From: Pontederia crassipes
Taxonomy: Eukaryota; Streptophyta; Magnoliopsida; Commelinales; Pontederiaceae
Direction of reading: 5' to 3'
Assembly: GCA_030549335.1 (NCBI GenBank)
Contig: CM060198.1
Location: 49,627,353 to 49,691,352, forward strand
Length of the DNA stretch: 64,000 bases
Shown: piece after piece, positions 1-64,000 of the stretch
Position numbering within the stretch: position 1 is the first letter of the stretch
Layout: each line of letters opens with the position of its first letter
Program-made: the position numbers and the translations under genes
The notes under the pieces: model-generated
What the model was told of the DNA's origin: nothing
Seen by the model: the letters and a program-made list of their open reading frames with translations, nothing else
Database searches by the model: none

Positions 1-746
1 TTCCAGCTTGTGCAGCCCTGTAGTACCTGCTAAAAGAGCCAAAACAGTAAGCATCAAAGTCCTTAAATAAAAATTAAATAAGTATGGATTAAGACAACAT
101 ATATATCAACTATATTATTAAGTAGGGATGATCTTATAAAGGAGTGATAACCTTATGTCCCCAGAATGATAACTTTGTGCAAATTAATGATAACTTGTGA
201 AAATTTGATTATGATTATCCAAATGTGATCAATTCAGAGCAGCAAGGAGTTAGGACAGCAATTAAACAATTGCCTAATGTTGTTATGCAAAAATGATAAC
301 CTTACACATCGAAATGACAATTTTGCCTCAAAAAATGATAACTTGACACCAAAAATGATAACTTGTGTATTGGAGTGATAACTTTGCACAAATCAAATCA
401 TGACCATGCAAATATGATTAATTCATAATAGCAAGGGATTTATGGCAAGATAACAGTTAGAAATCAGCTCAATTAGCAAATATACATTGGAATGATAACT
501 TTGCATCTTGAAATGATAACTTGTCCAAAAAATGATAACTTGGCACAAAAATGATAACCTTACAGATTTTAACCATTCGGAACCTCTGTGCACATGGAAT
601 TGAATAAAAATGAGGATGGTCAGCTAGCAATCACAATTTATTGCATTCTATGCATAATTGACCAAATGTAGAGCAAAATGAGAGCTCGATAGATGTGAAA
701 TGGATAGAAAATGAAGTAAATATATAATATGATCAACTAGTGATCA
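1..746 (-). mobile_element. LTR of a Ty3/gypsy-like element, cut by window edge
   Basis: Read on the minus strand, 747-770 is a polypurine tract (AAGCTTGGGAGAGTT) immediately followed by TGATCACTAG, the layout of a PPT followed by a 3' LTR start. The same tract-plus-TGATG arrangement is seen at the complete element at 6459-14525, so this is probably a relative. The LTR starts at 746 in its own orientation and runs off the left edge, so its other end and target duplication cannot be checked. Confidence 0.55.
146..560. repeat. Cluster of AATGATAACTTG-like words
   Basis: About a dozen near-copies of the word RATGATAACTT(G/T)G are scattered at irregular 15-60 base spacing, for example near 164, 188, 293, 345, 356, 375, 491, 513, 530 and 550. 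Spacing is too irregular for a satellite and there are no constant repeats with unique spacers, so it is not a CRISPR array. It lies inside the presumed LTR. Confidence 0.75.
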
Positions 747-2050
747 AACTCTCCCAAGCTTAGTCTTTTGCTTGTACTCAAGCAAAACATTCAAATATTA
801 AGAATAAAACTTGAATAAAATAGTTCACAAGTGAAATTAAATATAGCTGATTAAAATCTAATGAGTTTCCCACTTTGCCAACACCATTCTTTTCAAAACC
901 CAATTCTAGCTAAGGAATCACAAATGCTAAAACAAATTTAAGCTATGAAAGAAGTACTAACAGTAACTGAATTGAATTTCAGGAATTGTCAACTTTACTA
1001 AAAAGGTTGAACTATAAATCTCTTCATGAACAGATTTTTGCACTACTTAAACAGGTTTAAAAACCTAACTTTTATTCATGAAAATGCAAGTAAACAAGTT
1101 GAGACCTGATTTTTATTCATTCACGGGATAAAAATCCTGACTTTATTCAGGAGAACAAGTACTAGAAGGCCAGGAGAACATAATCTTAAAATGAAACTTA
1201 AGTTTAAACCGAGCAAGGTTCCAAAGATGAGAGGCAATTTGACAGGTGAAGAATAAATGTCGATTTCAGCATATGGGTCACATAGCATTATTAATAGGAT
1301 GAAAATAAGGCATTGGAGCAAGGCCTTGTTCCCAACTCTTTTGCCAAAATCATATTTTTGCAACGATGGGCCCCACAACAATTATGATGAGGTTAAAGAT
1401 TTTGTGAGTTCGTGGTGTCATCGAGGAATTAAATGATATGTTGACTTGCCAAATAGGCCATAAGAGTACCAGCTTAGTTATGTAATAATTTCCATAGGAA
1501 AAGAGGATATTTTGGGGGGTAGGAATATGTCACATATAGGCTAAGAAGGCCATCCAGGTCCATGCAAAGGAAGGTCGTAGACAGACTTGGCAGAAGGTTT
1601 GCCGTGGGAATAATTTTCCAAATCCAATAATCATCATAGGCATTTATAGGCGAATATAAAGATTTGATACAAGTAATAATAGCATCTCAAAAACAGGTTG
1701 ATAGCATATCAATGTTTCAGGTATTATAAAAAATTAGGTCAAATACCAGAAGAGAAGGTAAAGGTGTAGAAATATTGATAAAGGTAGGTATCCATGCAAG
1801 AGGCACATTGAATAACCATGGATCATTGAACACATGAGTTGAGCTTCCATTGCCAATAAGTTCTCATTCCTAGCTTAGTCTCTTGCATGATTTAGAATTA
1901 ACTTCTAGCTCCAAACATTTCTGTTCAGGGAGACTTGTAACAATTTTCACCCAAGGATTATGATTTTAGTTTAGAACTTACATGACCCCACCTTGACATT
2001 TGGACTAAATTATAATTTTAGTTACTAAGGAAGGTAGAACTAAATGAAGA
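747..2050 (-). mobile_element. Internal remnant of the same LTR element
   Basis: Non-coding AT-rich sequence adjoining the LTR. It begins with a PPT and a conserved stretch (CTTGAGTACAAGCAAAAG on the minus strand) that has a close counterpart next to the LTR at 8219-8270. No gag or pol reading is recognisable. Two short direct copies of CCTTGACATTTGG occur near 1990 and 2062. The right boundary with the LINE is not sharp; 2050-2280 is unassigned. Confidence 0.4.
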
Positions 2051-2279
2051 TTTTTAGACCCCGCCTTGACATTTGGGGAGTTGAATCATTGCCTAGTTTA
2101 TTCCACCTCCTGCACTCCAAAAAAAGAGCGGAACGAATTTTCAATATTTTCAATGACCCCACTAGACAAGTAAACATAGCTCGTAGAATAAGTTGGAATG
2201 AATTTAGAACCAAATTGATGAGCTTTCGCTTTACTTGCTTGGTTTAAAATGGACTCTTCCACCCTTGAATTCTACTTGA

Positions 2280-3441
2280 GACCTTAGTGATTAAACCTTC
2301 CCGGATACTAAAAGGGATATATTTGAAGGACATAAGAGCGTTGAGGTAAGGGAATGGAAAAAAGTCTAAATTGATATCAAGGGTATTTTTGATAATATCT
2401 TTCCTACGACAATTAAATTTTTGGTGGAAATATAAAGCACATTTGAGAATGTTTATCCTCTAATTTGTTAAACCTTCATATTGATGGAAAATTATTTTTT
2501 GATTTTGGCAGTTTGGTTTTTTGGCTTTTATGAAAATGAGAAGGTCATTTGCATATAGTCAGATGACTAAAGAACACAGAGTCTAAGGAGAATGGGGTGA
2601 TTTTCTTTAATGCAATACGTTGGTTCATGATGGATGAAAACACCTGAAATATGATAAGGAATAAATAGGGGATAGAGGATCCGCCTGCCAAATGCCTCCA
2701 TGGCTAGTGAAGGAAGAGGTGCAAATACCATTAATTAAACTGGTATAAACAAGGAATTTTACACGCGTAATAAATCCATGAGATGAATTTTTTAGGAAAC
2801 TTCATTAACCACAAGGTCCTATAATAGCTTCCCAAGAGACCCGATCAAAAGTTTTTTTCATATCTATCTTTAAGATTAGAAAATTTTCCCCGTCGGATGT
2901 AAACTAATGGGAAAGTTCTTAAGTGATTAAAATGTTGTCTGAACTATCCTTAATGAAAACCCCCTTGCGAATGGTCGATTATGGAAGATGAGTTTAACCT
3001 TTGAGTTGAAATTTTTGTAATAAGCTTACAAATTACATTACATAGAGAAATATGGCGATAATGAGAAACTAGTTTAGGTTGCTTAACTTTAGAAATGAAG
3101 GTTAAGAAAGTATTTGTCCATTCCACAAGCAATTTTAAGTGATTGAAGAAAGAGAAAATTTCCTAGAAAACTTCTTCCCAATTGTTTCCCAATAATTTTT
3201 ATAGAATTCCACAATTTTCTGACCAAGAGCCATTCATACCAAGAGCCTTACTAGGTCCCATAGACCAGACACACTCTTTAATTTTCTGACATGAGCAATT
3301 AAAGCATTAGTGAGTTGCGAGTCCAATTCAGATAGGGCAGACTAGACAAGTGTGCCAACATTTGGTAAGCATATAAGTTCCCAAAAACTTGGTGTAGTAT
3401 TGTACAAAAAGATCACATATATGATCATCATTGATTATGAT
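2280..3441 (-). pseudogene. LINE-A reverse transcriptase fragment
   Basis: Minus-strand translation gives pieces of a plant L1-type reverse transcriptase. In order: the pre-RT linker with FYKNYWE (about 3200-3190), the block VSHYRHISLCN (about 3060) and the following IDHSQGGF, then the catalytic-site region near 2540-2560, which reads LYANDLLIF after an in-frame stop. Active elements have Y/FADD at this place, so the first catalytic aspartate has become asparagine. Below 2500 the thumb-like region (FPFPYLNALMSFK) follows. Many stops and frame changes show it is long dead. It continues across the insertion at 3442-4347 into the endonuclease part at 4348-5533. Confidence 0.8.
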
Positions 3442-4347
3442 CAATGTTATCATAACCGGACCGGTAATCGAATCGGACGATCAATCGGGTCGTGGTTGGA
3501 CCAATTCAATCGGATTCGACCGGATTAAATTAAATTTTATTAAACTAATATTAATAATTTTATATAACAAATATTATATTATGTATAAAAAATTAGTAAC
3601 ATACTAAAGTTAAAATACTAACATATTATATATATTAAGATATTATTATTGATAAATCAATTACTTCCAATTTTTTAATTCTTATATTTATTATTATTAT
3701 TCATATTATTATTAGTGTTAAATTCTACTAGTAACATGTTAATTTTTTTACCATAAATCACTCATCTTTTATTTTTATTTAACTTTATTTTTTCATTTCT
3801 TCTTTTCTCTTCATTAGTTTCACTTTTGGTTTTTTCATTTCTTCCTCTCTCCATTAATTCACTTTATCATTTAATGCTATTACCAATATATTAATTTATG
3901 ATTGCCGTAAATCACTCCCTTCATTGATCTTCTCATTATTTTTTTCCATTTTTTCATTCCTTCCTCTCTCTTCATTTATTTTATTTTCCTTATTTTACTA
4001 TTTTTCCTCTCTCTTCATTTATTTTATTTTCCTTATTTTACTTTTCTTCCTCTCTCTCTCTTCATTAATTTTTCAGCTAAGTTTGTTTTTCTGCATTCAA
4101 TTAGTTTTATTTTTCCTCTTTCCATCTTTTTATTTCCATTTTAGTGGTTTTTAACTTTTTTCACCTTTTTTTTTAAATTGAATCGGATTTCTTTCGATTC
4201 ACCAATTCGCTGGTTCATATCGGTTCAACCGAATTTTGTGCGGCCAAACTGTCAATCCAATTTTGGCATGAATCGGACCGGACCAGCCATTAGTTCATGG
4301 TTGAACTAGTTGAACCGGCCGGTCCGGTCCGATTTTAATAACCTTGG
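3442..4347. mobile_element. MITE-like DNA element inserted in LINE-A
   Basis: The ends are inverted copies rich in GGACCGG: the left end reads CAATGTTATCATAACCGGAC, and the right end read in reverse reads CAAGGTTATTAAAATCGGAC. TTATGAT flanks both sides (3435-3441 and 4348-4354), extendable to 8-9 bases with one mismatch, consistent with a hAT or Mutator-like target duplication. The interior has an AT-rich half and a pyrimidine-rich TTCCTCTCTC stretch (3780-4130) and no coding capacity. LINE sequence resumes on either side. Confidence 0.65.
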
Positions 4348-5533
4348 TTATGATATTGTTACTATCATCTAGAATAGAGGAGATTTGACCTAAGCCTACT
4401 TGACATGTGGAAGAATTTTGTATTTTATGACATTTTTTAAGCTAAGATATTTTCCACCATTTAATCTCAAATTGTCTTAACAAAAAATAATGACGATGGT
4501 AGGTTGCCCTAAGATTTGCAAGGCTAGAAGGAGAGAGACCTTGACTCTCAATTAAGCAATTCTAGTTGAATGATAGCTTGATGTGTTTTCATCGTTAGGG
4601 ATTCCAGTTTACCTAAGGAGTTTTTATTCCAATGTAGGGTTTTAATTTTTATTGCATTACGCGCTTGGAAGATGCTACGGTCATGATTATTTGAAACTCA
4701 TTATTTTTTAACAATTTCTTTTAGTTTAACAACATAGTCAAACTAGAAGTGCTCATATTTAAGCATTTTGGAGTGAGGCATATCACAAGATGCTCTGAAA
4801 AATGAATGGGAGAGTGACCTAAAGCATATCTAAATAAAATAAAAGATATTTAAATATGAAAGAGCTGAGAACCAATTATGAGAGGCCAATATTGTATCTA
4901 ATATGTATATGATTCTCGTAGGACTGTCGGTTATTGCACCAGGTAAAGTAAATTATTTGCCCTTTAGATCTAAGTCAATTAATCTGTGTTTTTGTATTAA
5001 GGAGTATAAGCCATTTATTTATTTAGTCAATTTAAACTGATTGACAACTTTTTTATCTTCATGGTTTATAATTGAATTGAAAATATATATTATAGTCCAT
5101 GATATTTTATAATAGTTAAATCTACTTAATTCTTCCAGAGCAAAAGTCTTAAAAGGGGGTTGATACTAGCGTACATGCATGTCATAAGGAAAGAGAAAAC
5201 AAGAGAGGAGGATTTGAAAGTTGCGACTAAGTGTACAAATTGGGTTGTAGATTGGATCGGTGTCACCTAGATGTTAGTTGATCTTCAAGAGATGATGCCA
5301 ATAGCGACGTGGGAACCAACTTGGATGTGACGCTGCCAATTTCTGCCAAGACAATGGAACACCTTCTCGGAGTTCACTTGACTAGTGTGAGCTTCAACCG
5401 AAACAATGATGTCAATACGATTGCTTCTAATTAGTTCATGGATGTAGTATCTGATCTTGCTACATAGTGCTCCACAAGAATTCCTACATATAACTTTCAT
5501 TGAGGCAGAAGTTGAAGACTGCTTCAATACCAT
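4348..5533 (-). pseudogene. LINE-A endonuclease fragment
   Basis: The minus-strand reading from about 5500 down begins MKVICRNSCGA and continues with IDIIVSVEAHTSQ, the start of an exonuclease-endonuclease-phosphatase domain in which the family normally has WN.RG and the metal-binding glutamate in ETH; here the tryptophan is arginine and ETH is EAH. In a shifted frame, 5240-5100 reads TTQFVHLVATF then FLMTCMYAS, matching the later EEP strands. Sequence 4355-5100 is too degraded to assign residue by residue. The protein is broken by several frame changes. Confidence 0.75.
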
Positions 5534-5559
5534 GAAACCGAATTCAAGGATGAGTGTTT

Positions 5560-6458
5560 GGAACCAAGAACGATGTTTTCTTTTACCTTTCCCTTGTTTT
5601 TTAGTTGTCTATTCCATTGTTGAGCTAGGGGGTTTGAACTGTGGAAGGTGCTTTTCTCCTCCAATTTTGACGAATCCACTCAACCTTGGATGGAGGAAGG
5701 AGGTCAAGATCCTGAGGCTCCGTGTCGGATATTTCCTCTTCCACGATCACCTTTGGGGCTGATGAAGAGTTCCTGCAAGATAAGGTTAACCAAATCTTAA
5801 TGGCTCTGAGATTTTCCCCAAGAATAGAATGAGGGGACACAATATGTATGGGGCCGGGAAGATGACATGTTTGGCTTCACATGGATGGGGCCGAGACCGA
5901 AGTATAAAGATTTGTAAGCATTAGCTCTAAGAGGCTAGGATTTGCATGAAAAAAGGGGGGAAACACGACTTAGAGCAAAGTATATGTTGGTCCATGGATA
6001 GATCTTGGCCGTGCAAATGTGGAGTTGTGGTACATATATGGTTGTTGATCTTTTCAACTAGCTCAGATATGAGAGGTGGGTGGAAAACATGTGGAGTCCA
6101 ATTTGGGGAGGAAGGTAGGGAGATAAAGTTCTCATCATTGGAGCAAGAGTGTTTTGGACCGTTGGATGAAGGTTTTGAAGATGAGGGTTATTACCAACAA
6201 CATCCTTTGGAGGGCGGATACGAAGATTAGGAAAGTGTTGAGCGTAAATGATGGGATTCGTCATATTAGCCTAGTGGAATGAAGATGCCACATCTTGGCC
6301 CTCCAGATTGGACGGATGGATGAGATCAGCCCCAGCAGACAAGGGCATACAAATGACATCAAGAGACGCTCCAATTCCATCGTCGGCGATGATTGTCGTA
6401 GTTGGGTGAGATGATCGATTTCTCAATATTTGCATTATTGCTCCGTCCTCCTGAAGAT
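5560..6458 (-). pseudogene. LINE-A ORF1, C-terminal half
   Basis: Upstream of the endonuclease on the minus strand lies a stretch with open but frame-shifted readings (proline/serine-rich, e.g. QDLDLLPPSKVEW near 5690) of the type found in the C-terminal half of plant LINE ORF1. It stops abruptly at the LTR retrotransposon boundary 6458/6459; the rest of ORF1 is at 14526-15390. Confidence 0.6.
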
Positions 6459-8218
6459 TGATGCGTAAAATGATGTAGCAAAATAAAATCGCTAGCAAGT
6501 GCACTAGTCGCTCAAGTAATATAGTAATAGGAGTAAGAGTGTCGAACTCACGAAGAATATTATTAATAAAAGTTTTGAATTTATAAATTAATTAGAGAAG
6601 AAAAACAAGGATTTTGAAAATGAGTTTTATAAAATAAAATAAAGAAAATAAGATAAGATAATGTGATGGTGTTGAAGTTAGGCCTTAGGATGAAAATAGA
6701 TTGGGATAAATATTTGAACCATAAAAGATAAATTTAATCTTTAAAGATGGATTAGAGTCTCCCTAAAGTAATATAACATGATTAACTTGTGGTCTCCACG
6801 GCTGACATCCCTCAACCTAAGCATGTAGAACTATCTTAAATTAATAAGAATTGAAGTCTCCACGACTGGTACACTCAAAATCATATTAAAATTAAGATGC
6901 ATTAAATTGGATTCCCTAGACTATTAACCATTCCACAAATTGGTATAGATTAATAGATCACACAAATTTGATTCTCTACACACTAGTTATCAAATTTATG
7001 TCAATTATTAATTTCAAATAAAATCAATTATAATTAGTATAATGAATTCTGAAATTAAACTCTCCACAAACTAGTATAGCCTAATTCAGAAATTCAATTA
7101 ACTAACATAAAATTATTAAGCACAATTAATAATTGCTCAAAAAAGATTAAAATAAATAAAATAGGGTCCAAACATTTCCCTTCAATTAATAATCTCCTAA
7201 AATAATAATCCTAAAAACATGAAGTTCATCCTAGAAATTCTGGAGAGATAATAAAACACAAATTATGAAAATTGGAAGAATTACACCCAAAATAGATAAA
7301 AGTCGAAGCTTCGGATCACAGACAGACAGTTGGGCAGCCTCTCGGACTTGATTAGAGTCGCGATCAACCTCCAGCCGTCGCACCTCTCTCCTCTTGGTCG
7401 TAGCCTGCAGAGCTACGACTCGCTGTGAAAGAAACCTGAACTTCAGAGCACCCCTTGGGACGATGGCTTCTTTACGTATTTATAGGTGTGGACAGCCTTC
7501 AATTTGATTCTTTTTTTCGTATTTAAAGAGTCGTGATATCGTACGTCGACTTTAAATTTATCGGATAAAAGTTGATCACGGTCTCGGCCAAAATGATAAG
7601 TTCTATTACGCCCAAGAAGATAAACTCTTTTTATCTTTACTTCTTTAAATCTCGGCCAAAACGATGATTTCCTTTCCATTACGTCCAAAACGATGAGTTT
7701 TTCAATTTTGGCCAAAACAATAGGCTTCTTATCTTTACCCCCTCCAAATTTCGACCAAAACAAAGAAGAGTCCTTATCAAATCTCGGCCAAAACTTCTTC
7801 TAATCTCGGCCAAAATATCTTGGGAGTAAAGCCAAATCTCGGCCGATACGTTGGAGTTCTCGACCGTAAGGAACAAATTCTTCTGAATTTCGGCCAATAC
7901 GTCATCTCCATCTGAATCTCGGCCGATACGAATAGATCTTTGGTGGTTTATCGGCCGATATGAACTTTGGGGTTAAAGTTCTTGGCTGAAACGTCCATTC
8001 TTGATCAAATATAAATCATGTATTCGATTTTTCCTGCAAAAAATAATTATCAAAATTTAGTTAATCCATCCGCAATTAAAATATTTAGAAAATTAATATT
8101 AAGATCGATAAATCTAGAATTACGACTAAAGTGACTAAAAATGATGCATGCCATGATCAAATTATAGAAAAAATAATTAAGATAATAAACTAAAATATGT
8201 TATATTTTGCATGCATCA
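6459..8218 (-). repeat. Element 1, 3' LTR
   Basis: This 1760-base LTR aligns along its full length with 12786-14525. Near its start on the plus strand is GAGTGTCGAACTCACGAAG, whose reverse is the TTCGACACTC motif common near the 3' end of Athila/Tat-type LTRs. The segment 7560-7990 is filled with CTCGGCCAAAAC-type words. Confidence 0.92.
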
Positions 8219-10428
8219 AACTCCTCCAAGCTTAAAGTCTTGCTTGTTCTCAAGCAAAAATTCAAAGCAAAGCTCAAGAACAAGGGTGGTTCCATCATAG
8301 CTTTCATATTATCAACTGACTGATTTTCTCACACAGTTCTTCTGCACACCTACTACTCAGCATCTTATTATTTTTCATGCACTTAGCTTCATAGATGTTC
8401 TGAATGCTACACAAATTTAAACAATCTCAAATTCATTCTTTTAGAAAAATAAATTGTCTGTCAAATAATAGCATTAATATTGAACACATAAGTACTAATT
8501 GAGCTTAAAACTTTTTCTTTTTCTTTTTCTCTTTTTTTTCACTTTTATTTTCAATCATTTTAAAAATTCTAATCTTCAAGCAGAATTGCACAAGGAAGTC
8601 CATGTAGTAGACTTTGAACTGATGACTCCCAAACCAGATGGCCTTAGGGCAACAGGTGATAAGGCACCCCTCGAGTTTACTTTCCCGAACAACCAAGGTT
8701 CTGAATGAAGAGTTCGAACTTAGCCATGATTTAGTACTCCTGTGCTTCTTCATATTCCACAAGATGGTCCATGTAATAGCTTTTCGATTGGCGGATCCTA
8801 GAGCAGTTGCCCTTAGGTCGCCAAGCATGAACCCCTATGGATCTAATTACCTGAACACACCTTGATTCCAGATAACACTTTTGTACCTACACATAACTTT
8901 ATTCTTTTTTTTCACTATTTTTTCACATTTTTTTAAGCTCAAGGAGTACTTAATATGGTCAATAAAAAGGCTACTACTATCAAAACTTTAAAATAAATAA
9001 ATAAAAAGGCATGAATATGATTATGTCGTCTAGTCATTCATAATTCTATTTAGCATAGGCACACAGTCCGTAAGTTTGATACTAAAATAGCAAGTGATAA
9101 GAACGAAAAGCATTCAAATTTCATCAATTAACAATATGTCTTTGAACTTTTACTACAAGATAATTAAAAGAGTAAGACAAGAGTTTGTAAGATGGTAGCA
9201 AAAATAAATGCATGCAATGGTATTTTTGAGAAAATTTTCAAATTTTCACTTTTTTGGGATTTTTTTTAGATATACATGCAAACATAAGCAAGTAAAAAGA
9301 AAAATAAGAAAAAATGCGATGCATGAAATGCAAACTCCCCCAAGCTTGAATCAGACACTGTCCTCAGTGTTAGGCCAACAAGGGAAAGAGATACAAATAA
9401 AATGGAAAAACTAAAGAAAAGGGAAAATAAAGAAGAGGGAAAAGAAACAATCGGATTTATTGTCGGTGAGGCGGCGAAGTGCTTGGCCTCGGCCGATACG
9501 AAGATACGTCGATGAAGGTGTTGGCCGCAAAAGCTGAAGAGACTTGGCCGAGATTCTTGTGGTCGTAGTGTTATGAACTTCTCGGCCGCAAATGGTGTCG
9601 GTGGAAGGAGATCTCGGCCGATACTTGATGGTGAAGAAATCTCGGCCAAAATTTATAGAGGTGGGCTTGGCCGTAATGTGTTGTGCATGAATATCTCGGC
9701 CGAGATTGGAGTGGTTGCTTGTTATTGATGGTGGAGCTTGCAACCAGTACGAGGAAGCTTTAGTGGATTCTCTCGGCCGCAATAAGAAGAGGCTTGGCCG
9801 TAATGTGGTGTGGATGAATATCTCGGCCGAGATTTGCTTGAGGCTGGTTTCTCGGCCGCAACGGGAGAGAGAGGGCCGCAATCGTAGGTTGGGGATCAGC
9901 AGCTTTGGTCAAATCCATTGGAGTGCGGGCGCAAACTCGGTGTCCGACGTGTCCGATGTTCTTCCCTCGCACATAAATTAATTAGATGACTCCATATAAA
10001 TTAAAATAATAAAAATAAAATTCCTAATTAAAATAAAATAAAACTATTACCCAAACTAATTCTATCTAACTAAGATATTAATTAACAACTAATTAGACTA
10101 ATCTAAAGAAAAGAAAAAAATAAAAAAGATAGAAATAGTTCTAATTTATAGTCATCAGCTTGACTTAATCCTGATGAAGATCAAGGTCTATTTTGCTCTT
10201 CTCCCCTTGGATTTTTCTCTGTGTTGCTTGGGAGAGAGCCCGATGTACGTCCGGTCAGTTGTGCTGCCATCTAGCCTAGTTGTCTTTCTAAAATTTGAAT
10301 TGATGCATCCTGACTCGTGGCTCTAGATTCCATATTCTTTTGCAACGCTTGCATGGAGTCTATGATCTGTGCCATCATCTTCTGCATGTGATTTGATGAT
10401 TGATATTGCGGAGCATCAGATTGTCTTT
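8219..10428 (-). other. Element 1 non-coding internal region and polypurine tract
   Basis: The PPT (AAGCTTGGAGGAGTT on the minus strand) lies at about 8219-8232. A second purine tract with the phrase ACTGAGGACAGTGTCTGA and then GCTTGGGGGAG occupies 9335-9371 (minus strand); a similar phrase occurs in element 2. The stretch 9480-9900 is packed with CTCGGCCG words. Open frames here arise from those repeats and are not believable proteins. Confidence 0.7.
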
Positions 10429-11442
10429 TCAGTATATAATCTTTTGATGGACCAGAAGTTGGCCTTGATTCTGATTATAGGAAAACTTCGGATTGTGTCT
10501 CCAATCATAATCGTTGCTCCTAAAAAATGGGTTGGAAATAAAGTTAGCATTTTCAATTTTATTTGAATCTGAAGTGTTACCTGTAGGGCTATAATTGCTG
10601 GAATTTCTCATTAATGACATCATCTGTTCGAATTTTTGATTAAGTGACTCCAGCTGAGCCGCTATTTTCGAAGATTGTATTCCTTGTGCAGCATGTACAT
10701 CATGAGTTCGGCGATATGGTCTCCTTTCTTGACTTGACTTGAGGGCTACAACTTCAATTATATCATGTATCTCACTAGGACGTTTAGATCCTAGCACTAT
10801 CCCTCCTGCTGATTGATCGAGCTTATCTTGATCTGCAGTTCGTAATCCATGATAAAAATCTTCCATCACTTGCCACTTTGAAATTCTATTGTCAGGAACT
10901 CTGGCTAACAATTCCTTATATCGTTCCCAGACCTCATATAATATCTCATTGTCATCTTGAACAAATGCCCTTAATTCTCTTCGATATTTATCTGCTTTTT
11001 GTGGTGGGTAATATTTTCCAACAAACTTTTCTACCAGCTCCAATCATGAATGAATAGATTCTGCAGGCAAAGTTTTAAACCATGTGGAAGCTCTGTCACG
11101 TAAAGATTAAGGAAATAATAATAAATGAATAACTTCAGTAGAAACATTATTATTTCTAAAGGTGCTAAGAGTGACAAGAAATTTGTCAAGGTGATCGTGA
11201 GGATCTTCATGAAATCCTCCTCCAAATTGAAATGCTTGTATCATCCTCACGATTGCCGAATTGATCTCAAAATTATTTGCATTGATGTTTGGTAGCACGA
11301 TGCATGATTCTCGGTCACTGTATCTGGTCGAGACATATTCTCTCATAGAGAGTTCTACTTCATCTTCTCGTCGATTATTTTGTAGCGAAACTAGTTCATT
11401 TTGTTGCTCCAGTCTCTGATTGTTGCGTGCTTGTTCAGCCAT
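10429..11442 (-). pseudogene. Element 1 Gag, interrupted by two stops
   Basis: A single minus-strand frame encodes the retrotransposon Gag domain of the Ty3/gypsy family, which forms the virus-like particle. Visible blocks are FHEDPHDHLDKFL before residue 100, then FVGKYYPPQKADKYRREL, WERYKELLARVPD and FYHGL, followed by a glutamine/asparagine-rich tail with coiled-coil character (SLNQKFEQMMSLM). Two in-frame stops near 11105 and 11045 separate an N-terminal 111-residue part from the 204-residue remainder; the second is TGA where related proteins usually have tryptophan. No CCHC zinc knuckle is seen. Coding capacity is therefore lost unless the stops are suppressed. Confidence 0.85.
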
Positions 11443-11629
11443 TCTTCTTATATCTCTTCTTAATCAGTGAGCAATTCTTTCAATTTCAGGATCAAATTCC
11501 AAAATTGGATTTGAACTCCTAGTGCGCTTATCAGAAGATTCCAGGATTGGTTGTGATTGAATATTTAGTAGTACCCGAGGCTTGTTCGGTCGTAAAAACT
11601 ATAAAACAGTGTCAAACAGGATTAATCAA

Positions 11630-12600
11630 GGTGAAGGCGTAGAACTCGTTGGATGATGGCCGAAACAAAGTCGTAAGGTGGCGTAAAATTGAGAATCATG
11701 TATTACACCAATTCGTACGTCTCCAGATGATCCATTACGACCGAGAAAGAAAAATCCACAAATAAACTGGCCGAAAAAAGGTCAAATCAATATGATTAAT
11801 CATGATATAAAACAAAGTTTAAAACATTACGGCCGCAAAGTAGTTTAGACAATAATTGTCGATAATAAGAAAATCCAAGGCATAGAAAGAACACGAGATA
11901 TGTGCGGGAAATCTATCAGCCGTAAAATCATGCATTGCGCAAGAAAGAAATCAATTCGATACCATGGATATAGTCAAATTTCGGCCGTAAAACTCAGTTA
12001 AAGTTTGTCAGATAAACAGAGTACTTTGCGGGCGTAAAAACTTTTTCGAAGTCATTAAAGCTGAAATGAGGTCAAATCAAATTTATACGTTCAGAAATAT
12101 TCTACGGCCGAAATGAAGTCGACAACCTTTGGCCCTAAAGTAGAACATGGTTTCGATCAAAACAAAAATTGAATTAAGCTTATTCTTACGTCGACAGAAG
12201 AATCGTTACGGCCGAGAAAGAGTAAAATTCATGTCGAATGATCCATTACGTCCGGAAAAGAATAAATCACTTTGGCCAAAATAAAATCAAATCGTACAGA
12301 CAATTAAAATGTTACGACCGAGAATGAAAGTCGAAACTGATTCGAATAGGGCGTAAAAAATTTAAACCATATATAGATTGGCCAAAACAAGGTCAAATCA
12401 AGATTGTACTACTCATGGCGTAAAATGTTCGGATAAAACATTACGGCCGTAAAACAGAAGATTAGAACTCAGAATCGATATTGCGAGGCCGTAAAATCAG
12501 TAAAGCCGACAAAATAAATCCCAGTCATAAAAATCATAAGTCGACGGTGTAATTCGAAAAATTCAATCGGCGTCAAAATTTAAGCCGAAAGTTGACAAAT
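11630..12600. repeat. Element 1 leader filled with CGGCCGTAAA-type words
   Basis: Between the 5' LTR and gag the sequence carries more than twenty variants of (A/T)CGGCCG(T/A/C)AAA, GGCCGAAA and ACGACCGAGAAAG. The words keep one orientation, are separated by 20-60 bases, and are the same class of word as in the LTR (7560-7990 and 13880-14270) and at 9480-9900. This is a dispersed minisatellite-like expansion limited to the element. Confidence 0.8.
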
Positions 12601-12761
12601 TTAAAAATGTCGTGACCTTTATCTGCAAAAGAAAAAATATTAGATTATTCACAGAAATAAAAATAATTAAAACAAATAGTACATATTTGCAGAAAAATTA
12701 TTTACAATTTATTTACATCTCCTAATAATTCATAAAAATCAGAAATTAATTAATAAAATAT

Positions 12762-12779
12762 TTCCCGGCAACGACGTCA
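12762..12779 (-). other. Element 1 primer binding site
   Basis: The minus strand reads TGACGTCGTTGCCGGGAA six bases from the end of the 5' LTR. It differs at a few positions from TGGCGCCGTTGCCGGGGA, the complement of the plant tRNA-Asp 3' end, which is intact in element 2 at 43791-43808. Confidence 0.8.
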
Positions 12780-12785
12780 AAAACT

Positions 12786-14525
12786 TGATGCGTAAAATGA
12801 TGTAGCAAAATAAAATCGCTAGCAAGTGCACTAGTCGCTCAAGTAATATAATAATAGGAGTAAGAGTGTCGAACCCACGAAGAATATTATTAATAAAAGT
12901 TCTGAATTTATAAATTAATTAGAGAGGAAAAACAAGGATTTTGAAAATGAGTTTTATAAAATAAAATAAAGAAAATAAGATAAGATAATATGATGATGTT
13001 GAAGTTAGGCCTTAGTATGAAAATAGATCAGGATAAATATTTGAACCATAAAAGATAAATTTAATCTTTAATGATGGATTAGAGTCTCTCTAAAGTAATC
13101 TAACATGATTAACTTGTGGTTTCCACGGCTGGCATCCCTCAACCTAAGCATGTAGAACTATCTTAAATTAATAAGAATTGAAGTTCCACGACTGGTACCC
13201 TCAAAATCTTATTAAAATTAAGATGCATTAAATTGGATTCCTTAAACTATTAACCACTCTACAAACTGGTATAGATTAATAAACCACACAAATTTGATTC
13301 TCCACACACTAGTTATCAAATTTATGTTAATTATTAATTTCAAATAAAATCAATTATTATTAGTATAATGAATTCTGAAATTAAACACTCCACAAACTGG
13401 TATAGCCTAATTCAGAAATTCAATTAACTAACATAAAAGTATTAAGCACAATTAATAATTGATCAGAAAAGATTAAAACAAATAAAATAGAGTCCAAACA
13501 TTTTCCTTCAATTAACAATCTCCTAAAATAATAATCCTAAAAACATAGAGTTCATCCTAGAAATTTTGGAGAGATAATAAAATACAAATTATGAAAATTG
13601 GGAGAATTACACCCAAAATAGATAAAAGTCGAAGCTTCGGATCACGGGCAGACAGTTGGGCAGCCTCTCGGACTTGATCAGAGTCGCGATCAACCTCCGG
13701 CCATCGCACCTCTCTCCTCTTGGTCGTAGCCTGCAGAGCTACGACTTGCTGTGAAAGAACCTGAACTTCAGAGCACCCCTTGGGACGACAACTTTTTCAC
13801 GTATTTATAGGTGCGAACGACCTTCAATTTGATCACGGTCGTGATATCGTATGGTCGACTTTAAATTTATCGGATAAAACTGATCATAGTCTCAGCCAAA
13901 ATGATAAGTTCTATTACGCCCAAGAAGATAAACTCTTTTTATCTTTACTTCTTTAAATCTTGGCCAAAATGATGATTTCTTTTCCATTACGCCCAAAACG
14001 ATGAGTTCTTTAATTTTGGCCAAAACGATAGGCTTCTTATCTTTACCCCCTCCAAATCTCGGTCAAAACAAAGAAGAGTCCTTATCAAATCTTGGCCAAA
14101 CTTCTTCTAATCTCGGCCAAAATATCTTGGGGGTAAAGCCAAATCTCAACCGATACGTTGGAGTTCTCGGCCATAAGGAACAAATTCTTCTGAATTTCGG
14201 CTGATACGTCATCTCGATCTGAATCTCGATTAATACGGATAGATCTTTGGTGATTTATCGGCCGATATGAACTTTGGGGTTAAAGTTCTTGACTGAAACG
14301 TCCATTCTTGATCAAATATAAATCATGTATTCGATTTTTTCTACAAAAATAATTATTAAAATTTAGTTAATCCATCCACAATTAAAATATTCAGAAAATT
14401 AATAATTAATATCGATAAATCTGGAATTATGACTAAAGTGACTAAAAATGATGCATGCCATGATCAAATTATAGAAAAAATAATTAAGATAATAAACTAA
14501 AATATGTTATATTTTGCATTCATCA
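12786..14525 (-). repeat. Element 1, 5' LTR
   Basis: This 1740-base LTR pairs with 6459-8218. Differences are scattered single bases and short indels; some CGGCC words in one copy appear as TGGCC or CAACC in the other, as expected from C-to-T decay at methylated sites. Confidence 0.92.
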
Positions 14526-15390
14526 GAGATGCATAAAGCCATGGTCCATATGATAGGACATTACTTGACGTTGGTGGCTGATCATGTGGAGTCCTAGCCC
14601 GGCTGATGAGAGCAAGTTTCAAGCCTATGATATGTGAATCCACAACGAAACTAGAAAGTCGACAAACCTTGAATTTAACTCTTTGGAAGAACTTATCTCC
14701 ATCTAAAGTAAGGATTCAGACGTCCTGCTTTATAGGCTTAGCTAAATCCACTTCAACACATACACTAACCGCCTTCTTGAGATACTCAGTGATTGAGGCT
14801 TCATTCAGACGAAGGGGCATGCCAAAACCTTCAGCAATCTTAATAATCGAAGTAGCATTTCTCAATTCCAAAGGATGTCCGAACAATTGGAGCCATATCG
14901 ACAGAAGCGTCATCATTTCATCTTCAGGCTTGAGAAGGGCTTTGGCCAGGAGAGATGCAACAACATCCCACCACATATTCAAGGGCCTCTAGATAGAACC
15001 TACAATCGTTCATTCAAATAGAAAAAAAGAGATAATCATTACTCATCTCAATAATTTTTAATTGGTTTTATAGGTATTGGAGCTTTTGGCGAAGATAATT
15101 ACTGGAGCTTTGATCATATGTAACACGACCGATTAGGCCTCGCGAGGGTTTCAACATCCTTAGGAAGGATCGTGACTTGATCAGTGATTTCCTATTGGAT
15201 TGCACGTAGTTGATGGGGGTAGATTTGTGGCATCAGTGGCGAACGACGAGAATCACGAACCAGGTTCCAAGTTTTATGAGGGGGTTGATGAGCACCCAAA
15301 GGAGGGAAAGCAGAAAGGATTTTAAGCAGAGAGAGATTGGGGGCCACTTGAAAAAAAAAATCATAAGAATTTGTGGAATCCATTTTCATT
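14526..15390 (-). pseudogene. LINE-A ORF1, N-terminal half
   Basis: The minus-strand reading of 14716-14982 contains IWLQLFGHPLELRNATS, IAEGFGMPLRLNEAS and VCVEVDLAKPIKQDV, the DUF4283-like nucleic-acid binding region of plant LINE ORF1. Further upstream (15190-15390) is a proline-rich N-terminal part. The other half lies at 5560-6458 beyond element 1, which shows element 1 inserted into this ORF. Confidence 0.8.
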
Positions 15391-16216
15391 TACATAATTA
15401 ATTTATAAGCAATCAATTTTTTATTATTAATATGAGAATTTTTTATATAATTTAATATGTTCATATCACATTACGAAACTCTAATTTAATAGTTTTAATA
15501 CTATATCCTATATTTAATCATATTAATTTTAATTTATTATACATGTTTAAAAATTATTGTTATATTAAAATAAGAGTCTGAAAAAAATTATTCGAAAAAT
15601 CGATTTTAAAAAACAGTGAATAATTTTTTAAAACCAAAAAAATGGGTCCTATATTCCTAGCTGCTTTCACCGTCTGTGTTTTCTATATAAAAGCTTTGGA
15701 CGAGGAGATCCGCTGACGACACTTCCTCCAATCAGCTGCGGCACACAGAAATCTTTTGCATGGTGACGCTGATTTCTATGTGCTCTCTCCAATACTTTAT
15801 GTGGGAGGGAAAAAAATAAAAATTCTGAAATCGTTGAATGTTAATAATTTTATATTCAATTCTTTTTTTTTCGGTAATGATTTCAATTCTTATAATCATT
15901 ATTTTTATCAAGATTTATTTATATCGTTTCGTTGAAATGTTAATAATTTTAAACATCGAACATCGAAGAGTCTCGGAAAAAAAAAAGCTACTAACGCCAG
16001 CCAATTGATTCCGTTGGTACCTCTCTGTTGCTGCCCTGTTTGGCCCGAATCTGATTAACGTTACTCATTTGTCCACTTGGCCAATTTTGTGCCTAATTTC
16101 CTTTTTCGCGCACCGTTGAGGAAGCGCTGTGGTGCACCAGCTCCCTTCCGTCCGGACGATATTAGTTTTGATTTAGCTCCACTCATCATCATGTGAACAA
16201 TAATTAATTAAAAAAG

Positions 16217-16224
16217 AAAAATCT
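16217..16224 (+). promoter_or_regulatory. Candidate CCA1-binding site AAAAATCT
   Basis: Exact match to the CCA1/LHY binding sequence AAAAATCT, about 720 bases upstream of the LUX-like start codon. LUX is a known target of the morning clock repressors CCA1/LHY. An 8-mer in AT-rich DNA can occur by chance. Confidence 0.35.
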
Positions 16225-16504
16225 GTTTTTAATAAAAGCTTAAACAAGTTTAAATTTTAATCTTGATGTCATGTTGAAATTAATATACTAATCAATCTTT
16301 TTTTTTAAAAATTAAGAATGCCAATATCAATAATTCTATATCATATTAAAATAATAGAAAACTATTTATAAAAAAAGAAACTATCAAGATTGAGCTGTTT
16401 TACTGTGTTGTACAAATTAGTTGGTTCTCCAGAATGATTACTGTATATTATTCAGATGTTTTCTCGTTAAATTATTATTAGTCTATAACAAAAGAAAAAA
16501 AAGG

Positions 16505-16512
16505 AGATTTTT
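16505..16512 (-). promoter_or_regulatory. Candidate CCA1-binding site (reverse)
   Basis: AGATTTTT, the reverse complement of AAAAATCT, 425 bases upstream of the LUX-like start codon. With the site at 16217 it makes a pair in the proximal promoter. Confidence 0.35.
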
Positions 16513-16685
16513 AAAATAGGATTATTCAATCCCACGAATTGGATATTGTTTTCGGAAATTAACGTCCCAACTAGAGCATTGTTGACCATAGAGAGCGAGC
16601 TCACGGGAAAGGAAAAATAAAATAAAATAAGATGGAAAGATCGTGAAAAGCGAGATGGGAATCGAAAATATCAATCTGATCGGTC

Positions 16686-16691
16686 CACGTG
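16686..16691. promoter_or_regulatory. G-box CACGTG
   Basis: Palindromic CACGTG about 245 bases upstream of the LUX-like start codon, a site for bHLH (PIF-type) and bZIP factors. A CT-rich probable 5' leader (16817-16840) follows before the coding start. Confidence 0.4.
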
Positions 16692-16936
16692 TACCTCCGC
16701 ACTGCACTTTTTCCGCCCGCTTCTAAAAGCCCATTTAACAAATCAAATATCCAAACATTAATAACAAAAAGAAGAGAGAGAAACGAAAGGCCATCGCATC
16801 CCATTCCCACCCAAGTCTCTCTCTCTCTCTCCCCCCCCACTCACCACCACCACCGCCTTCTCCTCCTTCCTCCGCCTTGTTCTCCGATCAAATCCCTAGC
16901 ACCTTCTCGTTCGCTTCTTGCTTTCGAATTCCTGAG

Positions 16937-17992
16937 ATGGGGGAAGAAGACTACGACCGGATCGGCGTCGCCGTCGACGACGAAGGCAATTCCTCCGAGG
17001 GGGACGGCGGGAGGGTGTGCCAGTGGGAGCTCGGCCTCCCGGCCGGCGACGATCTCACCCCGCTGTCCCAGTCTCTCATCCCTATGGAGCTCGCCTCCGC
17101 CTTCCGCATCAACCCGGAGCCCCACCGGAGCCTCGTCGACGTCCACCGCGCCTGCCGGCACACCATCTCCAACCTCCGCCGCCGCGTTGGTCCCGCCCCC
17201 GATGTGCCGGAACCCTTCCACCCCTTCGCGCCTGCCGACGCTGACGCTGCCGCCGTCGATGAGACTATGGTACTCGATGAGGAGGAACTCGGTGGAGGTT
17301 CCGAGGAGGCCGAGGGTCTCGAGTCCTCCTTGCGGAAGGTCCGGCGGGTGGACTCCGCTAGCCCTACCACTGCCGCTGCATCGGAGGAGGAGGAATCCTT
17401 CGCTGCGGGACCGGAGACGGAGATGTCCAACGACGACCAGTCCGCGAAGGCCATGAAGCGGACGCGCCTCGTCTGGACGCCGCAGCTTCACAAGAGGTTC
17501 GTCGCCGTGGTGGGACACCTCGGCATCAAGAACGCTGTGCCCAAGACCATCATGCAGATGATGAACGTGGAAGGACTAACAAGGGAGAACGTCGCCAGCC
17601 ACCTGCAAAAATACAGGCTTTACCTGAAAAGGATGCAGGGCCTATCGAACGAGGGTCCGTCTGCATCTGACCAGCTGTTCGCCTCGACGCCCGTGCCACG
17701 GAGCCTTGGCAAACCGCAGGCACCTACACCGGCACCCGTTCCGGTGCCGATGCCGTATGCAGTTCCGACCATGTTTCCAGTGCCAATGTTCGGTATGCAG
17801 CAACATCCATATGGCCATGGAAACCAGATGGCGATGGTACCGGTGAGTAATCATCAGCTGGCCGGAGCTTATCATGGGTTTGACGCGCGGAATCTCTATG
17901 GAGCATGCGGAGAACTTCCCAATAATTGGTCTGGAGGAAATCAGTTTGGTCCGAATGCTTCCTATCCTCACCTGGCTCCTAGTAATAAATAA
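16937..17992 (+). CDS. LUX: LUX ARRHYTHMO / PCL1-like GARP transcription factor
   Basis: Encodes 351 residues in one exon, as usual for LUX genes. LUX is the DNA-binding subunit of the evening complex with ELF3 and ELF4, repressing clock and growth genes such as PRR9 and PIF4 in the nucleus. Visible: an N-terminal conserved block at residues 28-58 (VCQWELGLP, DDLTPLSQSLIP, ELASAF), acidic and serine-rich linkers, and a GARP (Myb-like) DNA-binding domain at about 174-233 with RLVWTPQLHKRF, GIKNAVPKTIMQMMNVEGL and the signature SHLQKYRLYLKRM. A proline-rich region follows. The in-frame codon at 16877 could extend it by 20 residues, but MGEE is the family-like start and lies after the CT-rich leader. 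GC content is very high in the 5' half and falls toward the 3' end. BOA or MYBC1-type relatives are the alternative; the N-terminal block favours LUX. Confidence 0.9.
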   Translation: MGEEDYDRIGVAVDDEGNSSEGDGGRVCQWELGLPAGDDLTPLSQSLIPMELASAFRINPEPHRSLVDVHRACRHTISNLRRRVGPAPDVPEPFHPFAPADADAAAVDETMVLDEEELGGGSEEAEGLESSLRKVRRVDSASPTTAAASEEEESFAAGPETEMSNDDQSAKAMKRTRLVWTPQLHKRFVAVVGHLGIKNAVPKTIMQMMNVEGLTRENVASHLQKYRLYLKRMQGLSNEGPSASDQLFASTPVPRSLGKPQAPTPAPVPVPMPYAVPTMFPVPMFGMQQHPYGHGNQMAMVPVSNHQLAGAYHGFDARNLYGACGELPNNWSGGNQFGPNASYPHLAPSNK

Positions 17993-19738
17993 TGAATTTG
18001 CTTCAATTGCTTCCTAACACATCCAACTATTTTATTTTTCTCTGTCATGTCAGCAATTACCTCAAGCAGTTCTTCCAATCAAAGATCATCAATGCAGCCA
18101 TCAGTTTGATGCTAATTATTGTCATTCTCTATTCTTCTGTATAACTAGGAAGAAATACCCTGTGTAAATAGAGGCAAAACGTCATAGCTTAATTGCTACT
18201 GTATTCCACTTAAGCTCGAGCTTATCACACATTACATAAGGGAAATTCAGTATAAAAAGTTTGCAGCTCCTTTTAAGATTGTTTACTTGTTATAGATTAA
18301 TCATGCTGTTCTTATGTGAGATTCCTTTAGTCTCTGTTTTCGTGGCTTCATCATTTCTTTAGTTTTCATGTTGTTTTTTTATGGATGTCTGTGGAGTATG
18401 TCATTTGTTGTGTTACATACATTGGGCACAAGTTAAACTCCTTTATTTTGGTGCTTGTTTTAGTTTACCTAAACACCATGTACTGTTGTGTGCGTGACAT
18501 TTTCTGGAAACAAACTTTTTGCCATGATATATTCATTCTCAGTTTTTTAGTAGTTGAAAAATAAAAAAAAAATGACTTATCATGCTTAATTCTTTTGATG
18601 AATTTGTTACTAACATTCAATCTTGATAATCACACTCGAAGCTTTTGAATTGGCTCAGTTTGAATATCTCAGCTTCATCCAATTTTTTTCTGGAAATAAG
18701 AGTTATATATTAATATAAATCGCTGCTGATGAATAAGAATACATGATAAAAGGAAGGCCTAAATGCATAACCAAAACGTATTTTCTTCTAACTAAGTTGT
18801 TGACTTGTTGAGTCTAGGTTGATTAATATCTTAGGCAGCTTCGTCTTCCAAGGAGGTTAAGTTTTGATGGATACGGTTGTGGCTAAATGCGATTTTAAGC
18901 CTTTAGATAAATCGTAAATTGGTTACTTGCTGAAAGATAATATTCGGTTTCCTTGTTGGATTATGTGGGTTAGAGACATCTCATACCGCCGCTTGCTCAT
19001 AATGTTCAATCATTATTGGTAATTTTTATTAGTGCAATCTCTTGACCTGTTTTATTCTTTCAGAAATAGACTATCAGGTAAGTAGGGTCTAATTTTTCAT
19101 TCAAATCTTCCTTGTCTTGGTTCAAGGGTGGCACCTTTTTCAGATTGTTATCAGATGATATGGCTTTACTTCTTGAACTATCAATTTACAGTCGATTTAG
19201 TTTACATTGTCTTCAGGTAATCTTTGCATCTGACATACATGATTCATTTGCATGGAAAATTCGGATGATATTTTCATTCACCATGTGAAACGAAATGCGG
19301 AGCAAGACATCATTCTTTTAACATGCACTTTGATCAATACATTAGCTTTATTTTTTTTAAGGAAAGGTAGACTCATTAATTAGGTAATGTTCAGACCCAT
19401 GGAATAATTTTGAATCCACATGGTGAATGAAAATACATTAGCTTTATGAATCCACATGGAATAGTTTTGTTTACTGAACCTACTTGCTACTGGAGTATAC
19501 AACCTAGCCAAACTGAATTAGCAGATGTTGAACGAAATGAATGGTGCACGGAGTAGACGTTGCGTGGGCATGTGCCACAGTCAGAGGAGTCACGCAACTG
19601 CATTGCAAAAGCGAGTGGGATCATCCTATGTCTTTTTTGTGATCTTGAAAGTTGTATATGTCTTTTTTGTGTAAGGGAGAGGTTTCTTTCTGAGTTCTCG
19701 TGCAATCACTTGAACCATGTAGAATTTGCGCACTTGAA
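17993..19738. other. 3' region of LUX-like gene and intergenic spacer
   Basis: The first 250 bases are the likely 3' UTR of the LUX-like gene. The rest is AT-rich and shows no gene, tRNA or clear mobile element. 19260-19300 and 19400-19470 share short inverted phrases (CACCATGTG / CACATGGTGAATG). Confidence 0.5.
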
Positions 19739-21130
19739 TTACAAAGTTTGCATCCAGCTGCAAGCAAGGAGTGTCCTCATCTTCCTCCTCTTTGAGAGTT
19801 TCTTCATCTTGCCGGCATCCCTCTGCCTTCCAACACCTGCAAGCATGTTCGACAGGATCACAGTGCTTCCGGCACTCCAAGGCTCGAGATCACGCAGATG
19901 AGAAGCCGCCAGTTCTGCGAGTTCGAGATTTCCTTGATGGCGACTAGATCCCAGCAGTGCCCCCCACACAAAAGAATCTGGCTTCATGGGCATTGCTCTG
20001 ATCAAGTCATAAGCTTCTCCAAGATTCCCAGCTCTGCCAAGCAGATCCACCATGCAAGCATAATTTTCCAGCCTTGGCACGATCCCATATTCACCCTGCA
20101 TCGCCCGGAATAACTTCCTGCCGAGCTCAACTTTCCCTCCATGACTGCAAGCCGAGAGGAGTGCCGTAAATGTCAGATGGTCGGGCGCCATTGCTTCCTT
20201 CTCCATTTGGTAGAAAAGCTCGATGGCTTCGTCGCAGTATCCATGGTTAGCATAGCCAAAGATCATAGAATTCCAAGCAACCGTGTTCCTTTCCCGCATG
20301 CTCTGAAAAACTCTGCATGCATCCGAGATGAGGCCGCCCTTGGCATACATGTCGACCAGCGCGCTGCTTGCGTGCAAATCCTTTCCAAGTCCGAGCGCCA
20401 GAGCATGGCCGTGGAGCTCCTTCCCGCGCCGCAGGTCGGCGACATTGGCGCAAGCTGACAGAAGGCTGCTAACGGTGACGTAGCTCGGCATTACTCCGGC
20501 AACTCTCGTCATTTGCTTGAAGACCTCGAAGGCTCTTCCGTATTTGAAATTGAGCACCAATCCGTGGATCACCGAAGTCCAAGAAACCACGTCGGGTTCG
20601 ATTCGTTCCGCTTGCATCTGTATCAACGAATCCATGGCCATCCCGAAGTCGCCCGCCCGAGAGAAGCCAGAGATGAGCGCGTTCCAGGTGACGGCATCTG
20701 GTTGCACTCCGAAAGCTCTCATCTTGACCGACAGGACCATCGCGGGTTCCGGTAGGCCTCGCTGCGCGTAGCCCGCGACCATGGAGTTCCACACCACCAG
20801 ATCCCTCTCAAGTGTTCCGTCGAACACAAGGCGAGCGCTCCGAACTCGCCGGCACTTGCAGTACATGTCGATCAGCGCGCTGCCGACGAAGGCGTCCGAG
20901 TCGAAGGACGAGCGGACGACGACGCCGTGTACGCCCCTCCCGGCGTTAAGAAGGGAGAGGTGGGCGCAGGCTCGAAGGACGCCGGGGAGGACGTAAGGGT
21001 GCGGCCGGAAGAAGCCTCCGTCGCCGCTCCGGAGGAACTGGTGGAAGAGGCGGAGGACGTCCTTGTGGAGACCCTGGCTAGAGGAACGGTTGATGAGTTC
21101 GATCCAGCCGCCGTGGTTTGGTCGGGACAT
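19739..21130 (-). CDS. PLS-class pentatricopeptide repeat protein with E domain
   Basis: An uninterrupted 463-residue intronless reading from the ATG at 21130 to TAA at 19739. PPR proteins bind single-stranded RNA in mitochondria or plastids; E-type PLS proteins usually specify C-to-U editing sites or help RNA processing. Repeats run through most of the protein, with SALIDMYCKCRRVRSARLVFD, VVWNSMVAGYAQRG, VTWNALISGFSRAGD, VSWTSVIHGL, SALVDMYAKGGLISDACRVF, VAWNSMIFGYANHG and LTFTALLSACSHGGKVELG, followed by the E motif region (MVDLLGRAGNLGEAY, FVWGALLGSSRHQGNLELAE). No DYW deaminase follows, so editing activity would need a partner. The frame stays open 52 codons upstream (to 21286), but MSRPNHGGW is the plausible start. 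It recalls Arabidopsis At5g59600 in the C-terminal third; this is from memory, not a search. Confidence 0.88.
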   Translation of the reverse strand: MSRPNHGGWIELINRSSSQGLHKDVLRLFHQFLRSGDGGFFRPHPYVLPGVLRACAHLSLLNAGRGVHGVVVRSSFDSDAFVGSALIDMYCKCRRVRSARLVFDGTLERDLVVWNSMVAGYAQRGLPEPAMVLSVKMRAFGVQPDAVTWNALISGFSRAGDFGMAMDSLIQMQAERIEPDVVSWTSVIHGLVLNFKYGRAFEVFKQMTRVAGVMPSYVTVSSLLSACANVADLRRGKELHGHALALGLGKDLHASSALVDMYAKGGLISDACRVFQSMRERNTVAWNSMIFGYANHGYCDEAIELFYQMEKEAMAPDHLTFTALLSACSHGGKVELGRKLFRAMQGEYGIVPRLENYACMVDLLGRAGNLGEAYDLIRAMPMKPDSFVWGALLGSSRHQGNLELAELAASHLRDLEPWSAGSTVILSNMLAGVGRQRDAGKMKKLSKRRKMRTLLACSWMQTL

Positions 21131-21286
21131 CGACCGGCGGAGAGCCCTAAAAGGGCCGGCGGCCGTAAGGATATGCGGCTTTGCGCGATATCGTTTTGGG
21201 CATTGGGATTTTATTCCGATTAAGTCGAACACCACTAACGCTGTGCGATTTGAGTCGAGGACGGACAACCCAAAAAAATCTATCAT

Positions 21287-22326
21287 TTTTAACTTTATTT
21301 AATTAATAATATGATGGTATCTTAAAAAATTTGTTACAGAAGAATCACTGATGACGTAACACAAATATTAAATCCATATATTATGAAACATGGAGACTTT
21401 TGTTGCAATCATATGAAAAACTTGGCATGCTCAACATTTAAGCTATGTTTATCCTAATTTCATTTGGATTATGAGTGTATTTATGTGTCTGCTGGTCTAT
21501 GCTGCTGTTCTTATTTTGGGGATTGAGAAACCTAACATGTTCGGCATTTAAACCATGTTTATGCTACAGTAATGCTAATTGTTTGGGTTTTGTGACGGTT
21601 AAAGCTCGTATAAGGAGATAGGTGGTGATATATCACAACTAAAATTTCTCATGGTTTATGTATCAAGAACGGGCTTTGGACATGTTAAAGTTTTGAATTT
21701 TTCAATATTGTTAGATTTTCATCCGACTAATTTAATATTTGGATGCATGTCAGAATCTAAATTTCTAACATAAGCCTAGTGACACTCAACGCCTCTAAAA
21801 TTATATTAAACCTTGCCACACACAAGTATTCAAAATATCGCTTCTACGCCTTTTCAAGATATATTATTTTTTAAACTCAAACTTAGTACTTTTAGCTCAC
21901 ATATTATTCATCCCTCGATCGAGATTTGAACCAGTCCAACAATATATGTAATCTAGGATTCTAAATCTTCACCGCAGGGTACATGCTTCTTATGACTATT
22001 CTTGTAGTAGATATCAACACAAAATTAGATTGAAGGCGCGTAGCGTGGCTTTGCGGGCCAAGAGTGGCACACATGGCAAGGATGCACAAGGTCGAACAAT
22101 GAAATGGGATGGCTTGGTCCCTCCACTTTCTCCTGTCCGTCCAAAGTGGCCTGCTAATTTAGTACACCTCCCTTCCTGTTTACACGGTGAATGCAAACCT
22201 ACAAAGGGGATCGCCTCTAGCTAGCTATCTGAATTCGCCATGGAGCAATCTCTGCGTTCGTCTTGTTCATGAAAGATAACAGCAAAGAGAGAGCCCAGAG
22301 ATCGAGGGGCAAGACGAGAAGTGAGA
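21287..22326. other. Spacer between PPR and LTI65-like genes
   Basis: AT-rich sequence with no coding evidence. It must hold the promoters of both diverging genes. No unambiguous ABRE or DRE core was found close to the LTI65-like start. Confidence 0.5.
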
Positions 22327-23644
22327 ATGGCGCAAACAGAAGGTGGCAGCGGCAGCCGGAATGTCGCCAACACTTCTTCAGGCAAACAGTACATTCCAAC
22401 TCGCACCCAGTCACTGCCACAAGGTCCGTATATAATGAGACAATTTCTTACGCTTTAATGATCGAGACTGTTACATAAATCATGGATGCATCGATCTCAA
22501 ACCTTTTCTTTCCTGATTTTTGTTCCTGATAATATGAATCAATGCAGCGGGCTGGCTCTGCTTGTTGCTCTTTAATTTATATCAAATCTTGCACTCGATC
22601 GAACTGCGTTCTATTATAATGGCTTTGATGTTGCCGATGCACATGAAGGTCTAGGTGACAGCCACTGGTACTCGCCGGCGGCGGAGACGCCGACCTCCGC
22701 GTACCACCTCTACGACTGCGAAGACCACCACGATCCCGACCATGGGAAGAAATCCATCTTGGTGAGGGTTAAGGAGAAGGCGAAGAGGTGGAGGCAGATG
22801 CTTGGCAAGAAGAGACATGGACGTGATGAACCAGATGATACGACACCGCCGTGGGGCGTAAGCCTCAACGAGACCGACGCAGACGATCCCGAGTACCACG
22901 GCGCCCCGAGTGAGTGCCTCTCTCTCCCTCCCTCCCTCCCTCTCTCTGCATATAATATATACATAAAGCGAATGCTGACTGCATGTGAATGAAACCAGTG
23001 TACGAGTCGGAAATGGCAATGGACACCTGCAAACGCCCACCCGTACAGATGGTCTCGCTGTGCCAGTATCACCCTACAGAACCGATATCAGAAGTCCATC
23101 ACCATGACGTTACGTACTTGGAGATGGAAATGAAGGAGAGCAACGACGTGCACGTTAAGCAGAAGCAGCAGGCGAGCAGCAAGATTGATGATCTGCAGGG
23201 CGACAACGATCCTACGCATGAGGACCGACGTTTGAACGGCGGCACCAAAGGCGCCGCTTCAGAAATCCGGGAACAGAAGTGGGTGAGGGGGCCGTCCATG
23301 AGAGAGTACCTGATGCAGAAGTTGGAGCCGAGAGAAGAGCACAGAGCGCTGAGCCGAGTCATCACCGACGCTGTGAGCCCGAGGGCGCCTGTGGGCCGCG
23401 GCCGCAGCGAAGGCGGCGGCGGCAGCGTTGTGGAGAAGGTGAAGGAAGCCGTGCGCTCTTTGCTTTCGGGAAACGTGGAGGAGGTGCAAGGCTCGTCGCC
23501 GATCCCACTGTCCACCAATCCCTTTTCAGGTGCGTGACTTTGCCTGCCGATCGATTAGAATTATGTTGTCGTCAGATTAATAAATGGTCAATTGCAGAAA
23601 TTGTAGACGACCAGGGAAGAACAATCCAAGCTTACATCAACTGA
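22327..23644 (+). CDS. LTI65/RD29-like low-temperature and stress-induced protein
   Basis: Four exons join in one frame to 311 residues: 22327-22423, 22649-22909, 22999-23529, 23598-23644. All introns are GT-AG (donors GTCCGT, GTGAGT, GTGCGT). Members of this family are hydrophilic proteins induced by ABA, salt and cold. Family-like blocks: KKSILVRVKEKAKRWRQML (66-84), TPPWGVSL (98-105), DPEYHGAPMYESE (112-124) whose AP|M codon is split by intron 2, and REYLMQKLEPREEHRALS (221-238) followed by VVEKVKEAVRSLL (263-275). The protein is shorter than Arabidopsis LTI65/LTI78. The exon 2 acceptor (TGAAG) has a weak pyrimidine tract but is the choice that keeps frame. Exon 4 codes only 15 residues ending QAYIN. 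Intron 2 contains a CTCCCT microsatellite (22920-22947). Confidence 0.8.
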
Positions 23645-24542
23645 ACTGAGGGAGGTCACACAGTGGAGGATGGACGGAGTGACCATGAGAGAATGAATGC
23701 ATATACACCACATTTCCACACGATAGATACTAGGGACACTTTTTTATGTTAAAAAAATTGTGGAAATCTGAACTTTGTGTTCGGATGCTCCAATTTTTTG
23801 TTGTTGTTTCATTTGTAAGTCTCAACGTTTTTTTTTCAGCTATTTTGGACATTGTGAAATTTGGTCAGATTTATGACCAGACCAAGAAAGATGTACTTCA
23901 AAAGCCTTAGCTAGTAGCTAGATCGATAATAAACTAAACTGACGGCGAGCTTCTTTCGTCATGGAAAACAAAAATCGATAACACAATATTCAATGTCGAG
24001 CATTAATGATAAGCTTCTATGATTTCCACTGTGACGTTTTTTTTTCATTTTTTGGGTCGTTTGTCCTAAATCCTAATACCAATAATGGTAACGTGCCTTT
24101 TTCTTTGTTAAACCTGAATAAAGTAAGTGACGATTGACAAAAAAAAAATCATTTTAGAAGGAGCGACACAAGAACGTTACAGAAAAACCAACCACCATGA
24201 CCTACAATGCATCATATCCTCTCTTTTATGAAGTACAATTCACACGAATTTCAGCCATTTGAAGTACGTACCTTTTATATACAGCAATCTAAAGCGAAGA
24301 CAAAAACATTGCTGATTTGGTTCTCAAGGTCTGGAAGTTAGTTCCTATTTAGCAATGCTGACTTGGAGGAAAAAAAAAAAAGAATTCGCATGCAACTTTG
24401 TGGTTCTCACATAAAACAACCACAGAGTCTACTCAACTATTAATTTCTTCCTTGCCAGATATAATGCGCAAGACCAGAACATGCTCCTGGGATCCCATCG
24501 TTTCATCAGAAACACATTCTTCCGGGTCCCGAACCGAAGAAG
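23645..24542. other. Spacer between convergent LTI65-like and TFIIA genes
   Basis: Contains the 3' ends of both convergent genes. AT-rich, with several poly-T/A runs; nothing else recognised. Confidence 0.5.
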
Positions 24543-27500
24543 TTAGAAATCAAACTTCCCAGCGGCCTGCAACGCAAGTAAAGGAAACATCCATCAAATG
24601 TAATGTCAACAAGTTGAGCAATATATTACATGCAGCTTCATGTTGAATTTGAATGCCAAAGAGCTATTCTAAAGATGTTCTTAATTCATGAACAGATAAT
24701 TTGAAGTTTAATCAAAGCCATTATTGCCAGAGAAAACACTCAAAGAATCATATATTTAAATGCTACGAGTTCATCAAACCTAGAGCAAGTTAACCACGTT
24801 AAGCACAAAACTGTCTCTAACAAAATATGGTATTTCAGCAGCATGATTATATTACAAAACTAAGAAATGCTTTAGACAATTTGTAGTCATAAATAGTACA
24901 TGTTTGTGCTGACCTTACTAAAAAGAATCTCCCGACTGCCGAGATACATTATACAATTCTTCAGGTAACACTTCCATCTGCTCTTTGTTCGACTTACCTA
25001 AATAAAAAATATGGATAGGTTAAGAAAACCCTAACATTACTTCACATGAAATCTTTGTGAAAGAATTAAGCTAGAGCAATTACCTTCTCGTATTGAGCTA
25101 GAACTAAGTTCTGAGTATCCTCCTCCCCTTGCTGGAGCTCAACCGAGTCATCATCATCATCTTCATCTTCATCTTCAATAAGGGGAGGGCTCATCATCTT
25201 CTACTGCTTCCTTGGATGGTTCTGGTGTACCGATATAAGTAGTAGGAGATTGCAATTCAACCAAGGAAATGGGTATTGGAAATGAATTTAACACAAGCCC
25301 CTTTCCAAAGACCATCCGCCCTGAAAGAACCTCAGAGTAAAACTTCACCAAAAGTTTACCATGATCGCCAGGGCTGTTATAGTCTTCAATGGAAACTTCA
25401 TGAGATTGAATCAACTTCATATTCATCTGGAAATGACAATAATAAATAATAATAGTATGTGTAAAAGGGATTAATCAATTAAACACTCAAAGAAACGTTG
25501 GGCACATCATCGTATTCATCATGGAGTCCATCCTGCTGAGGAAGCAATTGACAAGCCTTTGCTTCTTCATTGGAGACGCTGCTGGAGTTTGTTATTTCTT
25601 GCTTTACCGATCTTATATAATTTTGAGTTTGATTTTCCATATTCTGAAATTGAAAGAAAGAACGACAAAATTTCAAATAGCAGTGAAATTGAACCCATAG
25701 TTAATTACATAGTGAATCAAATTGGATCCATTTGAAAAAAATCATAAGTAGCATGTTTCTGACAGGCTCAGTCCATAAGGATTAAATTTCTTGTATTAAA
25801 CAAGACTATTCTTCGGGTAGAGAAACATTTTGATGCTTATAAAAGTAAAGAGTGGAAGAGTTTACTTATTATATATAACCGGTTAAAAGTAAGCCTTGGT
25901 GTTGCAAAATGCAGGTTAACAGACTAGCTTCTTTCACATCTAAATCACAAGCAGGAAAGCTATTCACTATACATTCCTTGGGACTATCAGATTGATGCTA
26001 AACCTCAGGATGAAGTTTAGCTAAGGTACTACTTATCAAGTGTCAGAGAAGACCAAATAAAATAACAACAACAACAAAATCTTATCCCACTAGGTGGGGT
26101 CGGCTACATAGATCATACGACGTCATTCCGCTCAATATATTCATTAATCCATGTTCATGAGATTCGACAAAGTTTTACGCTGGCTGTCGGAGCCTAACAC
26201 AACCCTCCTCCTTTATCCGGACTTGGGACCGGCTATAAAACATAGGCGGAGTTTAGTAATCCGTGAACTTCCAGCAGCGTAAAAAAGAAGACCAAATAAA
26301 ATAAACTCCTAAAAATTCAGGGCAATGTAAAAAACTGCTACTGTTGATTACTTGGTTTGTATTTACAAGTAAATACACCTTTCATCCTTCATCTTTCCAA
26401 TTTATATGTTCACCGCTATGAAACAAATTCCAGCATTCTCTTGCAATCTATTTTTCGAATAGTTTAGTTTAGCAAAATATATCGTTATTTGATATTTATT
26501 TTCTCCAAATATCCTGTGGTGTTGTTGAACTTTATAATTTATATGCCTTTGGGACCCTTAGGAGCATTATTCATAAACATTACAAAGGTTTTCTGGTGAT
26601 TATTTATTCACTTCTTCAAAATATTATTCACTCAACTTTCAGAAGCAACTCCCCTTCAAAACTGAACTCAGTGCAAACTCAAAACTAAGCCTGGTTGTCT
26701 GTTTTGAAAAAGAAGTTGGATTGCCTTGTTAAATAGGACTCAGCTCAGCATCAGAATGCATTATCATATTGCCCATTATGATGACAAACCATCGATGCTT
26801 CATGTTCCACCACACCAACCTATGAACATCACTGATCACAACCATTGCTTTAAAGTTCAAACTTACAATCTTATCAGAGAATTAATTATGACAGGTTCTG
26901 GATTACACTCACAATGAAGGGCCTGTGAATAAAAACTGCTCTGAAGCATCAACGGAATTAGTAAATCTCCAAATCCTCATTAATCAGGATTTAGTTATAG
27001 CATAACAAAGCTTAAAGAATCAGTAATGTAATATTCTATGAAAGAAACACTGTGTACCTCTCGCACAAAAGCATCCAATGCGATATCACCACTTCCATCT
27101 TGCTGGGGCAAGTAACTCCTGGAAATTTCTTGAGAAGCATAGCCGTCCCTCTTACGCTTTCTAGAGAACATCATAGCGTCCTGTGGACCAAAATGAAATG
27201 TAACCATTAAAAGCTTGAGCCCTGTGGCATTTATATATGGAACTTATAACCAAATCTTTTCAGCAACAGTCATTTTCCTCATTTTTGTCACGAAAATGTG
27301 TGCCGAAAAGAATAAATGAATGGATTTTGTTCTTAAATCCAGATCAAGCTCTTGTTGAAAAGAGAACAAGAACCTTCAAATTTCCATAAGGTGAAATAGG
27401 AAACCTGATATATCAGTTTTCAAATAAAGAAGTACCAGAGTCACAGGAGGTTGGCGAGCTCCTCTGTCTCCCTCCCCACCTGCTTCGAAATAAGCTGAAA

Positions 27501-28482
27501 TATCACAAACAAAATAAAAAAAAAGAGTTTTCATCAAGGCACATTTATAACCTATATATACAGTAGAACAGCCGTAAATAGACATTTAGATCTGTCAAAA
27601 ACACCCACCCGCATTAGCATTCCGTCCCAGAGGCCTTTGTTTCATCCAAGTAGAAGGCGGTTGCTGCACCCATGATTTGATGCAACGCATCAAATATGCT
27701 CGTGTTTCACCATTAATGTTGCGATAAATAAATGCCAAGAGACGGAGTACAAATATATAGCATAAACTGCTAGTTCAAAGTCAAGAAAAGCAATAGTAGA
27801 TCAAAATACCGTGTGATGAATAGGCCTTCCGGATTTTTGTTTCATGTCATTTCTTATCGCAGATATCTTGGAGGGATCATAATAAGATTGCACGGTTGGC
27901 ACATTATCAACCAACTGATCAACAACTCCAGGCAGCGGAGTCTGCCCCGGCAAGAGAGTTTCCGGCAATGGAGTCGGCAACGGGGTCTATCACATGAAAT
28001 ACATATACGCATCAGAATCAAAAGAAAAATAAGGAAACAACGCATCAACAAGAAGCAAGAACCCACGGGCGGAAACAGCATTTCCGCAGTCAGCTCGGAC
28101 TCCTCGACCGGACCCTCACATGGAACATTCAGATCGAGTATCCCAATGGTCGGTCCGGCGAATAATTTGTCGCAGATATGCTTGATCGTTCCATCGACGT
28201 TCCCAGACTGCACCATCTTCGCCTCCCACAGCTGCACCCATTACAGAACACACACCAGCCACACAAGTGTCGAAAAGTTACCAAGAATCCGGACATCGAA
28301 ACGATTTGCAAGTATGAACGGCAATTAAAGAAGAAGGAATCATAAGGAGGAGAGAAAATTACCGCCTGAAGCTCGTCGAGGACACCCTCGCCGGCGCCGG
28401 AGGCTATGAACTTTTCCCGGACCTTGTCAATGACGTCTTCCACGACGTGGACGTAGACGGCGGAGACGTCGCTACTCTCCAT
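24543..28482 (-). CDS. TFIIA large (alpha/beta) subunit, with a probable 1-base frameshift
   Basis: TFIIA stabilises TBP on the TATA box in the RNA polymerase II pre-initiation complex. Ten exons can be traced on the minus strand: 28482-28363, 28231-28067, 27986-27810, 27663-27609, 27494-27436, 27180-27058, 25643-25497, 25426-25084, 24997-24914, 24566-24543; all introns are GT-AG. The N-terminal helix bundle starts MESSDVSAVYVHVVEDVIDK; the linker has DLNVP, MLFPP|TPLPTPLPETLLPG and KRKRDGY with PQQDG; the C-terminus has an acidic run, then VSRTKSRWKC and ILFSK|AAGKFDF, the TBP/DNA-contacting beta barrel. Exon 8 enters in one frame and leaves in another: an extra C near 25182-25190 (CCCTCCCC) would give a stop right after DDEPSPY. 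A short alternative exon 8 starting after GCAGTAG near 25195 would skip the shift. Without the extra base the product is about 431 residues. Confidence 0.85.
26066..26285 (-). mobile_element. SINE-like retroposon in TFIIA intron 6
   Basis: The minus strand ends GACCCCACCTAGTGGGATAA followed by TTGTTGTTGTTATT, the 3' end and tail style of the Au-SINE type common in plants; upstream is GGTCCCAAGTCCGGATAAAG. A perfect 19-base duplication AGAAGACCAAATAAAATAA flanks it (26047-26065 and 26286-26304), the mark of LINE-driven retroposition. It lies in the same orientation as TFIIA, well away from splice sites. Confidence 0.88.
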
Positions 28483-29496
28483 ACCCGGATGTAGACGGCG
28501 GAGAGGTCCCGAATCGGAGGCGATCGAAGGAAAATCACATGGAACGAGTGCGCACGGGGTTTAATGAGGTCGGAGAGCGGAGCAGAGAAACAGAGAGATG
28601 GAGGCGGACGCGAGATATGTATCAATTATTTTATTTAAAATTCTCTAAGACTTATCAGTTTGGTTATGACTGACTTCATAGATTACCAGTTAATTTCGTT
28701 TGGCTACTATAATTTTAATTACACAGATAATATTAATTACCACACCATTAATAATCAAGATAGCAAGGATATGACTTTCGACAAGCATTTTGACAAAAAT
28801 CATTCAATCAAAAATTTTAATTTTAAATATTTTATTAATAAATAAATATCATTAAGGGGAAGCATATAAATACGTATGCGTTCCCACGCGGGACAAACAA
28901 AACACTTTATTAAAGAATTTAGTGGCGATTCAATAGACAGCTCAACGCGCGATTCACCCCTTCCCCACCCCCTCACCACACATGCGCGGTTCACCCGACG
29001 GTGACGACCTCACCCATCATTGCACCGAGGCCCCTTGCCCCTCGTGCCGTTGCTGCCCTCCTCGCCCATCATCACCGCACCAATGTTGACCTTGCTCACC
29101 ACAACCTCATCTCTCGCACGACTTCAGTCATCGTCGTAACCTCCTTCGATGTCATTCACCATCGATCTCATCTTTCACATTACCACACCATCCCCTAACC
29201 TCATTCACCATTGATCTCCCGCATCCTCGCCATAAATGAGGCTCTCGCACATTCTCGTTGTCCATTGACTTGGTCATTTTGCGCTCTACCTCATCGTCGA
29301 TCTCCCTAGCTCGAAACTTTCTTAGCTATATGCATTTTGTGTGCCCTAGGAGAGAAGCTCACACACTACCCATTCGATGAACGCAGACGTGAGTAAGGAC
29401 ACGACGATGACGGAGAGGAAGCTCAAGGGTAGCGACGATGGGCGAGAGTCATGATGTCGGGCAAGGTCCGAGGGCGGGTGAGGTCCGACGATAGCT
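28483..29496. other. TFIIA upstream region
   Basis: 28483-28620 is the probable TFIIA promoter/leader. 28630-28870 is AT-rich. 28900-29490 is a low-complexity C/T-A rich stretch with repeated CACC, CATCGAT and CTCGCC phrases; open frames here are compositional and no gene is claimed. Confidence 0.45.
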
Positions 29497-29501
29497 GTCA
29501 T

Positions 29502-32218
29502 TATAACACCCTCAAAATCTGACCCCAATTTAAAGACCAAATTTAGGTGGCGCTATTTTTTTCTCATTCTTCTTAACCTAATTACATATATCATCGTAGC
29601 ACAAACATAATACAATAGACATATTTAGCATAGGTATTTGAGTAAATAGGATCGTCTAATTTCTATAAAAATTATCACTAAAATACTCCTAGAAGGTGAT
29701 AGGACTAAGTGCAGCGAAATATATAACAACGGAAGACTTCATAAGCTAATAAATTCTAAGATACATAACTAGCTCATGGACCACATATACTCTAACATGA
29801 GGACCCATCATAGGATTCAGAATACATAAATGAGTTCACATAATAGTTCATGACACAAGGCCCATAGGCCATACATACTTGTCTTGCTAAAGAGTTCATC
29901 ATCATTATAAAAGATAATAATAGATAACTTGGGTCGTGGCCTGACCAACTAGAGTGCAATCTCGTCGTCCTGTACAGATTCATGGGATGCAGGAGATTTC
30001 TCCCGTTAAAGTATGTTGAGGCACATGCATGCTATAATTTTATCACATAATTTCTACATGACATGACATATGCATTGCATCATACTAAAAACATAGAACA
30101 TATGCATGTTATGAGTTACATATTTACGTGACATATGAATAATCATCATGATAATAAGATAATCATATAACATCATAACTATTATGCTAATACATATCAC
30201 GAACTTACCTTCCTCATAACATCTTCATTCATAACATGACAAGACAAGAGGACATACTTTAGCATCACTTTAACTACTTTCATTATCATCATTAAACAAT
30301 ATGTTCATTTATCTTGCTTAGTATTTATTATCTTCATTCATAACATCATATGGCAATGGAACATTCAATAGCATCTCTTTAGGTCATATAACATCGTCAT
30401 CTTCATCTTTATATTCCAAGTCATATAATCATAGTCATGTCATATGATCATGTCATCTTTTCGTCTTTCATTTTTAATTAGATAGCTTCTTATCTTAGTA
30501 ATTGAAAATACCATGTTGATTCGCAGGACTTGACTAGGTAGGTTGGGATTCCATCGTCCCAAGAAAACTCCCACCCTATGAGTGTAGGTCGTTTCCCTAG
30601 AAATGAGTCACTTAAGCTAGAGAGTGACGACATCAATTCCCCTCCACGACTACAGCAAGATACCTTCAGTTCAATCAATTTTTTAATTACATTTATCAAT
30701 ACATATAAGCATTCAATACATGTTGCATATTTTAATACTATTTAAGGTCATTCAGGCGTCGAAAAATTTCTAAGTGTAAATACAACAATACACAGGCTCT
30801 AGGCATTGGTCACGACCGTGCCGCCCCCTTGGGAATTTTTGTGAAGTTCCCCTTCATGGTTAGGTCGCATTGGTTACAGCCGTGCCGCTCCTATGGAACA
30901 GTCGTGCCCTTAGTCCAGTTGATCGACTCGATGACCAATTTGAACGATGTCATTTTGCCTCCGGAGCGATCAAACCCCCGACGATCAATCTATCATCCGA
31001 TTTAAACAGAATGTCATGGGCGTGCTTTCCGTGATGGTCACGATCGTGCCGTGTTGGATCACGACCGTGCCGAACCTTGAAGTCATGGAATAACTGGGAT
31101 GACGATCGTGCACACAAGATCACAATGTGGCTTCACTATGGGTCACAGCCTTGCCATGTTGTGTCACGGTCATGTTGTTGCCATGAGGTCGTTTCACACC
31201 CAAAGGAACAGACGTGGTTTCTTAGGGTCATGGCCGTGCTTTGGGCGTCACGGTCGTGCCTATACCGAGTTTCCTTTGTTTTCATCCCATTTTCTCTCAT
31301 TTACACTCATATAAGCAACTTTAAAAGATATAAACGTAGAAAATGTGCATTTGCACTATCCATCTAAGATTAGCAAGAATAGTAAACTCAACATCATAAG
31401 AACATCACATTTAGAAGATGCAATGCAATTTCATGCTTAATGATCACATTTAGGCTCAAGAGCTATTAAACCCAACATGGAGATTTCTACCATGACATAG
31501 AGCTTTTATTTCACTAATTATGTTATCAATAAAACAGTAATCATGCTAGGAACATAGAACAATGAGGAGACATCATGTGCATTCCCTAATCTCATCTTCT
31601 AGAAAATCTAGTTTGGCCTTCAAAATCATTAATCCAATTATTAAGAATCATTAAGGGGTGAGTAGAGATTTCGATCCCCTCAACATATTTTTAGAGTTTA
31701 AGTTTAAAATCCTAAGCCTAATTCATTCTTTCTCTCTTCTTCCTCTTCTTGCTATGGCTATCCTCTCCTTTCTCACTGAAATGGCAGCATCTTCCCCTTC
31801 TTCTTCTCTTGCTAAAGCCGCCAGCCCCACCCTTCCTGCTCGTGAGTGGAGAGGGAGTAATAGAAAGAGAGGGGAAGTGGGGGAGGAAGGGTAGCTAGCT
31901 GGAGCTTCCTTCCCCTTTTCCTGCCGGCTGGGTGTGGGAGAAAGGAGATGAGAGGAATGAGGTAAAGGGGAGGGTGCTGGGGTTTGGATTTTGGAGAGAA
32001 AAAGGTTAAGGATTAAAGAATGGTTTGTTTCTTATCTGATTCTAATTTGTCCTTTCAACCTCTCTATCTTCAAGGGTAAGATAAGTCCACTTTTAGACTC
32101 TTCCACCATAAGACTAAAACACCCATATCACATGTTCAAATTGCTCTCAATATGCACTTACTTTTGAGACTAATTTAATCATTTAATTAATTAAATTTAT
32201 TTTTTTGAGAATATTATA
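29502..32218. mobile_element. Probable 2.7-kb solo LTR
   Basis: The ends are inverted: TATAACACCCTCAAAAT at the left, and the right end in reverse reads TATAATATTCTCAAAAA. Both look like TGTAACACCCTC/GAGGGTGTTACA ends altered by C-to-T or G-to-A changes. Flanks GTCAT (29497-29501) and ATCAT (32219-32223) match at 4 of 5 bases. The interior has no coding region. Length and end type fit a Tekay/Del-like Ty3/gypsy LTR left after LTR-LTR recombination. Boundaries rest on inverted ends and an imperfect duplication only. Confidence 0.55.
30800..31265. repeat. Cluster of GTCACGACCGTGCC words
   Basis: About ten variants of GGTCACGACCGTGCCG and its reverse-like form GTCACGGTCGTGCC occur between 30805 and 31262. 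The core CACGACCGTG is nearly palindromic. Spacing is irregular. It sits in the middle of the presumed solo LTR. Confidence 0.75.
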
Positions 32219-32223
32219 ATCAT

Positions 32224-34834
32224 CCATCCACGCCCTAGAGTTGAGAGTGTCGAAGGTGAGTGAACCGTCCAGTGCTATTGCACTGCATGCTAAACCGCTT
32301 TGTTGAACCACGCATTTATGCAGGCCATCAATCTCTCATCGGATGGCGTAGATAGGAGCGCCCACACCTCATTAAATCCTTTATTAAATTAAGCAAATTT
32401 TCTAATTATTCCTGCTTGAATGAATATTAAATAAATACCTGCAAAAAAATGGGACGGTTTAGGAGAAGGGGGCACGTTAAAGTATTTCAATTTATTTTGA
32501 AAGGGGCGACATACAAAACAAAACTATAAAATTTTGAATTTTTTAATTATATTAAATTACAAAAGGGAAAAATAGGCTAGTCCGGATTTGCTTTACGAAT
32601 TAAAACCATTTTTATTATTTTATTTCTTTTATTTACTATTTTTCATGATCGTGCAGTACTTCATCTTTCGAATTGAATTATGAGATTGGTCGTTTACATG
32701 ATAACAATAAGGCGGACATGTACACTCTCATTTATCTAGAGAACATTTCATCCGTTTTTCACAGTAACAAAATTGTTAATTTTGTTTTGTCGTAAAGAAT
32801 GAAATATATCAAATATCTTTATTGGGAGACAAATTTATATCAAATTGTATTTCACGAAAATCAAATATTTCTTGCTCATTTATCTAAAAAATTTATATTG
32901 GGAGATACATTTATTGAATGGATTAGATTAATTATTTTTTAAATATAAACTATAAGCATTAGATAAATATATGTATTTAATGTATATACTAGGTAGGTTC
33001 ATATTACCTATGTTAAACTTCGTTGAATTTGATATCAATGATAGATATAAAAGTGAAGGAAATCAGAATTTTAAATAAAAATGAGATCATAGATCGTCGA
33101 TATCAAATCCAATGATGTTTAAAATGAGTAATATGATCCTACCTACTTAAATAGGTAGTATATTCATTAAAATTTACAAATTTGGTGAATTTTTCTGTTA
33201 AAATTGCATTCAAACATTGTGTTGATTTTCTAAATTCACCACTTCAATGAAACTGAATTCATTCCCTTTCACACCCTCCATCCAGGAGCTTCACAATTCT
33301 TTTACACACACAACTAGAAATTTTCTTTTTAAAAAATAAAATATAAAAAACAAGCAAAAATATGACATAAATCCAATGGATTAATGAAGGCCCAATCATA
33401 ATGGAGAGAGTCCAGAAAGAAATATGGGCCGAGAACTATTTTCAAACGTATAAACAAAACAAGTCTCTAGGCCATTTTGGGTAGAGTGGGTGTACCTCCT
33501 CCTCTCTTAACTAGAGGTCTTGAGTTTAAATTTTTATGAATGTAAAAAATTTTTATTGAGAGTTTTATCTATCATTGTTAGACACACAATGCGGGTAATT
33601 TTATCGGATTAGTTAGACTCGATAGTGGATCGATCTTTCTCATCTATCATTGTTAGGCACACGATTTAAAATAACCTTATCGAATTAGTTGAACTCGATG
33701 ATGAACAGATCTTCAACACATGGCATATATGCATTAATTTGCGCAAGTCAGATCGTCAGCACCGTCTTATAGATATATGTACACAGCTGTTGAAATCGAT
33801 AGTCATTTTCTATTAAGTCAGATTATTTATAAGTTCCAATTGTAAAAATCCGGAGCAAGTTTCGATCTGACTATATATATTATATGTTTTATTAATTGGA
33901 ATTTTTATATTTTAATATAGTTCTTAAATGCACATTATTTTATAGTAGCATATATGTTATTTATTAAAATAATTATTTTGATATATCATATTATTGATTT
34001 TTAAAATATTATTTTAAATTATTTATTAAATAAATAATTTAGATGTCCCAGTCCGTATCGACATCCATTTTTCAAAACTCACTGAAAAGTAAGACGGCGT
34101 TATCCCAATTTCGAACACGATTTAGCGCTAATTAATTAATTGTCAAAACATGATCAGATCTACATAGATGTAAAAACAATATTAGATCATTCTTGATTAG
34201 CACTGTGGCAGACATTATCAGAATAAGCGTTTAGTTTGATGTTTTCATCCAAACGCCATCGAATAATCTCAAATAAATTCAAGTGATAGTGAGGGATAAA
34301 ACTGATACTAAAATAAATAAATATTCTCTGAAAACAATAATTTTGAGAGTAAAAAAAAATTCCTACTAAAAGCAAGAATATCTGTATTCCATACTCTCTT
34401 TTTAAAAAAAAAAATTAATAATTCATTAGAATAAAGAAAGTTAATTCTACCAAAAAGTAAACAAACCAAACAGCTCTTTATTAATTTTTTTTGATTGAGC
34501 CACCGCTCCCCACCCTCCCCCCGCCACAAAAAGAAAACACCCCCCGTCAGTTTCCTCTCCATTTTTTCGATATTTGGTCATCAATCCCCAGCCTCACTGC
34601 TGGTCGACGACATCGACGCCTCACCGCTAGCAGACGACCACCAACTAGCAAACATGTGCTCCATTTTTTCGATCTCCTAGTAATTTGTTTTGGTTCAAAA
34701 CTTTTTTTTATTCCTTTGTCCTCTGACGATCTACAACTCTCGTCGTTCGAATCTCTATGGCAAGTCGATTATTCGTGAGCTGGTGCTGTTCTTTCATATC
34801 AGTTTTTCAATTTTTATAATCTAAACTTCTTATT
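32224..34834. other. AT-rich intergenic region with small inverted and direct repeats
   Basis: No gene seen. A foldback element at 32976-33169 is listed separately. A direct duplication of about 65 bases (CTATCATTGTTAG(A/G)CACAC...) lies at 33570-33640 and 33640-33710. 34495-34680 is C-rich, short open frames only. Confidence 0.5.
32976..33169. mobile_element. Small foldback MITE-like element
   Basis: Left arm 32976-33043 and right arm 33093-33169 are inverted copies: AGGTAGGTTCATATTACC then TTGAATTTGATATCAATGAT on the left; the reverse of the right arm gives AGGTAGGATCATATTACTC then TTGGATTTGATATCGACGAT. The loop is about 50 bases. Target duplication not resolved. Confidence 0.65.
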
Positions 34835-34862
34835 TTTTTAAAAAAAGGTAATTTTATTAGTA

Positions 34863-35930
34863 TTAAGTAATTACTCCAATGGAGTTCGAGTATAAAAATT
34901 GGGCAAGACAAGGAGGTAGTCTATTCGGCCAAAAGTTGTCGTTGTGATGTTGGCGACCAAAATGCGCAAGGTAATCTGTCACTTGATTGGCACTTCGATT
35001 ACGATGCGATACAACAATAAGGTTGACAGCTGTGATGACCATCCGAATGACATGGGCAGCTCTGGTTTTGATTGATGATCCTGACAAAGGACTCTGAATC
35101 CGAATAGTTTTGAACGTGGGAGAGTCCAGCCTCTCTACACTTTTTGATGCCGGCAAGAATGGCGCGGGTTTCGATTTCCAATACTAAGTCTGTCAGTAAG
35201 TTGGTGGAACCTGCAAAAATAAAAGAGTCATCGTAAGAGATGGTTAAGTAGCCAATACCCCCTACCCCAGCCGGTTTGAGAGAACCATTTGAACTAAAAA
35301 TAATCAAGTGTCAAGTGGGGGCTCCCACCTGATCTACTGCGTAGGTGTTAGCATAATCATGAAAGACAAAGCCTTTTCCCAGGCCGAGTCCACAGTAGCA
35401 CGGCGTGATCTGAAATGCACCTCATTTTGAAGATTCCAAAGCTCCCAAGGCAGTGGGCAAAAAGGGATAGAAAGAATTTTTTAGACTATTGATTCAAGTG
35501 GGCTACCTCGTGTATCCAAGAATCGAGGTGCCAGGTAGAGCGGTTTTGAAATGAGATTTCTAACTTGTTTTCAAAGGTATTCCAAAGTTGTTGCCCTCTA
35601 GAACATTGAAAGAAAATATGCGCATTTGTTTCCAATTGGAGACCGCAGAGGAAGCAAACTGGATCAATGGTATTGTCAAATAAAAGAATGATGTCATGTG
35701 TGGGCACTTTAGTATGTAAGAGTTTCTAAAGGAAGATATGTAGTTTGGGTGGAGCCGAAATCTTCCAAACCATATGCCACGGCAGCCCTCTAGCAGAATT
35801 TGGCGGCATAGAGTGGCAACTAACATAATAATATACTGACTTAGCATTTGCACATCCATATGTATCATTCACCCATACCAACACATCATGGTAGAAGAAG
35901 AAAGATAAATGTGTTTTATCCGAGAACATA
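34863..35930 (-). pseudogene. LINE-B zinc-binding region and RNase H domain
   Basis: 35486-35929 reads LPWHMVWKISAPPKLHIFL and, in another frame, FLCGLQLETNAHIFFQCSRGQQLW, the zf-RVT region with C..C....H....C. 34863-35307 reads an RNase H-like domain (RVT_3 type): SSNGSLKPAGVGGIGY, where the family has D before G, then LEIETRAILAGIKKC, SDSESFVRIIN and, after a frame change, HRNRSANQVTDYLAHFG. The first catalytic aspartate appears as asparagine (SSNGS for the usual DGS). Confidence 0.8.
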
Positions 35931-36685
35931 AATCTGGGTCAAAGGTGGTTGAGAGGAGGGAACAGTTCCAAGAACCATCAGTGATGAAGTGGTTAATCGT
36001 GAGGTTGTCAAGTCATGTCTCCATATTGATATAAGTGGGTGTACGTATGAGTGACATGGTAAAGATCCAAGGATCTAGAAGGATGGATGTTGAGTTCCAT
36101 GTACCAATGTTTTTTATAAATCTGGATCTGAGAGTGTTAATGGAATTTAGGATTATTTGTCAGGAATTCATGATATGGGCTCACGGCATATCCTCTCAGA
36201 GCCTGAGAAGTCCATATTTTTCTTGAATGAGATCGATCCATAGGTTGGGACGTTTGTTTCGTAAATTTGTATGCGTCTCGCCACAAGGGAGTGATGAATA
36301 TCCAAAAAGTTATGGATACCAAATCCCTTGTGGTGGCGGGGAAGTTGGACTGGACGAGCTGATGAGGTGGGCACCCCGACTACTCCTGTCGAGATCCCAC
36401 AAGAAAGAGCGCGAGATTCGCTCAATGGAAGTGATGGTGTTTCTAGAGAGATTAGTTACACTGAGCGAGTGGATGAGAATAGAAGCGAGTGTAGTTTTAA
36501 TAAGTGTGGTACAGTTTAGAATCGCCCTCCGCCATCCATCGAGGCGAGAGGAATTTTTTTTATGATTGGGTTATGTTCTCTACTGGGGATATGCTTTGGT
36601 GAGATAGGAATGCCTAGGTATTAAAAAGGGAAAGAACCAATTTTGAAGTTTAAGATGGATCTAAGCTGTTGTCGGTGGCGGGTGC

Positions 36686-37700
36686 TTAGGTAGGGTAGGA
36701 AAGTTCAGATTTTTGTGTATTCACTTGTTGTTCATTTAGGTATTGGAAAATTTTCAGGATCTTCTTAAGATTGATGTAGTTTCTTTTTGTTGCTTTTAGG
36801 AAAATGAGTAGGTCATCTGCAAATAAGAGATGGGTTAGACTGAACGAGTTTATTCGAAAGGGCATGACCAAGCTAGCCTCTACATGTTGGGCCATAATTG
36901 AGGAAAAAACTTGAGAGGTAATGATGAATAAATATGGAGATATTGAGTCTCCCTGCCTTATACTCCGGTACCTAGAGAATGGTTGGGACGTTTCCCCGTT
37001 TATAATACATGAAAAGATTGGGGAGGTTATACATAGATGAATTCATTTGATAAATTTATCTAGGAAACACATTCTTGTAAGGATGGAGGATAGTGCTTGC
37101 CAGGAAACGCGGCCGAATGCCTTTTCTAAGTCAGCCTTGAGTAACATAAATTTTTGTCTACTAGAATCTAAGGAGTGAGCTAGTTCCTATGTTATCAAGA
37201 TATTATTGTGGATGGACTGAGCTGGGATGAAGGCAGACTGATTTTGGTCAATGAGGGATTTTAAGGTGGGCCATAGGGAATTTGCAAGGATTTTAGATAG
37301 TAGTCTGTATAGAACGTTTCAAAGTGAGATTGGTCGGAAGTCTTTCACACGTTTAGGGTTGGGTGTTTTCGGAATGAAGACGAGAGAGGTTTTGTTCCAA
37401 TCCTTTGGCAAGGTGTTTGAACTAAAGGAGTTTTGGATCTCACTAACAATTTGGTTTCCTATGATGTCCCAATAAGACCGGTAGAATTCAATAGTGAAGC
37501 CATCAAGACCTGGAGTCTTGCCCAAGGGCATGCTCTAGAGTGCGTTGATGACTTCGGCGTGAGTAACTGAGGGGTCATGCCATGCTTAGTCGAGGGAGGA
37601 GAGCTCAGGCCAACAACCCTGAGGTATATTGATTTGGGGAAGTGCTGCCATAGGTTTCGGTAATGGTCTACGAAGAGGAATTAGATTTGGGCAGGGTCAG
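36686..37700 (-). pseudogene. LINE-B reverse transcriptase domain
   Basis: Minus-strand pieces: PGLDGFTIEFYRSYWDIIG, LPKDWNKTSLVFIPKTPNPK and FRPISL (37319-37531), then through shifted frames to LTHLLFADDLLIFLKA (about 36790-36850), which retains the FADD catalytic pair. The stretch between contains stops and indels. Confidence 0.85.
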
Positions 37701-38054
37701 TGATATGGTTATTCCCATTGTCAATGATAGAGGAGATTGTATTTTAATGATAGTGGATAAGTGAAAATAGCGAGTGTCACGGTCACCTTGCCGGAGTCAG
37801 TTAATTCATGATTTGCTCCACCATTTGAGACTAATTTGTTTGAGGAACGCGGTGTGGCGATGATAAGAGGAAAGGGCCTTTTGAGCATTTTCTAGCACAG
37901 TGATTTCCTGAAGGGCGAGCTTAATATGAATTTCTAGTTTTCCTAATGATTCTTTGTTCCATTTGATAGTGTTACGATTAATTGGCCTAGGGCATGAGAG
38001 GTGGTGGTGCTTGGCTAGTCAACGGACCAATGCCATTTAACTGTATCACGAGGT

Positions 38055-38798
38055 TCAGGGTGGGAGAACCAGAAGTGTTCGTACTTTAATGGTCTCGACT
38101 GTCAAGGCCGAATATGAGGAGGGGGCATGGTCAGAGACATAGCGGGAGAGGGTGATCAAGGTGAGGTTGGGGAAGGTGTTAATTCGGTAGTTCAGTAAGG
38201 CACGGTCAAGGCGGCAGAGCATGAGCACGATGCCAGCGTGGTTGTTACACCAGGTATATGGAAGTCTTGTGGGTTTAACATCTAACATGGCCTGAGTATT
38301 AATGAGATTGTTAAATGCCCGGACAGTTTGGGTGGGTTGGAAAGGTGAACCACCTAACTTGTCAGTAAGGGATGACAGGTTGTTAAAATCACCGATGATT
38401 AGCCAGGGGAGGTGTGTAGTGTCAAGGCCACAAAACTCATTCCAAAGGCGAGTGCGAATAGAAGAAACAATGCTAATGTATACACTAGATAACATGAAAC
38501 TAATACCATCCAATGAAATAGCAGCATGAATAATTTGCAAAGAAATAAAGAGCGGGGTAACCTGAGCGTCTTGGCCGTTCCAGGCTAGGAGAGTGCCACC
38601 AGAACCACTGGCGGCCTCACAGAAAACACCTTCCCAATTAGGTCCCAACCGCTGGATCACTCGTTTACATTTTATAGAATTTGTGTGTGTTTCTAACAGA
38701 ATTACATCATTTGGCCTATGCTTCCTAACAAGATTACCAAGTCTATCCTTAGTTTTTGTCCGGTAAGCACCGCGATAGTTCCAGGCAAGGATTCTCAT
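38055..38798 (-). pseudogene. LINE-B endonuclease domain
   Basis: A 247-residue open stretch starts MRILAWNYRGA, the usual start of plant LINE ORF2. EEP motifs in order: WNYRG (family WN.RG), ILLETHTNS (metal-binding E), WLIIGDFNNL (family GDFN), LDRALLN (family LDR..) and YVSDHAPSSY (family SDH.P), so the catalytic residues N, E, D, N, D and H are all still present. The frame is lost after the domain on the way into the reverse transcriptase. Confidence 0.85.
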
Positions 38799-38960
38799 GA
38801 AGCGGCAATAGGGGGGTTACCCGAGTCCGACAGCACCTACACCGAAGAGGAGATTAGTGAAGAGGGGACAAAAGTAACGACATGTATCTTACCTTTTGAA
38901 GGAGGCTTTGATGGTCCACGTCTAGGGCGAATGGAGGGGAGAGGTGCCGAGTTGATGTAA

Positions 38961-40214
38961 AAAATCACGATAGTTTAGATGAGATTTATGAAAATAATCG
39001 TTTAAATTGTAAAAAGTTTTTTATTTAGTACAAGAAGTTCAAGTGGTTGGAGGTAAAAGATATTAGGATCTTCTCAGACCTAGGACCCGCAATGCTATGG
39101 TGCAAACTAAAATTTTATTTATTTATATTAACAATACAAATTTAAACTAAGCATAAATAACAAAAAGTATATAATTAAAGTAAAATAGTTATGAGCCATT
39201 GGACTTTTTAAATTAATAAATGGCATCATCTAAAATTAAAAGTCCAGTAATTAATCAAAATTTTCATGTCATTATAAATTAGTATTCCAATTTAATTGAA
39301 TAAAATAGAACTAATAAGGTTTTCTCTTCCACCTTTTAATTATTTTAATACGAAAGATAAAAGATTTCCAAAAAGAAAAAAAATCATAAGATACCAAGAG
39401 ATCAAACAAATAGGGAAATATAATCTCATTATGCACTTGACCATGCTAATAGTTTGGAGAATATGAAAATTAATTATGTGAAGTTATTTATAATTTTTTT
39501 TTCTAAAGGATTGAGTTTTAAATGACAAAATTATTGATTCCAAATAACTTATCAACATATGGTGCTATATAATTATATAGATAATAGATATGATTATATT
39601 TTTATGGGCCAATTGACCCCACAAAGGACCTTGTAGGTTCGCCACTGGATCTTCTCTTGAGATGGAAGACAATAAGGATTTGATTTCTCATGCATCATTC
39701 AAATAAAATTTGGATAAGCTACTTGAAGACATGTTATTATCACATTTCTTCTAAGCAATGGATCTCAAAGGCATGGGACTCAATTGCACATTGTGTTTTT
39801 GTTGTTAGCAAAGTTTTAGTGGGTGTACTAAGGAGGTTTTGTTGAACCTTGTATCGGTTATTGTTTTCACATAAAGAGGACGCATAATGCAGTAAGAAAA
39901 TGAACTCATTAACCAACATAAAAAGAATCATCAACAACAATTTTGTTCATCATCTTTGAGCTCTAAAATTTTAATGACTCAAATCATGCGGTCAGTTGCA
40001 ATTATAATTTGATGATTCAAATCTTTTTTTTTCTTTTTTTTTCCTTTAGTGTACAAACATTCGACTCTGCCAAACTTATAATCCACTTTGTTGAGCGTAC
40101 ATTTGCCTCTCCTAAGATGCATGTTACCAACTCATCTTCTTAGATCGCCTAATTAATCCTTAATTGTTGGATGTTACAATTTTGTTTCACGTGTTTTTCC
40201 AGGACTAGAAGAAT
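38961..40214. other. Intergenic AT-rich stretch
   Basis: No gene or complete mobile element recognised. Contains poly-T tracts near 40020-40050. The plastid-derived block begins at its right edge. Confidence 0.45.
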
Positions 40215-40395
40215 AAAGTAAATCTATTATCGGACAAAATTGAAAAACTCAACACGAAGGAGGAGAAAGAAATAATTGTAACATGGTCTCAAGTTATCTA
40301 CCATTATACCCATGATGATTGGCCATGCAATTGCTATTCATAATGGAAAGGGACATATACCCATTTATATAATGGATGGTATGGTAGGTCACAAA
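40215..40395 (+). pseudogene. rps19: Plastid-derived rps19 fragment
   Basis: Reads [18 protein letters not shown], then after a one-base frame change [19 protein letters not shown] and [12 protein letters not shown], which is the middle of plastid ribosomal protein S19. The start is missing and the 3' end after VGHK appears deleted, joining directly to the rpl22 leader. The fragment is nuclear because it is embedded in nuclear repeats and carries disabling changes. It is the first gene of a colinear rps19-rpl22-rps3 block, the order in angiosperm plastid genomes. Confidence 0.88.
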
Positions 40396-40458
40396 TTTTT
40401 CTAACTAAAAAATTAAAGTAAAAAGTGTTTATCATTCATTAGTAGGAGATAACCTTAT

Positions 40459-40797
40459 GATAAAGAATTTGAATTCAAGCAGAGAAGTAAAAAAATTTAG
40501 CTTACCAGAGATGTAATATGTCTGTTTTCAAAGTGCGAAGAGTAATTGATCAGATTCGCGGACGTTCCTATAAAGAAACACTTATGATACTAGAACTCAT
40601 GCCTTATCGAGCATCTTATGCCATTTTAAAATTAGTTTATTCTATAGCAGCAAACACGAATCATAATATGGGTTTGAACGAAGCATATTCATTCATTAGT
40701 GAAGTCAAAGTCAATAAGGGTCCTATTAGAAAAAAATTAAGACCTCGGGCTCGGGGTCGGAGTTATCCGATAAAATGACCCGCCTATAATATAACAA
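40459..40797 (+). pseudogene. rpl22: Plastid-derived rpl22, broken by a stop and a transposon
   Basis: The reading begins near ATGATAAAGAA (40459) and an in-frame stop (about 40516) separates it from the well-kept part at 40518-40778: [51 protein letters not shown] and [12 protein letters not shown]. The stop TGA after PIK stands where plastid genes have an arginine codon, a one-base change. The following codons (ACC-CGCC-TAT-AAT-ATA-ACA) lead into the 9-base target of the inserted element and resume at 41906 as ATA ACA ATT GTA TTA AAA, the ITIVLK end of L22. Confidence 0.9.
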
Positions 40798-41905
40798 GGA
40801 TATAATGGAGGTCCTCCCTACTTAAGGGGGGGGGATCGTCCTCCTTAATTTATTAGTCGTTCGATGCCACATGGACAGACGATGGCTTAGAAGCGTTTTG
40901 CTCAACTATATACCCTAGTTCAAAGACAAAAATTGTGTCATCCACGCCCTGCGCCTGCCCGTCGTGCTCCGTGGTGTACCTCCTGCTCCATGCTCCGTAG
41001 TGCTCTGTAATTGTGCACTACTGCCGTGCTCTACATCCTTCCTCTGTGCGCCGTCATTGGCGCGCGCTACTGCCCTCACTGCTACCACCATGCACTATTA
41101 GCCTTGCACGAACGAGGTGATCTACTTCCAACCCTCACATAAGATTCCTCCTTGTCGCCTGAATAGGGGCATCATCGAGGTGACGGGGCGAGATCCGCAA
41201 ACTGCAAGACCCCGCCGCCCTTGATGCCGCTCCCCGCCCTCTCCATTCCGGTCGCCACTCACTGCCCTCACCACTCTAGTCGCCCAATCCCGATCGCCGC
41301 TAGAGTCGCTCATTGCCATCATCATTCGTCCACTTCCAGTTGTTGCTCGCTCATCTCTCCAGTCCCCACCCAGTCCCGCTCACTGCTTTGTTGCTCTAGT
41401 CGCCACACAACTAAGGTCCTGGGCATAGGCATCATCGGTAGACTACAGGGCCTCACCTCCCTTGATGCCACTCCAATTGTCACTCTTGATGCCTCTCCAA
41501 CCGCCCTCACCGCCCTTGCTATTTCAGTCGCAGCTCCGATCGCCACTAGCATTGTCACTCGCCCTCTGTCATCACTGCTTGCCTATTCTCAGTCGCCACT
41601 TGCTCGCTGCTCCAATCACCACCCCCAGTTTTGCTGCCCTCGCCACTCCGGTCGCTGTCTACTCTCCCTCGTCGCTGCCATCGTTGATCACTCACTGTTG
41701 TCACCGATCGCTTACTCCCGATCACCGCTCGCTCGCCGCCGACACTCATCGCCCGCTCTCAGTCGCCCTCGCTCTCCCACTCACAGCCGACCACGGAAGC
41801 ATTCTTCGGCTAAACGATCGCCGCTCATTGCTTCTGCATCGGATGACTACGACGAGCAGGAGGAGCGTCCTCCCTCTTTAAGTAGGGAGGATGCCCATTA
41901 TATCC
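40798..41905. mobile_element. Mutator-like non-autonomous element in plastid-derived rpl22
   Basis: Terminal inverted repeats of about 40 bases: GGATATAATGG then TCCTCCCTACTTAA at the left, mirrored at the right by TTAAGTAGGGAGGATGCCCATTATATCC in two parts. A perfect 9-base target duplication ATATAACAA flanks it (40789-40797, 41906-41914), as for Mutator-like elements. The interior (40930-41870) is a GC-rich low-complexity field of GTCGCC, CGCTC and CACTGCC phrases. Its long open frame (41221-41955) runs through the inverted repeat into rpl22 and is rejected as a protein. Confidence 0.88.
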
Positions 41906-42113
41906 ATATAACAATTGTATTAAAAGAGAAATCAAAAGATCAATCTCCAATTTAGATTTTAGAAAAATTCATATTAAATCAAATCCTATAAAATTATATA
42001 TATACATATACATATACATATATATAAATATATAGATTAGATGGAATGGAACAAAAATATAATAAAAAAATATGGGAGAAAAAATAAATTCACTTGGTTT
42101 CAAACTTGGTACG
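41906..42113 (+). pseudogene. rps3: Plastid-derived rpl22 end and rps3 start
   Basis: The first bases complete the L22 phrase ITIVLK. After an AT-rich spacer with a (TA/CATA) repeat (41995-42040), an ATG at 42072 opens MGEKINSLGFKLGT, the start of plastid ribosomal protein S3. The reading is cut after codon GGT-ACG by the LTR retrotransposon and resumes at 50315. Confidence 0.88.
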
Positions 42114-43784
42114 TGATGACATGAATTTCTTACTCATTATTGTTAGAGTAAAAGCACGATTTTCTTGATTTATGCTGCAATAAAATAATATAAAATCTAC
42201 ATTTTACTTGTTATATGAAATCTTCATGTCATCTTAGCTCTTTTACTGAAAACATGAATAAAATCTTCTAAATTTATAAACTTTTGTCTTTTAGTAGGTA
42301 CCCGCACGTTGCATGATGGTATCCGACAGTAAAAGAGTCCCTACATGGGGGTATCTGACGCTGCTAAGACCAGAAGCTGAGCTGGAAGAAAATGACAAAA
42401 TGGTGCCACCTGACACACGCAGGGAATATAATAGAGGTGCAGAAAAGAGATAAAAGCACTGAGACAAGTGTCACAAATCCACCTGCCTGATGGAAAAGAG
42501 AGGAATCAAAGAGAATATAATATATCTGGCTATACAAGTGTCACACATAAGATGGTTGAACAAAAAGAAGATGTTGAACAAGGGACAAGTGTCAAAGATC
42601 CAATGATGGACAGAAGTGATGCCAAGATATAAAAAGAAAATAATGTCTCAAGGAAAAAAGGGATTGGCCAGCAATGAACGAGAGGCAACATTAGAAAGGC
42701 AATGTGAGAACCAGCCTAAGGGCATGGAGGAGGCCAACCTGCAGGAAGAGGAGAAGCCACTTGGGAGAGGAAGAACATCAACTGAACCGAGAGGGGAAGC
42801 TGGAGCTCTAATCCTAGTGTTGTCTACTGCATTTCCTATTTTTCTTACTTCTTTTTTATTGCTATTTCTTTAGTTTTCTCTATCGTAAAATATTTAGTGT
42901 TAGGATGATGGTGTTTTGTGCTATGATCTCCATAGTTATGTCTAACTAATCAACCCATGAGATTGAAGGGTCATTTGATGGGTCTGAATTTAGTTTGATG
43001 TTCTTATTCGATATTGGATGTTTTGTTTTCATGGCATTTGATCTAATTGTCTATCTCACGAATGTCCTATTTGCAAGTGCTTCCTCTTCATGTGATGGTT
43101 CCCCTGAGAAGGGGGTGTATGTCATTAACAACATGCTATGAGCCGAAAGGTTAGCATGTTACAAGAAGGAAGTATTCTCAGTATTGATTCTTATTTTCCT
43201 AAGTAGAATGAATCAAGAGAGGATTTCTGTGGATTTCTAATGTAGTATCACCTAATGGTGAATTGACTCGGTTCGAATACAAGAGTGGAAGAGCCGAATG
43301 GTACTTTTCATGAGAATGAGAAGCATCCACCATTAGTACTACCATTCGAATGCAGACTTAGAAGAAGCGACATTTGTTTACTAAGTTCCTCCATAAGATG
43401 ATCCTCCGTGCCTCTGTTTTATATACTGTTGAAGCAACGATAATTATTTTATCTTTTACTTGAGTTTTCCAATTAAACACGAAAATAATAAATAAATTAC
43501 AAAATCTAAAATACAAAACACGTCTTTACTTCTCTTACTATTAAAATCAGATTCACTTCTTTCATTGTTACATAAGTCTAAAAACAAATACAACTTCTCT
43601 CTCTGTGTTTCGACCGTGATCTATAGATCGACGACGGTTGTATACTTGCAACTTGAGAAGTAAGTTGGGATTATAAATTTTAAATTTATTTACGTTCTGG
43701 TAAAAGGGAATCCGATCTTCACATACGTGTATCTACTATGCAAATACCAACTATTTCTCATATCTGCACAGATTTCTCACAACA
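42114..43784 (+). repeat. Element 2, 5' LTR
   Basis: 1671 bases, paired with 48638-50314. Contains two matching blocks of DNA with apparent transcript-like composition (AAGATGTTGAACAAGGGACA near 42567) present in both copies. Substitutions and small indels are spread along the pair, showing an old insertion. Confidence 0.93.
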
Positions 43785-43790
43785 AGTTTT

Positions 43791-43808
43791 TGGCGCCGTT
43801 GCCGGGGA
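43791..43808 (+). other. Element 2 primer binding site (tRNA-Asp type)
   Basis: TGGCGCCGTTGCCGGGGA, six bases after the 5' LTR end, is complementary to the 3' end of plant tRNA-Asp with CCA. Confidence 0.92.
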
Positions 43809-44348
43809 GAGTTTTGAATTTGTTTCTAGATTTTACCTTGTTTGATTTATATCTGATATAATTGTTTTATACCACCACATTGTTTATAATCATATTCTTG
43901 TCCATTTACATTTTAGTTCTCTTTTTCTCTTTATTTTCCTTTCTCTAGATTAGTTTTTGTTTATATTTGCCTTTGTTTTTACTTACCTTATATTTTCACT
44001 GTCTATATCATATTCCATTATTTATATTCAATCCTTGCTTTTTGTCAATTCTTTTTCTATTGAGCCTAATTTTACTTTTCTGCACTTTATTTTTCTAACT
44101 ATCAATCGTATCTTAGTTTCTGTTTCACTTCATGTTTGTTCATGTCTTGATGTCTTGCACTTAATCTTATTATATGATGAGTTCTAGCAATGCAGAAAAT
44201 TTTGAATTTGTCTTTTGGTCACATGTCAAACTGAGAAGAAGTCAGCTAGCACTTTGAGGATCAATATAAGATAGATATGAGTTGGTTGATTCGGCCTCAG
44301 AACTATTATCAATCAAGTGGAATATCAATCAATGAAAACTGAGGTAAA

Positions 44349-45939
44349 GTGTATTCTAAAGTTGAAGATATCATATCCAAATCTATATTCAGAAATATAG
44401 TTTCAATGTTGAAAGATCCTCACAAGTTTACTGCAATCAAGTACATTTTGTCCAACAGTCTTTCAATGCTTACATGCCTACCTCACATGGTCAGAAAAGT
44501 TCAAGTTACTGGAATCTTCAACAAGACATACAAAGTCCGCCATATTATCATCAAAGTCAAGATCAAGTTTCAGAATTTTAGGTTGCAGCCATGGATATTT
44601 CAGCAAATCATCAAATACTTACTCAACCCATATGGAAATCAGATCTTAAGATTAAGATGGAGAACTTCTTGAAGCAGCAACAAAAGAAAAATGCAATCAT
44701 GGAGCAACTACCTATGGCAGTGGATGCTCTACAAGCCAAATCTCAAGTCCTAGAGGTTCAAATTTTTCTACAGTTTAATCCAGCAATTTTACAAACCCAA
44801 CATGCTCCTCTGAAAGGAAGAATTTCAGGAAGTGAAGATGGGAATTGAGAAAGAGATACATCAAGAGAAAAAATTGATTATAAAGAAGAAAAGTAATGAA
44901 CCATCTGCAGTTGAAACTAAAGCAAACAATCAGGAAGAGACTTCATCAAGTAGTATCAAGTCTGCAATTTCACATTCAACCTTGAACATTACACAGTCTG
45001 AAGTTGAAAAGAGACAAGATAAAGTTGCAGAAATGACTAAAGAGGCTACTTCAATGATACCATAAGGGAATCACATCGCAGATCCACTTCTAAATGACAT
45101 GTCCAATGTAGAAGAGATTCTAGAAAGCTCAAATTCAAATACTTCCACCAGTTTGCTTTCAGATTGTCCTCAAGTTACGAGTACCTTCATCTCGGACGAG
45201 CATAGCAACTCAATTCACTTATTGACTACTCCAGAAAATGAGTTACTTGGTGCACCCAAATCAAAGATGAAAATACTCTCATCTACTCTTAGATGTGAGG
45301 TTCTTGGATTTACCACTAGCTGTCCAGTTGAGGTTTCACTGATACAGTTTCTTTCATGTATCAATATGAGATACTACTAGCTGAAGAATCTCCAAATCTT
45401 ACGAGCAAAGATGAAGGAACATCAAAAGACAAGAAGTGTCCTGAAGTTGAAGTTAGTTGCAATCTTTTTGGAGAGGATACCCAGAATTTCAAAGTCTCAC
45501 TCATGCCATTACTCACTAATTAACAAGAAGCTATAGCAGCAAAGAAACACAATGAAACTGAAATGACCAATATGAATTTGAAAGCTGAATAGTTTTTTTT
45601 CGTGCAGAGGAGGCTACAATATAATTCAGTTTGCAAATAGAATAGCCTTCTAAGGAAGATCATAATTTACCAACTGAAATCTTAGTTTAGGAACTTGAAG
45701 ATTTTTCGACATTCACACATTTGAGGAGGTCATTGAAGGAGTGGCTACTTAAACAAGATGGTGATCCAAGAAATCAAGAAGTTATACATGTGAAGTTAAG
45801 TCCCACTGAAGGAGGGATAGAGACAACTGAAAGACAAAAGTCTGTCAATGACAAGTTGAGATACTCATACTTGATTGTTGAAGCTATCCACAGATTGATA
45901 TCTCTACTTGATGACATAATACTTTTTAAAACCCCTTGA
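44349..45939 (+). pseudogene. Element 2 degraded gag-region readings
   Basis: Several short plus-strand frames follow each other (44349-44672, 44591-44848, 44832-45065, 45099-45380, 45721-45939). One contains KMENFLKQQQKKNAIMEQL and AVDALQAK, resembling the coiled-coil Gag tail of Athila/Tat relatives; downstream is rich in K, E and S. No CCHC knuckle, protease or polymerase motif is present. I cannot tell which parts were coding in the ancestor. Confidence 0.4.
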
Positions 45940-46281
45940 AGTGAAGAAGGAAGAAAGTCTAGTCTAAGACTATAAAGAATGACGCTTACTGGGAGGCAAC
46001 CCAGTCTAATAATACTTTTCATTTTATTTTTGCAGGAATCAAACAAGTGCGCCAATTGGAGTTTTTGATACAACATTGCACTACATATATCCCCACCTAC
46101 TGCATCAAATACCACCGACTATAACTCTCTTACTTTTGATTTATCAATTGCTATACCTTTTGGTTATGCTCTGACTAAAATCTTTTCTGCAAACATAGAA
46201 GTCGAAGAAGAAGGAAACATGTGAAAAAAAGATGACAGAGCAACATACTCCCATCTGAACTGAAAAAAAAATTGAACCATA

Positions 46282-47585
46282 CACTACAAGAAAATTGTCA
46301 TTTTTCGACGGGCAATTTTCGACGGATAGAAATCCATCACAATTTGCAATGGATTTTACGATAGAAATGTTTACATTAGAATTTCCAACGGTTAAAATCG
46401 TCGGAAATAAAAATAAAAAATTATGTAATTTGTTATATTATTATTTTATTTTTTGACGATTAGGAACGTCGATATTTCTGACGGATATCTATCCGCCGCA
46501 ATTTCCGACGGTCGTGACCGTCGATAAATGTAAAATAATATAATATAAGGAGTATTTTATTGATATAATTAGCGACAGTTTAAACCGTCGTAATTTTTGA
46601 CGGTTTCGATCGTCAATAAATGAAAAGTAATATAATATAAGGAGTATTATATTAATATAATTAGCGACAAGTCCGAACCGTCGCAAGTTCTGATGGTTTC
46701 GATCGACGGTAATAATTAGCGACAGTTCAAACCATCGGTAAAATAAAAATATTATATATAACTAAATATAGTATTTTATTTTTATAATTAAATAATTTTC
46801 GACGGTCATAACTGTCGGTAACTTTAAAAATAATTAATATTTGCTTTTTCGACGGTCAGAGCCGTTGATAATTAAAATTTCAATATCCCACTTTTTTCCC
46901 GTTTTCATGCTTTCTCATCTTTCCACCTATACATATATAATATATATATATCTATATATATTAATCTTTCACAATCCCACCCTTTATTTCTTTCCTCCTC
47001 TCCTCTCTCTCTCCCTCTCCCGATCGACCGGATCTCTGCCGTTGGCCACCTGGCGGCCGTTCTTTCTGTTGGCCTTCGGATTGGCCTCCTGGCAGTCGAA
47101 TTTGGTCGCTGGCCGCCAAATTGGCCGCCTGGCGGCCGAATCTGGTCACTGGCCGCCGGCGACCAGCTAATTTTTTTATATTATAAAAATTCTTTGCGAC
47201 AGTTTTGACCGCCGAAAGTTTCGGCGGTCGTCGAATCATTGAAATCATCGGCGGTAGCAATCGTCGATATTTGCGACGGTCATCACGACCGTCGATAGTT
47301 TCAGCGGTCGCGACCGTCGATGTTTCCACGATTTCGTCGACCGTCGCAAATATCGGTCGTCGTGACCATCGAAACTTACCGCCGAAAGTTTCGACGATCG
47401 TGACCGTCGGACTTCCGTCAAAATTTTCGACATTGTTTTTCCAATCATCGAAAATTGATTTGTGACAACCATTTTTCGGACGAATCGATTCCGTCGAAAA
47501 AATCGTCGAAAATCATCATTTTCGACGGTTTTCGGGAAATTACAGATGATTTCGACCGTCTATAATTTCCATCTTTCTTGTAGTG
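46282..47585. mobile_element. Non-autonomous CACTA element nested in element 2
   Basis: Ends CACTACAAGAAA and TTTCTTGTAGTG are classic CACTA (En/Spm) terminal inverted repeats. The 3-base target duplication ATA is perfect (46279-46281, 47586-47588). About thirty copies of (T)CGACGGT/ACCGTCG(A) crowd both subterminal regions, matching the transposase-binding repeat style of this superfamily. There is a tandem duplication with a period near 92 bases (46521-46700). The middle (46900-47040) has a TATA-rich and CT-rich tract followed by TGGCGGCC-type repeats. No transposase. Confidence 0.93.
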
Positions 47586-47642
47586 ATACCTGCAAGTTAA
47601 AAAATGTTTTCCTTTGCATTTTACAATCTCCCAACTTGTTTC

Positions 47643-47680
47643 AACACTGAGGACAGTATTGGAATTACGTTTGGGGGAGT
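47643..47680 (+). other. Conserved phrase and purine tract in element 2
   Basis: AACACTGAGGACAGT followed 12 bases later by GTTTGGGGGAGT. The reverse of 9335-9371 in element 1 has the same two parts. In Athila/Tat-like elements such a phrase lies between gag-pol and the 3' LTR; its role is not known to me. Confidence 0.6.
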
Positions 47681-48637
47681 CAATGGTATGATCTAACTCT
47701 TATTTATCTATTATCATAATTTTGAGGACAAATTTTAACATTTTTCACTGCGTGCTTTACTTTTACATCCTAGCTACAAATTTTCACTTTTCATATACAT
47801 TTGCTGCTAGGAATCAAAACTGTGATTATATTCTTATTTTTGAACTACATTTGCTTAGTTTCTTATGCATTAACTAGAAAGCATTAGGAAAAGTTCTGCC
47901 TGCATGTAGGATTACCTCTGTGCATGATCTGTCCAATGCATCCCAGAAATGTAACATTTCAATTGCTAAAATACTGACTTGGATCAAAGTGACAGTTATA
48001 GGTCCAGAAATATCTTCCATCCCCTAGCACTAAGGATCCATAAGAAACTATAGCTTTAAATTCTCAAAGTAAAGTAAAGTGAATGTGAAAGTGCAATAAG
48101 TTCAAATTATAAAATCCCAACCCCCGTCTTAAGTAAGAGTACTAGGAGGAGTAAAAAAAAATCTTTTTCAAAAATTCCTGAGCCTGCTGCATGAAATATG
48201 CGCGACCACTATGTATAATTATAGGGTTGTTGAGCATATTTTAATCCAAATGGTTACTCTTGCTTTAAGTGAGGGAGTCAAAAAGGGGAAGTAAATGTAA
48301 GGTTGCAAACAAAAAAAAAATGGAAACAAAGGGAACAAAGTTAAGAATGTTTACAAAATTTCTGAAAAAGATCCTTAGGACTAGGGGAATGTGCTGAAAG
48401 TTAGTATGGACTTGTTAAAGGAGTAAAATTCTTTCTTAGAATTGTTACTTCAGTGATACAATCTTATGTGTACTTAATTGAGCTAAAGTTTGCTAATTGC
48501 TGCTTGACAATTATGTATGGTGAGTTTTTCCTACTATGGCTAATTATTTCTTTTTGTGGCTATTGCAACTATTGTATCTTGCCTTAAATTTCTAAGTTTT
48601 GCTTGAGGATAAGCAAAAACATAAATTTGGGAGAATT

Positions 48638-50314
48638 TGATGACATGGATTTTTTACTCATTATTATTAGGGTAGAAGCATGATTTACTTGATTTATGCT
48701 ACAATTAAATAATATAAAATCTACATTTTTAAACCTTTTGCCTGTTATATGAAATATCCATGTCATATTAGTTCCTTTGCTGAAAATATGGATAAAATCT
48801 TCTAAATTTATAAACTTTTGTCTTTTAGCAGGTATCCGCACGTTGCATGATGGTATCCGGCGGCTAAGTTAAAAGAGTCCCTACATGGGGGTATCTAACG
48901 CTGCTAAGACCAGAAGCTGAGCTGGAAGAAAAGGACAAAATGGCAGCTGCCACCTGACACACGCATGGAATAGAACAGATGTGCAAAAAAAATGATATAA
49001 GCACTAGGACAAGTGTCACACATCCACCTGCCTGATGGAAAAGGAGAGGAATAAAAGAGTATAATATATTAGGCTATATAGGTGTCACACATAAGATGGT
49101 TGAACAAAAAGAAGATGTTGAACAAGGGACAAGTGTCAAAGATTCAATGGTGGACAGAAGTGATGCCAAGATATAAAAAAGAAAGAATACCTCAAGGAAA
49201 AAGGGAGTTGGCTAGCAATGAACGAGAGGTAACATTAGAGAGGCAATGTGAGAACTAGCCTAAGGGCATGGAGGAGGCCAATTTGTAGGAAGAGGAGAAG
49301 CCACTTGGGAGAGGAAGAACACCGGCTGAGTCGAGAGGAGAAGCTGGAGCTCTAATCCTAGTGTTGTCTGCTGCATTTCCTATATTCTTACTTCTTTCCA
49401 ATTGCTGTTTCTTTAATTTTCTCTATCGTAAAATGTTTAGTGTTAGGATGATGCTGTTTTGTGTCTAACTAATCAGCCCATGAGGCTGAGGGGTCATTTG
49501 ATGGGTCTAGACTTAGTTTGATGTTCTTATTCGATTTCGGATGTTTTGTTTTCGTGGCATTTGATCTTATTGTCTATCTCATGAATGTCCTATTTGCAAG
49601 TTCTTTCTCTACATGCGATGGTTCCTTGAGAAGGGGGCGTATGTCGTTAACAACATGCTATGAGCCGAAAGGTTAGTAGGTTGCGAGATGGAAGTATTCT
49701 CAATATTGATTCTTATTTTCCTAAGTAGAATGAAGCGAGAGAGGATTTCTGCATATTTCTAATGTAGTATTACCTAATGGTAAATTGACTTGGTTCGAAC
49801 ACGAGAGTGGGAGAACCGAAGGGTACTTTTCATGAGAATGAGAAGCATCAGTCATTAGTACTACCATCCGAATGGAGATTTAGAAGAAGTGACATCTGCT
49901 TACTAAGTTCCCCTCATAAGATGATCCCTCGTGCCTCTATTTTATATACTGTTGAAGCAAGTATACTTATTATATATTTTACTTTCCTCGAGTTTTTTTA
50001 GTTAAACACGAAAATAACAAACAAATTATAAAATCTAAAATACAAAACACACGTTTAGTTCTCTTAATATTAAAATCAGATCATCTTCTTTCATTGTTAC
50101 ATAAGTTTAAAAACAAATACAACTTCTCTCTCTATGGTTCGACCCTGATCTATACATCGACGATAGTTGTATACTTGCAACCTGAGAAGTGTAGTTAGGA
50201 TTATAAATTTAAAACTTATTTACATTCTGATAAAAGGGAATCCGATCTTCACATACGTGTATCTAGTATGTAAATACCAGCTATTTCTCATATCTACACA
50301 GATTTCTCACAATA
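48638..50314 (+). repeat. Element 2, 3' LTR
   Basis: 1677 bases, preceded by the polypurine tract TTTGGGAGAATT (48627-48637). It pairs with the 5' LTR over its full length. Confidence 0.93.
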
Positions 50315-50440
50315 GTACGACCCAACGTCATCATTCCTTTTGGTTCACACAACAAAAAAATTATTCTATGGGTCTACAGAAGATGAAAAAAATATGTAAT
50401 TATATCAAGAAGTATATAAAAAAATAAAAGAATCTCTTAA
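50315..50440 (+). pseudogene. rps3: Plastid-derived rps3, continued
   Basis: After the duplicated GTACG the S3 reading continues: TTQRHHSFWFTQQKNYS, GLQKMKKICNYIKKY. It decays into AT-rich nuclear sequence near 50440, the right end of the plastid-derived block. Confidence 0.9.
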
Positions 50441-51125
50441 GGAATCACTATTCAATAGCAAAAGGAGGAAAATGATTTAAGTGTAAATGAATATTGGAGA
50501 AAAACTACAATGTCAATTCTTTAATCTCTAAAAAAGACAGCTTCATAAACTATATAAAAATTTTCTTTATACATTAATGAGCTACCGATTTTTGCAACCT
50601 CAGTACCCCAAATTGATAACACATATTATCTTCTAATTTTCTTTTATCAACTTTGGCACCTGATCGCAAATGGTCAACCAGCAATAGAGATCCGAACGAT
50701 GACAAAGAGAAATCATAAAAGTTATGAACAAAAAAATATACTAGGAGATTAAAAAAGGGAACACTTGTTTGTTGACCTGAAGTCATCTACAAGTGGTGAA
50801 GCGTGGACATTGTCAACGAGCGGTCGGGTTGAGAGGTCATCGGTGACCAGTGAGGCCGGGGGTGGCTGACCGGAGATCAAGGTATGACAGAGAAGGGGAG
50901 GGGGCCTGAATAAAAAAAACCCAAACAGACACCTAAGTGCAACACATCAATCTCAGCCATTGATTCATTAATGTAACGATCGGACGCTTTGGATTCTTTG
51001 GTAGCAGGTTGCTACTGATTTCTTTTGTATCATAACACTTAATCACTTTCGTTGGGGAGGAACCTAGGTTAGATCCTCTAGAGCCCGGTCGGGGTTTAGA
51101 CCAAATTCTGGTTAGATTCAGTTTA
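50441..51125. other. Intergenic spacer
   Basis: No gene seen. 50770-50910 is a short GC-richer patch with GAGCGGTCGGG and GGTCATCGGTGACC phrases of unknown origin. Confidence 0.4.
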
Positions 51126-51130
51126 TTCCA

Positions 51131-51579
51131 TGTAATGACCTGAGGTCTTAAGGACCAAGATGGTTAGATGATTTGTCCCACGTGGGCAAAATATGGAGGC
51201 AGTCTGTCTCTTTACCTTACAAGACGCGTTTTAAATTCGTGCGGGCCGAAAGCCTAAAGCAAATAATATCTTGATTGAACCGAGAGTATTACAAAATCAG
51301 AGCCGACCTTGCGTGCTCACTTAAGCCATGTGAAAAAATATGAGTCATGGATCAACACGGATCGCTCAATGAGGACGTTGCATCCTCTAAGGGGGGAAGA
51401 ATGTAACATCCTGATCTTAAGGACTAAAATGGTTAGATGATTTGTCCCACATGGATAAAATACGGAGGTGATCATGGACTTATATATTGCAACTCCTTTT
51501 ATCTTTCAAAATGTGTTTTAAATTCGTGCGGGCCGAAAGTCTAAAGTCAATAATATCTTAATTGGACGAGGGTGTTACA
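51131..51579 (+). mobile_element. TRIM (miniature LTR retrotransposon)
   Basis: Two LTRs of 163 and 178 bases (51131-51293, 51402-51579) begin TGTAA and end TTACA and share CTTAAGGAC, ATGATTTGTCCCAC and TTCGTGCGGGCCGAAAG. The 108-base interior begins AAATCAGAGCC, a decayed tRNA-Met primer site (TGGTATCAGAGC type), and ends in the purine tract AAGGGGGGAAGAA. Flanks TTCCA (51126-51130) and TGCCA (51580-51584) match at 4 of 5. No coding capacity. No 5S rRNA-like promoter boxes, so it is not Cassandra. Confidence 0.85.
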
Positions 51580-54132
51580 TGCCATGTTGGTTTTTCCTAT
51601 TCATTGAAGAACCCAAACCGAGTTCTTTCAACTCGAGTCGAGTTCTTGTATAGAGAAATTTGGGTGCTAAAAAATAGAGACTTTGCCTAAACTTTTATAT
51701 TAATTTATGCATGCTTTCAATGTGAAATTAAAAGGAAACTATTCTTGAATCATCATAGAACATTGTAGGTATCAATTTATATTTTTAAACTTGATCAAAT
51801 GTATTAAAAAAATTATATTCAAAAGTGAATCCAACATTAACACACACATGACCAAATAGAAAAGGCAAATTTTTTCATGACCACTCTTGCTTTAATTAAC
51901 ACAGAGGGTTGTTCTACCAAGAGATGGCTAAAAGTTGCGATCACATGTGCAACGATGATGGAAAGAATATAGGATAAAGTTAGAGGAAAAACACAAACGT
52001 AATGGGAAGAAATATGAATTGAAAGAGACATTTAGGATCCTACTTTTAGGAAAAGTCATCAAAGTTCTAATCTAATTAGAAATTCTAATCATACTTCGTA
52101 TCCATAATTTATCTTTTATTTTTCATAATTTTTTGAAATTAATTAATTAACATCATTTTTTATTTTCAAATTTAAAATAACAATTTTATTATTTGATTTC
52201 TTAAATATTCTTATCTTTAAAACTCCTAATTTTAAGTTTTATCCTCGAGTCCTAATTCAATTCTACATCAAATTTCATTCCTTATCTTCTTTTACTTATC
52301 TTTTCTTTATTCTATCCCTCCTAAACATACTTATTTCTTAATTTTTGGAATTAAATAATTAATTGTTATTCTTATCTTTTAATCTTTGGAATAAAATATT
52401 AATTAATGCTATTTTATTTACTAGATATTTTTGTACCTAAAACTCTTATTTTTTAACTCATTGAAAATTCTTTATATAATCTAAACTTAAAATTAGACTC
52501 AAATTCAATTTTAAATCCTTAATATAATATTATTTTTTATCTCTCATTTAATAACATTTTTATTCTCGTTCAAACTTTTTTTTATCTTATCTTTTTCTAT
52601 TCTATTATCCTTCCATCGTCTATATTTTTATTTGTTCAAACTTTAACTTCCTTTAATAAATCCTAAACTTTTAGGTCTATTTTAATCATGAGAATTAAAT
52701 TTTAATTTGATCATTTTCTTACATACTACTTCAATTTGACATTAATATTTGATGAAGAGAGATTCGTGTGGAAACCGAGACAAATGTTGATGAGACCTAA
52801 TAAATTTTTTATCATACTCAAAATTGAGAGTCGTAATCGCTTAATTATGGTAAGTAGACCTTACAATTTTATAATTTATCCGGAGTTGACCTTGTTTCCT
52901 TTCGTCAGCTACTCGAGAAAGTCCATGAGGTGATGCACGACATCGCATTGTATACAATGACAAGGTTGAGCAATCGATGGTGCACCTTTCGTTTCTTGGA
53001 ACAAGACGAGAACAAAATTAAAATTTACGAAAGATTGACCACATAAATGAATAAATAAATGTTCTGTATGGTGGTGTAAATTAACGTCATCGTGTCCATT
53101 TGGGCATTCAAATGGCTCAAAGTTTTTGGATGTATATATATGCCTTAAAACATTTATTGGTTTTTGTCAGTTAAGAACTATATTGGTGAAAAAAAAGAAA
53201 AAAAAAACTTATGTTTTACTTAAAATGATGAGGAAATAATTGTTATATCAATTTAAAATTAAACGAAAGGAAAAAGGATTTTACTTCTTTAATCACACAT
53301 TTTGTTCCCTTGTTACATTTCTCTCCCTCTCTCTATATATGACAAACCATGTACCAAACGTAGCATCTTAAGCATTATTTTTAAGTTTTTTTTTGACATC
53401 TGACTAATTTGGTCAACTTTTATAAGTTGTTTTATTTCAGCATTATTTGTCGAGAGACAGAAAATATTGAAAAAAAAAAAGAATCATATTTATTATGTAT
53501 CTCTTAACAGCACATACACATGTTAATATATATATATATATATATATATAGTATTTAATTATATATATAATGTTTGTGCTACCTCTAAAACCATCGTATT
53601 CATATCAATCATCATTTTATTCATAATCAATGATTGATTCATCATCATCTGATTAATTGAATAATTTTTTAATTAATTATCCATAATGAATCTAATAATG
53701 ATTAATAAAAGTATGATGTGACAACTCAATGGGTTGTTGCCATATCGCGTGGCAAGGATTGATGATTGTTGTATAGACAGTGCAATTTGGATTATAAATG
53801 ATGCTAAATCTATTGGAGCTGCTCTATTGCCATACTTGGTTATGATTAAAGTTTTAGCACATTTTTAATGATACTCTTGTGGACTATGCATAAAAGAAAA
53901 AATGTGCATATGCTGATCACATGTTTTTTCATGGTGCACAGTGTGCCCGCTAGGGTGCGTTGGAGAAATGGAACTAATGTTCCTCTGAGTTTCAGGGAGT
54001 AGTTGGATTTAATAGATTTTGAGGTGTGTTAATGATGAGGAACTTGATGTGAAAGAAAAAAATAAATGTGATGGATTAAATTTTTTATAAATTTTAAATA
54101 AAAAATTGATATTATAAATATAAAAAGAAAAA
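51580..54132. other. AT-rich intergenic region
   Basis: No gene recognised. 52100-52730 is a T-rich field of ATTTTTTATTCTT phrases. A pure TA microsatellite occupies about 53525-53550. Confidence 0.5.
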
Positions 54133-54478
54133 AATGAACGTGTGAAACGTTTTCTGTGTGAAGCGGTCTTAGACATAATTTTTTTTTATTTTTTAGATAT
54201 CTTTCTTTACTAATAATTTAAATGAACATTCATGATAACAAAAAATAGTTTTATAAGATTAAAAGTTATATAAAATGCTTATATCCATTACGATGAATAA
54301 TAATGTGCAGAAGTTCGTCAAAATTTAAAAATGATGAAAAAAATTATTGTTAATTATTTGAATCATATATTTGTTATTCTCAATGACCCTCTAAACTATC
54401 GATGAAGAAAAATGTCAAAAAAAATAAACATAAGTATGTCTAAAGTCGCTTCACACGGAAGACGCTTCACACGCTCAT
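54133..54478. mobile_element. Foldback/MITE-like element with internal inverted arms
   Basis: Arms 54133-54176 and 54435-54478 are inverted: AACGTGTGAAACG then TGTGTGAAGCGG and CTTAGACATA on the left, reversed on the right with a few changes. Within each arm TGTGAA(A/G)CG is itself repeated. AT-rich sequence beyond the arms, to roughly 54070 and 54566, is also weakly inverted, so the element may be longer. No target duplication resolved. Confidence 0.6.
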
Positions 54479-54704
54479 TAAACCCTATATAAAATATAAT
54501 ATTATTAATAAATAAAAATAAATTATAAAGTATAATTTTTTATTAAAAAATTTGTTAAAATCTATTATTTAAATATTAAAAAAATTAATAATGAAACAAT
54601 AAGTAATAAATAATCTTATATTAATTGTTTATTATTAATATTTTACATATAATAAATAAATTATTATATATAAGATAGGTAAAAAGGAAAAAACTAAAAG
54701 AAAA

Positions 54705-54880
54705 AAGAGTTTGCAAAACCAAACAAAGTTTTGAAAAAAAAAGTAGAACCAGCAACAGTTGGTTTCACCAAAATGGGCGGAACCCAGGTCACATGACCTT
54801 GGTTCCGCCGCATTTATTGTGGCCTGGTTCTGCCTCCGCATGGATGCGTTTGGAAAAAGTTCCACTTGCCAAACACACTC
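54705..54880. mobile_element. Small hairpin element
   Basis: The centre 54776-54809 forms a near-perfect hairpin: GGCGGAACC(C)AGGTCA, loop CA, TGACCT(T)GGTTCCGCC. Outside it AGAACCAG (54746) pairs with CTGGTTCT (54823), and TTTGG/CCAAA-rich ends extend the fold. GC-rich in an AT-rich background. Probably a MITE; ends uncertain. Confidence 0.55.
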
Positions 54881-55284
54881 ATGAAGTTTTCAGCAAAGCT
54901 ATTTGAAAATTGGTTGGTTTTTTCATATTTAAATAGATCAAAATTAGTTCAAAAGAATACATGAAAGGGATTGGCGTTTATGTTCATTGGTTGGCTAAGT
55001 AAACTTGAGTTTGATATTTTCGGCAACGGTGAGGTCCTTGGGCGAAGATGACGTTAGGCAACAACTGTGAATGGCATTTGAGGCTAGAGAAATATTCATG
55101 AGTTGTGGGTTACTTTGTGTTGCATTGTAATATGATGCTAAATATCCGACGCTAATTGCTATTTTCTTGTAGTGAAGTGTACTCTAATTACTTATTCATG
55201 AAAAATAAAAATGAATTTATGTACAATGCATTAGAAATAAGAATTAAGTGCATGTTGCATCCGCACTCACTTGTAACCAACTTC

Positions 55285-56406
55285 TTGTAGGATCCCAAAG
55301 AGCACCAAGAGGAGGGGAGGGGGTGAATTGGTATTCAATCAAAAGTATCAATTTTACAAAGATCGTCGTGGAAGTACAAAATCGATTCTTAAAACCTTTG
55401 CAAATAAAACAATTCAGATTATAAACATAATATGAACGGGGAGAGAGAGAGAAAATCAAACTCAAATCACACCTTGGCCTACGTCCCCGCTCCGACTTCT
55501 CGACCTCGAGACAGTTGGATATTCTACTAGAACTCTTCCTTTGTTTCAAATGGGACAAGGAAGAAAAGCCTTTTACACCACCATTTTTTCTCCGCTTCGA
55601 GAGGTAAGGCACACATCTCCTCAAATGAAACTAATTTATTTCTCTCACTCAAGAGGTAAGATTTTGAACCTCTTTTACACAGGAGCTCTCTCAATTTTTT
55701 TAACAAAAGTGTTTCTTTTTTTTACAATTCTATGCTCACAAGAAGAGAAGAGAGAAAGAAGAGAAAGCTATAAAATGAAAATTTCAAAATAATGATCTTC
55801 TTTTAATAACTTGAAGTTTTTCTTCAATGAGTGAATTGATGAATTTGCTTCTGACTTTGACATTCTTTTTATAGCCTTCATTACGTGGAAAATTTGTTCA
55901 AAAATTATTCCATAAATTTCTCCTTCAAATTTGATCGTTACTTTTCATTTGACTCGAAGGCCGATCGACTGCACATCTGAACTGGTCGACCGGCCTATGT
56001 GACCATTGCACGATTTCTTTAACTTTTGAGCTTGATCGGTCGACCGTTCCATCGATCAATACATTAACCAGTATTGGCTCGACGTCGTTCGGGATAGGTT
56101 CAGTATTTGTCGGTCGACCGATATCATCTCGACCAGCTTTCTTTGTTTCGATCAGCAGATTGACCGACCTCCACTCTTTTGATCATAACTTTCTGCACAG
56201 TTATCCAAATTAGATAGTCTTGAATTCTATGAGTAGCTAACATGATTCTCTACAACATTCATCCAAATATAGTTAATTATGTAATCAAAGTTTGTGCATA
56301 AACTTATCTCTTTTTCTTTAAACTCTTTCAGCATTTTAACTTTAATCTTTCGAGGTTTGTTTTATCAAAATATAATTTTATATGTCATTAAAACTTTGAC
56401 CCAACA
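55285..56406 (-). repeat. Element 3, 3' LTR
   Basis: 1122 bases. Contains a cluster of GGTCGACCGG/GATCGACC palindromic words at 55960-56165, also present in the partner LTR. Confidence 0.92.
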
Positions 56407-57099
56407 ATCTCCTCCTTTTTATGAAGACAAACCGAGAAAAATGAAAAGTATATAAATCTGCGAAAAAGTTGTAAAATCTTTGTAAAAAAAATTTTACTCC
56501 CCGTAACACTTAACTTTCTTTACAATGGGAGATATTCATATAAAGTATATTCAGGTCATATTTCTCCTATAATTCTACCCCTTTTGTTTCATCAAAAAGT
56601 AGTTTGTAAATGAAGTATATAAGAAACAATATATAACTCTCCCTTTAAAAAATTTTCTTCCCCTTTTTGTCTTAAACATATAAAAATATGTAAAATAACT
56701 CCCACTAAATTTATGACTATTTTATAATGGTAAGATTGAAACAATTTCATCAAAGCCAAGGACAAATATATTAATAATCAAAATGTGACATAAAACTTTA
56801 TACAACAATGAGATATTCATGATATGTGAAAATAATGTTTTAATATGCTCCCCCTATCACTATGACTAATCTTTTTATACATTCCTCTTTTCTATTAAAG
56901 AAATAGTAGTTTTAAAATTCTTAGGTGAAATAAAAAAGTAAATGATACTTTTACCATAATCTTTGTGTCCACACCACTTTTTATTTGCTTTGCATGTGAG
57001 GCATACTTGAAAAGTAATTATGTAATCTTTGGTGCCCAAATTTCTTTGAGTCCTACTTTATTAGACAATATTCCTTTCGGCACCCATATTATGCCATGT

Positions 57100-57180
57100 T
57101 GTGATGATTTTTCTTATTTTACATTGATATGCATAATGTCCATAAAATTCACATGTAAAGCATTTCAATTGTGATTTTCT
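57100..57180 (-). pseudogene. Element 3 CCHC zinc knuckle
   Basis: Minus-strand reading QLKCFTCEFYGHYAYQC at 57118-57168 is a full CX2CX4HX4C nucleocapsid knuckle. It is followed by I-W-P/A-P-K-like remnants, then the sequence falls into the 3' region; a protease motif (D-S/T-G) is not found. Confidence 0.75.
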
Positions 57181-57342
57181 ACCATAGGATGATTCCTAAG
57201 TTTTTTTTTCATAAGAAATAACTTTATTTTGTATATCTTTCAAAGAGACGTTTTCTTTCTTTACTTTTTCTAAAGAACATGCTAGTGTTACAATTTCACA
57301 TGCATGCGTGATTTTCAAAGTATCAATTTCATTTTTTAATTT

Positions 57343-57552
57343 TTAATTTTCCAAAAAACATGTATTCTTTTCTTCTTTTAATTTTTTAATTTCATGTATT
57401 AATATTTCATTTTCCTCTTTAATTAAAAAATATATTTTTATAAGAGAGGAGAGTTCTTTATTCACATCTAAAGAGATAATTTCTTCAAAAGAATTCGATG
57501 AGTCATAATTTGAATTTGAAGGATTAGAAATTACTTCATCGTCTTGTGCCAT
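57343..57552 (-). pseudogene. Element 3 Gag, C-terminal coiled coil
   Basis: Sixty-nine residues beginning MAQDDEVISNPSNSN, continuing with an acidic serine stretch and a leucine/lysine/glutamate coiled coil (LIKEENEILIHEIKKLKEEK). It lies between the main Gag reading and the knuckle, with a frame change near 57600. Confidence 0.6.
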
Positions 57553-57645
57553 TAAGCACGTGTATGCTTTATCACTAGAAGAGCTTGATGAACTACTTGT
57601 TTCACTAGACTTTTCATATTTTTTCTGTTTACTTTTCTAAGATTT

Positions 57646-58380
57646 TTATTCTTTGTGGTGTTTGTATGATTTTCTTGTTGGCTTCTCGTTCTTATTTTTC
57701 TTTTTAACCAACTTGAGATACTTATCTAATTTTCTTATGTAGAGTGTGAGTTTCTTTTTATCCACTTCCTCTTCACTTGAATCTTCTTCTATTATATTTG
57801 CCCTCAATGCCAATGTTTTCTTCTTGGGGATTTTTTCTTCTTGAATTGAGATCTCATAAGTTAGAAATGAACAAATAAGATCATTAAAATTCAATTTGTT
57901 CAAATATTTTTCTTCGATCACGATCCTCTTCATATGCCATTTGAAGGAGAGAGACCTGAGAATCTTTTTTACTTTTTGGGGGTTAGATTTTTGCTCGCCT
58001 AAGGAGGCTAGGACATTCAAAATATCATTAAACCGAGCAACCATATCATTTATGAATTCATTATCATGCATTTTGAAAGAATCATATTGATGGTTTAAAA
58101 TATTCAATCTAGATTCTTTAACTTTGTCAGTTCCTTCATAAGTAGTGATGAGTTTTTCCCAAATCTCGGTTGCAGTTTCACAACTTGAAATCCGATTAAA
58201 CTCTGATGAATCCAAAGCACAATAAAAAAATATTTGAAAAAATCTTTTCTCTTTCTTTAGAATCTGTGGGTAACTTTTCATGAAGATAATAACATTTTTC
58301 AACATTGTCCCACATGTCGATATCAATAGAACAAATATATGTTTGGATTCTAATTTTTCAATAAGCAAAATTTGATGCAT
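57646..58380 (-). pseudogene. Element 3 Gag (UBN2-type Copia gag)
   Basis: A 244-residue minus-strand open reading. Copia-type Gag polymers package element RNA. Visible UBN2-family blocks: ALDSSEFNRISSCETATEIW, LITTYEGTDKVKESRLNIL, YDSFKMHDNEFINDMVARFN, LRSLSFKWHMKRIVIEE and LNDLICSFLTYEI-like text, then a lysine/glutamate-rich linker. The reading runs to 57646 before stopping; the first residues before MHQILL are in other frames. Confidence 0.85.
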
Positions 58381-58554
58381 TTAAAAGGGGAGGACAACTA
58401 ATTGATTGTCCTTCGACAAAATTAAAATCACTTGATGCCATATCTCTTAAATATTGTTAAATCTTAAAATAAGATAATTGAATCTTAAAAATATTAGATC
58501 TAAAGATGATTAAATCTTAAAACAAGATGATTCAAAAAATCAGAACAAGAGTGA

Positions 58555-58570
58555 CCCATTGTGATACCAA
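58555..58570 (-). other. Element 3 primer binding site (tRNA-Met type)
   Basis: Minus-strand TTGGTATCACAATGGG begins one base after the 5' LTR end; TGGTATCA is the usual initiator tRNA-Met start used by Copia elements. Confidence 0.75.
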
Positions 58571-58571
58571 C

Positions 58572-59756
58572 TGTAGGATCCCAAAGAGCACCAAGAGGGG
58601 GGGTGAATTGGTTCAATCGAAAGTATCGATTTTACAAATATTGTCGCAGAAGCACAAAACCGATTCTTAAAACCATTGCAAATAAAGCAATTCGGATTAT
58701 AAACATAATATGAACGGAGAGAGAGAGAAGAAATCAAACTCAAAGACACGTGGTTATTGACGAAGTACGGCCATACCTTGGCCTACGTCCCCGCTCTAAC
58801 TTCTCGACCTCGAGATAGTTGGAGTTTCTATTAGAACTCTTTCTTTGTTCCAAATGTGATAAGGAAGAAAAGCCCTTTATACCACCCATTTTCTTCGCTT
58901 CGAGAGGTAAGGCACACCTCTCCTCGAATGAAGTTAATTTATTTCTCTCGCTCAAGATATAAGATTTTGAACCTCTTTTATATAGGAGCTCTCTTAGTTT
59001 TTTTTAACAAAAGTGTTACTCTCTTTTGCAATTCTATGCTCACAAGAAGAGAAGAGAGAAATAAGAGAAAGCTATAAAATAAAAACTTCAAGAGAATGGT
59101 CTTCTTTTAATAACTTGAAGTTTTTTTCAATGAGTGAATGGATACATTTGCCTCTAGCTTTGGCACTCATTTTGTAGCCTTCATTATGTGGAAAATTTGT
59201 CCAAAAATTATTCCACAAATTCCTCTTTCAAATTTGACCGTTATTGTTCATTTGACTCGAAGGCCGGTCGACCACACATCTAGATCGGTCGACCGGTTTA
59301 TTTGACCATTGCGTGATTTCTTCAGCTTTTGCGCTTGATCAGTCGACCGGTCCGTCGACCGATACATCGATCTGTATGGGCTCGACGTCGTTCGGGGCAG
59401 GCTCAATATTTGTCGATCGACCGGCATTTTTCATTCGATCGACCGGTATCATCTCGACTGGCCTTCTTTGTTTCGACCGAAAAGTTGATCGACCTGCACT
59501 CTTTTGATCATAACTTTCTGCACAGTTATCCAAATTTGATAATCTTATATTCTATGAATAGCTAACAGGATTCCCTACAACTTTGATGTTTATTATTTAT
59601 CCAAAATCTAATCATATCATAGTTAATTATGTAATCAGAATTTGTACATAAAGTTATCTCTTTTTCTTTAAACTTTTTCAGTATTTTAACTTTAATCTTT
59701 CGATGTTTATTTCATCAAAATATAATTTTATATGTCATTAAAACTTTAACCCAACA
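58572..59756 (-). repeat. Element 3, 5' LTR
   Basis: 1185 bases, partner of 55285-56406. The GGTCGACCGG word cluster is at 59258-59495 and is longer here, with an additional CGATCGACCGG unit. Confidence 0.92.
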
Positions 59757-59761
59757 CTTCT

Positions 59762-60570
59762 TACATGGCAACCTTGATATCGGAGATCGACAATAGCTCC
59801 AGCCCACCATCTTCCTTCTCGCTCATCTATCTCTCCCTCGTCCTTCTTCGATTTTCTTCTCATGGTGTCCACTTTTGGCTTCAGTTCTCTACAAGAGCAA
59901 TAAAGCTTCCGACAATAAAGCAATAAAGCTTCAGTACTCTTCATTCCTCTACCTCTTTGTTATGCATGTCACATTCTTCTACTTGTGTGCTGTCAAGAAT
60001 GTGGTGCTCATGTCCGCCAGTGAGTCGATTCAATGGTTGCCGGCAATGCACCGTTGGTGGCAAGAGCAAGACGATGGCGACGGTTGGGGAAGCAGAGTAT
60101 ACAACTTCGGTCGGCGGCAGCTGCCCCCACCTTACAATGTGCAAGGTTGCCGGTAGCTGACTAACAACTTTGCATCCAACTGATAGCTTGCGTCCAATAG
60201 ATGGACAGGCAAAGAAGTTAAATCCGGCATCACTGGTGGCTAGCTTCGGTAGATAATGACTCCGACAGTCCATCTTGGAAGAGAGAATGATCGTGACTTT
60301 AGGTCCTTAGAAGTTTGGAGATGTTAAAGGATATTAGGGTTTCTTATACTACTTATATGAAGAACGAATGGATGAGATTTAATACTTTTGATATAATGGT
60401 TGATGTGATTGCAATATATTATATATAAGAAATTAAGTAGTGGGGATCGGGGACCGGTGGGGCAGGGGCAATCCACGCCCCCCCCCCCCCCAAATCCCCG
60501 AAAGAAGGTCCAAGGGTAGGCTAACTGCATCCAAGATCCCGTGGGAGCAAAATTCCTCGAATTTGGGAAT
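59762..60570. other. Spacer of uncertain origin
   Basis: A moderately GC-rich stretch (59760-60270) with short open frames in several frames and no recognised domain. A 14-base C run at 60478-60491 lies in a C-rich patch. No gene is claimed. Confidence 0.4.
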
Positions 60571-61634
60571 TGATGCGTGCAAATATCCTATATCGTATTA
60601 AGTAATAAAGAGTGAATAGAGTGTCAAATTCACGAGGACTAATCTAGATTCTTATCTTTTTAACTTAAGTTTATTAATTGAGAAAATAATAAGAGGCGAT
60701 TTTCAATATAAAAGTTATCCAAATGATGACAATCAAAGAGAGCGACACCTTGAATTAATGTGAGAAAAAAATAGAATTCACATTATGTATCCTTATCATA
60801 TTCTCCTAATCAACAATCAATCAAAATAGACTTCTTGTAGAAAATAAACGAATAAAAGATATAGGACTAAAAAACTTGAGAACCTAGCTACCCTAGTTAA
60901 GAACATAATTAAAGCACATTAAAAACTCAATCCGCTTTTATATATTCTGAATTAAGATACATTAATATGAAATGTTGCTTAAAGTAAAAGACCCGAAAAC
61001 TTGAGAACCTATCTATCTTAAATAGAAGTAAAATTAAATACGTCAAAAACTTGATCAACACCAATCTACTTTATCTAAGATGCTTTAAGTTGTAAACCTC
61101 CATTTAATGACACAATTGTTAGCAATTAAAAGTAATTTTGTAAAAATAATATCAAAATAATACAATTTGGCCCGGGTCAGATGGAACTCGGCTCGGGTGA
61201 GATACAAAAGTTTCAATTCACAGGAAATAAAGAAGGAACCCAATCCCGATTGTACCAACTCGGTCCAGGTTTTACACGTAAGCGATTCTGATCGATTTTC
61301 TCTTGTATAAATTATGCAAATTTATATAAAATTAATGCAAGAAACTAATAAACTCTGATAAAGCATGAAACCCACATTATATGCATATTCTCAGAAGTCT
61401 AAATAACAAAATATATTAAGAAAAAGCCGAAGTTCAATGTAGTCTTCCTCTAACAACTGAACTAATCCATAATTGAAAGAATTAACATCAAATTTGATGA
61501 ACAAAATATCAAATAAAAATTGGAAATTGTAATAAAACAATCAAGAAATGGTGGACGTCTCTAGAACAAGCTTTGGTCGAAACAATGTTCCAAACGATCG
61601 TCGGAAACCTCAAAATCATCTACTTCTCGGTTGA
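60571..61634 (-). mobile_element. LTR fragment related to element 1
   Basis: Begins TGATGCGTGCAAATATCC and soon has GAGTGTCAAATTCACGAGGA, parallel to TGATGCGTAAAATG and GAGTGTCGAACTCACGAAG in element 1's LTR. The far end is not seen because another element begins at 61635, so it could be a solo LTR or a truncated element. Confidence 0.55.
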
Positions 61635-64000
61635 TAGGGGTGAGCAAACTTCACTAATTAACCGAACCCAGGCCGACCGTCCGCTTACCCGATTAATCAA
61701 ACTGATTTCTCCATTTAAAGTTCAGTTTGGATAATGGATAATATATTTGTAAAAATTCGATTAATTCATCGGTTCAGTTAATTAACCAATATTTCGATTA
61801 AAAACTGTAATTAACCGATATGCTTTATGTATAGGCGGGCAGCTATCAACTTTTTTTTACCTTCCATACGTATAGAAGAGAGATATGTGTGAATTGTCTT
61901 TATACACAAGTCAAACAGTATTTTTTTTACTCTTTTTAGTGTTTATCTGGTTCATGTTGATGAGCCTAGCCTACCACACATGACACCTGTCTCTTTGAAG
62001 AAGTGAAGTTTTTAACACGACTCACTTCATTTTTTTTCTCTCTTCAAGCACTCAAAGGCCAAACTGGACTTGACTTCACCTTCCCCCTTTGGCCTTCTCC
62101 CTTTCCCTTGGTAAAATTGGGTTGCAAAGTGTAAACTTGCAAGCTTGCAGCAGCCAACAACTGTGCAGCATCCGGCATACTTCTTTGCAATTTGCGCATT
62201 TTCTTTAGTGGTTATTGGTTAGGAATTACACACTGACACTTAGATTTTCTTTTAGTTAACTTTATAGCTTTTTTTTAATTATCAATCACAACCCAAGAAA
62301 AATGCAATGCTTGCAATTATCTTTTAGAAATTTACGAGAGGTTCGAATCACCTTTTGAACACTTACCTTTCTTTAATCACAAAAAAATATTCTTATCTCA
62401 TTTTGTATTTATTTCTTTATTTACCAACTGCAAATATTTTCTTTGCATGTGAACTTTATTTTTCATTTGGTTAGATTTTATTTGCCTATACATTTATAAT
62501 TTTGAAGTTTAAACACTTGTGCAATTGTGCCACTTTTTTATTTATACATTTTTTATGTCCTATGTTCTTCCTGTTCCCGTGAACTTACTTATAGCACATT
62601 TGTACTATATTTATACACTTGTAATTGCATAATCATTTTATTTTCATGAGAATTTATTCATATGTTGGATTTAAAAGTTATTTTGTGTTCTTTCACTTAG
62701 ATGTCTCGGTCTCAAGAATCACATCAAGAACAAAGTAATATACCTCAAAAGGATGTTAGTTCAAACACAACACTCTCGTCTAGCAATGTTAGTAATGAAA
62801 AAACACAAAAGCAAAAAAGGTCAAAAGCATGGGAATATTTTATTGAGATTGAATGTGGCAAAGTAAAGTGCAAATGTTGCATATTTGCGGCTGATACAAA
62901 AAAAATGGTACAAGTACACTTAACTATCATGTTAAAGCATGTAAGAAGAAGCTTGATAATGAAGATGAAAAACAAAAAGAATTATCTTTGCATTTGTTAG
63001 GCAATAGTGAGAATGCATGTTTAATGTCTACATGGAAATTTGATCAAGCATATAGAAGACAAAGCCTTGAACGTATGGTCATTATTAGTGAGCTGTCATT
63101 TAAATTTTTTAAAGGAGAAGGGTTTAAAGAGTTCATGCGGGAAGCATATCCTAAATTTAGAATTCCATCAAGGTGGATTGTCTCACGTGATTGCTTTCAA
63201 TTGTATATGGATGAACAGATATTCTGAAAAACTATTTGAAAAATAATGATCAGAGGATTTCTATAAACACGTGGACATCCATTCAACAAGTTAATTACAT
63301 GTGCATCACAACTCATTTTATTGACATGAATTGGAAGTTGCACAAGAAAATGTTAAACTTTCATCAAATTTCGAGCCACAAAGGTGAATTGATCAATAGA
63401 GTTATTGAGATTTGTTTGCTTGAATGGAGGATAGATAAGGTGTTCAATATTGTAGTGGATAATGCTAGCTCAATGTTACAATTGAACACTTGAAGAAGAA
63501 ATTCATCAATTGGGGAACTACTATTGCATATTACAAATATTTACACATGAGATGCATTGCTCATATAATAAATCTAATTGTGCAAGATGGCTTAAAGGAG
63601 TTGGATTCATCAATAAAGTGGGTTAGAGAGGCAGTGAAATATATTAGACAATCTCTTGCAAGGCTTAAGAAATTCAAAGAATGTGTTGAGTCACTACAAA
63701 TTCAATGTAATAGTTCATTGTGTTTGGATGTATACACTAGATGGAACTCTACTTTTCTAATGTTGAGTGTGGCTGAGAAGTATGAAAGAACATTTGATGT
63801 TTTTGAGTTAACAGATTCTTATTTAAATATGAGATCGAATTACATTCAAAGGGTTACATAGATTGGGATGTTGTGAGAAGGATGACCAACATACTGCAAC
63901 TTTTTTATGATACTACATTGCGCATCTCTGGATCATTATATGTCACATCAAATATATTTTGGACGGAAATTAGTGATCTACTTGGTGCAATTTTAGTCTT
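61635..64000 (+). mobile_element. hAT-family DNA transposon, truncated by window end
   Basis: Starts TAGGGGTGAGCAAA, a hAT-like end, with TTAACCGA/TTAATCGG-type subterminal repeats at 61655-61825. A transposase gene follows at 62701. The right end and 8-base target duplication lie outside the window. Confidence 0.75.
62701..64000 (+). pseudogene. hAT (Ac-like) transposase, frameshifted
   Basis: Four plus-strand frames in series encode one Ac/hAT transposase. First a serine-rich N-terminus and a BED zinc finger: KAWEYFIEIECGKVKCKCC, then after a frame change at the A run 62898-62905 the second half STLNYHVKACKK with the H and C ligands. Then LMSTWKFDQAYRR, FKFFKGEGFKEFMREAYPKF and IPSRWIVSRDCF; after another shift near 63225, ISINTWTSIQQVNYMCIT with the W-T-S block of the catalytic core, and VFNIVVDNASS; after a third shift near 63485, YLHMRCIAHIINLIVQDGL and LDVYTRWNSTFLML, the C.AH..NL and RWNST signatures. 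The C-terminal dimerisation domain is beyond the window. At least three frame changes make it non-functional. Confidence 0.88.

Follow-up and report, generated by a model that had tools for sequence, protein, structure and literature searches.

A short plastid fragment in the nuclear genome of Pontederia crassipes, split by two transposable elements, one of which carries a third

The window analysed here, a stretch of 64,000 nucleotides of Pontederia crassipes DNA, has a nuclear gene setting in which MYB-type, PPR, and LTI65-type genes are present. Judged from the sequence, positions 40226-50450 hold one contiguous plastid fragment of ~0.9 kb lying in nuclear DNA and later split. The first piece (40226..40797, forward strand, target duplication counted) holds an internal part of rps19, frameshifted and with its 3′ end deleted, followed by rpl22 from its ATG at 40457. 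The second (41906..42113, forward strand, target duplications counted) comprises the 3′ end of rpl22, a TA-repeat spacer, and rps3 from its ATG at 42072, and the third (50315..50450, forward strand, target duplication counted) continues rps3 up to the host junction. All three genes have a chloroplast ribosomal protein as their top match in the PDB. The rpl22 frame matched Ribosomal_L22 in Pfam (2.9e-22) and chloroplast L22 chains in the PDB (3.3e-32), and the rps3 piece had a convincing PDB match only to chloroplast S3 (5.7e-8). For the rps19 piece the top match was chloroplast S19 (2.3e-13), closely followed by bacterial S19 (5.2e-12), so this piece by itself is not decisive for a plastid origin; a 42-residue S19 fragment found no match in Pfam. 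These results, together with the order of the genes, which is that of other nuclear copies and the usual one in plastids, bear out the original prediction of a nuclear rps19-rpl22-rps3 block of plastid origin; its ends, placed at 40215 and 50440, were each about 10 bp off.

Searches for outside plastid DNA returned nothing, either with rpl22 against viral_contigs and genome_contigs or with the rps19-rpl22 DNA against plasmids. No tRNA genes were found in a scan of the window, and no Rfam family reached its gathering score. The coding capacity of the plastid insert is gone, and it is an ordinary nuclear plastid segment; its broken frames suggest a locus without apparent function.

The first interruption, in rpl22, is a Mutator-like element of 1,108 bp (40798..41905) with terminal inverted repeats beginning GGATATAATGG and a G+C-rich interior, flanked by a 9-bp target duplication, ATATAACAA (40789..40797 and 41906..41914). 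Its terminal inverted repeats are common to dispersed copies, and a relative on contig C1 carries its own 9-bp duplication, TATTTTGTA. Two interior frames searched for a MULE transposase had no Pfam match, and from this and its size the element is probably non-autonomous.

The second interruption, in rps3, is an 8.2-kb LTR element (42114-50314) flanked on both sides by the 5-bp target duplication GTACG (42109..42113 and 50315..50319). On the forward strand it consists of a 5′ LTR of 1,671 bp (42114..43784), an internal region (43785..48637, CACTA element included), and a 3′ LTR of 1,677 bp (48638..50314; K2P 0.1135 from the 5′ LTR). The LTRs have TG...CA ends, except that the 3′ LTR terminates in TA. 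The internal region opens near a primer-binding site, TGGCGCCGTTGCCGGGGA (43791..43808, forward strand), which we take to be of the tRNA-Asp type, and closes with a polypurine tract, AAATTTGGGAGAATT (48623..48637, forward strand), assigned by position. Among 38 LTR matches, 24 start exactly at window position 42114, and match positions on contig C18 suggest a sister element with nearly the same layout. When gag-pol was sought outside the CACTA element, none of the 28 open pieces of at least 45 aa on both strands had a Pfam match at E ≤ 0.01 (one showed a below-cutoff chance match at 0.052), so the element, still of LTR type by structure, is non-autonomous.

Inside this LTR element lies a CACTA element of 1,304 bp (46282..47585), with ends CACTACAAGAAA and TTTCTTGTAGTG, subterminal repeats, and a 3-bp target duplication, ATA (46279..46281 and 47586..47588). 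Three of its interior frames, searched for a CACTA transposase, had no match in Pfam, and it is probably non-autonomous as well. All three predicted target duplications are thus present at the element edges. The three element types expected in the block were found, but not as three nested transposons: only two cut the block, and these lie side by side, the CACTA element alone being nested.

To place these insertions against their pre-insertion states, we used the window's own 1.13-Gb assembly as the comparison genome. The rps19-rpl22 piece has at least 49 further matches there, 40 of 67 candidates having been scored. Rather than tracing to separate plastid locations, an outcome that had been named in advance as counting against the prediction, the three pieces are contiguous in four (L002, L003, L004, and L008) of the seven further plastid-derived loci used for comparison. 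In these four loci the matches to the pieces overlap by exactly the 9-bp and the 5-bp duplications, giving exact empty sites for both cuts, and this contiguity and exact overlap exclude chance. L006 gives an empty site for the Mutator-like cut only, and L005 and L007 end before the Mutator-like site. The plastid transfer was predicted to have come first, and the empty sites in contiguous plastid-derived copies agree. The block is known solely from assembled sequence, which would leave room for an assembly join or for separate plastid fragments brought together; given the exact target duplications, the contiguous copies at other loci, and host flanks that adjoin at paralogous loci, we regard either as extremely improbable. 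The plastid DNA may have arrived through mitochondrial DNA.

The host flanks were found again on three other contigs. The sequence left of the insert (39643..40225) is collinear with C15 (81% BLAST identity) and partly with C8 and C12, and that on the right (50452..53902) is collinear in blocks with C15, where the neighbouring PPR gene also has a 95% copy in matching order. On C8, window position 40225 is joined directly to 50452; on C15, ~16 bp separate the matched left and right blocks; the C12 relative is consistent with a plastid-free site and too diverged for a base-exact reading. On this sequence comparison, duplication of the host site is taken to have preceded the plastid insertion, leaving plastid-free copies on C15 and C8 and a diverged relative on C12. 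If sorting was clean, the LTR element would also be younger than the C15/C16 split, since the plastid DNA surrounding it is missing at the duplicated site.

The position of the CACTA element in this series needs separate evidence. Retrotransposition copies internal cargo. An LTR element can therefore carry an older passenger, and nesting alone is not proof that the CACTA element came last; it could have been present in the parent LTR copy and so predate the LTR insertion here. We consider this quite unlikely, because all 18 inspected LTR-side locus entries, representing 17 distinct sister places, have an empty CACTA site. In addition, no second copy joining an LTR part to the CACTA element appeared in the two junction searches, where, among the best 40 scored of 3,303 and the best 40 of 3,088 first-look candidates, no other match crosses the CACTA edges by more than 24 bp. 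The empty sites at all 17 sister places inspected strongly suggest that the CACTA element inserted after the arrival of the LTR element, as predicted, assuming that no CACTA-bearing parent copy was lost or missed.

Divergence gave no comparable order. The plastid state was taken as the majority among 18 nuclear pieces, aligned from 16 loci, a reference that may carry errors and from which we excluded L047 (K 0.12) and the ~80% copies L006, L048, L049, and L050. The window's plastid copy is 93.9% identical to this reference, with differences at 51 of 832 sites. Per lineage, divergence is 0.057 for the LTRs and 0.064 for the plastid copy, and the host split amounts to 0.060 over all blocks and 0.040 over the two adjoining blocks; the PPR gene pair has a Ks of 0.056 (Ks/2 about 0.028). 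If rates were equal, the inserts would, by the adjoining-block and PPR values, predate the split, with C15 plastid-free through incomplete sorting or later conversion. The plastid copy and the LTRs both exceed the split of the adjoining flanks (z about -2.2 and -2.3, respectively) as well as the PPR Ks/2. Set against this, the all-block split and the plastid value do not differ beyond error (z -0.47), the C8 site is plastid-free too, and an excess of C>T/G>A changes (28 of the 51 in the plastid copy) points to faster evolution of the insert; we judge an insertion older than the split unlikely, and prefer one into an already duplicated site. Transversions alone, over all blocks and per lineage, rank the split (0.026) above the plastid copy (0.018) and the LTRs (0.013), an ordering not relied on, since it fails with the split of 0.013 given by the two adjoining blocks.

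The divergences do not separate or order the events. The proposed comparison of LTR with plastid-copy divergence yields overlapping values and no order, and the expectation of a dated series of four events was too strong: two of the four give a divergence, and those two overlap. At an alternative rate of 1.3e-8 per site per year, the LTR age would be 4.4 My. At 7e-9 per site per year, in line with the ~seven changes per kb and million years given in PMC7037861, it would be 8.1 My, and with this dependence on rate we rejected absolute dates as a claim. The LTR K of 0.113 is about twice the PPR pair's Ks of 0.056; it is conceivable, though doubtful, that, given clean sorting, the locus gives a calibration-free, approximately two-fold lower bound on the faster mutation of silenced inserts relative to nearby genes.

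Taken together, the events would begin with duplication of the host site. A single ~0.9-kb fragment from the plastid rps19-rpl22-rps3 junction would then have entered nuclear DNA at a break, presumably by end-joining repair; judged from the empty sites, this changed the host sequence by at most ~1 bp. The Mutator-like element would have entered rpl22 and the LTR retrotransposon rps3, with 9-bp and 5-bp duplications, in either order, as their sites do not overlap and terminal inverted repeats provide no clock. Most likely last, the CACTA element would have inserted into the internal region of the same LTR copy with its 3-bp duplication. The host site, the plastid insertion, both cuts, and the absence of the CACTA element from the sister copies inspected are directly visible in the loci compared, and we hold the whole series, from the joining of the plastid fragment through the two cuts to the CACTA insertion, to be very probable.

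The biology is ordinary, and the value of the locus is that of a clean teaching and calibration locus: one assembly shows the host site before insertion, the uncut plastid sequence, and the LTR element free of the CACTA insertion. With all pre-insertion states readable in one assembly, the order is obtained without a clock, and a clock can be checked against the order. Among known systems, the LTR element resembles non-autonomous, non-coding LTR elements in having LTRs, a primer-binding site, a polypurine tract, and a 5-bp duplication with no Pfam domain. Such non-autonomous LTR elements lacking coding capacity are known as the LARD type; the element described here could be assigned to no named family. 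REANNOTATE is said to combine nesting order with LTR divergence. As described in PMC2672092, it reads insertion order from interrupted elements, a principle common to both cases, with another transposable element as the substrate there and plastid DNA here. Transposable element insertion is a significant factor in NUPT fragmentation according to PMC7037861, and the segment described here is likewise short, decayed, and interrupted by transposable elements. It differs from such fragmented NUPTs in that other contigs still carry its host site without plastid DNA and in that empty sites matching both cuts and the CACTA insertion occur within the same genome. As genome debris the locus is of an ordinary kind, and the example is well preserved.

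Plastid DNA lies in three pieces between about 40226 and 50450, as established by reading the window and by repeat comparison, and a re-reading of sequence and repeats recovered every part named in the original prediction, that of a plastid block with three transposons. The rpl22 frame, at 40491-40778, is recognised as Ribosomal_L22 by Pfam (2.9e-22), and its closest solved structures are chloroplast L22 chains (3.3e-32), followed by bacterial chains, with a chain named uL22m much weaker (1.3e-7). The rps19 piece, from which about 70 bp of the gene's end is missing, has chloroplast S19 as its top match (2.3e-13) and bacterial S19 almost equal (5.2e-12). The rps3 piece matches chloroplast S3 (5.7e-8), its sole other match being one by chance (0.29). 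The setting of the block is nuclear, since the same window encodes MYB-type, PPR and LTI65-type proteins, along with gag proteins of other LTR elements. One further LTR element on the minus strand (6458-14525; LTRs 6458-8218 and 12785-14525, 93% alike) holds a Retrotrans_gag frame at 10429-11043, and a direct repeat pair (55286-56406 and 58572-59756, 83% alike) surrounds a copia-type gag frame at 57646-58380.

Elsewhere in the window's own assembly (1.13 Gb, 43 contigs) the rps19-rpl22 piece has at least 49 more match rows, and some rows belong to the same locus. In four of the seven loci compared (L002, L003, L004 and L008) the three window pieces are contiguous, with overlaps of precisely 9 and 5 bases that correspond to the two target duplications; in L006 just the 9-base overlap is seen, and both L005 and L007 stop short of the Mutator-like site. 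As far as nuclear copies can tell, the genes are thus adjacent and not drawn from separate plastid places, and the original prediction passes this check. As plastid reference we used a majority consensus built from 18 nuclear pieces (16 loci). L006 and L047 to L050 were omitted, as were any columns covered by fewer than three copies, the ends and a TA repeat. Of 832 sites compared, 51 differ between the window piece and this majority, by 36 transitions and 15 transversions; 28 of these changes are C>T or G>A, and at 10 of the 51 the window base also occurs in another copy. A second, older-looking rps19-rpl22 class (L006, L048, L049, L050) shares about 80-82% identity with L003 across stretches of up to about 2 kb, with several matches clustering on contig C14; these copies may be old NUPTs, or else plastid DNA with a mitochondrial route into the nucleus.

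The Mutator-like element (40798-41905) has inverted ends of GGATATAATGG type and is flanked on both sides by ATATAACAA. Matches to its ends occur at dispersed sites (64 rows altogether), and contig C1 carries a full-length relative with its own 9-bp duplication, TATTTTGTA. Two interior frames gave no Pfam match. The interior at 41000-41749 is G+C-rich (0.57-0.58 vs 0.37 window-wide), a possible candidate for captured host sequence.

The LTR element (42114-50314) has GTACG at both sides and LTRs of 1,671 and 1,677 bp, which differ at 171 of 1,648 aligned sites (K2P 0.1135, SE 0.009). Among the best 40 of 344 candidates scored, 24 of 38 LTR matches elsewhere start exactly at 42114. On contig C18, matches to the LTR start (12815402), the CACTA site (~12819575) and the second LTR (~12820612) are spaced 4.17 kb and 1.04 kb apart, vs 4.17 kb and 1.05 kb in the window, by arithmetic on match positions and not read-through sequence. 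Searched against Pfam (E <= 0.01), the 28 open pieces of 45 residues or more that lie outside the CACTA element all lacked a match; together with the nearly identical C18 layout, this indicates that the element probably belongs to a non-autonomous family. A motif resembling TTGCTTGAG..ACAAGCAA is common to 743-802, 8215-8266 and 48583-48644, directly before a polypurine-like tract, and at least two of these three places are LTR elements with different LTRs.

The CACTA element (46282-47585) is flanked by ATA, and three interior frames searched in it gave no Pfam match. A retrotransposon is able to carry a passenger, so nesting alone is insufficient to place CACTA after the LTR element. The predicted order is supported by the 18 LTR-side locus entries inspected (17 distinct places, L011 and L023 being the same place), all of which lack CACTA in an unbroken alignment, with small changes beside the empty site in a few. 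It is also supported by junction searches of the assembly, in which no other scored match crosses either CACTA edge by more than 24 bp (left edge, 48 other rows from the best 40 of 3,303 candidates; right edge, 39 from the best 40 of 3,088). CACTA most likely inserted after the LTR element.

The left flank of the insert is found again on contigs C15, C8 and C12, the last too diverged for base-exact reading. About 16 bp separate the blocks matching left and right of the insert on C15, and on C8 window position 40225 directly adjoins 50452; the joint reads AAATCTCAATAG on both, with AAATCT and CAATAGC parted by the insert in the window. The neighbouring PPR gene (19739-21298) has a 95% identical copy on C15 (9442258-9443663) in matching order, and C15 therefore bears a recent duplicated segment shared with C16, the window's contig. 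The plastid insert is thus later than the C15/C16 duplication, barring incomplete sorting or an intervening conversion.

The divergences (per lineage, 95% limits) add nothing to this order, and the dated series originally proposed was not sustained: the LTRs (0.057 +/- 0.009) and the plastid copy (0.064 +/- 0.018) are indistinguishable (z 0.75). The C15/C16 flanks stand at 0.060 +/- 0.006 (seven blocks, 3,215 sites; block K 0.055 to 0.183), the two blocks adjoining the site at 0.040 +/- 0.011, and the PPR pair at 0.028 (Ks 0.056, SE 0.013, 462 codons). At equal rates, the values for the PPR gene and the adjoining blocks would make the split more recent than the inserts that came after it. Either the inserts mutate faster than gene and adjoining blocks, which fits the C>T excess in the plastid piece, transposable elements being by common practice assigned a roughly two-fold faster rate, or the C15/C16 split was not clean. 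Given this conflict, the order of events is taken from anatomy, with dates contributing nothing.

An identical case was not found in the literature searched, where most subscription journals fell outside coverage. TE insertion is described as contributing significantly to NUPT fragmentation (PMC7037861), NUPT surroundings as TE-rich (PMC3989485), and split, collinear and TE-associated NUPTs are treated in PMC6698032 and PMC12572781. The window block is likewise TE-cut, and we file it as a further example of this known fragmentation of NUPTs by TEs.
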